Virus record (IMG/VR): IMGVR_UViG_3300042546_000261
Span: 1-31,658 of that record
Source: a virus
Direction: 5' to 3' (one strand)
Length of the DNA: 31,658 nucleotides
The notes below the pieces were generated by a model. That model searched no databases. It was not told where the DNA came from and worked only from the letters and a program-made list of their open reading frames with translations. This document shows, in pieces, positions 1 through 31,658 of the stretch; positions within the stretch are counted from its first letter, which is position 1; every line of letters begins with the position of its first letter. Made by a program: the position numbers and the translations under genes.

Positions 1-1
1 T

Positions 2-493
2 TATCAATATGGGGGAATTAATTGGGAGGGTAATGATATTGGTAATACTGGAGTAAGAGGATACATTAGGGGTGTTGCCGAAGGTAGTACAGGACAGTTT
101 GCTATTACATTTGGAACCCAACAGTCTGGTCCTTCCGCACCAATTGAACAATTAAGAATTGCTTCTGATGGTAATATTACTGCTAGTGGAGAAATTACTG
201 CACTATCTGATGAAAGATATAAGACAAATGTGAAGAATATTGATGACCCTCTCGCTAAAGTTTTACAACTTCGTGGTGTAGAATATGATAGAATCGATAA
301 AGAACAACATACTATTGGACTTATTGCTCAAGAAGTAGAAAAAGTTCTTCCTGAATTGGTTCACGAAAATCATGAGGGAGTAAAATCAGTTGCATATCAA
401 AACATGGTTGCACTTCTAATTGAGGCAATTAAAGAGCAACAAAAACAAATTAGTGATTTGAAAGAAGAGGTTGACAAATTGAAGAATGTTTAG
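2..493 (+). CDS. Tail fibre C-terminal part with S74 intramolecular chaperone (5' end outside window)
   Basis: The frame is open from the first bases to a TAG at 491-493, so the gene starts before the window. The first ~65 residues are glycine- and threonine-rich, as in beta-structured fibre shafts or tips. From about base 203 the protein reads LSDERYKTNVKNI, then GLIAQEVEKVLPELV, then a coiled coil (AIKEQQKQISDLKEEVDKL). This is the signature of the peptidase S74 / endosialidase C-terminal chaperone. In that family the domain trimerises the fibre and then cuts itself off at a serine just before the LSDxRxK motif; here that serine is in ALSDER. An internal ATG at 230 is not the start, because the domain begins upstream of it. 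It probably forms part of the host-contacting fibre. Confidence 0.9.
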   Translation, partial: YQYGGINWEGNDIGNTGVRGYIRGVAEGSTGQFAITFGTQQSGPSAPIEQLRIASDGNITASGEITALSDERYKTNVKNIDDPLAKVLQLRGVEYDRIDKEQHTIGLIAQEVEKVLPELVHENHEGVKSVAYQNMVALLIEAIKEQQKQISDLKEEVDKLKNV

Positions 494-502
494 TAAGATT
501 TG

Positions 503-518
503 ACCATAACTATATGGT
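503..518 (+). other. Small hairpin just upstream of the methyltransferase start
   Basis: ACCATA (503-508) pairs with TATGGT (513-518) around an ACTA loop, ending three bases before the ATG at 522. No Shine-Dalgarno sequence is visible. The hairpin may hinder or time translation of the next gene. It has no T-tract, so it is not a terminator. Confidence 0.35.
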
Positions 519-521
519 ATT

Positions 522-1361
522 ATGAATTTTACTATATTATCAAATCCTCCATATCAAGACAATAATAAAGCAAAAAATAATAAACTTTGGTATAAATTTA
601 TTGAGTTAGATATTAATCTTCTTCAGACTGGCGGAACTATGGCAAAAGTTACGCCAGCATCTTTCATTGGAACAACGGGATTCGGTAAAAAGTTTTTTCA
701 AAAATGTCAAACAATTTATAATTTGATTCAGATTGACTATACTTCTGATAAGTATTTCACTGAAGGAGTATCAATTTGCTCTTGGATTTTAAAAAAAGAA
801 CCATATAAAGGAACTACAAAAGTCATACATGAGACTGGAATTTATTATTTGGATTTGAGGGATGGTCTTCCTTTATTTGGTGAAGAAAAAATATTGCATT
901 CTATTTTTAACAAAATAGCAAACTCAAATCATCCAAGAATACCTCTTAAGATTGGTCAGGATATTCCAAATGATGAATATTGTGATGATGGAAAATATGA
1001 GGTTTATGCCTCTGGTAAAAATATTAAAAGAACTAATGTTGTTCCAACAACTGGAGATTTATTGAAGTTTGTAGTTCCATACTCGTGCTCATATTCTGGT
1101 AGATTTATCACAAATGGATATGTTGGTATGTTAAACTCGTGGTGCCATATTAAAAATGAAGAGGAGGGAGACCTGCTATCAAAAATTTTTGATGTTCCTC
1201 TAATACAATTGTTTGTTGAAAATTATAAAACTACTGCTGGATTTGCTGCAGCAGTTAAAAATGCAGAAGTTCCTCTTTTAAAGAATTTTGAAAATGTGCA
1301 TGAACAATTTGATTTTACACCTGAAGAACTTGAGTATTTAAAAGATAAAAATGTCATCTAA
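522..1361 (+). CDS. Adenine-specific DNA methyltransferase, catalytic (motif IV) and target-recognition half
   Basis: 279 residues. The catalytic NPPY motif of N6-adenine methyltransferases is at residues 8-11, right at the N-terminus. It is followed by a segment like motifs V-VIII (GGTMAKVTPASFIG near residue 40) and a C-terminal region that would serve as target recognition domain, as in Eco57I-like (gamma class) enzymes. In those enzymes 100-150 residues with the AdoMet-binding motif I precede NPPY. Here they are absent, but the next gene, overlapping by 11 bases, encodes exactly that part. The two products probably assemble into one enzyme. DNA specificity cannot be read from the sequence. 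A one-protein inactive remnant is the alternative, but both frames are intact and the overlap suggests coupled translation. Confidence 0.8.
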   Translation: MNFTILSNPPYQDNNKAKNNKLWYKFIELDINLLQTGGTMAKVTPASFIGTTGFGKKFFQKCQTIYNLIQIDYTSDKYFTEGVSICSWILKKEPYKGTTKVIHETGIYYLDLRDGLPLFGEEKILHSIFNKIANSNHPRIPLKIGQDIPNDEYCDDGKYEVYASGKNIKRTNVVPTTGDLLKFVVPYSCSYSGRFITNGYVGMLNSWCHIKNEEEGDLLSKIFDVPLIQLFVENYKTTAGFAAAVKNAEVPLLKNFENVHEQFDFTPEELEYLKDKNVI

Positions 1362-1770
1362 TAAAAATAAGCATAATGAGTCTTTGGGGTCTAAAGTTGA
1401 AAGATCCGACCAAAGAATTTCAGAGACTGGTGAAGTTTTTACTCCACCAGATTTAGTTAATGAGTTGATTGAGTGTATCGATGAAGATTTATTTAAAAAT
1501 CCCAATTCAAAATTTCTTGATAACTCTGCTGGAAATGGAAATTTTATATTTGAATTAAAAACCAAATTATGTAAATATCATGATGAAGATTATGTGTTAA
1601 ACAATATGCTATATGCTGTTGAATTGATGGAAGATAATCATAAAGAATTGTGTAAACGATTGGGGGTTCCTACAACACATCCACATTATGTTTGTGCGGA
1701 TGCCCTTGAATATCACTATCGATTTGATGGTACAATAGGTCATCCTACCTTAGACCAATTTTTTAACTGA
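1351..1770 (+). CDS. Adenine-specific DNA methyltransferase, AdoMet-binding (motifs X and I) half
   Basis: 139 residues. TGEVFTPPDLVNELI (about 26-40) is the motif X region typical of gamma-class and type IIG methylases. FLDNSAGNGNF (55-65) is motif I, the AdoMet loop. AVELMEDN (89-96) supplies the acidic motif II residue, and CADALEY (115-121) fits motif III. The protein then stops where NPPY should follow, and that motif is in the gene upstream. The start codon lies inside the end of that gene (11-base overlap). The last ~12 residues do not look like a conserved domain, and the stop codon is part of the ACTGACCAC promoter element at 1766, as if the gene had been cut there by recombination. 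Confidence 0.8.
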   Translation: MSSNKNKHNESLGSKVERSDQRISETGEVFTPPDLVNELIECIDEDLFKNPNSKFLDNSAGNGNFIFELKTKLCKYHDEDYVLNNMLYAVELMEDNHKELCKRLGVPTTHPHYVCADALEYHYRFDGTIGHPTLDQFFN

Positions 1771-1810
1771 CCACCTGCACCACCCGTGCGGGTAAATTTT
1801 GCTGTATAAT
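1766..1810 (+). promoter_or_regulatory. Promoter cassette before the helicase gene
   Basis: TATAAT lies at 1805-1810, ending 22 bases before the ATG at 1832. ACTGACCAC (1766-1774) is 39 bases upstream of the -10 and matches elements at 8523, 20788, 23769 and 30820. Between them ACCC (1782-1785) and GGGT (1790-1793) can form a small hairpin over the -35 position. No good -35 hexamer is present. Confidence 0.6.
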
Positions 1811-1831
1811 AATTTTATTGACATGACACCC

Positions 1832-3061
1832 ATGAAACTCCGAACTCATCAGTCCGAAGCACTCTCCATCATGAGCAATACCCCCAAAGGTACTATTGTG
1901 GTTCCTACTGGCGGTGGCAAGTCCCTGATTGCCATTATGGATGCTGTGCGTCAGTTTGAGCAAGGAAACAAAACCATTGTGGTGGTTGCTCCTCGTCTCA
2001 TGCTTGCACGTCAGTTGTCTGCTGAGTTTACAGAGCACATTACCAATGCTTCTGTGATGCATGTTCACTCTGGTAATGATCTTCCTTATTTTACTACTAC
2101 AAAACCCAAAGAGATCTTCTCTTGGTGCTATCGCACTAATGGTAATAAGTTGATTTTTACTACTTATCAATCTTTGTATCGTATTGAGCAGGCAGATATT
2201 GTAGTTGATACAATCTATTATGATGAAGCACACAACTCGGTCAAAAAGAGTTTTTACCCTACCGTCAAGCATTTCTCTTCTAATGCTAACCGCAGTTATT
2301 TCTTCACTGCTACTCCTAAGTATTCTGCTACTGCTTCCAAACCTGGAATGAACGATGTGGAAGTTTATGGTGGAATCATTTACAATGTTGCTGCTACACG
2401 CCTCGTCAACAACGGTTCTATTCTTCCCCCTAAGATTAACGCAATTAATATCGGTGGTATCCGTCTGAAGGGCGAGGAGGCAGCAGAGAGGGACTGTATG
2501 ACCCTTCTGGATACCCTGTACAATGAAGAGCACATGGAGAAGGTTTTGATTGCTGCTCCTAACACTAAAGTGATGATCCGTATGCTTGCAGAGACTGATT
2601 TCTTGAAAGAAGTTCAGTCTATGGGTTATGACCTTCTTTGGATTACCAGCAAGCATGGTTCGTTCCTTAACGACAAAAAGATTTCCCGTGAGGAATTCTT
2701 TAATCTTGTTCGTGAGTTTGGTGCAGACCCTGACAAAAAGTTCATTGTTCTTCACTATTCCATTCTCAGCGAAGGAATCTCTGTTCCTGGTCTGACTTCT
2801 TTGATTCTCATGCGTCAGATGAATGTGATTGAAATGTGTCAGTCTGTTGGTCGCGTCATTCGTCTTCATCTTGATGATGTGAAGCGTATTCAAGAAGGAA
2901 CTCTTGTTCCTGGTAAACTTCAGGATTACACTAAATCTTTTGGTTTAGTTCATGTTCCTGTCTACAACAATGTTGGAATTGCTACTGTGAAGCGTCTCCA
3001 AAGTATTGTTGATACTGTATTTGTTCAAGGTCAACCTGCAATCTCTACTATTAAACGATGA
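1832..3061 (+). CDS. SF2 DEAD/DEAH-box helicase
   Basis: 409 residues from the ATG at 1832. An N-terminal Q-like motif (MKLRTHQSEAL) is followed by Walker A PTGGGKS at about residues 25-31, Walker B DEAH (about 140), motif III TATP and motif VI QSVGRVIRL near residue 340. These are the two RecA-like domains of superfamily 2, closest in layout to the helicase domain of type III restriction subunits and UvsW-like phage helicases. It probably unwinds DNA or branched intermediates during replication or recombination. ATG 1823 is also in frame, but 1832 matches the family's typical start and the 22-base spacing to the -10. Its GC-richer codons (CGT, CTT, GCT) differ from the AT-rich genes before and after. 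Confidence 0.85.
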   Translation: MKLRTHQSEALSIMSNTPKGTIVVPTGGGKSLIAIMDAVRQFEQGNKTIVVVAPRLMLARQLSAEFTEHITNASVMHVHSGNDLPYFTTTKPKEIFSWCYRTNGNKLIFTTYQSLYRIEQADIVVDTIYYDEAHNSVKKSFYPTVKHFSSNANRSYFFTATPKYSATASKPGMNDVEVYGGIIYNVAATRLVNNGSILPPKINAINIGGIRLKGEEAAERDCMTLLDTLYNEEHMEKVLIAAPNTKVMIRMLAETDFLKEVQSMGYDLLWITSKHGSFLNDKKISREEFFNLVREFGADPDKKFIVLHYSILSEGISVPGLTSLILMRQMNVIEMCQSVGRVIRLHLDDVKRIQEGTLVPGKLQDYTKSFGLVHVPVYNNVGIATVKRLQSIVDTVFVQGQPAISTIKR

Positions 3062-3231
3062 AAGAAGGATTTATTACAAAGGATGGATATGCCGCAGTTC
3101 CTTTCGGCAATCAACTCATGGTTATTTACAATGGACAGCAGTTGAAAGTTTGTAGAACTGAAAATTCTGCTAGAAAGTTTATTAAAGACCATTCATCTCA
3201 ACCAAAGTCTGGAACTGTTTTTATTAATTGA
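3058..3231 (+). CDS. Small conserved-looking protein, 57 residues
   Basis: The ATG overlaps the helicase stop as ATGA, so translation is probably coupled. The product (MKEGFITKDGYAAVPFG...) has three short beta-like segments followed by a helix (ENSARKFIKDH). This is the same general plan as the small protein at 31087-31260, though I see no convincing homology. Function is unknown; perhaps an accessory of the helicase. Confidence 0.7.
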   Translation: MKEGFITKDGYAAVPFGNQLMVIYNGQQLKVCRTENSARKFIKDHSSQPKSGTVFIN

Positions 3232-3234
3232 ATT

Positions 3235-3429
3235 ATGAAATCTAAATTTATTTGCGTCTCTCCCATCACAGATAAGGCAAAAGAAAACTTTTCAACTATA
3301 ATGAATTCTTTTCATTCTTGTCGAGTAAAACAAGAAAAAAAAGACATGATTTATCTTGAGTCTCTCAATAAAATGTATTATTTTTGGGTAAATAAAAGTA
3401 AAGACCCTAACTGGAAAATTGAAAAATAA
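3235..3429 (+). CDS. Hypothetical protein, 64 residues
   Basis: Starts three bases after the preceding stop. Lysine-rich, soluble and basic; the middle (KKDMIYLESLNKMYYFWV) looks like a helix or strand pair. No motif recognised. It ends one base before the ATG of the next gene. Confidence 0.6.
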   Translation: MKSKFICVSPITDKAKENFSTIMNSFHSCRVKQEKKDMIYLESLNKMYYFWVNKSKDPNWKIEK

Positions 3430-3430
3430 T

Positions 3431-3916
3431 ATGTGGAAGATAAAATATCTTGAACATGGTTATGCAGATTATTTTGACAAATGGTTACCATTTTTTAAAT
3501 ATAAATCTGATTTAGTTCAAGATAATACGAACAATTGTTTATCTAAAAATTGCTTTGCAACAAAAAATCTGTTAAAATTTGTGGGCGATAATGAATTTTT
3601 AGATATTATTGAAGAGTTAAAGTCTATTTGTGAGAAATGTGTAAATAAAGAACTAGAATACTTTTATTTGCATATGATTGATTATGAAAATGGAGGTGAA
3701 ATGTCATCCCACAAACATGATCATAATGAAGACTATAGTTTTATTCTTTATCTTAATTCTTGTGAAGATGGGGATACCCTTCTTCATCTTGATCCTGAAA
3801 TAAAAATAAAACCAGTTAAAGATAAAATGGTGTTATTTTCTTCAGATATTGTTCATTCTGCTATTTTTTCTAATAAAAAAAGAATTCTTGTTGGAGGATT
3901 AAAACTATGTCTTTAA
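3431..3916 (+). CDS. 2-oxoglutarate/Fe(II) dioxygenase-like protein
   Basis: 161 residues from ATG 3431; an in-frame TTG 12 bases earlier is less likely. MSSHKHDHNEDYSFILYLN (from residue 91) contains the first metal-binding histidines of a double-stranded beta helix. GDTLLHL, the SSDIVHSA histidine (142) and KKRILVGGLKL, with Arg151 as candidate 2-oxoglutarate ligand, complete the pattern of small phage dioxygenases. Such enzymes hydroxylate proteins, nucleobases or small molecules; the substrate is unknown. It overlaps the next gene by 10 bases. It is one of three dioxygenase-like genes in the window. Confidence 0.75.
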   Translation: MWKIKYLEHGYADYFDKWLPFFKYKSDLVQDNTNNCLSKNCFATKNLLKFVGDNEFLDIIEELKSICEKCVNKELEYFYLHMIDYENGGEMSSHKHDHNEDYSFILYLNSCEDGDTLLHLDPEIKIKPVKDKMVLFSSDIVHSAIFSNKKRILVGGLKLCL

Positions 3917-4476
3917 ATCGTTCTTTTGAAATTCTTCATTTTTCCTATCGACATTGGCCTTCTTATCATGAACAGGGTTGTTATAATCTTAACCTTGTTT
4001 TTCGTGCGTCTGATGAAGATGATGAATATTACAGCACTAAAGATAGATTTATGTATGAAGCTGAAGAGTGGCATAAATCTGAAATTGTTCAAGACCTTGA
4101 GTTAGAACAAAAATATGTTATGGGACTTAATGTTTTAGACGCAAGAACGGGTAAAGACCTATTAGATGGGTGGAAGGAAGAGAAAGAAAAAGAGGATTTT
4201 GATGAGAACGAACTTATTCCAATTGATATTGTGAATAAGGATGGTATAGAAAGAGAAGATGTTTATATCAAAGGATATCAAAGAAACGAAACTATGATGC
4301 TTAATTATATTGAAAAGTTTGATGTATTTCGTTTCTATGAATTTTTTGAAATTAATCCAGCAACTAAAGGTATTATTGAGTATATTGAGGATTTGAAAAA
4401 AATGGAGAATACAGATCCATATTATGCTGGTCAATTTCTCAGGGCACTTAAATCTTTAGAACTTTGGTGGGATTAG
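3907..4476 (+). CDS. Hypothetical acidic protein, 189 residues
   Basis: Begins inside the end of the dioxygenase gene. It starts with an aromatic N-terminus (FEILHFSYRHWPSYHEQGCY), continues with acidic segments (ASDEDDEYYS; KEEKEKEDFDENEL) and ends in a helical region with DPYYAGQFLRALKSLELWW. Soluble, with no membrane segment or catalytic motif that I recognise. Its overlap with the dioxygenase suggests co-expression. Confidence 0.65.
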   Translation: MSLNRSFEILHFSYRHWPSYHEQGCYNLNLVFRASDEDDEYYSTKDRFMYEAEEWHKSEIVQDLELEQKYVMGLNVLDARTGKDLLDGWKEEKEKEDFDENELIPIDIVNKDGIEREDVYIKGYQRNETMMLNYIEKFDVFRFYEFFEINPATKGIIEYIEDLKKMENTDPYYAGQFLRALKSLELWWD

Positions 4477-4506
4477 TCAAATATATAATAAAGATGTTAT
4501 TTTATA

Positions 4507-4752
4507 ATGTTAACTCAATTACAATTAATCTTTCTTACTATATTTGCACTTGTTGCCTATGCTATGGTAACAGATCCAAATATAGTAAGATTTTTTGATA
4601 TTTGCATTAAATTGTTTAAAATAAATATCGAAAGATTAATTTGGATGATAAGATTTCATCCTTTAGTTACTACTAATCCTGTGAGTCAATGGTTAATGAT
4701 GCGTAAGTATATGAAGCAGGTGGAAGAAATGCAAAAAGATTTAAATAAGTGA
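4507..4752 (+). CDS. Small single-span membrane protein
   Basis: 81 residues. Residues 4-22 (QLQLIFLTIFALVAYAMVT) form one membrane segment. It is followed by an amphipathic, tryptophan- and arginine-containing stretch and a charged C-terminal helix (MRKYMKQVEEMQKDLNK). Short proteins of this plan are common and conserved in cyanomyoviruses, but without known function. A TATAAT-like string at 4484-4489 precedes it, with no clear -35. Confidence 0.75.
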   Translation: MLTQLQLIFLTIFALVAYAMVTDPNIVRFFDICIKLFKINIERLIWMIRFHPLVTTNPVSQWLMMRKYMKQVEEMQKDLNK

Positions 4753-4758
4753 TTTTAT

Positions 4759-5475
4759 ATGGAAGAAGATTTAAGAACTAAACATGCAGACATTTTAAAA
4801 GATCCAGAGGGTCCTTTGAATCATTATAATGTCATATATCCAGATGACCCTAGAACAGAAAATTATTTTGATTTCTGTGGGAATACCATCTATAGGGCAT
4901 ATAATGTATTGAGTTTGGAAGATAGGCAAGGACTATTGGAAGAAATTGATGATGAATTATCTAAAAATCCTAATTGGGATTTATCTGTAGAAGCTACTAA
5001 AGAACTTAGTATTAGAAAATTAAAAAATAAAGAGTGTTGGGTTAACTTCTTTAAGATGGTAAAACATCATTTGTATAATTATGCAAAAGTAACAAATAAT
5101 CCAAAAATTTTAGAATTAAAAATTCAATCTTATTGGGCGAAGAGATTGAGAGATGTCTCTGAAGAAAAATATGCAGAAGAATTGTATATAAACTACGGAA
5201 ACACCCACAGTCATCAGCATTTTGATCTGGGATTAATTTTTTACCTACAAAATCCCTCAAGAATTTATGGAACAATAATTGAAAATGATGGGAGGGAAGT
5301 TATAATTCCTGGGGATGAAAATTCTTTACTGTTACATCATTCTGCGGTGAATCATCAACCAGCACATCCACCTCCGATGGTTGCAAAAGATTATTATAGA
5401 TGTGTCATTGTTGCAGATTTTATGTATCCAGATAAAGATAAAAAAATGAGAATCGCAGATGACAGAAAAAGATAA
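4759..5475 (+). CDS. Putative 2-oxoglutarate/Fe(II) dioxygenase (phage hydroxylase-like)
   Basis: 238 residues. THSHQHFDLGLIFYLQNP (from residue 149) gives H154-x-D156 as probable iron ligands. LLLHHSAVNHQP (about 190-201) offers the distal histidine, and YYRCVIVADFMYP places Arg214 where 2-oxoglutarate is bound. The N-terminal half, with an acidic helix and WDLSVEATKELS, is not recognised. The dioxygenase call rests on motif order only, and the target is unknown. It overlaps the next gene by 17 bases. Confidence 0.65.
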   Translation: MEEDLRTKHADILKDPEGPLNHYNVIYPDDPRTENYFDFCGNTIYRAYNVLSLEDRQGLLEEIDDELSKNPNWDLSVEATKELSIRKLKNKECWVNFFKMVKHHLYNYAKVTNNPKILELKIQSYWAKRLRDVSEEKYAEELYINYGNTHSHQHFDLGLIFYLQNPSRIYGTIIENDGREVIIPGDENSLLLHHSAVNHQPAHPPPMVAKDYYRCVIVADFMYPDKDKKMRIADDRKR

Positions 5476-5692
5476 AAAAATCTATAAAAATATTTTTAAA
5501 AAAATATTAGATAATAAAAAAGATTCCATGACCTATGAAGAAGGAACATGGTTAATGGAAAGACCCGAATTGATGGATTTGGCAAAAAAATTAAATGCCA
5601 AAGTGAAAATAATGGCTAGATTTCCAGAGTATAAAAATACAATAGAAGAAATACTTTTTATTCTTGACTTATCTGACAGGTTTTTAAGATAA
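5459..5692 (+). CDS. Hypothetical basic helical protein, 77 residues
   Basis: Starts within the end of the preceding gene. Lysine-rich N-terminal helix (KDKKIYKNIFKKILDNKK), then predicted helices throughout; no cysteine, no membrane segment. It is the last gene before the terminator at 5694, so it closes this transcription block. Confidence 0.65.
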   Translation: MTEKDKKIYKNIFKKILDNKKDSMTYEEGTWLMERPELMDLAKKLNAKVKIMARFPEYKNTIEEILFILDLSDRFLR

Positions 5693-5693
5693 G

Positions 5694-5718
5694 AACAACT
5701 TATATGGGGTTGTTTTTT
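5694..5718 (+). terminator. Rho-independent terminator after the 5459 gene
   Basis: AACAAC (5694-5699) pairs with GTTGTT (5709-5714) around a 9-base loop, followed by a run of T. The stem is short and AT-rich, so termination may be partial. Its right arm overlaps the -35 of the next promoter. Confidence 0.65.
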
Positions 5719-5738
5719 AATCGATCTTTTGCTATCAT
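5710..5738 (+). promoter_or_regulatory. Sigma70-like promoter of the RNA-repair operon
   Basis: TTGTTT (5710-5715), a 17-base spacer and TATCAT (5733-5738). The -10 ends 23 bases before the ATG at 5761, the same spacing as other promoters here. It overlaps the terminator, so old transcription stops where new transcription starts. Confidence 0.65.
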
Positions 5739-5760
5739 AGGCAAATAACAAAGCAGAGTT

Positions 5761-6903
5761 ATGCACTACAAATTTCCAACAATTACAAATTTGGATCAGG
5801 TTAAAACTGCCATTGAAGGTTATGATGAATTTCGCGTAACTAACAAAGGATTTTATACCGTAGTGAATTATGCTGTAGCATTCGATAATACTTTTGATAT
5901 TGTCGATGAGAATGATGTTAATGGAATGATACGTAGAGAATGTAGGGGATTAATTTTTGATGTTGATGGTAATTTAATCTCTCGTCCTTATCATAAATTT
6001 TTTAATTTGAATGAAAGGAAAGAAACCCATATCGACACAGTTGGATTTGACCTCCACACTGTTCTTGAAAAGATGGATGGATCTATGATTAGACCAATTC
6101 CTTCTGAATATGGATTTAGACTCGCCACTAAAGCTGGGATTACTGATGTTGCAATAAATGCTGAAATTTTTATTTCAGATAAACCAGAGTATGCAAATTT
6201 TATTAATCATTGTATTTCTAGAAATCTAACCCCAATTTTTGAATGGTGCTCTCGTAAAAACAGAATCGTAGTTGATTATCCAGAAGATAAATTAGTTCTT
6301 ACTGCTTTGAGAAGTATTAAAAATGGTTCTTATTGTTCGTATAATAACCTTCGTCTTTTATCTGAACATTATGATATTCCTCTGGTTAAAAAATGGCCAG
6401 ATAATATGGACATACAACAATTAGTTGAATATGTCCGTAATCTTGAAGATGAGGAAGGTATTGTTCTTCGTTTTGATAATGGACATATGTTAAAAATCAA
6501 AGCAGAAGAATATGTTCTTCGTCATAAATCTAAAGAACAAATCAGTCAAGAAAAAAATGTCTTGGAAGTAATCATTGAAGATAAAGTTGATGATGTAATA
6601 CCATTATTGAGTGATTCTGATGCCAACAGATTAAAATACTTCCAAAAGGCATTTTGGATTAATGTTGACGAGGTTGCTTTTAATTTAGCAGAAGTTTATC
6701 AAAAAGGAAAAAACTATAAAGATAAGAAATCTTTTGCTGTGGAGTTTGTTCAAAAACTTAGTCCTCACTTGCAACCATTCATGTATGCAATGAATTCTGG
6801 AAAAGGTTCTAAGAGTCTTTTGATAGAATCTATTAAAAAGTCTACTACTTCACAAACTAAGATTGATCAATCACGTTGGATGTGGGGAAACCTAGTTTGG
6901 TAA
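5761..6903 (+). CDS. rnlA: RNA ligase 1, T4 RnlA type
   Basis: 380 residues, close to the 374 of T4 Rnl1. The nucleotidyltransferase motifs come in order: RRECRGLIF (58-66), motif I EKMDGS with Lys104 as the AMP-accepting residue, motif IIIa in FEWCSRKNRIV, motif IV DEEGIVLRF and motif V MLKIKAEEY. The C-terminal ~120 residues are helical, as in Rnl1. In T4 this enzyme joins the 3'-OH and 5'-phosphate ends of tRNA cut in the anticodon loop by a host defence nuclease, after Pnk has healed the ends. The Pnk kinase and phosphatase are encoded just downstream, which supports the same role. It has its own promoter and a leader without a Shine-Dalgarno sequence. Confidence 0.9.
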   Translation: MHYKFPTITNLDQVKTAIEGYDEFRVTNKGFYTVVNYAVAFDNTFDIVDENDVNGMIRRECRGLIFDVDGNLISRPYHKFFNLNERKETHIDTVGFDLHTVLEKMDGSMIRPIPSEYGFRLATKAGITDVAINAEIFISDKPEYANFINHCISRNLTPIFEWCSRKNRIVVDYPEDKLVLTALRSIKNGSYCSYNNLRLLSEHYDIPLVKKWPDNMDIQQLVEYVRNLEDEEGIVLRFDNGHMLKIKAEEYVLRHKSKEQISQEKNVLEVIIEDKVDDVIPLLSDSDANRLKYFQKAFWINVDEVAFNLAEVYQKGKNYKDKKSFAVEFVQKLSPHLQPFMYAMNSGKGSKSLLIESIKKSTTSQTKIDQSRWMWGNLVW

Positions 6904-6907
6904 ATTT

Positions 6908-7384
6908 ATGGAAAACGTATCAATAGAACCATATAAAACAATATTAGTTCTTAACGCAAGTTATGAACCAATAAATTTTTGTAATTGGAAAAGAGCCGTT
7001 GTGCTTTTACTAAAAGAGAAAGCACAATTATTGTCATCTAGAGTCATACGATTGGTAAATTACATAAATTTACCAATTTCTAAAATAATTTCATGCAAAC
7101 CATCTAGGCATTTAATTTACAAAAGAGATGACCACAGATGTCAGTATTGTGGTTCTATAAAACAACTTACAATTGACCACGTAATTCCAAAATCTAAAGG
7201 TGGTAAAGATACTTGGGAAAATTTAGTGGTTGCTTGTATGCCATGTAATACAAAAAAAGGTGATAGAACTCCAGAAGAATGGGGAACTCCTCTATATCAA
7301 AAACCAAAAGCATTATATAATAAAATGCTAATATCTTTAAAATCTTCTAATGTTCCTGAATGGAAGGAGTACGTTTATGCCTGA
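6908..7384 (+). CDS. HNH endonuclease, cyanobacterial type
   Basis: 158 residues. A non-catalytic N-terminus (ILVLNASYEPINFCNWKRA) resembles a widespread cyanobacterial and cyanophage HNH family. The HNH core follows: zinc cysteines C78 and C81 (CQYC), catalytic DHVIPKSKGG (Asp90, His91), ENLVVAC with Asn105, and C110-x2-C113 before NTKKGDR. It should nick or cut DNA with a divalent metal. It sits four bases after the RNA ligase and overlaps the kinase gene by 8 bases, so it is inside the RNA-repair operon. It may be a co-opted mobile endonuclease; no intron or insertion boundary is visible. Confidence 0.9.
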   Translation: MENVSIEPYKTILVLNASYEPINFCNWKRAVVLLLKEKAQLLSSRVIRLVNYINLPISKIISCKPSRHLIYKRDDHRCQYCGSIKQLTIDHVIPKSKGGKDTWENLVVACMPCNTKKGDRTPEEWGTPLYQKPKALYNKMLISLKSSNVPEWKEYVYA

Positions 7385-7853
7385 ATGTGTAATGTTGTGT
7401 GGAATTCCTACTTGTGGGAAGTCCACATATGTTAAAAAATTACAATCTTTAAACTATTGGAAAGATGCTGTAGTATTATCTACCGACAATTATATTGAGA
7501 AGCAGGCACAAAGGATGGGTCTGACTTATAATCAAATTTTTGATGATGTGATTGATGATGCAACTCGGGAACTTGAACTTGAGTTCAATATGGCAAAGGA
7601 CAAGGGAAAAGACATCATTTGGGATCAGACAAACTTATCAATTAAGTCCAGAAAGAAAAAACTTTCTAAACTTCCTTCCTATTACAGGAGAGAGGCGGTA
7701 TACTTTGAAATAACATTGGAGGAAGCACTAAAACGAAATGAATGCCGTGAAGGCAAATTCATTCCCAAAAGTATTCTTCATAGAATGTACCATCAGTTTG
7801 AATTTCCAACCTTAGAAGAGGGATTTGATTATGTTGAAAAAATTAAAGTTTAA
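7377..7853 (+). CDS. Polynucleotide 5'-kinase (kinase domain of T4 Pnk as a separate protein)
   Basis: 158 residues from ATG 7377, preceded by a good ribosome site AAGGAG (7364-7369). GIPTCGKST near the N-terminus is the P-loop, LSTDNY carries the catalytic acid region, and IIWDQTNLS and ALKRNECREGKFIPKSILHRMY match the lid and end of the T4 Pnk kinase domain (compare T4 VPIDVLRSMY). The kinase domain of the 301-residue T4 enzyme ends at about this point, and its phosphatase domain follows. Here the phosphatase is a separate gene, 204 bases further on. The reaction is ATP-dependent 5' phosphorylation of RNA or DNA ends, giving the substrate for the ligase at 5761. Confidence 0.88.
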   Translation: MPECVMLCGIPTCGKSTYVKKLQSLNYWKDAVVLSTDNYIEKQAQRMGLTYNQIFDDVIDDATRELELEFNMAKDKGKDIIWDQTNLSIKSRKKKLSKLPSYYRREAVYFEITLEEALKRNECREGKFIPKSILHRMYHQFEFPTLEEGFDYVEKIKV

Positions 7854-8058
7854 ATCTCCATACAATCATCATTTTGAATATACTAGCGATATTGAACGTA
7901 TCGTAAAAATCTTTGCCGATCGTGGATATGAGATTTCACATCAAGATGCTGTTCATGCTTGGGAAGAATTTTCTGACAGTATGTGTGCAGGTTGGATGTG
8001 CTTAGGTGAAGATGATGAAGTCTTTCAAGACGCATTTTATTATTTTGAGGAAGTTTGA
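7831..8058 (+). CDS. Small hypothetical protein lying between the two Pnk halves
   Basis: 75 residues from ATG 7831, overlapping the end of the kinase gene by 23 bases; its stop shares a base with the phosphatase start. The sequence is acidic and aromatic (HHFEYTSDIERIVKIFADRGYEISHQDAVHAWEEFSD...) and looks like a small helical domain. No family recognised. Its position inside a split enzyme suggests a gene inserted between the former domains, or a small subunit linking them. Confidence 0.75.
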   Translation: MLKKLKFKSPYNHHFEYTSDIERIVKIFADRGYEISHQDAVHAWEEFSDSMCAGWMCLGEDDEVFQDAFYYFEEV

Positions 8059-8522
8059 TGGCAGAAAAAAAGAAAAATTGTTTTATATTTGACTTAGATG
8101 GAACGATTTGTAATGTAAGTCATCGTAGACAATATGTTGTAACCAAACCACGTAACTGGGATGCTTGGAACAAAGGTCTCATTAATGATGTACCTAACGT
8201 AGCAGTTCAAAAGGTATTCCAAGCACTTCGCAATGCTAATGATTACGATACTGATTTGATTATTGTTTCTGGTCGCTCAGACGATTATAAAGAACAAACG
8301 GTCAAGTGGTTGACTGATAATGAAATCTTTTACGATGAAATTTATATGAGAAAGTATAAAGATCATCGGGATGATGCTGTTGTTAAAGCAGAAATTGCTG
8401 ACGAAATTGAAAAAACTCACCAAATTCTTGGTGTGTTTGATGACCGTCAGAGGGTTGTGAATATGTGGATTGAGCGTGGTATCTGGGTGTTCGACGTTGG
8501 GCAAGGTAAGGGCAATTTTTGA
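8058..8522 (+). CDS. Polynucleotide 3'-phosphatase (phosphatase domain of T4 Pnk as a separate protein)
   Basis: 154 residues from ATG 8058. FIFDLDGTICNVSHRR is the HAD-family nucleophile motif (DxDGT), LIIVSGRSDDYK is motif II, HRDDAVVKAEIAD carries the motif III lysine, and GVFDDRQRVVNMW is motif IV. These match the C-terminal phosphatase domain of T4 Pnk closely (T4: VVVSGRE, RKDDVVKEEI, AIDDRTQVVEMW). It should remove 3'-phosphate or 2',3'-cyclic phosphate so that the ligase can seal. It closes the operon, and a promoter cassette starts one base after the stop. Confidence 0.88.
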   Translation: MAEKKKNCFIFDLDGTICNVSHRRQYVVTKPRNWDAWNKGLINDVPNVAVQKVFQALRNANDYDTDLIIVSGRSDDYKEQTVKWLTDNEIFYDEIYMRKYKDHRDDAVVKAEIADEIEKTHQILGVFDDRQRVVNMWIERGIWVFDVGQGKGNF

Positions 8523-8566
8523 ACTGGCACATACAATCCCACATCTGAGTTTTTTTAACCTATAAT
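8523..8566 (+). promoter_or_regulatory. Promoter cassette before 8588
   Basis: ACTGGCACA (8523-8531) starts directly after the phosphatase stop. TATAAT (8561-8566) lies 38 bases downstream and ends 22 bases before ATG 8588. No -35 match is present, so the upstream element may replace it. Confidence 0.6.
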
Positions 8567-8587
8567 CATCTTGTACGAAAATTAACA

Positions 8588-8875
8588 ATGAGTTTTTCCA
8601 AAACTGTTTCCGTTTTCGCTGCACTTGCAAGTATTTTTGCTGCTGGAGCTACTGGTTGGAAACTTGCAAATTCCCAACAAGAAGTTCCTTTGAATCCATT
8701 AGACCAAAAAGTAATGGAGTTGGAAAAAAAGATTGAAGAAGTAACAACTGAAAAACCAATTGAGCAAGTGGTACAACCACAAGTAGAATTGCAACCTAAA
8801 CCAACTATACCTCCAGTACCACCACTACCCCCGCTTCCAGCACCTACAGAGGACACAAATGAACAAACTCCGTAA
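8588..8875 (+). CDS. Membrane-anchored proline-rich small protein
   Basis: 95 residues. The N-terminus (SKTVSVFAALASIFAAGATGW) is an uncleaved signal anchor or single membrane span. A charged helix with LEKKIEEV follows, then a proline-rich tail (residues 66-90) with repeated PPxPPLP. This plan suggests an inner-membrane protein with a flexible tail that binds a partner. It overlaps the RNA ligase gene by 17 bases. Confidence 0.75.
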   Translation: MSFSKTVSVFAALASIFAAGATGWKLANSQQEVPLNPLDQKVMELEKKIEEVTTEKPIEQVVQPQVELQPKPTIPPVPPLPPLPAPTEDTNEQTP

Positions 8876-9902
8876 ACTTGCTTCCATCAAACCTATCACC
8901 TATATCAAACCGATTGAAGGTGCTGATGCTATTGAGTGTGCTATTGTTGATGGTGGTTGGCCTGTAGTTGTCAAAAAAGGTGAGTATAAGGTTGGGGATA
9001 TTGCCATCTACCTTGAGATTGATAGTTGGGTGCCCCACAAACTTGCTCCATTCCTTAGTAAGGGTCAAGAACCCCGTGAGTATAATGGTGTAAAGGGTGA
9101 GCGTCTTCGTACTGTTAAACTTCGTGGTCAAGTTAGTCAGGGTCTTCTGCTGCCGATTGAACTTACGTTCTGGCGTGATATTGGCACGGACCTTACAGAA
9201 TCTCTGGGTATTCAGAAGTGGGAACCGCCCATCCCTGCTCAACTTCAGGGTACGATGAAGGGTAACTTCCCACACTTCATTCCTAAAACTGATCAAGAGC
9301 GTTGCCAAAATCTTCGTAAAGACATCTTTGAGACTCATAAAGAGGAGATTTATGAAGTCACCGTCAAACTTGATGGTAGTAGCACCACTATCTATGTCAA
9401 AGATGGTGAGGTTGGTGTATGTTCGCGGAATATTGACCTCATTGAAACTGAGGGCAATAGTTTCTGGAAAGCAGCACGGGAGCAGAATATTATCGAACCT
9501 CTTCTTGAATTGTGTAAAGAAAAGGGTGAAGAATATGCTATTCAAGGTGAATTGATTGGTGAAGGTATTCAGGGTAATCCTGAAAAAATCAAAGGTCAAC
9601 GATTCTATTTGTTTGATATTTACAGTATTACCTGTGGTGAATATTTTAAAGCAAATGTTCGATATAGTATTCTCGATAAACTAAAGATGCTTGGTGCTGA
9701 TATTGAGCACGTTCCTATTGTTGATGTTGATGTTCGTGTTGCTCAAGCATACGACAGTATTGATGACCTTCTTGAGTTTGCTGAGGGTCCATCGTTGAAT
9801 CCTCAGACCAAACGTGAAGGTCTGGTCTTCAAATCGTGGGAAAGTGACTTTACTTTTAAAGCAATTTCTAACTCTTATCTCCTAAAGCATAAAGACCGAT
9901 GA
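8859..9902 (+). CDS. RNA ligase, Deinococcus DraRnl (DRB0094, Rnl5) family
   Basis: 347 residues. The N-terminal ~120 residues form the OB-like domain special to this family (GWPVVVKKGEYKVGDIAIYLEID). The ligase core follows: motif I VTVKLDGSS with Lys170 as the adenylated residue, motif Ia VCSRNIDL, motif III QGELIGEGIQGN, motif IV REGLVFKS and motif V TFKAIS. The Deinococcus enzyme seals 3'-OH to 5'-phosphate nicks where the 3'-OH side is RNA. This is a second RNA ligase besides the Rnl1-type at 5761, in a different operon next to a phosphoesterase. Codon use (CGT, GGT) is GC-richer than that of the genes at 11050-15300. Confidence 0.9.
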   Translation: MNKLRKLASIKPITYIKPIEGADAIECAIVDGGWPVVVKKGEYKVGDIAIYLEIDSWVPHKLAPFLSKGQEPREYNGVKGERLRTVKLRGQVSQGLLLPIELTFWRDIGTDLTESLGIQKWEPPIPAQLQGTMKGNFPHFIPKTDQERCQNLRKDIFETHKEEIYEVTVKLDGSSTTIYVKDGEVGVCSRNIDLIETEGNSFWKAAREQNIIEPLLELCKEKGEEYAIQGELIGEGIQGNPEKIKGQRFYLFDIYSITCGEYFKANVRYSILDKLKMLGADIEHVPIVDVDVRVAQAYDSIDDLLEFAEGPSLNPQTKREGLVFKSWESDFTFKAISNSYLLKHKDR

Positions 9903-10699
9903 AAGTAAAAGTTGTATCCGATTTACATTTAGAATGTTGTGAATACGGTCACGGTGTTCCTGACCTTGGAGAGGGAGAAGTCTTAATTCTTGGTGGTGAT
10001 ATTCTCTGTGCTCGACACTTCAAAAAAGACGGAAACCTTCACAAGGTTTATACCGACTTCTTGAAGAAGTGTGCCGACAACTTCATGCACGTTCTGTATA
10101 TCGCAGGAAATCATGAAGCATATGGATACAACTATGAAGGAACTTGGAATGTTCTCAAAGAAAACCTTCCCAATGGTATTCATCTGATGGAAGATAGTGT
10201 AGTGAAGATTGCGGACTGGGTTTTTATTGGTTCGACTTTTTGGACTGATTTCCGCAATGGAAATGCCCTGGAAATGATGGAAGCAGCACAGTGTATGAAT
10301 GATTATAAGACCATTCGCATTACTCCAAAGTATCGCAAGATGAATCCTGATGATACTTATGCCTTTCATAACAAATCAAAGCAATTTCTACTGGATCAGT
10401 TAGAACTTTTTAAAAATCAAAAAATTTGGGTTCTCACGCACCATGCACCATCTTATCAATCAGTTCATGAGCAGTATAAAACAAGTGGTATTGCGAATGG
10501 TGCATATGTCAGCGATCTTGATGATTTTATTTTAGAACATCCAGAGATTAGAATTTGGTCTCATGGACATACACATAACTCATTTGATTACAAAATTGGT
10601 GATTGTAGAGTTGTCTGTAATCCCAGAGGGTACTATAATGGATATAATAATTCTGGTTTGAATTTAGATTTTGATCCAAATTTTGAAATTGAGTTATGA
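9899..10699 (+). CDS. Calcineurin-like metallophosphoesterase
   Basis: 266 residues, with its ATG overlapping the ligase stop. The five metallophosphatase motifs are in order: SDLHLE (D8, H10), LGGDI, AGNHEAYG, LTHHAPS and HGHTHNS. They hold two metal ions that hydrolyse phosphomono- or diesters. Coupling to an RNA ligase suggests that it trims or heals RNA ends or removes 2',3'-cyclic phosphate, but this is inferred from position only. Confidence 0.88.
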   Translation: MKVKVVSDLHLECCEYGHGVPDLGEGEVLILGGDILCARHFKKDGNLHKVYTDFLKKCADNFMHVLYIAGNHEAYGYNYEGTWNVLKENLPNGIHLMEDSVVKIADWVFIGSTFWTDFRNGNALEMMEAAQCMNDYKTIRITPKYRKMNPDDTYAFHNKSKQFLLDQLELFKNQKIWVLTHHAPSYQSVHEQYKTSGIANGAYVSDLDDFILEHPEIRIWSHGHTHNSFDYKIGDCRVVCNPRGYYNGYNNSGLNLDFDPNFEIEL

Positions 10700-10893
10700 A
10701 TTATAAAACTTTTGATGATTGGTTTGATGAACTGGAAGGTTATTCTTATCGTTCTGAAAGATTTTGGGATGATTTTGAATACGCAGCAAAAACTAAAGAT
10801 TATCCCATGATCAAAAAATGGTTGAAGACTGCATGGGAAGTGGGATATGAGACATCCGAAAATAAATTTTATGGTGGAACAAAAAATGATTGA
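10696..10893 (+). CDS. Hypothetical protein, 65 residues
   Basis: Four-base ATGA overlap with the phosphoesterase. Rich in aromatic and acidic residues (FDDWFDELEGYSYRSERFWDDFEY), with a helical C-terminal half. No motif recognised. It overlaps the next gene by 8 bases. Confidence 0.7.
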   Translation: MNYKTFDDWFDELEGYSYRSERFWDDFEYAAKTKDYPMIKKWLKTAWEVGYETSENKFYGGTKND

Positions 10894-11053
10894 TACTGCT
10901 AGATTTCCTTATCCAAATTTCCCATTTAGATTAGAATACGAAGAAAACAAAGTTAAAAGAGTTTGTCATTTTGAGTGTAAAGAACATCTCAATAAATATT
11001 TGGAACGTCATAAACTTAAAAAGAATAAAGTTACAATCGAAACTCGTAAATGA
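10886..11053 (+). CDS. Hypothetical basic protein, 55 residues
   Basis: Start chosen at ATG 10886 because GGTGGA lies just before it and the overlap with the previous gene is then 8 bases; earlier ATGs at 10847 and 10871 are in frame. Small, with FECKEHLNKYLERHKLKKNKV near the end. Function unknown. Coupled by ATGA to the radical SAM gene. Confidence 0.65.
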   Translation: MIDTARFPYPNFPFRLEYEENKVKRVCHFECKEHLNKYLERHKLKKNKVTIETRK

Positions 11054-11883
11054 AAATATTTAAAGTCCCTCACATAGAATTACATGTAACGCATACTTGC
11101 AATTTTAGTTGTGAAGGATGTTCTCATTATTCTAATCATGGACATTCTGGGTCTTTAACTTTAAAAGAATGTGATGAATGGTTGTATTCTTGGAGTAGAA
11201 GATTACAACCAGAACTATTCACTATACTTGGTGGTGAGCCAACTCTTAATAAAAATTTGATTGATATAATTTATCTGGTTCGGATGATGTGGCCAGATAC
11301 TGCAACTGCTATTGATCTTGTATCAAATGCTAGTTTTTTACATACACATCCAAATTTACCGCAGGCATTATTGGATACTGACAGTACTTTAGCAATATCT
11401 ATTCATAGTAAAGTACATGCTGGATATGTAAATAAATTTAAAAAAGGTTATAGATTGACAAAAGAATGGAGAAAGCAATACGGAATTAATTTAGAATTTT
11501 GGGATTTTACCACAGATACCTGGACTCCTCAATATAATGGATTTGGGAATAATATGCTTCCCTATGAAGATAATAATCCAAGAAAGAGTTGGGAGAAGTG
11601 TCTATCTAAAAAAGCTCTACAAATACATGAGGGTAAATTGTGGAAATGTCCACCATTGGCATATTTACCAATGCAAGCAAAAAAATATAATCTTGACAAA
11701 AAATGGGATCCTTATTTAAAATATAAACCATTAGATTCGGATTGTTCTGATCAAGAACTTGAAGAATTTTTAAATAAAGAAGATGAATGTTTTTGTTCTA
11801 TGTGCCCTGCAAATATGGATAATCCTTATAAAAAAAATGATCCAACTCTTCCAGTAAGTTATTGGGAGAAGTTAAATTCATGA
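11050..11883 (+). CDS. Radical SAM enzyme
   Basis: 277 residues. CNFSCEGC (C17, C21, C24) is the CX3CX2C site for the 4Fe-4S cluster that cleaves AdoMet, and FTILGGEPTLN (about 56-66) is the GGEP motif that holds its methionine part. The C-terminal third has further cysteines (KCLSKKAL, LWKCPP and ECFCSMC) that could bind an auxiliary cluster, as in SPASM-like or twitch proteins. The reaction cannot be assigned. Radical SAM enzymes with such tails often modify peptides or sugars. It is coupled by ATGA to the carbamoyltransferase gene, so the two probably act in one pathway. Confidence 0.88.
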   Translation: MKIFKVPHIELHVTHTCNFSCEGCSHYSNHGHSGSLTLKECDEWLYSWSRRLQPELFTILGGEPTLNKNLIDIIYLVRMMWPDTATAIDLVSNASFLHTHPNLPQALLDTDSTLAISIHSKVHAGYVNKFKKGYRLTKEWRKQYGINLEFWDFTTDTWTPQYNGFGNNMLPYEDNNPRKSWEKCLSKKALQIHEGKLWKCPPLAYLPMQAKKYNLDKKWDPYLKYKPLDSDCSDQELEEFLNKEDECFCSMCPANMDNPYKKNDPTLPVSYWEKLNS

Positions 11884-13304
11884 TTACCTGGGGAATATCA
11901 TCAGAGAGTCATAATGCTGCACTTTCTGTATTTGTTAATGATAGTCTAGTCTTCGCAAGCGAAAGTGAAAGATTCAGTGGTATAAAAAATGATGCTTATT
12001 TAAATAATGGCATTATTGACTATGCACTAAAGTTTGGAAAACCAGAATTGGTATGCTGGTATGAGAATCCATATAAGAAAACGTTTAGACAACTTCTTGC
12101 AGGTCAAGGATGGATTCAGAACGTCAAAAAGTATGTTGATGTTCCAATCAAGTATTATGACCATCACTATACTCATGCTTGTGCTGGTTACTTTACCAGT
12201 CAGTTTGACGAGTGTTGTGTGGTGGTTATTGATGCTATAGGAGAATTCCAAACACTTACTATCTGGGAAGCAAGAGGTAATAAATTAAAACTTAAATTTC
12301 AACGTAAATATCCACACAGCGTTGGACTTTGGTATTCTGCAATGACACAAAGGTGTGGATTAAAACCAAATGAAGAAGAGTATATCCTCATGGGCATGTC
12401 TGCTTATGGGGATAAAACACGTTATGAAGATGATATCTATAAAGATTTCATAGGATTTAGAACAGCAACCTTTAAAAAGAATTTACATAAAGGATGTGTT
12501 GATTGGAGACCAGATATTAAAAACACTTTTGATATCGCTGCTGCAACTCAAAACATTTATGAAACAATTTTTAGAGATATTATGCAAGTAGCATCCAATA
12601 AAGTAAAAAGTAAAAATTTAGTTCTAATGGGTGGATGTGCGTTAAATTGTGTTGCAAATCCAATTGCATATTATTATTTTGACAATTTATGGATTATGCC
12701 TGCACCTGGAGATAATGGGTCTGCCATTGGTTCTGTGCTTGCACATAAAAAGAAACATATTGATTGGCATGGACCTTATCTTGGATATTATATTAAATCA
12801 GTTGCATCAAACGAAGAAATTGTTAACCACTTAATGGATTATGGTCTTTGTGGAGTTGCAAGAGGTTGTGCAGAGTTTGGTCCTAGGGCACTGGGGAATC
12901 GTAGTTTATTTGCAGACCCTAGAGATCCACAAATTAAATCAATGGTCAACAATATTAAACAAAGACAACAGTTTAGGCCATTTGCACCAGTAATTATGGA
13001 AGAATATGTACACGATTACTTTAGAATGCCTACAAATTCTTCACCATACATGCAATATGCTGTAAAATGTAGATATTCTAAAAAGTTTCCAGCAATTGTT
13101 CACATAGATAAAACAAGTAGAGTTCAAACTGTTAATAGACAACAAAATACAGAACTTTATGATCTTTTAAAGATGTGGAATGAAAAAACAGGTTGTCCTA
13201 TGTTATTGAATACTAGTTTGAATATTAAAGGGAAACCGATGGTAAATGATGAAAAAGATTGTAAAGAATGGGAAGAAACTTATGGGGTTAAAATATTCTC
13301 ATGA
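11880..13304 (+). CDS. Carbamoyltransferase (NodU/TobZ/CmcH family)
   Basis: 474 residues from ATG 11880. The N-terminal Kae1-like domain shows ISSESHNAALSVF, DHHYTHACAGYF (metal-binding histidines, about 94-105) and LVLMGGCALNCVANP (about 248-261), then GDNGSAIGSVL. The C-terminal catalytic domain has FGPRALGNRSLFADPR (333-348), QRQQFRPFAPVIMEE and MLLNTSLNIKGKPMV. Family members transfer a carbamoyl group from carbamoyl phosphate to a hydroxyl of a sugar or antibiotic. A phage-derived relative has been reported to carbamoylate 5-hydroxymethylcytosine in DNA. At 474 residues it is shorter than the usual ~550-580. It sits between a radical SAM enzyme and an SGNH-like protein; target unknown. 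Confidence 0.9.
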   Translation: MITWGISSESHNAALSVFVNDSLVFASESERFSGIKNDAYLNNGIIDYALKFGKPELVCWYENPYKKTFRQLLAGQGWIQNVKKYVDVPIKYYDHHYTHACAGYFTSQFDECCVVVIDAIGEFQTLTIWEARGNKLKLKFQRKYPHSVGLWYSAMTQRCGLKPNEEEYILMGMSAYGDKTRYEDDIYKDFIGFRTATFKKNLHKGCVDWRPDIKNTFDIAAATQNIYETIFRDIMQVASNKVKSKNLVLMGGCALNCVANPIAYYYFDNLWIMPAPGDNGSAIGSVLAHKKKHIDWHGPYLGYYIKSVASNEEIVNHLMDYGLCGVARGCAEFGPRALGNRSLFADPRDPQIKSMVNNIKQRQQFRPFAPVIMEEYVHDYFRMPTNSSPYMQYAVKCRYSKKFPAIVHIDKTSRVQTVNRQQNTELYDLLKMWNEKTGCPMLLNTSLNIKGKPMVNDEKDCKEWEETYGVKIFS

Positions 13305-14038
13305 ATATTATAGATAATTTAAACAATAAAAACTTTTTTCCTATTGATAAACCAAATAACAAATTTTGGTATGACCAAGATACAAAAGAACGATATATTC
13401 ATAATTTAAAAGTTCAACCAGAAGAATGGCATTATAGAGATAAAATAGTTTATTATTTGACAAATTCTTTTGGATATAGAACTAAGCCATTTAAAGATAT
13501 TGATTGGAGAAAATGTATTGTTTTATTTGGGTGTTCTTACATTTACGGTGTTGGTAGTGCAGAAGATGAAACTGTAACTGGATATTTGGAACAAATAACT
13601 GGAATTCCTGTAATTAATATGGGAGCACCTGGATCTTCACCAACCTTTTCTTTACATAATTCTGGAATTTTGAGTGCAAAATATCCAAATCCAAAAGCAG
13701 TTGTTTATGGTTGGTCTTCTCAATATAGATGTCCTTTTTATACTAAAAATGAAGTTATTCATTGTGGTAATTGGTTAAAAGATTCTAAAAAAATGGGAGA
13801 ATCGTGGAATAGTAATGAAGAACATCCTGCAGTAAATTTAAAATTATCATCTATTATTTCTAAAGAAATGTGGAATAATAGAACAAAATATTATGAATTT
13901 ACATTCTTTAAGACAGTTTCGGACGTTTTAAATTGTGATTATATAAAACAAGTTGATTATGCAAGAGATTTGGGACATTCTGGAAAAGAAACTAATAAAA
14001 TTGCTGCTGAAACTATTGCTAAAAATTTGAACTTGTGA
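13301..14038 (+). CDS. SGNH/GDSL hydrolase-like protein, copy 1
   Basis: 245 residues, overlapping the carbamoyltransferase by 4 bases. VLFGCSYIYGVG has Ser79 as candidate nucleophile, VINMGAPGSS fits the block with the oxyanion glycine, and YARDLGHSGKETN ends with the D223-x2-H226 pair of SGNH enzymes. Such enzymes are esterases or acetyl/acyl transferases on sugars and lipids. A homologous gene lies 456 bases downstream, with matching QPEEWHYR / FGYRTK / ITGIPVINMG blocks. The N-terminal ~70 residues are conserved between the copies and belong to no domain I know. Its place with a carbamoyltransferase suggests a glycan or small-molecule target. Confidence 0.75.
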   Translation: MNIIDNLNNKNFFPIDKPNNKFWYDQDTKERYIHNLKVQPEEWHYRDKIVYYLTNSFGYRTKPFKDIDWRKCIVLFGCSYIYGVGSAEDETVTGYLEQITGIPVINMGAPGSSPTFSLHNSGILSAKYPNPKAVVYGWSSQYRCPFYTKNEVIHCGNWLKDSKKMGESWNSNEEHPAVNLKLSSIISKEMWNNRTKYYEFTFFKTVSDVLNCDYIKQVDYARDLGHSGKETNKIAAETIAKNLNL

Positions 14039-14065
14039 TAAAATTTAATTTTTAAAACAAACACT

Positions 14066-14191
14066 ATGGCAACAAGAACTTATACTCAAAAAGATGGGAC
14101 TATTTGGGAATGGAAAGAAACTTCCGAACTTCTCAGCATTCTTGCCCAAATCCATAGCCAAAAAAATAATGAGCAACAAAAATCTAATTGA
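14066..14191 (+). CDS. Small hypothetical protein, 41 residues
   Basis: ATG 14066 to TGA 14191. Short polar protein (ATRTYTQKDGTIWEWKETSE...) with a helical C-terminus, overlapping the next gene by 23 bases. It fills the gap after the first SGNH gene. Support is only the open frame, the tight fit and a natural-looking composition. Confidence 0.5.
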   Translation: MATRTYTQKDGTIWEWKETSELLSILAQIHSQKNNEQQKSN

Positions 14192-14384
14192 CGAATCATT
14201 TTATATCAAACAATCCCAATGGGGAACATGGAGGTCATTTGATGTAAACGGGAAAGAATTAATCACTGCATTAAATGAAGAGAATTGTATAAGTGCCACA
14301 AGATTTTACTTAAAAGGTGTGCAGGAAGGGTGGAGTAATGTTGATTCTGTTAAATATGAAGGCACTGTGGGTGGCAAATTATAA
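14169..14384 (+). CDS. Small hypothetical protein, 71 residues
   Basis: Start chosen at ATG 14169; a longer version from 14094 would read across most of the preceding small gene. Mixed alpha/beta with WGTWRSFDVNGKELITALN and an end rich in glycine and valine (YEGTVGGKL). No family recognised. Its last base is shared with the next start. Confidence 0.6.
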   Translation: MSNKNLIDESFYIKQSQWGTWRSFDVNGKELITALNEENCISATRFYLKGVQEGWSNVDSVKYEGTVGGKL

Positions 14385-14497
14385 TGAGTAATTTAATTCA
14401 AAAGATTATTATACATATTAGTGAATATATTGAAAAAATAAAACTAAAAAGATTAGAGAAAAAAATTAAAAAAGAAGATAACTTCATATATAAATGA
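14384..14497 (+). CDS. Small basic helical protein, 37 residues
   Basis: Lies between the previous stop (one shared base) and the second SGNH gene (ATGA overlap). Starts with a hydrophobic amphipathic segment (LIQKIIIHISEYI), followed by a lysine-rich helix. Perhaps a tiny membrane-associated or RNA-binding peptide, or simply a coupling reading frame. Confidence 0.45.
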   Translation: MSNLIQKIIIHISEYIEKIKLKRLEKKIKKEDNFIYK

Positions 14498-15300
14498 TAA
14501 ACCGATTTAACTTAAAATTTAATAATAGAAATATTATTAAATCAATTAGAAATAATCAATTTTTACCCCTTGCAAATCATACAGTTTATAATGAAAATGG
14601 ATATATACCTGCTAATAGGTTAACTCTAAAGGGAACTTGGGATTATTCTGGAACAGATAACCAAGAAAAATATTATGAACATTTACAAACACAACCTGAA
14701 GATTGGTATTATCGTCATAATAAAGTAAAATATACTTTAAATTCTGAAGGATATAGAACTAAGGAATTTGATGAATTAGATTGGAAAAATTCTATCGTTA
14801 TGTTTGGGTGCTCGTATGTATTTGGAACTGGAGTTGATGATAAACATACTATTTCTTCTTTTTTAGAGGAGATAACTGGTATTCCCGTTATTAACATGGG
14901 TGTAGGTGGGTCATCTATTCAATTGGCACTGCATAATTCCATGATTTTAAATGATCGTTATGGACCACCTGCAGCTGTTGTATATGGATGGACTTCATTA
15001 ATGAGGTATCTTGTATATCACCCACTTTATTTTGATAATAAAATACCTACAGACAGCGTAAAAGTAAAACCTGCTGAGCATCTGGTTCCTTTTAACATGA
15101 TGAATGTTAAAATAGTTCGTAATCTTTGGAAGGATAAATGTAAATATTATGAATTTAGTCTTTTTGATACGACAGCAAAAATTTTAAATTGCGACTTTTA
15201 TCAACCAAAAGACGATTATGCAAGAGACTTAAGGCATTGTGGTATAGAATCAAATAAAGAATTTGCAGAACTTATAAATGTAAATTTATCACTATTATGA
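14494..15300 (+). CDS. SGNH/GDSL hydrolase-like protein, copy 2
   Basis: 268 residues. A paralogue of 13301-14038, sharing QPEDWYYRHNKVKY, SEGYRTKEFDELDWK, MFGCSYVFGTG (Ser107), ITGIPVINMGVGGSS and DYARDLRHCGIESN (Asp245, His248). It has about 25 extra residues at the N-terminus. All catalytic positions are kept, so both copies may be active with different substrates. Overlaps the small gene before it and the one after it by 4 bases each, which places both copies and the tiny genes in one transcript. Confidence 0.75.
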   Translation: MINRFNLKFNNRNIIKSIRNNQFLPLANHTVYNENGYIPANRLTLKGTWDYSGTDNQEKYYEHLQTQPEDWYYRHNKVKYTLNSEGYRTKEFDELDWKNSIVMFGCSYVFGTGVDDKHTISSFLEEITGIPVINMGVGGSSIQLALHNSMILNDRYGPPAAVVYGWTSLMRYLVYHPLYFDNKIPTDSVKVKPAEHLVPFNMMNVKIVRNLWKDKCKYYEFSLFDTTAKILNCDFYQPKDDYARDLRHCGIESNKEFAELINVNLSLL

Positions 15301-15440
15301 ACTATCACATATTAGACCCAACAACTCCCTGGTATGAATTTTTATCTTATCAAGAATGTTGTCTTAGTTTGGGAGTTCCTTGTAGAATGGGAAGTTTTTT
15401 AAGATATCATGCATATTTAAAAGAGATAGGGATAAAATAA
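15297..15440 (+). CDS. Small hypothetical protein, 47 residues
   Basis: ATGA overlap at the start and one shared base at the end. Contains YQECCLSLGVPCRMG with three cysteines, and an aromatic N-terminus. Too short to classify; cysteine spacing does not match a standard zinc motif. Confidence 0.6.
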   Translation: MNYHILDPTTPWYEFLSYQECCLSLGVPCRMGSFLRYHAYLKEIGIK

Positions 15441-15712
15441 TGATTAAAAATATATTCAATAAATTTTTTGATCGTTTTTTAAAAGATTATGACTTAAAAA
15501 CTTATAATATAAATTTGGTAGATAGGAAGAATGAAAGAATTTCTCTCGCAGATGAAATTGCAAACCTTCATTCTAGAATAAGATATCTTGAAAGAGAAAA
15601 TGTTTGTATGTCAAATGCAATGTATGAGATGGAGAACAGACTACAAGCACAAATTGACAAAATTAATCCTACAGTGTTAGATTTAAAGAACTTTAGTTTG
15701 GGAGACACTTAA
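15440..15712 (+). CDS. Hypothetical coiled-coil protein, 90 residues
   Basis: Basic N-terminal helix (NIFNKFFDRFLKDY), then from residue ~35 a heptad pattern (ISLADEIANLHSRIRYLERE ... MENRLQAQIDKI) that should form a coiled coil. Probably oligomeric. Function unknown. Shares one base with each neighbour. Confidence 0.65.
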   Translation: MIKNIFNKFFDRFLKDYDLKTYNINLVDRKNERISLADEIANLHSRIRYLERENVCMSNAMYEMENRLQAQIDKINPTVLDLKNFSLGDT

Positions 15713-15903
15713 TGTACGAGTCTTTAACAGAATTCGAAAGAGCACTTGCTCGTTTTGGAGATAAAGTTCAACTGATAGTTGGACTTGAAATTGGAGATAA
15801 AATGAGTCCTGAAATTGCATATCAGGAAATCAAAGAGATGTTGAAAGAACTTAAAAAACTTCGTAAAAAAGAAAAATCTAATTGGGAAGAAGATGACAAA
15901 TAA
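15712..15903 (+). CDS. Small conserved-type cyanophage protein, 63 residues
   Basis: Starts MYESLTEFERALARFG, continues with a segment KVQLIVGLEIGDKMSP, and ends in a strongly charged helix (KEMLKELKKLRKKEK). Its form resembles short proteins common in T4-like cyanophages, none with a function known to me. It overlaps the following gene by 11 bases. Confidence 0.65.
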   Translation: MYESLTEFERALARFGDKVQLIVGLEIGDKMSPEIAYQEIKEMLKELKKLRKKEKSNWEEDDK

Positions 15904-16075
15904 AAAAGATAGTTTAAGAGTAACTGAAGAAAAAGATGGTAGTTTTACCGTTGAATGGGACTCAGATGACCCAGCATACTCTTGGTTAAGTACAAAAACA
16001 GAAGAGGAATTGACAGAAATTTTAACAGAGCAGATTGAAAATTATTTAAATCAACTTAAAAATAATGAGCGATAA
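15893..16075 (+). CDS. Small acidic hypothetical protein, 60 residues
   Basis: The middle (VTEEKDGSFTVEWDSDDPAYSWL) looks like two beta strands, followed by an acidic helix (TEEELTEILTEQIENYL). No motif recognised. It overlaps the AbrB-like gene by 11 bases and could be its partner. Confidence 0.65.
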   Translation: MTNKKDSLRVTEEKDGSFTVEWDSDDPAYSWLSTKTEEELTEILTEQIENYLNQLKNNER

Positions 16076-16319
16076 AGTAATCAAATGGTCTTTACCTGTA
16101 CAATATGATCCAGAATCTGGTGATTATTTTATCTCTTTTCCAGAAGATCTTTTACATGCTGCAAATTTAAAAGAAGGTGACCAAGTATTTTGGGTTGATA
16201 ATGGCGACAAGACTTTTACAATAAAAAAAGTAAAAGAAGATGCACCAAAAACTTATCAGGATATGATTGCTGATGGGTGGGAAATGACTGTAGATGGATT
16301 CTGGATAAAGGAGAATTAA
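16065..16319 (+). CDS. AbrB/MazE-like small protein
   Basis: 84 residues. IKWSLPVQYDPESGDYFISF, then PEDLLHAANLKEGDQVFWV and KTFTIKKV, fits the swapped-hairpin AbrB/SpoVT fold of transcription factors and antitoxins. The C-terminal ~30 residues (YQDMIADGWEMTVDGFW) are an extension. In cyanophages such proteins occur without an obvious toxin, and none is seen beside it. A DNA-binding regulatory role is possible but unproven. Confidence 0.6.
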   Translation: MSDKVIKWSLPVQYDPESGDYFISFPEDLLHAANLKEGDQVFWVDNGDKTFTIKKVKEDAPKTYQDMIADGWEMTVDGFWIKEN

Positions 16320-16326
16320 AATTACA

Positions 16327-16341
16327 ATAAATAAGTAAATA
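16327..16341 (+). promoter_or_regulatory. Possible T4-type late promoter before the tail-tip genes
   Basis: ATAAATA (16327-16333) and a second TAAATA (16336-16341) lie 24-32 bases before ATG 16365. They resemble the TATAAATA late box used by T4-like phages, fitting a structural gene downstream. AT-rich background makes chance matches likely. Confidence 0.35.
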
Positions 16342-16364
16342 AAAGAAAATAATATCGTTATAAA

Positions 16365-16925
16365 ATGGCAGTATTAACCGCAACTGGTATTCTATTTAAT
16401 GATAGTACGTCATTAAATTCAAGATATGATGTTATAGCACAATCATCAGTAGCAATTTTTTATCAAGCTTCGGCACCTACTGGGTGGACTAAAGTAACAA
16501 CACATAATGATAAGGCACTTAGAGTTGTTAGTGGGACTGGTGGCGGATTTGGATATGGTGGAGTATCTGGTGCAGGAGGAATAACATTTACTTCTGCATT
16601 CCCTTCTAATTTAAAAAATCTCAGTATTCCAATTAGTGTTAGTGCTGGAATTGCTGGAACAGTTGGTAATACAACTCTTTCTGTTTCGCAAATTCCAAAT
16701 CATACTCACGATAGCTTAACTGGTGGCACTAGTTCTGCAGCATCTGGTGGTGCTTCATTTAGAACTCCAGGAACTAATGCTACTGGTGGAGTAGTAAGTC
16801 CTACAGGAACAGGAGGAGCACACAACCACCCCTTTACGGGAAGTGTTGGGATTACTTCAACTGCAACTGGATCTTTGGATTTAAGAGTCCAATATATAGA
16901 TGTAATTATCTGCAGCTTCGATTAA
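16365..16925 (+). CDS. Tail-tip / collar-like structural protein, copy 1
   Basis: 186 residues, rich in Gly, Ser and Thr. FYQASAPTGWTKV opens a block common in phage collar and short-tail-fibre tips. PNHTHD (H113, H115) and GAHNHPFTG (H153, H155) give H-x-H pairs as in T4 gp12, where they bind a metal in the trimer. The end LRVQYIDVIIC is typical. A second copy follows after one base. Likely part of the virion surface or fibre, expressed late. The N-terminal ~30 residues are probably the attachment part. Confidence 0.8.
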   Translation: MAVLTATGILFNDSTSLNSRYDVIAQSSVAIFYQASAPTGWTKVTTHNDKALRVVSGTGGGFGYGGVSGAGGITFTSAFPSNLKNLSIPISVSAGIAGTVGNTTLSVSQIPNHTHDSLTGGTSSAASGGASFRTPGTNATGGVVSPTGTGGAHNHPFTGSVGITSTATGSLDLRVQYIDVIICSFD

Positions 16926-16926
16926 T

Positions 16927-17484
16927 ATGGCATCTTTAACTAGTGGCGGGATAAGATTTAGTTTAACTGATTTCACCAATATAATTGAATCTTTTTATTG
17001 GATGTATCCTGCGGGGACTAAAAAGGTATTTTATCAAGCAGAAGCACCAACTGGTTGGGTAAAAGATACAACTCAAAATAATAAAATGTTAAGAGTTGTT
17101 AGTGGAAGTGGTGGAGTTTCTGGTGGAACAATTTCAGCATCTAATGCCTTTATATCTACAGGAACTGAAGTATCTTTCCCATTTGCTGGTTCTTATCCCG
17201 CAAGTGGTACTGTTGGTAATACTACTCTTTCATTAGGACAACTTCCAAATCACACTCATGAAGGAACTATGGGTTCAAATGGAGGTTCTTCTGCAACTCC
17301 ATTCAGTAATGCTGGTTCTAGAACTGTTTTTGGTAGTGTTGCGACTAGTGGTATGCTAGAATCTACTGGTGGAGGTTCTCATACACATCCTTGGTCTGGT
17401 ACACTAAACTTAAATGCTAATATTACTAGCACTACAGATCTTAGTGTGCAATATGTTGATGTGATTATTTGCACATTATCATAA
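16927..17484 (+). CDS. Tail-tip / collar-like structural protein, copy 2
   Basis: 185 residues, paralogous to the gene before it: FYQAEAPTGWVKD, LRVVSGSGG, VGNTTLSLGQLPNHTHEG, SHTHPWSG and VQYVDVIIC align in the same order. The metal-type histidines are kept (H109/H111 and H152/H154). The glycine-rich middles differ most, which is where receptor-contacting loops would be. Two copies may form a heteromeric tip or offer alternative host contacts. Confidence 0.8.
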   Translation: MASLTSGGIRFSLTDFTNIIESFYWMYPAGTKKVFYQAEAPTGWVKDTTQNNKMLRVVSGSGGVSGGTISASNAFISTGTEVSFPFAGSYPASGTVGNTTLSLGQLPNHTHEGTMGSNGGSSATPFSNAGSRTVFGSVATSGMLESTGGGSHTHPWSGTLNLNANITSTTDLSVQYVDVIICTLS

Positions 17485-17496
17485 ATATGTTATACT
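17469..17496 (+). promoter_or_regulatory. Possible promoter before 17523
   Basis: TTGCAC (17469-17474), 16-base spacer, TATACT (17491-17496), with an ATAAATA late-type box at 17481-17487 between them. The -10 ends 27 bases before the ATG. Either an early or a late promoter could be meant; the -35 lies inside the end of the previous gene. Confidence 0.35.
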
Positions 17497-17522
17497 AATT
17501 ATTAAAATCCCGTGTATTAATT

Positions 17523-17864
17523 ATGAAAATTGAGAATGGAAAATATTGTCCTCTTCTTAAAAAAGATTGTATTGGATTGAAATGTTCTTGGTATACTCAA
17601 GTTAGAGGCGTAAATCCTAATACAGGGCAAGAAGTTGATGAATGGTCGTGTGCTATTACTTGGCTTCCTATGATGTTAATTGAAAATTCTCAGCAACAAA
17701 GGTCTACAGGTGCTGCTGTTGAATCATTTAGAAATGAAATGGTTAAAGCAAATCAAACCAACATTAATGTTTTATCTGCTGCAGCACAAATGCTTCAAGC
17801 AACTATGGATGAAAACACAAATAAAATTCTACCAACAGATGTAAAAGAGGTAACAGATCAATGA
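17523..17864 (+). CDS. Conserved-type cyanophage protein with N-terminal cysteines, 113 residues
   Basis: CPLLKKDCIGLKCSWY gives cysteines 9, 15 and 20, and WSCAITW adds another near 43, so a zinc or Fe-S site is possible. The C-terminal half is a helix rich in Gln, Asn and Ala (AAAQMLQATMDENTNK). It is followed by a 4-base overlap with a tail-associated gene, hinting at a structural or assembly role. No enzymatic motif. Confidence 0.65.
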   Translation: MKIENGKYCPLLKKDCIGLKCSWYTQVRGVNPNTGQEVDEWSCAITWLPMMLIENSQQQRSTGAAVESFRNEMVKANQTNINVLSAAAQMLQATMDENTNKILPTDVKEVTDQ

Positions 17865-18637
17865 GAGTAACTGTTATTTACCCTGACAAATTTATCAGTG
17901 TTGATGGCAAAGGAATGTATTTTGCTGAAAACTGGCCTTTTGAGGAAACTGATATTCACGCAATTCAGTGGAATGGAGATAAGGGGGAATTAGAATATAC
18001 TACACCAATTCCAAATAAAGAAATTACAAATAAATCAGAAATTAAAAAATATGTAGATTTGTTCACTGAAGGATATCAGAAGTGGATGAAGGAACAAGAG
18101 ATTCTTGCAGAAATTGAAAAAGAAAAATTGATGACATGGGAAGATGCCATGAAGGAACTTGAACTTCAATTAGATGTGATGCAAAAGAATCATGAATTTG
18201 AATTGGAACAAATGCTAAAGGAACAAGATAAGCATTTGGAAGGAGTTAAAGAAGAATTCGAACTACAAGTAGAACAAATCTATAATAAAGTTCAAGAGAA
18301 TCAACTTAATCTTTATTATGCAGAAAATGCAATTGAGGATGAATCTAAAGAAAAAAGTTATGACAGCATGACTATTTTTGATAGTAATATTGATCCATCT
18401 CTATTTGATGATAGCTTCGACCCAACAGAGGATGATAGTGAAGAAGATGGTGAAGAAACTGAAATTGAAGAGTCTTCAGATATTCAAGACTTTAAAAACT
18501 TTGATTTAAGTCTTCTGGAAGATGAATTTAACTTAGAAATGCTTTTTGAAGACGAAGACACCCCAATTGTAAATGAAATTGAAGAACTTATTGAACAAGA
18601 ACAACAAGTAGACGCTGCAGAAATTCCAGACAATTAA
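17861..18637 (+). CDS. Tail-fibre-associated protein with coiled coil and acidic tail
   Basis: 258 residues. The N-terminal ~60 (VTVIYPDKFISVDGKGMYF, then HAIQWNGDKGELEY) form a small beta domain that I associate with proteins encoded next to phage tail-fibre genes. Residues ~70-150 are a long charged coiled coil. The C-terminal 90 are highly acidic (DDSEEDGEETEIEES). Such tails are often assembly or chaperone factors; the exact role is unknown. Coupled to the gene before it. Confidence 0.6.
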   Translation: MRVTVIYPDKFISVDGKGMYFAENWPFEETDIHAIQWNGDKGELEYTTPIPNKEITNKSEIKKYVDLFTEGYQKWMKEQEILAEIEKEKLMTWEDAMKELELQLDVMQKNHEFELEQMLKEQDKHLEGVKEEFELQVEQIYNKVQENQLNLYYAENAIEDESKEKSYDSMTIFDSNIDPSLFDDSFDPTEDDSEEDGEETEIEESSDIQDFKNFDLSLLEDEFNLEMLFEDEDTPIVNEIEELIEQEQQVDAAEIPDN

Positions 18638-18652
18638 TAAACTACTTTTATT

Positions 18653-19819
18653 ATGAATCAATCTTTAGTTGAAAACGGATATATTATAATACCAAATTTT
18701 ATATGTTCGGAACGTGCAAAAAATTTATCCAAAGAATTTGCACAAGTATGTAAAGAAAATAATATAGATGGAGATGAGCAAGTTCCGACTTCAAAATCTC
18801 AATATGACTATATTTCTTTTTTAGAATTACTTTGTGAAAAAACTCCTGAAGTATCATCTATTATTGGCGAAACTGTTTTACCAACTTATAGTTATGCTAG
18901 AGTATATGAAAAAGGAAGCACTTTACCATCGCATACTGACAGAAAAGAATGTGAAATATCAATAACTATCAATTTAGATTCTGATGTATCTTGGCCTATT
19001 TGGGTCATGACACCAGATAAAAAGCAAAAAAGAATCATTTTAAATCCAGGGGATGGTCTTCTTTACTTGGGCATAGATATACCTCATTGGAGAGAAGAAT
19101 TAAAAGGAAATTATTGCACTCAAGTATTTTTACATTATGTAAGAAGTAGAGGACCTAATGTTGCCTTGTATTTTGATAAAGAGAATAGAAAATTTTGCAA
19201 CTTCAATGAGATTAAAAAAAGTCCAGAAGTGATGATAAAAACTGAAAATTATAAGAGTAAAAATCCATTGGATGAATACATTAAAATATATTACTCTGCA
19301 ATTCCAGATTATGTTTGTGATTTGATTTTAGAAGAGTATAAAAATTGTGAAGATTGGAATCCAAGTAGAACAGGAAACGGAGAAGTAAATAAATTCGTTC
19401 GCAATTGTGATACTATTGGATTGTCGATGGCAAATGTTATCAACAAAAATTTAGAAACCAGAAAGAAAATCGATACCTTATTATTTGAACATTCTGGTAA
19501 TACCCTTAAAAAATATGTTGAAGAATTTCCACACTGCCAATTAATTTCTGATAGTGGATATGATCTCTTGAGATATGATATGGGAGGATATTATTCTATT
19601 CATACAGATTCTCATAAAACTACACCTAGAACAGTGTCCTGTTCTTTTAATTTGAATGATGATTATGAAGGTGGAGAATTTGCATTCTTTGATAGAGAAT
19701 TAATCATTAAAGCACCAAAAGGGTCTGCAATTGTATTTCCATCGAATTTTATGTATCCTCATGAAATTATGGAAGTTAAATCTGGATCCAGATATTCTAT
19801 TGTGACTTGGTTCGTTTAA
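18653..19819 (+). CDS. Protein with two 2-oxoglutarate/Fe(II) dioxygenase domains
   Basis: 388 residues. Domain 1 (about 1-165): FICSERAKNLSKEF, then LPSHTDRKECEISITINLD (H94, D96) and DIPHWRE (H145). Domain 2 (about 205-388): a second YYSAIPDYVCDLILEEY start, then YYSIHTDSHKTTPR (H317, D319), GGEFAFFD, YPHEI (H370) and GSRYSIVTWFV (Arg380). Each half thus has the HxD...H iron triad of a prolyl-4-hydroxylase-like fold, so two catalytic units or one catalytic and one binding unit are fused. It lies right after tail genes, so a virion protein could be the substrate. Arg/Lys for 2-oxoglutarate is clear only in domain 2. Confidence 0.8.
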   Translation: MNQSLVENGYIIIPNFICSERAKNLSKEFAQVCKENNIDGDEQVPTSKSQYDYISFLELLCEKTPEVSSIIGETVLPTYSYARVYEKGSTLPSHTDRKECEISITINLDSDVSWPIWVMTPDKKQKRIILNPGDGLLYLGIDIPHWREELKGNYCTQVFLHYVRSRGPNVALYFDKENRKFCNFNEIKKSPEVMIKTENYKSKNPLDEYIKIYYSAIPDYVCDLILEEYKNCEDWNPSRTGNGEVNKFVRNCDTIGLSMANVINKNLETRKKIDTLLFEHSGNTLKKYVEEFPHCQLISDSGYDLLRYDMGGYYSIHTDSHKTTPRTVSCSFNLNDDYEGGEFAFFDRELIIKAPKGSAIVFPSNFMYPHEIMEVKSGSRYSIVTWFV

Positions 19820-19826
19820 CCGAACA

Positions 19827-19855
19827 TTGACAGAATAAAAATATTAATCTATTAT
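19827..19855 (+). promoter_or_regulatory. Strong sigma70-like promoter before 19878
   Basis: TTGACA (19827-19832), exact consensus -35, 17-base spacer, TATTAT (19850-19855). The -10 ends 23 bases before ATG 19878. A GTTCG/CGAAC hairpin (19810-19825) over the previous stop precedes it, without a T-tract. Confidence 0.75.
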
Positions 19856-19877
19856 TAAATTAACTTTATATTAACCA

Positions 19878-20099
19878 ATGGCACTATCAAAATCTGTTGA
19901 AGAATCTTTAAGAGAAGCAGAGTCTTCCCTTAGAAATGCCCTTGCTTTTGCAGCAAGACAAGAAAAACCCTTTGTTGGTAAGCATATTGCCTGTATGATT
20001 GCTGACCTTGATGCCCTTATTAAAACTGATGAATTAATGGATAAACTTGAGAGTAGACTAAAAGGAGATAAGGGGACGTGGGGACCTTTTGGTGAATAA
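19878..20099 (+). CDS. Small helical conserved-type protein, 73 residues
   Basis: Starts ALSKSVEESLREAESSLRNAL, a clear amphipathic helix, and stays helical (ADLDALIKTDELMDKLESRL). It ends in a WGPFG tail. First gene after a strong early-type promoter and without a Shine-Dalgarno site. Function unknown. Confidence 0.7.
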   Translation: MALSKSVEESLREAESSLRNALAFAARQEKPFVGKHIACMIADLDALIKTDELMDKLESRLKGDKGTWGPFGE

Positions 20100-20152
20100 T
20101 AAGATTTGTAACATCAATAATTAAGAGACTATTAAAAATTCCATAGATAATC

Positions 20153-20344
20153 ATGGAATGTGTTAAAATCAACACAGTTGCACAAAAACAAATGGAATTA
20201 ACACAAGAAGAGTGGAACGAATTGGTTGCTCTTAAAGACGCAATTAATTACGATCCATCTCAAGTCCATTATGAAAAAATGGAAAGGTTTACTGAATTAT
20301 TTGTTAAAACTTTGGAAGGTAAAGGTGACAATTGCCCAATGTGA
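20153..20344 (+). CDS. Hypothetical protein, 63 residues
   Basis: Helical, acidic (ELTQEEWNELVALKDAINYD ... YEKMERFTELFVKTLEGK). ATG chosen at 20153. A 53-base gap precedes it, holding only AT-rich sequence with a weak promoter-like match that I do not count. Confidence 0.65.
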   Translation: MECVKINTVAQKQMELTQEEWNELVALKDAINYDPSQVHYEKMERFTELFVKTLEGKGDNCPM

Positions 20345-20374
20345 TACATAATTAATAAAGGTATCATAAAATAA

Positions 20375-20788
20375 ATGGATACAAATCTTTTCACTCAAAC
20401 TAGTGATGAAAAATCTATTTTGTTAAAAACAGGGTTCTTATGTTTAAAATTGACTAAAAATTATTTTAATGAAGTTTCTTCTATTGCTAAGAAATTAATT
20501 AGAGATAATATTGATGTAAGAAGTAACAAGTTCAAATTAAAAGAACTTGATAATTACCTTGATTTGGGTTCTTTTTTTATTGAGGAAACAAAAAAATATT
20601 ATAAAGTTTATCAATTTACAGATGAATCTGATTCAAAAATTCACTGTTTTGTTGATAAAGAGAGTGGTTTAGTTTATAAACCACTCAATAGAAATTCTCC
20701 TAATAAAAGAAGAGTGTATGAAATTGATAAGTGTATATTACATGCTGATTGGAGAGGGTATTATTTGAATGATGTGACACCTCAGTAA
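20375..20788 (+). CDS. Cyanophage small-family protein, paralogue of 23835-24290
   Basis: 137 residues. The C-terminal half reads KYYKVYQF, then IHCFVDKESGLVYKPL, RRVYEID and LHADWRGYYL. It matches position by position a block in the protein at 23835 (KYHKV, VHCFIDKKTGEVYKSA, VRYDLR, QNADWAGSYL). The N-terminal halves differ. Such blocks occur repeatedly in cyanomyoviruses; function unknown. AT-rich codons (AGA, TTA) here contrast with CGT codons in the paralogue. A terminator follows at once. Confidence 0.7.
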   Translation: MDTNLFTQTSDEKSILLKTGFLCLKLTKNYFNEVSSIAKKLIRDNIDVRSNKFKLKELDNYLDLGSFFIEETKKYYKVYQFTDESDSKIHCFVDKESGLVYKPLNRNSPNKRRVYEIDKCILHADWRGYYLNDVTPQ

Positions 20789-20831
20789 CTGTCCACTGCC
20801 CCTTGACGGGGCATTTTTTATGGCGTATATT
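20788..20831 (+). promoter_or_regulatory. Promoter cassette before 20855, -35 inside the terminator loop
   Basis: ACTGTCCAC (20788-20796), then TTGACG (20803-20808) as -35 beginning in the hairpin loop, 17-base spacer, TATATT (20826-20831). The upstream element is 38 bases before the -10, and the -10 ends 24 bases before ATG 20855. Confidence 0.65.
20797..20819 (+). terminator. Rho-independent terminator after 20375-20788
   Basis: TGCCCC (20797-20802) pairs with GGGGCA (20808-20813) around loop TTGAC, then six T. GC-rich stem, so likely efficient. Confidence 0.85.
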
Positions 20832-20854
20832 ACATGAGTAAACCAAGCACACCA

Positions 20855-21142
20855 ATGATTTCTCTTCCAAACTTTGCTGAATTTGCTGAGAGCGTCAATA
20901 CTGATGAAGAATTGACCGAGAAAAATTATTGTGACCAACAATCGGTCACAATGGAGTTTACTTATGAAGAGCATGACCTTCTAAATTCCATTCTTTGCCA
21001 TGCATCCGATGCTATGGATCTTGCTATTCCTTTTGTTTATGAATTGGAAGAGGATTCGGAAATTCGCCAGCGTTATCATCTGCTAGAACAAATGAAAAAT
21101 CGTTCTTACGACCTCTGGAAAAACCGTTTCGGTAATAAGTGA
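20855..21142 (+). CDS. Hypothetical acidic protein, ~95 residues
   Basis: Start taken at ATG 20855, because the promoter -10 at 20826-20831 puts transcription start near 20838, past an in-frame ATG at 20834; the product would be 7 residues longer from there. Acidic and helical, with FTYEEHDLLNSILCHASDAMDLAIPFV and a C-terminal helix LLEQMKNRSYDLWKNRF. No family recognised. One-base overlap with the next gene. Confidence 0.65.
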   Translation: MISLPNFAEFAESVNTDEELTEKNYCDQQSVTMEFTYEEHDLLNSILCHASDAMDLAIPFVYELEEDSEIRQRYHLLEQMKNRSYDLWKNRFGNK

Positions 21143-21624
21143 TGACTACTTGGAAAGCTGATGTATTTGTCAACTCTCAAGTTGGCAAAATTTCGACAGA
21201 AGTTGAAGCGGCAACTTTCTCTGGTGCTAAAGAACAAATCTATGCAAAGCATGGTGATGTTCAACAAATTTATAATCTGAGGCAAGTATCTTCAGATTCT
21301 TCTTCTGGATTTACTTCATCTTCTGGAGGTAGTACGTCTGGTAGTATTGCCCTTGTAGGTCTTGTTGCTGCTGGTTGGGCATTTATTACGTTTACTCCTT
21401 GGATTCTCATGTTTGGTGGTGGAATAGCATCAACTTGGATTATTCAAAAACTTCTGAGAACTGATTTGGAATCTGCTTCGGATTCTGGTAATAATGGTGC
21501 TGTTGCATTAATTTTAGGCACAGCTATTTTGTTTGGTGGTGTTGGATTTGTGCAGGGAGAATCTATTCGCAAATCTTTTGAAACCCCAGAAGTTCCATCA
21601 ACTCAAGTTCAAAAACAACAATGA
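21142..21624 (+). CDS. Membrane protein with N-terminal soluble domain
   Basis: 160 residues. Residues 1-49 (TWKADVFVNSQVGKISTEVE ... IYAKHGDVQQIYNLRQV) form a small beta-alpha domain. A Ser/Gly linker leads to two or three membrane spans (about 69-104 and 119-138), and the tail is cytoplasmic or periplasmic and Gln-rich. I recall similar proteins in cyanophages, function unknown. It starts a four-gene membrane-associated run that ends with the prohibitin-like gene. Confidence 0.7.
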   Translation: MTTWKADVFVNSQVGKISTEVEAATFSGAKEQIYAKHGDVQQIYNLRQVSSDSSSGFTSSSGGSTSGSIALVGLVAAGWAFITFTPWILMFGGGIASTWIIQKLLRTDLESASDSGNNGAVALILGTAILFGGVGFVQGESIRKSFETPEVPSTQVQKQQ

Positions 21625-21887
21625 AGTTTACTGATCTTAACTTTGAGGAACATTATTTTGGAGGTGTACATGCTGTTCATTTTTTTGAAAATGGATATGG
21701 TGTGAGTGTGGTTTGTTTTCCTGGATCATATGGTTATGAGCAGGGATTGTATGAAGTAGCAATTCTTAAAGGCAATCCAGATAAATTTGAGTTGTGCTAT
21801 GATACTCCCATCACTGATGATGTTTTTGGTCATCGTGATGAGAATGATGTAGAAAACATTATGAAAGAGGTTGCTGATTTATCATGA
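21621..21887 (+). CDS. Small conserved-type phage protein, 88 residues
   Basis: ATGA-coupled to the membrane protein before it. Beta-rich: VHAVHFFENGYGVSVVCFPG, SYGYEQGLYEVAIL, YDTPITDDVFGHRDENDVENIM. The GxGVSVVxxPGSYGYEQGLYEVA pattern is one I know from cyanophage genomes. No function known. Soluble. Confidence 0.75.
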   Translation: MKFTDLNFEEHYFGGVHAVHFFENGYGVSVVCFPGSYGYEQGLYEVAILKGNPDKFELCYDTPITDDVFGHRDENDVENIMKEVADLS

Positions 21888-22045
21888 TTGCTCGTATTCT
21901 TGGTGTTGGGGCAGGAGTATTTCTAATCCTGTTCGTTCTTCTCTCAAGGGGACTTCCTGTGCTATTCTTCATCAAGATGTTCCCCCTCATTCTTCTTGTT
22001 CTTGTAGCAGCAGCACTAATCTATGCTGGTGTTACTTCTGACTGA
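21884..22045 (+). CDS. Two-span small membrane protein, 53 residues
   Basis: ATG 21884 overlaps the previous stop (ATGA). Nearly all hydrophobic: ILGVGAGVFLILFVLLS, a short turn, then FFIKMFPLILLVLVAAALIYAG. Probably a hairpin in the inner membrane, coded with other membrane proteins. Confidence 0.7.
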   Translation: MIARILGVGAGVFLILFVLLSRGLPVLFFIKMFPLILLVLVAAALIYAGVTSD

Positions 22046-22070
22046 TTGTTCTTTATCAATTAACTAAATT

Positions 22071-22889
22071 ATGTCTACTACAAAAATTGCTCTGGGTGCT
22101 GGTGCTGCTGTTCTTGCTCTAGTGCTTACTGCTGGTCAATTCACCACCATCAACACTGGAGAAAATGGTCTCTACGTTGGATTTGATGGTCAGGTGAAGA
22201 ATGAAGTGCTGACGCCTGGTATTAAATACGATGGTTTCGGTTCTATCAAAGTCTTCAACACTCGTAAGATTACGGTACAATCTAACGATTTGACTCCGAA
22301 GACTAAAGACAACACCATCATGAAAGATATGGATGTTGTGGTTACTTACAGCATTGCTCCCACTTCACTCTATAGCTTCTATACTGGTTACGATATGAGT
22401 AACCATGGTGTCAGTGAGAATGGACAGATTGAACTGATGTCCACGTTTATCAAGCGTCTGATTACGTCTGCCGTGAACCAATCGGTTGACGAATATGCTG
22501 CCCTGGATGTGAACAGCAGTCTGGATAAGATTCAAGATACCATCAAACAGAATCTGAACCTTGCCCTGGAGAAGAACAACCTTGCTGGTAAGATTGATAT
22601 TGAATCCGTTGTGGTTGTAAAAGCAGACTTGCCTGAGGATCTGGTTGCTGCTGTGAATCGTGTGGTGACTGCTCAATCTGCTGAAAAGGAGCAAATTGTG
22701 AAGAACCGTACTGCTGAACTGAAAGCAAACGAGAACAAGTCTCTTGCTTCTACTATCACTCCTCAGTACCTTGAGTACCAACGTAATGAAATCATGAAGG
22801 AAGCATTCAAGAATGGTGGCATTGAAAAGATGATCATTGTGAATGGTTCTTCGATGAACTTCCTGCCTGGTGGTCTGACTGGTAAGTGA
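22071..22889 (+). CDS. Prohibitin-like SPFH/band 7 protein
   Basis: 272 residues. A membrane anchor at 5-25 (KIALGAGAAVLALVLTAGQF) is followed by INTGENGLYVGFDGQV and TPGIKYDGFGSIKVFNTRK, the start of the SPFH fold. The helical coiled-coil part is at about 170-240, and the end is IVNGSSMNFLPGG. Prohibitins assemble into ring-shaped membrane scaffolds that protect or regulate membrane proteases. Cyanophages carry such genes, perhaps to tame FtsH-type host proteases or organise the membrane during infection. GC-richer codons than most neighbours. Confidence 0.88.
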   Translation: MSTTKIALGAGAAVLALVLTAGQFTTINTGENGLYVGFDGQVKNEVLTPGIKYDGFGSIKVFNTRKITVQSNDLTPKTKDNTIMKDMDVVVTYSIAPTSLYSFYTGYDMSNHGVSENGQIELMSTFIKRLITSAVNQSVDEYAALDVNSSLDKIQDTIKQNLNLALEKNNLAGKIDIESVVVVKADLPEDLVAAVNRVVTAQSAEKEQIVKNRTAELKANENKSLASTITPQYLEYQRNEIMKEAFKNGGIEKMIIVNGSSMNFLPGGLTGK

Positions 22890-22891
22890 TT

Positions 22892-23059
22892 ATGATTGAA
22901 CTCCTCGCTAGTGCTATTATTGCTTCAAGCAATCAATCTGAGCAAATCAACCGATTCTGTGCTTATGTTGTTGGTATTCCATATGCTAGTGATAACTTCA
23001 CCGACGAGGAGTGGGGGAGGTTTGAATACTGTAGGGAACACTTAAAAATTACTGATTAA
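22892..23059 (+). CDS. Small protein with a hydrophobic N-terminus, 55 residues
   Basis: ATG 22892, two bases after the prohibitin stop. IELLASAIIASSN could be a weak signal or a surface helix; then FCAYVVGIPYASDNFTDEEWGRFEYC with two cysteines. Perhaps a periplasmic protein. Ends before a terminator. Confidence 0.65.
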   Translation: MIELLASAIIASSNQSEQINRFCAYVVGIPYASDNFTDEEWGRFEYCREHLKITD

Positions 23060-23066
23060 CTTTATT

Positions 23067-23093
23067 GGGGAGAATGAACTTCTCCCCCTTTAT
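23067..23093 (+). terminator. Rho-independent terminator after 22892-23059
   Basis: GGGGAGAA (23067-23074) pairs perfectly with TTCTCCCC (23080-23087) around loop TGAAC, followed by CCTTTATC. The T-tract is short, but the stem is strong. Confidence 0.75.
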
Positions 23094-23096
23094 CTT

Positions 23097-23765
23097 ATGT
23101 ACGAATTTAATGATTTTACTTTTAAATGTTGTGTTTGGTATTATGCCAAAAGATTGGGAGTAATTGATGCTTTAACCTGGGAAATAATCATTGCCAAATC
23201 AACAAATAGTCAATGGATTCCTGGGGATCATTTTATGGCAGATGTTGTAAATTCAGAATATCTCTGCAACGTCAAGTCATTAAAAAAGAAATTTGCTAAA
23301 GGCGATAAACAATCTTTAACTTACGTTCAATGTAGGGCACCAATTACCAAAGACAGGACATTATTGGACGATGAGTTGGGAAATGAAATTATTTCAACTT
23401 TAATTAAAAAAAAGCAAGAAAGTTTTGAACAATTTTCTTGTAATGTAATGAAGGATTATATGATTCAACATTGCAGAGATGGTGAAAAATATTTTGCTAG
23501 AGTATTCTTGTGTGACCATCCAAATTTTAATGAGTATGATTTGCAATGGAAAGATGGTGAAGGTAAATTAGAAGGTTCAAAAACTTGGTTTTTAAAACGT
23601 GCATATGGAGATTCTAAGCACGGTCAAAACTGCGTTCACATTAAAAAGGTTTTTGAAAAATCTATGTTAATTGCGGATATTGTTGTTGAATGTCCAGATG
23701 AACACAATGTTTCCAATGAATTAATTGTTGAAGAATATATGAAATATCACCAGGGGGACGGATGA
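23097..23765 (+). CDS. Hypothetical protein, possibly nuclease-like
   Basis: 222 residues. WIPGDHFMADVVNSEYLCNVKSLKKK (37-65) loosely recalls a PD-(D/E)XK core, with Asp49 and NVK 58-60, but the usual second acid is Asn, so a nuclease role is doubtful. Charged throughout, with FLKRAYGDSKHGQNCVHIKKVF and an acidic C-terminus. No membrane segments. It starts four bases after the terminator tract; how it is transcribed is unclear, as I see no own promoter. Confidence 0.5.
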   Translation: MYEFNDFTFKCCVWYYAKRLGVIDALTWEIIIAKSTNSQWIPGDHFMADVVNSEYLCNVKSLKKKFAKGDKQSLTYVQCRAPITKDRTLLDDELGNEIISTLIKKKQESFEQFSCNVMKDYMIQHCRDGEKYFARVFLCDHPNFNEYDLQWKDGEGKLEGSKTWFLKRAYGDSKHGQNCVHIKKVFEKSMLIADIVVECPDEHNVSNELIVEEYMKYHQGDG

Positions 23766-23768
23766 ACC

Positions 23769-23812
23769 ACTGTCCACTGGAACGAACCAACCTGAGAACT
23801 TTGCCCTATAAT
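23769..23812 (+). promoter_or_regulatory. Promoter cassette before 23835
   Basis: ACTGTCCAC (23769-23777), 38 bases before TATAAT (23807-23812); the -10 ends 23 bases before ATG 23835. The upstream 11 bases ACTGTCCACTG are identical to those at 20788. No -35 match. Confidence 0.65.
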
Positions 23813-23834
23813 AACTTCAGTTCAAACAAAGGAC

Positions 23835-24290
23835 ATGACCACCACCTTCGCTGAATACTCTGCTTCTGCTGAGGCAAGGAAGGACATTGCAACTGCTGTT
23901 CTGGGTCATACGTATGCTCTCTGTGAGGCACTGCGTCAGAACTACATTGACTATTCCATTCGTAGTCATGAACGTTCTTTACAGCGTCTTGAGGGTAATA
24001 CTGACACTGGTATTAAATATCACAAAGAACAGATTGCTAAACTCAAGCAAGGAACTTGTGATTACGATTTCTACCCCGAGTCTGGTAGAAAGTATCATAA
24101 GGTAATCATGAATGCCAATGGTAATAAGTCCGTTCATTGCTTCATCGACAAGAAAACTGGTGAAGTCTACAAGTCTGCATCATGGAAGGCACCTGCCAAG
24201 GGTGTGCGATATGATCTGCGTATCATCAATCAGCGTGAGTGGTTGCTTCAAAATGCTGATTGGGCAGGTAGTTATCTTTATATGCGTTGA
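23835..24290 (+). CDS. Cyanophage small-family protein, paralogue of 20375-20788
   Basis: 151 residues. An N-terminal helical region (EARKDIATAVLGHTYALCEAL; HERSLQRLEG) is followed by the same C-terminal block as at 20375: KYHKV, VHCFIDKKTGEVYKSASW, KGVRYDLRI and NADWAGSYLYMR. A ribosome site AAAGG precedes the ATG by four bases. Function unknown. Codons are much GC-richer than in the paralogue, so the two copies have different histories. Confidence 0.75.
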   Translation: MTTTFAEYSASAEARKDIATAVLGHTYALCEALRQNYIDYSIRSHERSLQRLEGNTDTGIKYHKEQIAKLKQGTCDYDFYPESGRKYHKVIMNANGNKSVHCFIDKKTGEVYKSASWKAPAKGVRYDLRIINQREWLLQNADWAGSYLYMR

Positions 24291-24354
24291 ATATGACAAA
24301 AACTGACAAACTTATCTTCATCTCTTCGTTTATTTGGTTTCTTCACTGGGGCAC

Positions 24355-24807
24355 ATGTATTACCTCGAAACTTCTGGTTATGGCTATCGAAAGCGAGTCT
24401 GTGAGAGCGTTACCGATTGGTTTATGAATCGGTATATGCCAAGACATCACATTGGTCTTCGCATTGTCCACAAAGGACTTAAACGAGAATTTGTCTATGG
24501 TTATTGTGACGTTGATGGTGAAATTAAACGTCCTCGTGACTTTTTGATTGAACTACAATCGCATATGGACCTTGAGACCTATACAAAAACTTTAATTCAT
24601 GAGTTAGTTCATGTTCGTCAATGGGTTTTTGGTGATCTCCGTGATAAAAGGGGAAAGATGTATTATGGTTCCGTAAAAGTGGAAGAACTAGATTATGAAG
24701 ATCAACCACATGAGATTGAAGCGAGAGAGCAGGAAGAAACTTTGTATATTACCTATTTGATAGAGACTGGGCAGATGAAATTTAAATCATCCAAATCTAG
24801 ACTTTGA
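24355..24807 (+). CDS. SprT-like zinc metalloprotease
   Basis: 150 residues from ATG 24355. TLIHELVHVRQW carries the HExxH zinc site (82-86) and a following basic/aromatic helix; a third ligand may be in QPHEIEAREQEE. The layout, a short beta domain followed by the HExxH helix, resembles SprT-like domains. In eukaryotes SPRTN-type proteases remove proteins crosslinked to DNA; in phage the target is unknown. Strong terminator follows. Confidence 0.75.
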   Translation: MYYLETSGYGYRKRVCESVTDWFMNRYMPRHHIGLRIVHKGLKREFVYGYCDVDGEIKRPRDFLIELQSHMDLETYTKTLIHELVHVRQWVFGDLRDKRGKMYYGSVKVEELDYEDQPHEIEAREQEETLYITYLIETGQMKFKSSKSRL

Positions 24808-24812
24808 ACTAT

Positions 24813-24838
24813 AAGGGTGGAATATTCCACCCTTTTTT
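24813..24838 (+). terminator. Rho-independent terminator after the SprT-like gene
   Basis: AAGGGTGGAATATTCCACCCTT (24813-24834) is a perfect 22-base palindrome, with six T at its right edge (24833-24838). It closes the GC-richer block and precedes the AT-rich glycosyltransferase gene. Confidence 0.85.
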
Positions 24839-24875
24839 GTTAAATAATTAATGAATATTAGTAGTAGATGTATAA

Positions 24876-25820
24876 ATGGAGAAGATAATTTATTGTATTA
24901 TCAATAAAAATATGAACTCCGAAGATACTGCTTTTGGGAATAGGATGTATATATGGACTCAACTTTATTATGTGTCTTATAGAACTAATTTTGAGTATAA
25001 AATTGCGGTTCAAAAAGAGAAATGGCCAGAATTAAAATTTTTAAATTTACCAAATACCATTGCATTAAAAGAAGAATATTTTTGTAAAAATGAAAAAGTA
25101 TATAAAATTAGTGAAAGTCACCTTAAACTAATAATTCATAAAAATAATATTGAGTATTTAAAAACTAATAATTATTGGTATCTAGATGAATGGTTGATCT
25201 ATGAAGGTCAATATGATAAACTCAATCTTCCAAATCCATATTCTTTGATAAAATTTAAAAATCCATCTATAAATGATATTTTGAGTGAATATTTCAAATC
25301 TTTTGTTTCTATTCACATTAGAAGATATCACGGAACATATTATACTGAAGATGATTTGAGTGAAATGCCTTTAAATTTAAGGGAACAATATTTAAAAGAA
25401 TCTTATTTTCCAACAACATTAACACATTACACTTATATAAAAGATGCTGTTTATTTTAAAATAATAGAAAAATTAATAAATTCCAATGAAAATGTAAAAA
25501 TTTACATTAGCACCGATTTACCTTTAAAATTTTATAAACACTATAAAACAAGATACTTTAAAAAAAATATAAAAGATAAGTATGATTACTACGAAAAATT
25601 TAAGAACATTTTAAAGCAATGTTTTACTGATGATTATATTGATAATAATAAGAAAATAGTTGAAGATTTATTAGACTTTTTTGTTATTGCTTATTCTAAA
25701 TTTATCATTATGCCAAATTACTCTACTTGGAGCAGAATTGCTAAAAAAGTCAAAAATACTAAATGTCTCAACTTACCTATTTCCGAGGTTGCACTAGAAC
25801 TTTTACAATTTAGGATATGA
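24876..25820 (+). CDS. Fucosyltransferase-like glycosyltransferase (GT-B, HxRR type)
   Basis: 314 residues. AFGNRMYIWTQLYYVSYRTNF (19-39) looks like the N-terminal Rossmann start of fucosyltransferases. FVSIHIRRYHG (143-153) is the HxRR motif that binds GDP-fucose, and FIIMPNYSTWSRIAKKV near the C-terminus matches the second motif (xNSTxSxW). GDP-fucose is therefore the likely donor, but other GDP-sugars are possible. Very AT-rich, heavy with AAA and TTA codons, and bounded by a terminator upstream, so it looks acquired. A second enzyme of this class lies at 27286. Confidence 0.6.
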   Translation: MEKIIYCIINKNMNSEDTAFGNRMYIWTQLYYVSYRTNFEYKIAVQKEKWPELKFLNLPNTIALKEEYFCKNEKVYKISESHLKLIIHKNNIEYLKTNNYWYLDEWLIYEGQYDKLNLPNPYSLIKFKNPSINDILSEYFKSFVSIHIRRYHGTYYTEDDLSEMPLNLREQYLKESYFPTTLTHYTYIKDAVYFKIIEKLINSNENVKIYISTDLPLKFYKHYKTRYFKKNIKDKYDYYEKFKNILKQCFTDDYIDNNKKIVEDLLDFFVIAYSKFIIMPNYSTWSRIAKKVKNTKCLNLPISEVALELLQFRI

Positions 25821-25830
25821 CACTTAAAAA

Positions 25831-25933
25831 AGTGACCATTGAACCTTTAAATAGGTGTTAAAGATAGTATACTATGAGAGGTTCGATAGAAATGAACCCA
25901 TTTATTGACAAACCCCAACATTTAACCTAGACT
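25831..25933 (+). promoter_or_regulatory. Intergenic promoter region before 25957
   Basis: The 136-base gap (25821-25956) holds a CACTT/AAGTG hairpin at 25821-25834 and a diverged upstream element AGTGACCATTG (25831-25841), 37 bases before TATACT (25868-25873). There is also a GGTTC/GAACC hairpin at 25880-25898. The best promoter is TTGACA (25905-25910), 17-base spacer, TAGACT (25928-25933), ending 24 bases before ATG 25957. Confidence 0.6.
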
Positions 25934-25956
25934 AAAAAAGTTCTTTAAATCAAAAA

Positions 25957-26190
25957 ATGAAGTATCTCTACATCGTTGACTATTGGATTCCATTTCCTTC
26001 CTCTGAATATGGTGGTCTCTTTAACGTAATTGCTGAAAGCGATACTGAGTGCCATGATATTCTTTTAGATTGGAGAGAAGAATATGATAGTGAATATGAT
26101 AGTCGTATTATGGAACGAGTTGTTTCTGCACCTAAGTTCTTACTCGCAGAAAATCAAGAGTCCCGAATTGTAGAAAGTTTTACCACTTGA
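25957..26190 (+). CDS. Hypothetical acidic protein, 77 residues
   Basis: Starts KYLYIVDYWIPFPSSEYGGLFNVIAES, a strand-rich start, then an acidic helix (DILLDWREEYDSEYDS) and a C-terminal helix. No family recognised. First gene after the TTGACA/TAGACT promoter. Confidence 0.7.
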   Translation: MKYLYIVDYWIPFPSSEYGGLFNVIAESDTECHDILLDWREEYDSEYDSRIMERVVSAPKFLLAENQESRIVESFTT

Positions 26191-26191
26191 T

Positions 26192-26347
26192 ATGACACAC
26201 CATAACGTCTCTCACGCAAACAACATTCTTAAAGAGTTGAAAGAACAACATCAAAAAAGAATTGAATATCTAGAAAGTAAAATTGAAGACATGCAAACTG
26301 AGATTGAAATTCTCAACACCTATCAAAATAGAATTTACGACTGTTAA
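26192..26347 (+). CDS. Small coiled-coil protein, 51 residues
   Basis: ATG 26192 lies one base past the previous stop. After a short N-terminus (MTHHNVSHAN) the rest is one charged coiled coil (ILKELKEQHQKRIEYLESK ... EDMQTEIEILNTY). Probably dimeric. Confidence 0.65.
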   Translation: MTHHNVSHANNILKELKEQHQKRIEYLESKIEDMQTEIEILNTYQNRIYDC

Positions 26348-26352
26348 TCATT

Positions 26353-26550
26353 ATGAATCTTGAATTAAATGAAATCCGAGAAGATTGTATTACAAATGTA
26401 GAAAACTATTTTTGTAGTAGGATTATTGATCATATGGATTGTGGCAATCTCTTTGATGCCCAAGCAATTCACGAAGAATTTGTGATTGATGAAGAAGATA
26501 TTCCCAAAAATTGGTTGTTTTTGAACGACCTTACTGGTGATGATTATTGA
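26353..26550 (+). CDS. Small acidic protein, 65 residues
   Basis: ELNEIREDCITNVENYFCSR, then a helix-rich acidic end (VIDEEDIPKNWLFLNDLTGDDY). Three cysteines. It overlaps the next gene by 11 bases. Function unknown. Confidence 0.65.
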   Translation: MNLELNEIREDCITNVENYFCSRIIDHMDCGNLFDAQAIHEEFVIDEEDIPKNWLFLNDLTGDDY

Positions 26551-26710
26551 AGAAGGAAAATTGGTCAAATACAAAGATTATGTTGGAAAAATCAAATTTA
26601 TTACAACAGAATATTTGACTATATGTAATCCTGGTTCTCGTTGGGACATTTGTGTTGTTGTTTATTCTACAGATTTTCATTTAATTCATGAAGTACCAAG
26701 TAACGTATAA
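26540..26710 (+). CDS. Small beta-rich protein, 56 residues
   Basis: ATG 26540 inside the end of the preceding gene. IIEEGKLVKYKDYVGKIKFIT, then PGSRWDICVVVYSTDFHLIHEV: alternating strands, an SH3-like barrel is possible. It overlaps the next start by 23 bases. Confidence 0.6.
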   Translation: MIIEEGKLVKYKDYVGKIKFITTEYLTICNPGSRWDICVVVYSTDFHLIHEVPSNV

Positions 26711-26846
26711 AAATCCTAAAAATAAAGAGGGATTTTACTCAAACCAAAAAGCAGTATTTTTAGATGTGTCTGATGCAATTATGTGGCAAGAACATGTTAA
26801 AAAACAAGGGGCAATTGATATTGAAATGGTAGTTGACTTCTCATGA
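26688..26846 (+). CDS. Small hypothetical protein, 52 residues
   Basis: ATG 26688 to TGA 26846. MKYQVTYKNPKNKEGFYSNQ gives two strands, followed by a helix with DVSDAIMWQEHVKKQ. Resembles small phage beta-alpha proteins. Coupled by ATGA to the next gene. Confidence 0.65.
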   Translation: MKYQVTYKNPKNKEGFYSNQKAVFLDVSDAIMWQEHVKKQGAIDIEMVVDFS

Positions 26847-27034
26847 AACTCATTCAAACTTGTGGTTCTTATAATCCAGATGATGGGTACTCTATTTGTA
26901 TTGCCCTTAGTGAAAGACATGTCATTACATTAGATGGACTGAATGAAGAAGATATGTTAGAATTAAAGTCTTGCATTGATTGCATGATTTTTGATCTATA
27001 TGAAGAAGAAGAACTTTATGAAGGAGAATTCTAA
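26843..27034 (+). CDS. Small acidic protein, 63 residues
   Basis: Starts MKLIQTCGSYNPDDGYSICI, continues with ALSERHVITLDGLNEEDM and ends in an acidic helix (DLYEEEELYEGEF). No motif. It overlaps the next gene by 17 bases. Confidence 0.65.
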   Translation: MKLIQTCGSYNPDDGYSICIALSERHVITLDGLNEEDMLELKSCIDCMIFDLYEEEELYEGEF

Positions 27035-27242
27035 GTCCTTTTGGAGATGGTGGGCAAAGGCATTAGGGGAGAAAGCTTCTAAATGCGATCGAGAGTCGGA
27101 TACTGTTGCACGTATCCGAACTTTTATTTTTTTAACTTACTTGATTACTAACTTTTTTATTGTGGCTGGAGTTATCAGACATTGGAATGATTCACCTATA
27201 GAAATTAAAATTGAAGTTCTTGATGACCCCAAAATGATCTAA
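27018..27242 (+). CDS. Small membrane protein of a cyanophage-type family, 74 residues
   Basis: Start chosen at ATG 27018; the open frame extends upstream into the previous gene. A basic/aromatic start (FWRWWAKALGEKASKC) precedes a membrane span of ~22 residues (FIFLTYLITNFFIVAGVI) and an acidic tail. I recall this pattern in cyanophages, function unknown. Confidence 0.7.
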   Translation: MKENSKSFWRWWAKALGEKASKCDRESDTVARIRTFIFLTYLITNFFIVAGVIRHWNDSPIEIKIEVLDDPKMI

Positions 27243-27255
27243 CAATAGTCATTAT

Positions 27256-27265
27256 TAAATAAATA
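27256..27265 (+). promoter_or_regulatory. Possible T4-type late promoter before 27286
   Basis: TAAATAAATA (27256-27265) lies 21-25 bases before ATG 27286, resembling the late box TATAAATA, and the downstream bases (TATCGTTTTATA) resemble those before 16365. Chance is possible in AT-rich DNA. Confidence 0.3.
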
Positions 27266-27285
27266 AATTATCGTTTTATATTAAT

Positions 27286-28386
27286 ATGATTAAAATAAGA
27301 TTAGAGCACAATGCAACTGGAAATGGATTGGGTTATCAAATATCTTCATATGTTTTGCTTAAAAGTCTTGCAAAACACTTTGGGTATGAATACGGTACTG
27401 ATGAGTTCGAATTCTTAAATTTAAGATCAACTTTTGAGGGTGTCTCCTTTGATGGTACAACAAGACCTGACACAGAATACGATAAGTTTCTTGAATTTTC
27501 GGATAATGAGTCTTTTGATACTATTGTAAGTAAAGGTCTTGAAGATGAAAGTTTGATATTTGGATATCCAAGTCCAACAAATTTTTACAAAAAGGAATAC
27601 TTTGAAGAAGTAAAAAAAGATTTGGTATTTCGTAAAATTATAAAAGATAAGTGTTCAGAATTTGTTAATAAATTTGAAGGACAAGAAATCATATCCTTAC
27701 ACATAAGAAGGGGAGATTTTTTAGATCCAATTAGCGGAATGTTTGTTTGTGGTGATGATTATTATCAGAACGCATTAAAACTTCTTCCAGAAGATGCAAA
27801 AGTTTTTATATTCACAAATGATAAAGAATATGTAAAAAATAATCCACTCTATCAAGATGACAGATTTGTATTGATAACTGATATCTACAATGACAACCAA
27901 CCAATTAATTGTGATTATGGCCAATTAATTGATAAAATGCTTGATTTTAGTGGTCATTCTAGATTTAATTATAAGTTTGTTATCTCTCAAATTGCAGCAA
28001 AAGAAGTACGTACCATAAAATCTATTGTCGATGAACTTCATCCAAAATATTTGGAAAAACTAAAAAATAAACTATATAATCATTCATTTGATTTGTGTTT
28101 GATGACAATGTGTGATTATCACATTTCAGCAAATAGCACATTTGGTATGTGGGGAACGACATTATCTAATAGTAAAAAAGTCATATATCCAAAGTATTGG
28201 ATGCATGGACATGTACCAAATCCTTTGGAACTTGAGAGAAAATTGGATCTTGGTGATTATGACCAGACTAAAGATATTGGTGGAGAATTCATGCGTGACC
28301 AACAAAAGAATTCTATTGGTATTGAAAATCCAGACCAAATTATAAGTCAACTAGAAAGTGAAATAAATACTATAAAGGGTGTATAG
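27286..28386 (+). CDS. Alpha-1,2-fucosyltransferase-like enzyme (GT11)
   Basis: 366 residues. N-terminal ATGNGLGYQISSYVLLKSLAKHFGYEY is the GT11 start (compare GLGNQLFQYA). ISLHIRRGDF (137-146) is the HxRRGD motif that binds GDP-fucose, and HISANSTFGMWGTTL (279-293) is the conserved NSTF/W motif, then KVIYPKYW. Between FIFTNDKEY and FDLCLMTMC there are ~60 residues more than in usual GT11 proteins of ~290, so a loop or subdomain is inserted. The likely reaction is fucose transfer to a sugar hydroxyl; the acceptor could be a host surface polysaccharide or a virion protein. Confidence 0.78.
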   Translation: MIKIRLEHNATGNGLGYQISSYVLLKSLAKHFGYEYGTDEFEFLNLRSTFEGVSFDGTTRPDTEYDKFLEFSDNESFDTIVSKGLEDESLIFGYPSPTNFYKKEYFEEVKKDLVFRKIIKDKCSEFVNKFEGQEIISLHIRRGDFLDPISGMFVCGDDYYQNALKLLPEDAKVFIFTNDKEYVKNNPLYQDDRFVLITDIYNDNQPINCDYGQLIDKMLDFSGHSRFNYKFVISQIAAKEVRTIKSIVDELHPKYLEKLKNKLYNHSFDLCLMTMCDYHISANSTFGMWGTTLSNSKKVIYPKYWMHGHVPNPLELERKLDLGDYDQTKDIGGEFMRDQQKNSIGIENPDQIISQLESEINTIKGV

Positions 28387-28390
28387 AATC

Positions 28391-28597
28391 ATGTCAGAAA
28401 GAGCAGAACGTTTATCTAATCTTTATTTAAATACTTTGGCTCTCACTTCTAGAAGAACCAGGTTAAAAAAACATCAAGTTGGTGCTAAAGCACTTGCAAC
28501 CTTTTTGTCTGCAGTTATTGATGAATGTGAAACAATGACTATGAAAACCAGTAAGGAAATTTATCAGATTATAGATGAGCTTGAAAACATTGATTAA
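28391..28597 (+). CDS. Small helical basic protein, 68 residues
   Basis: ATG 28391. Starts SERAERLSNLYLNTLALTSRRTRLKKHQVG and ends with an acidic helix; Arg- and Lys-rich in the middle. Four bases after the fucosyltransferase stop. Possibly nucleic-acid binding; unknown. Confidence 0.65.
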   Translation: MSERAERLSNLYLNTLALTSRRTRLKKHQVGAKALATFLSAVIDECETMTMKTSKEIYQIIDELENID

Positions 28598-28612
28598 TCA
28601 GACAGTGTGCCT

Positions 28613-28656
28613 GGTGTCACAGACAAACCCAACGAAGCAAGTCTAGCCCCTATACT
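28613..28656 (+). promoter_or_regulatory. Promoter-like cassette before 28686
   Basis: GGTGTCACA (28613-28621), a diverged copy of the upstream element, lies 38 bases before TATACT (28651-28656). The -10 ends 30 bases before ATG 28686. A GGAGT/ACTCC hairpin (28660-28682 region) covers the leader and part of the ribosome site. Confidence 0.5.
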
Positions 28657-28685
28657 GTGGGAGTAATCGACGGAGCACTCCTACG

Positions 28686-28877
28686 ATGTCTCTCTCCTTC
28701 CCATCTAGGTCGCATCATACCGCAGCACTGTACGATGCCTGTAAACTAATTGTAGACACATATAACAATACAGATCTTCTTGATCTTTATGAGGAAAAAG
28801 GTCTTGGTGATGCTTATCAATTATCATCAACATGTCGGGAAATCATCAATCTTATTGTTGAGGGGTCTATCAAATGA
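28686..28877 (+). CDS. Small hypothetical protein, 63 residues
   Basis: Begins with SLSFPSRSHHTAALYDACKL, then helical (DLYEEKGLGDAY, REIINLIVEGSIK). A GGAG site lies 10 bases upstream. First of five genes joined by ATGA overlaps down to the endonuclease at 29363. Confidence 0.7.
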   Translation: MSLSFPSRSHHTAALYDACKLIVDTYNNTDLLDLYEEKGLGDAYQLSSTCREIINLIVEGSIK

Positions 28878-29050
28878 AACCCTATCCTCTTGGTTTGGAC
28901 AATCCCTACGTTATCCGTGGTATTATTGGTAGTTCGCGGTGGGGATTGTATCGTCGTGAACCGTTTGAGAAAGTTGCTGAATTTGCTTCTCAAACACAAG
29001 CATACGATGCCCGTCGTGCTATTTTAAAAATTCAGGGTTATGATTCATGA
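28874..29050 (+). CDS. Small basic hypothetical protein, 58 residues
   Basis: ATG 28874 in an ATGA overlap. MKPYPLGLDNPYVIRGIIGS, then SRWGLYRREP and AYDARRAILKIQGYD: beta strands followed by a helix. Unknown. Confidence 0.7.
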   Translation: MKPYPLGLDNPYVIRGIIGSSRWGLYRREPFEKVAEFASQTQAYDARRAILKIQGYDS

Positions 29051-29187
29051 AGTATTTTATTGGTTTTGGACTTTTTGCAATGGTTGGATGGAATGTTTTT
29101 TTGATTCAACGCGATCAAAGTCTTTTCAAAACATATGATGCTTGCACACAATTTACATATCATCCTGATTGCCCTTACAACAAATGA
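29047..29187 (+). CDS. Small signal-anchored protein, 46 residues
   Basis: ATG 29047, ATGA overlap on both sides. FIGFGLFAMVGWNVFLI is a single membrane span or uncleaved signal peptide. The tail carries two cysteines (DACTQF and HPDCPYNK), perhaps a disulphide outside the membrane. Confidence 0.7.
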   Translation: MKYFIGFGLFAMVGWNVFLIQRDQSLFKTYDACTQFTYHPDCPYNK

Positions 29188-29366
29188 AACCTAAATTTCG
29201 CACTGTATTAGAAATGGCACTTGAAGAAGGTGTTCGATTTGGTTGGAACCGTGCCCATAAACACAATTCTAATCCTGATGTAGATGCTGCTGCTGATGCC
29301 ATTGTGTCGGAGATTATGAACTCTCTTGACACTTGGTTTGAGATGGAGGATGGAGTTTACAAATGA
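29184..29366 (+). CDS. Small helical protein, 60 residues
   Basis: ATG 29184 follows the ATGA overlap; a start five codons earlier is also in frame but would not fit the coupling. FRTVLEMALEEGVRFGWNRA and DVDAAADAIVSEIMNSLDTWF are two amphipathic helices. Unknown. Confidence 0.7.
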   Translation: MKPKFRTVLEMALEEGVRFGWNRAHKHNSNPDVDAAADAIVSEIMNSLDTWFEMEDGVYK

Positions 29367-29962
29367 AATATAAAGAATATAATGAACTTGAAGAAAAAGA
29401 TATTGATTTGATTTGTGATTATCTTTTGAATCCTTCAACTAATGCAAATCAAGATAAGCAACGAAGAAAAGAACTTTACGATTTAAATATTGTAAAAAAA
29501 ACAAAAACCAATGAAACAAATCAGAAGTATTTGAGTGGTCCTCTTGGTGAAGCGATTGTTCGATTATACTTTGATAAAATTGATAAAATTTTTATTCCTA
29601 AACCACCAGAAGTAAAATATTTTAATTCACAAAAAGAATTGATTGTTCTTCGTCCTGATGGTTTGCATGTTAGGGGAGAGTATAACATTTGGATTGAATC
29701 TAAAATGAGGTCATATTTTTCTGATGGAACAGCACATGAAAAAATTCATGGTGTCCCAGAAAAATATTGTCATATGCATGGAAAACTAATGCTATTTCTT
29801 CTTGCTGATGATGAGCATAAGTATAATAAAAATTGGACTAAACTTCGTCGCGGAGAAATCTTACCACAGAATAAATGTGAAGAATATCATATGTTGGGAG
29901 ATTTAGAGGTTCTTGACTCTATTGTTCTTGGAACAGAAGTTGCAAAAGTTTTAAAAGCATAA
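29363..29962 (+). CDS. PD-(D/E)XK restriction-type endonuclease
   Basis: 199 residues. LSGPLGEAIVRLYF holds the first glutamate (Glu63), RPDG (97-100) the P-D, and YNIWIESKMRSY the E-S-K (112-114), a complete PD-(D/E)XK site with beta strands between. GTAHEKI (122-128) is found in several type II restriction enzymes. It ends 25 bases before a Dam-type methylase gene, the usual layout of a restriction-modification pair, but its start is ATGA-coupled to small phage genes. The cut site cannot be read here; GATC is a guess from the neighbour. A phage anti-host or anti-competitor nuclease is the alternative. Confidence 0.75.
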   Translation: MKYKEYNELEEKDIDLICDYLLNPSTNANQDKQRRKELYDLNIVKKTKTNETNQKYLSGPLGEAIVRLYFDKIDKIFIPKPPEVKYFNSQKELIVLRPDGLHVRGEYNIWIESKMRSYFSDGTAHEKIHGVPEKYCHMHGKLMLFLLADDEHKYNKNWTKLRRGEILPQNKCEEYHMLGDLEVLDSIVLGTEVAKVLKA

Positions 29963-29987
29963 TAAAATAGTAAAAATATCATTAATC

Positions 29988-30800
29988 ATGAACAAATCCT
30001 TTCTCAAATGGGCAGGAAATAAGTATCGGGTTCTTCAACATATTTTACCCGAAATTCAATTCCCCAATCAATTTATTGAACCTTTTATTGGGTCTGCCTC
30101 TGTAACTCTTAATGTTTGTGCAGATACTTATGTGATTAATGATTTTAATAATGATTTAATTTCATTATATTCTTTTATACTTCACGATAATTCATTTATT
30201 GATGATTGTGAAAATTATTTTTATAATAAAAACACTGAGGAATTATATTATTCTTGTCGTGAGGAGTTTAATACAACCGATGACAAAAGACTTAAAGCAA
30301 TGTTGTTTGTCTATTTGAATCGTCATTGTTTCAATGGACTTACACGTTATAATAAATCTGGTCAGTTTAATGTTCCTTATGGAAAATATAAGTCTCTTTA
30401 TTTTCCAAAAAAAGAGATGGAAAACTTTAAGACAAATTTAAATCAAAGAAGTATTCAGTTATTTTCTGGTGATTTTGCAAATCCGAAAATTTATACTAAT
30501 CTAACTGAGGATACAGTTGTTTATTTTGACCCCCCATATCTACCACTGACGAATACCGCAAATTTTAGTGATTATGCAACTGGTGGATTCTCTTATGATG
30601 ACCAAGTAAGACTTAAAAATTTGGCATTAGGTCTACAATCTCAGGGAGTAAAAGTTATTATTAGTAATCATGATACTGAGGTGTCTAGAGAATTATATTC
30701 TTCTGCTTCTAGAATTCACAGTTTTAATGTTGGTAGATTTATTGCAGCAAAAGGAGTGTCAAGGCAACCCGTTAAAGAAATACTTGCTGTTTTTTGTTGA
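29988..30800 (+). CDS. dam: DNA adenine methylase, Dam (D12 class)
   Basis: 270 residues, the normal length for Dam. FLKWAGNKYRVL (5-16) is the FxGxK AdoMet motif, FIEPFIGSASVTLN matches the acidic motif of the family, NRHCFNGLTRYNKSGQFNVP (111-130) is the typical central block, and DPPY (181-184) is the catalytic motif. Dam enzymes methylate adenine in GATC. This would protect phage DNA from GATC-cutting host enzymes or from the nuclease encoded just upstream. GATC occurs repeatedly in the window, so the phage has not purged the site. Terminator and promoter cassette follow. Confidence 0.92.
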   Translation: MNKSFLKWAGNKYRVLQHILPEIQFPNQFIEPFIGSASVTLNVCADTYVINDFNNDLISLYSFILHDNSFIDDCENYFYNKNTEELYYSCREEFNTTDDKRLKAMLFVYLNRHCFNGLTRYNKSGQFNVPYGKYKSLYFPKKEMENFKTNLNQRSIQLFSGDFANPKIYTNLTEDTVVYFDPPYLPLTNTANFSDYATGGFSYDDQVRLKNLALGLQSQGVKVIISNHDTEVSRELYSSASRIHSFNVGRFIAAKGVSRQPVKEILAVFC

Positions 30801-30819
30801 GACTCAGACCAATTATCGA

Positions 30820-30864
30820 TCTGGCACACCCCACCTTCACAGGTGGGGTGTTTTGCTTTATAAT
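30820..30864 (+). promoter_or_regulatory. Promoter cassette before 30887, -35 inside the terminator loop
   Basis: TCTGGCACA (30820-30828), then TTCACA (30836-30841), which is exactly the hairpin loop, 17-base spacer, TATAAT (30859-30864). The upstream element is 39 bases before the -10, and the -10 ends 23 bases before ATG 30887. Confidence 0.7.
30827..30854 (+). terminator. Rho-independent terminator after dam
   Basis: CACCCCACC (30827-30835) pairs perfectly with GGTGGGGTG (30842-30850) around loop TTCACA, followed by TTTT. Confidence 0.85.
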
Positions 30865-30886
30865 ATCAACAGTTAAATCAAAATCC

Positions 30887-31090
30887 ATGTCCAGCAACTC
30901 TTCCTCTTCCTCCAGCGGTATCGGTTTTCCTGGTCTGCTGACTGTTCTGTTTATTGGTCTGAAACTTACTGGTCATATTACTTGGCCCTGGGTCTGGGTT
31001 CTTTCTCCCCTGTGGATTAGTGCTTTGATTGGTCTTACTATTATTGCTATCATTTTGATTGTTGGTGTTGCCTCTGGCATCTGGAAGTGA
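30887..31090 (+). CDS. Small two-span membrane protein with Ser-rich N-terminus
   Basis: 67 residues from ATG 30887. A serine tract (MSSNSSSSSSG) is followed by hydrophobic segments GLLTVLFIGLKLTGHI and WVWVLSPLWISALIGLTIIAIILIVGV. Serine tract, WPWVWVLSPLW block and length match a membrane protein that I know from cyanophages. It may help lysis or membrane remodelling; unproven. Confidence 0.75.
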   Translation: MSSNSSSSSSGIGFPGLLTVLFIGLKLTGHITWPWVWVLSPLWISALIGLTIIAIILIVGVASGIWK

Positions 31091-31260
31091 TACGAAAAAT
31101 TCTTAATCAGTTTCCTGCTCGCTATGGATCTTATTCTGCTGAAGGTAACAAAATCCGTAGGACATTCTCCAACGGTTTTAGTTACATCGTAGAAGAATGT
31201 AAGTCACCACAAGAAGCACAACGCATCGTAAAAGATCTCAATCAACTTTTAAGCAAATGA
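31087..31260 (+). CDS. Small protein with GTG start, 57 residues
   Basis: The GTG at 31087 overlaps the previous stop as GTGA. RKILNQFPARYGSYSAEGNK, then IRRTFSNGFSYIVEE and a helix PQEAQRIVKDLNQLLSK: strands followed by a helix. GTG is the only sensible start. Coupled by ATGA to the next gene. Confidence 0.7.
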   Translation: MIRKILNQFPARYGSYSAEGNKIRRTFSNGFSYIVEECKSPQEAQRIVKDLNQLLSK

Positions 31261-31544
31261 CTGAAACCAAAACCTATCCCTATCTGAAGTACATTCCACA
31301 CTTTGTTGCACTTAGAATAGTTGTACTTGGTCCGTTTGCCATTGCACAAGCAACGGCAGAGTTCATCTCCAACTCTCTGGACAAAGTGTGCCATAAGATT
31401 GATAAATTTCTTCCATCACCTTATGTTGAAAAGCAAGTAGAATGGGATCAGTTGCCCAAACGAAATCAAGAAGCGATTGAACAACTTGCAAAAGCACGGG
31501 ACACTACCAAAGAACGAATTCTCATTCAAACTGTGAAACCATGA
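31257..31544 (+). CDS. Hypothetical protein with one possible membrane segment, 95 residues
   Basis: FVALRIVVLGPFAIAQATAEFI (16-37) is moderately hydrophobic and may lie in or on the membrane. A basic linker and a polar helix (NQEAIEQLAKARDTTKE) follow. Function unknown. ATGA overlaps at both ends. Confidence 0.7.
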   Translation: MTETKTYPYLKYIPHFVALRIVVLGPFAIAQATAEFISNSLDKVCHKIDKFLPSPYVEKQVEWDQLPKRNQEAIEQLAKARDTTKERILIQTVKP

Positions 31545-31658
31545 CTAAAATCCAACTCAAAGCAATCACAGTTACATACACCAGAACTCTCACAGTTTCT
31601 CCCACAACTGAAATGTTTGAGGACTGGGAGGATTATCCAGATCAAGAAGCATTTGAGA
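31541..31658 (+). CDS. Start of a small gene, cut by the window end
   Basis: ATG 31541 overlaps the previous stop; 39 codons are visible without a stop (MTKIQLKAITVTYTRTL..., acidic after residue 25). Starts with a beta strand rich in Thr. Product unknown. Confidence 0.65.
   Translation, partial: MTKIQLKAITVTYTRTLTVSPTTEMFEDWEDYPDQEAFE

Follow-up and report, generated by a model that had tools for sequence, protein, structure and literature searches.

Two overlapping genes and their motifs

The DNA analysed here (the window) is the whole of a 31,658-nucleotide virus fragment (IMG/VR record IMGVR_UViG_3300042546_000261). Near its start lie two overlapping genes, relatives of which occur mostly in Synechococcus and Prochlorococcus phages. 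The features of this region are as follows.

522..1361, + strand: gene 1, an ORF of 279 aa; catalytic and target-recognition half, from motif IV onward (motif-IV part of Eco57I, phrog_3689, alignment A2 of 12 relatives)
543..554, + strand: motif IV, NPPY (residues 8-11 of gene 1), read from the sequence; N8 and P10 invariant in A2
940..1245, + strand: probable target-recognition region (TRD) of gene 1, its limits estimated from AF2 strands E139-209 and the alignment with CamA
1351..1361, + strand: overlap of gene 1 and gene 2, 11 nt, +1 phase
1351..1770, + strand: gene 2, an ORF of 139 aa; AdoMet-binding half (motifs X, I, II and III), without motif IV (phrog_4376, alignment A1 of 28 relatives)
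1426..1449, + strand: motif X, TGEVFTPP (residues 26-33); R22, T26, E28, F30 and T31 invariant in A1
1513..1545, + strand: motif I, FLDNSAGNGNF (residues 55-65); F55, G61 and G63 invariant, D57 and N64 nearly so, in A1
1612..1650, + strand: motif II region, YAVELMEDNHKEL; N96 invariant and Y88, E91 and D95 nearly so in A1; model strand E363-367
1684..1707, + strand: motif III region, HYVCADAL; kept in the cyanophage members of A1; model strand E389-391
1773..1793, + strand: terminator-like hairpin after gene 2, a consensus match only (1 found, 0.7 in shuffled sequences)
1823..3061, + strand: SF2 helicase gene (ResIII/DEAD, by Pfam), the usual neighbour of the pair

The order on the DNA is therefore IV-TRD (gene 1) before X-I (gene 2), both on the same strand, and the point at which the two genes are split lies between beta-3/motif III and beta-4/motif IV. 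An earlier note on this DNA, made from the sequence alone, had placed motif IV in the first gene and motifs X and I in the second, with an overlap of 11 bases; the ORFs and the family searches bear this out. A copy of the gene pair that is 100% identical is present in a separate viral contig of 246 kb. No tRNA was found in the window.

Gene 2 ends at the motif III region. It has a weak Pfam match to N6_Mtase (positions 21-87, E 0.004) and a full-length match to the PHROGs family phrog_4376 ('unknown function', 4.9e-61). It also matches positions 269-362 of phrog_11371 (383 positions, unknown function), which fits a single-chain fusion form. In profile searches of the PDB, gene 2 matched the X-I regions of CamA (E 5e-5), M.BseCI (9e-5) and HsdM (2okc 144-193, E 0.013). 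Across the cyanophage members of A1, identity to the window copy is about 55-69%.

The start of gene 1 reads MNFTILSNPPYQD and lies six residues ahead of NPPY; in one S-CAM7 relative in A2 this motif reads NFPF. In Pfam, the match of gene 1 is confined to the motif-IV part of Eco57I (PF07669, positions 78-165 of 171), at 23.6 bits and thus slightly below the cut-off of 25.3. It matches phrog_3689 ('DNA methyltransferase') from position 71 on (9.6e-24). The gene 1 profile gave a single, non-significant PDB match (E 0.17), to residues 255-334 of HsdM (2okc), the segment that comes next after the one matched by gene 2. No beta-class chains were among the PDB profile-search matches of either half. 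As the Pfam matches of both genes are near or below the cut-offs, the case made here rests on comparative evidence.

The earlier note had considered that gene 1 might have its own AdoMet motif hidden upstream. We found none in frame in the window; the DNA upstream contains many in-frame stops and runs through the 3' end of the tail-fibre ORF. Upstream of gene 1 in the 246-kb relative, a match to PF07669 was seen that runs through stop codons, and it was judged a chance extension.

Conservation of the pair and other arrangements of its halves

We found gene 2 at 80 viral loci, 74 of which have readable upstream DNA. An NPPY ORF lies directly upstream on the same strand, usually overlapping, in 73 of the 74; in the single exception (L026) a helicase sits upstream of the X-I gene. 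In a separate scan, the X-I gene directly followed gene 1 at every complete window-type locus with DNA beyond gene 1. The isolates that carry the pair include P-SSM2 (036/037), S-CAM7, which has two cassettes (gp056/057 and gp076/077), and Klebsiella phage PKO111 (gp114/gp115). The two-gene arrangement is widespread among phages and is not an accident of one contig. Frame-disrupted copies in all close relatives, which by the earlier note would have counted against its reading, were not seen, these relatives being intact in frame. Compared with two relatives of ~90% identity, gene 1 has a dN/dS of 0.06 and gene 2 one of 0.07, at a dS of about 0.74, and by this measure both genes are under strong purifying selection.

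The partners of gene 2 are of several kinds: the window type (at most 281 aa), the P-SSM2 type (roughly 190 aa), and long chains of ~1050 aa that carry the window type as their C-terminal end. In two chains of ~1050 aa (L015, 865-4008; L089, 193-3417) a helicase-like region is fused ahead of the NPPY half. On a tree of the 74 X-I proteins, partner type clusters, with at least 7 changes (the minimum is 2, and shuffled labels give 30). Thus, we conclude that partners are mainly co-inherited and sometimes exchanged. The mirror-tree correlation of the halves is r 0.89 for 24 window-type cassettes and 0.77 for 38 P-SSM2-type cassettes, values that, like those for linkage, partly reflect shared phage ancestry.

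Some genomes have one X-I gene and several NPPY genes. In ACG-2014f, one X-I gene at 36 kb is accompanied by an NPPY gene with an altered N-half at 37 kb, and a second NPPY gene, IV-only, lies at 140 kb, about 100 kb from the X-I gene. In another viral contig (L140, IMGVR_UViG_3300034355_001150), an array of NPPY methyltransferase ORFs (2883-8501) is found near one X-I gene (197-673). What the ORFs of the array have in common is an N-terminal half that hardly differs between them or, where motif IV begins, the repeat GATATGAAATTTGACATAGTGGTGGGCAATCCACC; their target-recognition regions differ. From its sequence, this looks like a recombining specificity array.

Single-chain relatives, for which the earlier note had proposed a search, exist and have the same IV-TRD-X-I order. 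Chains of this kind without an N-terminal half are encoded by Aeromonas phage Aeh1 (gp90) and its relatives and by avDM6, and one such ORF is present in a contig of a Paludibacteraceae (Bacteroidota) MAG. A scan using the L103 fusion alone found no viral relatives of that fusion. We also surveyed the best 80 distant X-I loci: 6 are further fusions, 18 have the NPPY gene first and 33 the X-I gene first, one has NPPY genes on both sides and one is a canonical chain. In the remaining 21 no adjoining NPPY gene was detected, which limits linkage outside the cyanophages. The X-I profile was found in only 5 of 398 genomes of one bacterial phylum; four of the 5 are the starting genome or cases in which the X-I gene adjoins an NPPY protein that has an N-half of its own.

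At five loci with the X-I gene first (L107, L190, L206, L210 and L225), the NPPY protein starts at or near motif IV, that is, the enzyme is split in canonical order. One of these is from the beta-proteobacterium AG-913-B20 (L107, 3998-5550), where the X-I gene is followed by an overlapping gene that starts at motif IV. In 29 X-I-first distant loci, many of them related (L166-L199, L214, L228), motif I of the NPPY protein is DPxxK[ST]G and not DPxxGxG; their X-I partners keep FLEPACGxGN. The N-half of cyanophage NPPY proteins reads GDP[ST]GxH[ST] or VLFNLEF, without motif X, and the conserved GDPxGxH may itself have a function. A GxG-like motif is kept in a few distant NPPY partners (IEPSCGHG in L201, DPAAGGG in L227). 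For many other NPPY N-halves the automatic motif finder gave no result. Gene 1 of the window and most genes of the P-SSM2 type lack an N-half.

Predicted fold, class affinity and competing explanations

The two products were modelled as one artificially joined chain, in which the stop codon of gene 1 plus one base is read as a residue (TAAT=N). A first AF2 model, from an alignment with only five X-I rows, had pLDDT 60 and pTM 0.47. The second alignment was built from five natural fusions together with 17 gene-1 rows and 13 gene-2 rows. MAFFT often put alignments that mixed in half-length rows out of register, and the final set of rows was chosen for register and not for model quality. The resulting model of this artificially joined chain is confident (mean pLDDT 83.5, pTM 0.71) and to that extent does not refute the reading in the earlier note, which had asked for a model of the two chains as a complex. 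M.MboIIA (1g60) aligns across both halves (Z 12.3, rmsd 3.0 A, 152 residues, model 1..382). Other beta-class structures that span both halves are M1.HpyAVI, M.BceJIV, RsrI, CcrM, PvuII and EcoP15I, and the beta-class order of the joined chain is seen in the alignment of 1g60, 1eg2, 6pbd and 1boo across 1..382-403. In contrast, for the gamma-class structures CamA, M.TaqI and BrxX the alignment is confined to the catalytic and TRD part (1..265-287); for CamA, model residues 1-265 correspond to residues 157-577, comprising core and TRD (about 258 residues). This combination of full-span beta-class and partial gamma-class alignment is as expected of a gamma-type enzyme in beta-type order. The model indicates that the joined chain can form one methyltransferase core, and the separate chains may assemble in the same way.

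IV-TRD-X-I is the ordinary order of beta-class enzymes in the established classification; these enzymes consist of one chain and typically have DPPY or SPPY. The order alone is consequently not new. What is unusual is its occurrence with gamma-type sequences and in two genes. Judged by their sequences, both halves are gamma-type and in swapped order. The likeness to the gamma class (CamA, M.BseCI, M.TaqI, HsdM, PglX/BrxX) lies in NPPY, motif X (xGxFxTP) and the type of motif I, but in that class X-I-IV-TRD is one chain, whereas the pair comprises two genes with IV-TRD before X-I. The likeness to the beta class (M.MboIIA, M.RsrI, CcrM, M.PvuII, EcoP15I Mod) lies in the circular order and in the alignment of the model over both halves, but beta-class enzymes are single polypeptides and the pair is two ORFs. 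Because the pair lacks one defining feature of each class, we place it in neither. The earlier note had described a permuted gamma-type enzyme rebuilt as two genes. The complementary gamma-type halves, the conserved pairing and the swapped order all stand, and the peculiarity of the order itself does not, as it is normal in the beta class. That this order is normal there, that the arrangement is widespread, and that the opposite gene order occurs in other phages are points absent from that note.

Natural two-polypeptide methyltransferases are known among the cytosine-C5 enzymes (M.AquI and M.EcoHK31I; PMC3404938). As in the pair described here, which is encoded by adjacent genes, one methyltransferase is formed from two polypeptides with complementary motifs. 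Those enzymes, however, are split in the variable region/motif IX, their small subunit having the last motifs only (PMC3404938), whereas the pair is split through the Rossmann core. C5 enzymes like M.AquI have a PCQ-type motif IV; gene 1 instead has the amino-methyltransferase motif NPPY. A search of the open-access literature yielded no earlier account of a gamma-type enzyme that is divided between motifs III and IV and has its two genes in swapped order.

We consider it likely that the two genes encode one two-subunit DNA amino-methyltransferase, in which a constant AdoMet subunit would be combined with exchangeable catalytic/specificity subunits. The target base is probably N6-adenine. Gene 2 would supply the AdoMet-binding half of the Rossmann-like core (beta-1 to beta-3, with motifs X, I, II and III), and gene 1 the catalytic half (beta-4 onward, with NPPY) and the target-recognition region. 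Lying next to each other, the two products would make up a complete core, and its circular order would be that of the beta class.

An alternative that we regard as unlikely gives gene 2 an accessory role: its product would associate with methyltransferases as an AdoMet-binding or regulatory protein, without completing the gene 1 fold, and gene 1 would then act in another way or be inactive. X-I genes do also adjoin NPPY proteins with their own N-terminal Rossmann-like half, where a second X-I half is not needed for the fold. However, those N-terminal halves mostly have an altered motif I, gene 1 of the window has no AdoMet half at all, natural fusions join exactly the IV-TRD and X-I parts and nothing else, and the joined chain is predicted to fold as one core. 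Two observations count against the two-subunit reading: many relatives combine an X-I gene with an N-half whose motif I is changed (GDPSGxHS, VLFNLEF, DPxxKSG), in which X-I has no evident place, and a few distant NPPY partners keep the GxG-like motif mentioned above.

Much less probable is a programmed +1 ribosomal frameshift in the overlap that would yield a single IV-TRD-X-I chain. The +1 phase of the overlap is shared by 21 of the 22 cassettes examined, and the single-chain fusions of the same order would be in keeping with such a mechanism, but a conserved slippery sequence is not evident, and the overlap contains a separate start codon (ATG) for gene 2, as is usual for translationally coupled genes. 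The genes are, moreover, about 580 nt apart in MA01, and ACG-2014f separates the X-I gene from its IV-only gene by the ~100 kb noted above. That the ORFs are what is left of a broken and decaying methyltransferase gene, or the result of misassembly, is scarcely credible and conflicts with the data presented here. It is true that each ORF by itself is an incomplete methyltransferase and that the database labels read 'hypothetical protein', but the low dN/dS (0.06-0.07), the invariant motif residues, the identical copy in the 246-kb contig and the same arrangement in dozens of independent contigs and in the isolates P-SSM2, S-CAM7 and PKO111 all speak against it.

How a two-subunit enzyme in this order arose may be read from its relatives. 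Circularly permuted C5 methyltransferases exist in nature (PMC5944983), and two models of circular permutation, fission-fusion and duplication-truncation, have been published (Jeltsch 1999, as cited in PMC3320104). The rearrangement is of the same kind as in the pair; unlike in the known permuted cases, a single phage family here includes the halves as separate genes, permuted chains in which they are fused, and forms whose N-half is altered or lost. Comparison of these sequences suggests an origin by an extra X-I gene and N-half decay rather than by one gene being cut and turned around. The extra X-I gene would have come first, relaxing selection on the N-half of the catalytic gene; the N-half would then have decayed or been lost, and fusion of the remainder would have produced the permuted chain. 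A circular permutation at gene level, rebuilt as two subunits, had been proposed in the earlier note. The joined model, which completes one core, agrees with that proposal, and the relatives favour N-half decay over the cut-and-turn that it implied. The note's further statement, that neither half could work alone, is plausible.

Genomic neighbours, proposed role and significance

A ResIII-type helicase is encoded within 4 kb downstream in 51 of the 53 loci with enough DNA, and a functional link with the pair is possible. This neighbour is distinct from a second, weakly similar helicase of ~495 aa elsewhere in the 246-kb contig, which is possibly UvsW. We detected no nuclease next to the pair in the window, where the neighbours are the tail-fibre ORF and the SF2 helicase, in which no nuclease domain was detected. 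In PKO111 (L096, 991-2926), a GIY-YIG domain is fused to the NPPF half and followed by an overlapping X-I gene; on the basis of these domains, the two products could form a nuclease-methyltransferase. Related small ORFs adjoin the X-I gene in ACG-2014f (gp052; L091, 4482-5084) and Bellamy (gp87; L092, 3436-3999), and by eye these resemble PD-(D/E)XK nucleases, without a Pfam match.

Another gene of the window (29988-30800) codes for a complete, Dam-like adenine methyltransferase of the D12 class (E 6e-59). Any methylation of virion DNA could therefore be credited to the pair only together with a motif. Elsewhere in the window are a homologue of T4 RNA ligase 1 (5761-6903), a second RNA ligase (PHA02142 OB-fold plus RNA_ligase) whose gene overlaps that of a calcineurin-like phosphoesterase (8859-10699), perhaps an RNA repair pair, and a radical SAM protein overlapping a carbamoyltransferase (11050-13304). 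A 95-nt direct repeat with 73% identity (16458-16552 and 17029-17123) lies in two adjacent ORFs.

The pair would most likely methylate the DNA of the phage itself, with gene 1 determining the site. Such methylation could help the phage to escape host restriction, or could label the DNA for one of the phage's own activities, for instance that of the adjacent helicase. If gene 1 were exchanged and gene 2 retained, the specificity would be altered. We raise, more tentatively and at somewhat less than even odds, a general class of phage DNA methyltransferases in which a small constant AdoMet subunit would work in trans with a catalytic/specificity subunit, or with several interchangeable ones, the members of the class being living intermediates of permutation by fission and fusion. 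ACG-2014f, with one X-I gene and two NPPY genes, and the array contig, with one X-I gene beside several NPPY ORFs, are examples; as separate genes the subunits occur in either order, and as fusions in the permuted one.

These natural split amino-methyltransferases are suggested as tools for conditional DNA methylation. A function would be given to phrog_4376, a family that is widespread in marine cyanophages, including P-SSM2. The series of forms in which the N-half is changed, the N-half is lost or the halves are fused makes the question of circular permutation testable within one family. If the two-subunit reading is true, these phages switch modification specificity by replacing one small gene while the cofactor half is kept, an economical adaptation to host restriction.

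Follow-up and report, generated by a model that had tools for sequence, protein, structure and literature searches.

The window, i.e., the whole stretch of 31,658 nucleotides analysed here, comes from a T4-like cyanophage whose circular 246.4-kb genome carries psbA and psbD. Genes for a radical SAM protein, a carbamoyltransferase, and two SGNH-like proteins lie head to tail on the plus strand, with 4-base ATGA overlaps at 11050/11053, 11880/11883, 13301/13304, 14494/14497, and 15297/15300; the earlier note had described such a cluster, and both the ORFs, at the stated coordinates, and the overlaps are real. The core triad consists of a twitch-type, SpeY-like radical SAM enzyme (11050..11883, 277 aa), a NodU/TobZ/NovN-type O-carbamoyltransferase (11880..13304, 474 aa), and the SGNH-like enzyme SG1 (13301..14038, 245 aa). 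Its paralogue SG2 (14494..15300, 268 aa), an optional member of the set, is separated from SG1 by a gap of 27 bases and by three small ORFs. The small ORFs encode a 41-aa product that is not conserved with the unit (14066..14191), a DUF7468/phrog_744 protein that is a common but not required neighbour (14169..14384), and a 37-aa product (14384..14497) whose gene has the 4-base overlap with SG2. The flanks of the triad hold Gly-rich tail-collar-like ORFs and 2OG oxygenases, one of which, a 2OG-Fe(II) oxygenase (18653..19819, + strand; PF13640, 1e-16), is a possible partner. Within the window, the closest recognisable glycan gene encodes a GT11 (fucosyltransferase-type) glycosyltransferase (27286..28386, + strand; PF01531, 3e-13; phrog_2644, 3e-38), 12 kb from the triad. 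The window does not adjoin uvsW-gp55 in the manner of phage S-SSM7; this arrangement was considered and rejected, since that block occupies 166-187 kb of the complete genome.

The earlier note had proposed a search for the gene set in other genomes, and the triad proved to be conserved as a unit. All 52 viral loci with a radical SAM gene of at least 60% identity retain SG1, either beside that gene or one gene away; the carbamoyltransferase lies between the two, with the order kept, in 42 loci and is missing in the other 10, where SG1 directly adjoins the radical SAM gene. The adjacency of SG1, in most cases overlapping the carbamoyltransferase gene by 4 bases, persists down to 37-50% SG1 identity. 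Because 42 viral loci share this gene order and dN/dS is 0.06-0.15, the radical SAM/carbamoyltransferase/SG1 set is a real unit beyond chance. The four-gene set with small genes between, as originally outlined, is thus reduced to the core triad, SG2 and the small genes falling outside the conserved part. The small genes between the SGNH genes vary or are missing at other triad loci (the DUF7468 protein has no match in L173, L174, L180, and L185) and were for this reason rejected as substrates. The carriers of the triad are large uncultured viruses of cyanobacteria; most of their contigs are fragmentary, and GT2 or GT25 genes turn up in only a few.

The radical SAM protein matches PF04055 in a profile search (E = 3e-7). 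In an alignment of 39 sequences, C17, C21, and C24 of the CxxxCxxC motif for the SAM [4Fe-4S] cluster (residues 17-24, 11098..11121) and GGE61-63 of the GGEP motif are invariant, as are C184, C200, C249, and C252 (11599..11805), which together with G195 form the pattern CX10GX4C...CX2C. Auxiliary-cluster cysteines of twitch and SPASM proteins are spaced CX9-15GX4C...CX2C. Since the C-terminal cysteines form an invariant twitch pattern, the auxiliary cluster that had been suspected from these cysteines is likely to be present. AlphaFold models cover this protein and SG2. The former model (pLDDT 92.1) has SpeY as its best structural match (Z 22.5 over 246 residues, rmsd 2.7), followed by SuiB (Z 13.6) and BtrN (Z 13.5); SpeY is also the top sequence-profile match (E = 3e-16), and C184 and C200 are matched by cysteines of SpeY in the alignment. 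An assignment of the best PDB match, 7wzv, to the albomycin enzyme AbmM was wrong, since 7wzv is SpeY and AbmM reaches only Z 10.1. The predicted model has the same fold and the same auxiliary domain as SpeY-type dehydrogenases. SpeY, named in its PDB title a 'twitch radical SAM dehydrogenase', is the dehydrogenase of spectinomycin biosynthesis, and both SpeY and BtrN oxidise a hydroxyl to a ketone. Related twitch/SPASM enzymes act on peptides, thus the SpeY-like fold is no proof of a sugar substrate.

The carbamoyltransferase, matched by PF16861 (1e-51), PF02543 (1e-36), and phrog_1601 (3e-102), has a Kae1-like N domain and a YrdC-like C domain, both with Pfam matches above the cut-off. Its start was set at ATG 11880 and not at the mechanical TTG 11862, because homologues start there. 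The HHxxH metal-site motif of the Kae1-like domain (12162..12176; H95, H96, and H99) aligns with characterised and phage carbamoyltransferases, and the YrdC-like domain carries the motif EFGPRALGNRS (12873..12905). The earlier note had allowed for a loss of key residues in this enzyme or in the radical SAM protein; they are present in both alignments. The closest solved carbamoyltransferases in the PDB are NovN, GdmN, and TobZ, and the substrates of NovN and TobZ are sugars of antibiotics. One single-cell virus copy is 42% identical to that of the window. In cultured cyanophages the neighbours of carbamoyltransferase genes are heptose, epimerase, fucosyltransferase, 2OG-oxygenase, and tail-fibre genes; one carbamoyltransferase of S-SSM7 lies beside uvsW without sugar genes.

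Neither SG1 nor SG2 has a Pfam, PHROG, or NCBIfam match. The block I Ser and RDxxH are conserved in SG1, and S107 (block I) together with D245 and H248 (block V DxxH) of SG2 are invariant in 43 sequences. The SG2 model (pLDDT 92.6) has a predicted SGNH-hydrolase fold, with CgnD (Z 14.5) above TesA/GDSL esterases (Z ~12, rmsd 2.5-3 over ~148 residues) among its structural matches. The usual block III Asn motif (GxND, oxyanion hole) is not seen in the alignment, which has GWTS instead, with N134, N148, and R171 invariant; because this motif is not recognised, the catalytic activity of the SGNH proteins is uncertain.

The relatives of the radical SAM gene keep company with sugar genes. In the same genome a paralogue is followed by genes for a GDP-mannose dehydratase (1e-154), an epimerase, and a GT11 transferase, and a GDP-fucose-type island lies elsewhere in this genome. 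The paralogue of phage S-SCSM2R is situated between a DegT aminotransferase and glycosyltransferases, that of L218 occurs with DegT and an NAD-dependent epimerase, and that of L219 with a StrB1-type inosamine-phosphate amidinotransferase (1bwd, 1e-94). Bacterial relatives are flanked by GT2, GT1, DegT, and NodZ genes, and carbamoyltransferase or SGNH genes were found beside them only in L230, which is itself phage-like. The BFVD protein A0A6J5LTW5 may combine an SGNH and a radical SAM domain in one chain. Given the fit to SpeY, the twitch cysteines, this gene company, the sugar-gene neighbours of carbamoyltransferases in cultured cyanophages, the kinship with NovN, GdmN, and TobZ, and the occurrence of the unit in 52 loci, it is on balance probable that the triad is a carbohydrate-tailoring module (oxidation, O-carbamoylation, and O-acyl editing) of a large T4-like cyanophage. 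We infer the reactions, their order, and the substrate as follows. The twitch radical SAM protein would take hydrogen from the carbinol of a sugar (or cyclitol), and the auxiliary [4Fe-4S] cluster would accept the electron, so that a hydroxyl becomes a ketone as with SpeY and BtrN. The carbamoyltransferase would form carbamoyl-adenylate from carbamoyl phosphate and ATP and pass the carbamoyl group to a sugar hydroxyl, and the SGNH proteins may act on sugars of this same class, either cleaving off an O-acyl group or transferring one. The three enzymes would serve as interchangeable decorations, with no single obligate chain. Their product is most likely a glycan, either one on the virion or one in the host envelope changed by the phage.

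Against sugar tailoring it can be held that no glycosyltransferase abuts the triad and that its 2OG-oxygenase and tail-collar-like flanks also fit a virion-protein target, in which a tail or fibre protein could first be hydroxylated by the oxygenases before the triad modified these residues or cut a leader in a crocagin-like manner. The crocagin pathway contains a dioxygenase, the SGNH-fold hydrolase CgnD, and the carbamoyltransferase CgnI (PMC10070186), CgnD tops the structural matches of SG2, and SPASM/twitch radical SAM genes occur near some paralogues. We nevertheless consider this modification of a virion protein or peptide unlikely, as CgnD stands only ~2 Z units above ordinary GDSL esterases, no small ORF resembling a precursor is conserved alongside the triad, and the radical SAM model matches SpeY much more closely than peptide enzymes such as SuiB or SkfB. 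The relatives SpeY, TobZ/NovN/GdmN, and StrB1 are antibiotic enzymes and would also suit an aminoglycoside-like product, namely a small sugar or cyclitol metabolite that diffuses and is made during infection in place of a glycan decoration. However, a cyclitol synthase, an exporter, or a resistance gene was not recognised near the set, a full pathway would bring little gain to a lytic phage, and the paralogues adjoin glycosyltransferases and nucleotide-sugar enzymes, which makes such a product quite improbable.

It could also be argued that unrelated accessory genes came together in a hypervariable island by chance or co-transfer and share no pathway. The carbamoyltransferase moves independently: it is missing in 10 loci, and in a tree that of the window is embedded among 11 copies found in other contexts (95/100 support). 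In the lineage of the window this gene was replaced in situ, and the genes therefore look modular rather than parts of an obligate linear pathway. The constant proximity of SG1 to the radical SAM gene and the SGNH-type gene that adjoins several carbamoyltransferase genes outside the triad speak against a chance assembly, to which we give even slightly less credence than to a diffusible metabolite. Carbamoylation of 5-hydroxymethylcytosine as a hypermodification of DNA or RNA bases is known from a sewage-phage carbamoyltransferase of the same enzyme family, which co-occurs with a thymidylate-synthase-family gene (eLife 2021, PMC8670742). The earlier note had mentioned this reaction and suggested a search for dCMP hydroxymethylase in the rest of the genome; neither the complete genome of 246 kb nor a relative of 249 kb contains such a gene (PF00303; control positive in 9/14 genomes), and the complete genome has no C5-methylase gene (PF00145). 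A search for Tet_JBP was empty, with the control silent as well, and is a weak absence. Since the genome is without a thymidylate-synthase-family or C5-methylase gene, the idea loses its substrate and the route was rejected for DNA. Moreover, at the specificity positions of the EFGPRALGNRS region discussed in PMC8670742, the window enzyme retains the G and R (ALGNRS) that the 5-hydroxymethylcytosine enzyme replaces with C and T (ALCNTT); the positions of TobZ W408, G421, and R423, mapped with an inferred tag offset in the numbering, correspond to V326, G339, and R341 in the window and to I, C, and T in that enzyme. We regard base hypermodification as highly improbable. Among the targets considered at the outset, i.e., a surface glycan, a virion protein, or a nucleotide, the evidence favours a sugar over a protein or a nucleotide, and it fits a glycan of the virion as well as one of the host.

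Carbohydrate tailoring by the triad would be relevant to large cyanophages in general, which have numerous sugar and 2OG-oxygenase genes whose role is not known. A compact conserved operon with a SpeY-like enzyme offers a small, testable set of reactions for learning what these phages decorate, and host recognition, superinfection exclusion, or protection are possible purposes of the decoration. We tentatively suggest, as a possibility well short of even odds, that antibiotic-style chemistry operates in uncultured cyanophages, with SpeY-like and TobZ/NovN-like enzymes and, in relatives, StrB1-like amidination giving keto-, carbamoyl-, or amidino-sugars on virion or host glycans. To our knowledge, such chemistry is known in no described virus.

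The triad as a unit is undescribed in the papers and phage isolates searched: no isolate searched has the gene set, no description of it was found among 5.4 million open papers, as the earlier note had expected, the radical SAM protein has only two matches among 50,697 cultured-phage records, and SG1 and SG2 have none among the cultured phages searched. The LPS-type clusters of P-SSM2, S-SSM7, and S-SM2, for which the question of stuffer DNA has been raised (PMC3037559), likewise represent glycan-type genes of large T4-like cyanophages whose genomes hold carbamoyltransferases and 2OG oxygenases, but these phages have no match to the SpeY-like radical SAM gene or the SG family, and no transferase cluster surrounds the triad. 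The NodU/TobZ/NovN and cyanophage 'Nol-like' carbamoyltransferases (phrog_1601) share both domains, the key motifs, and the phage protein family with the window enzyme, whereas copies from cyanophage isolates are ~26-33% identical to it, and its gene is coupled to a radical SAM and an SGNH gene. CgnD (PDB 8a2n) is the best structural match of SG2 and also comes from a cluster with a carbamoyltransferase, but it is 14% identical to SG2 and has a peptide substrate, and the crocagin pathway as described is without a radical SAM enzyme. SpeY (PDB 7wzv, 7wzx, and 7x0b) shares the predicted fold over 246 of the 277 residues, the SAM-cluster motif, the twitch-type cysteines, and the size class with the phage protein, which differs from it in sequence (~20% identity) and in the location of its gene, which shares an operon with those for a carbamoyltransferase and SGNH proteins.

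The radical SAM gene (11050-11883), the carbamoyltransferase gene (11880-13304), both supported by Pfam and PHROGs, and the SGNH-like gene SG1 (13301-14038), which matches no Pfam or PHROGs family, form a triad on the plus strand. Three small ORFs come next on that strand, and beyond them lies another SGNH-like gene, SG2 (14494-15300), also without a family match. Four-base ATGA overlaps link most genes of this island. When 2.9 million viral contigs were searched by alignment with the radical SAM gene, 72 loci were recovered. Wherever radical SAM identity reached 60% or more (52 loci), SG1 followed the radical SAM gene directly or one carbamoyltransferase later: 42 have the order radical SAM - carbamoyltransferase - SG1, 10 have no carbamoyltransferase between, and none lacks SG1, the counts being non-independent, with some contigs near-copies of each other. 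The triad flanks are syntenic between loci, and since the small genes and SG2 vary, the core consists of three genes. A dN/dS of 0.06-0.15 against a 92% relative indicates purifying selection. At one locus (L172), the carbamoyltransferase is present as two adjoining ORFs, possibly a frameshift or split gene. A Rhodobacteraceae MAG contig (L230, PAHT02000089.1) carries the triad in phage gene order; it probably comes from a phage and was binned with the bacterial genome. Kept downstream of the triad are two adjoining Gly/Ser-rich ORFs (16365-17484, about 185 aa each) with a tail-collar-like NHTH motif and no PHROG match; an SPFH/Band-7 protein (PF01145, 6e-20) is encoded at 22071-22889.

The radical SAM model (pLDDT 92.1) is matched best by the spectinomycin-biosynthesis enzyme SpeY (Z 22.5, 246 residues), which is also the top profile match (E 3e-16); its PDB title calls it a twitch radical SAM dehydrogenase. 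SuiB (Z 13.6), BtrN (13.5) and viperin-like enzymes (12.6) rank well below it. Because the invariant cysteines C184, C200, C249 and C252, together with G195, show twitch spacing and the model resembles SpeY, the predicted auxiliary cluster suggested in the earlier note is well supported. The SG2 model (pLDDT 92.6) has an SGNH-hydrolase fold, matching the crocagin hydrolase CgnD (Z 14.5) and TesA and GDSL esterases (Z about 12). The catalytic serine S107 (GCS) and D245 and H248 (DxxH) are invariant across 43 relatives; the alignment showed no recognisable GxN motif of the usual kind in block III. Among the hits of the SG2 model is BFVD A0A6J5LTW5, a viral protein of 602 aa that carries the name radical SAM and aligns with the SGNH fold across 178 columns; it may be a natural SGNH/radical SAM fusion. 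In the marine single-cell virus AG-345-D19 (L024, MH319727.1), four consecutive genes comprise two other SGNH-like genes plus one each for a carbamoyltransferase and a radical SAM protein: the same gene combination from distant families, the SGNH assignment being our reading of GCS motifs, with no Pfam match.

Paralogues of the radical SAM gene keep company with sugar genes. One in the same phage is followed by GDP-mannose dehydratase, epimerase and GT11 transferase genes; that of Synechococcus phage S-SCSM2R is flanked by a DegT aminotransferase gene on one side and glycosyltransferase genes on the other, and an inosamine amidinotransferase is annotated a short way downstream; that of contig L218 accompanies DegT and NAD-dependent epimerase genes. 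A clear StrB1-type inosamine-phosphate amidinotransferase (L219:11029-12081; 1bwd, E 1e-94) neighbours another paralogue, and a further amidinotransferase of this type is encoded in a viral contig (L225:11626-12687). Each of the two amidinotransferase genes has several radical SAM/SPASM genes beside it, together an aminocyclitol-like set carried by phages. Among bacterial relatives (50 loci), GT2, GT1, DegT and NodZ genes occur within 2.6 kb, in counts without a background rate.

In a maximum-likelihood tree of 47 carbamoyltransferases, the sequences from 24 other triads group in a single clade. The window's copy falls elsewhere: along with two near relatives, it is placed among 11 copies from other contexts (support 95/100), including psbA-side islands, DegT and GDP-mannose-dehydratase-type neighbourhoods, and sulfotransferase-like genes identified by reading of the sequence, with no Pfam match. 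Therefore, the gene was swapped in place, between phages, in the window's lineage. It is exchangeable, occurring with or without an adjoining radical SAM gene; where larger contigs carry it apart from the triad, radical SAM relatives are still present at other positions. Tandem sulfotransferase-like P-loop genes, those tested having no Pfam match, lie beside it at L053:3540-7749, L061:5648-7850 and L066. In the cultured cyanophages P-SSM2, S-SCSM1 and S-CAM8, carbamoyltransferases lie near heptose, epimerase, fucosyltransferase, 2OG-oxygenase and tail-fibre genes; one in S-SSM7 adjoins uvsW without such company.

We favour, at somewhat better than even odds, sugar tailoring by the triad. The radical SAM protein would oxidise a sugar hydroxyl to a ketone, the carbamoyltransferase would O-carbamoylate, and the SGNH proteins would remove or transfer an O-acyl group, as parallel decorations on a glycan of the virion or host envelope. 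The main rival, a virion protein or peptide as target, draws on the CgnD match of SG2 and on the 2OG-Fe(II) oxygenase genes flanking the island (3419-3916 and 18653-19819), and seems unlikely. Other triad phages carry further such oxygenase genes upstream. That the product is a small metabolite is rather improbable, and we give slightly less credence to unrelated genes sharing no pathway.

A nucleic acid target is very improbable. The window (31,658 bases, an entire viral record) corresponds at full length and 100% identity to positions 75,669-107,326 of a 246,502-base contig. The two ends of this contig share an overlap of about 109 bases, so it closes into a circle of about 246.4 kb. It encodes psbA, psbD and T4-type virion genes, with a gp23 that shares 77% identity with its S-SSM7 counterpart; by this gene content, the source virus is a large T4-like cyanophage. 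The complete genome thus made a DNA target such as 5-hydroxymethylcytosine (5hmC), an option in the earlier note, testable genome-wide, and it was not supported: no PF00303 (thymidylate synthase / dCMP hydroxymethylase) or C5-cytosine methylase gene was found in it, with search controls working. TET/JBP searches of the genome also gave no match, but their control was likewise silent. The sewage-phage 5hmC carbamoyltransferase co-occurs with a thymidylate-synthase-family gene, and carbamoyltransferases on unmodified contigs have neighbours such as glycosyltransferases (PMC8670742). The 5hmC enzyme has ALCNTT, whereas the window's enzyme retains ALGNRS.

The SpeY-like / carbamoyltransferase / SGNH operon was absent from the phage isolates searched and is not described in the open literature searched, in line with the earlier note, in which no described phage system is known to have this gene set. 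Every enzyme of the operon falls into a known family, and neither glycan islands nor carbamoyltransferases are new to phages (PMC3037559).
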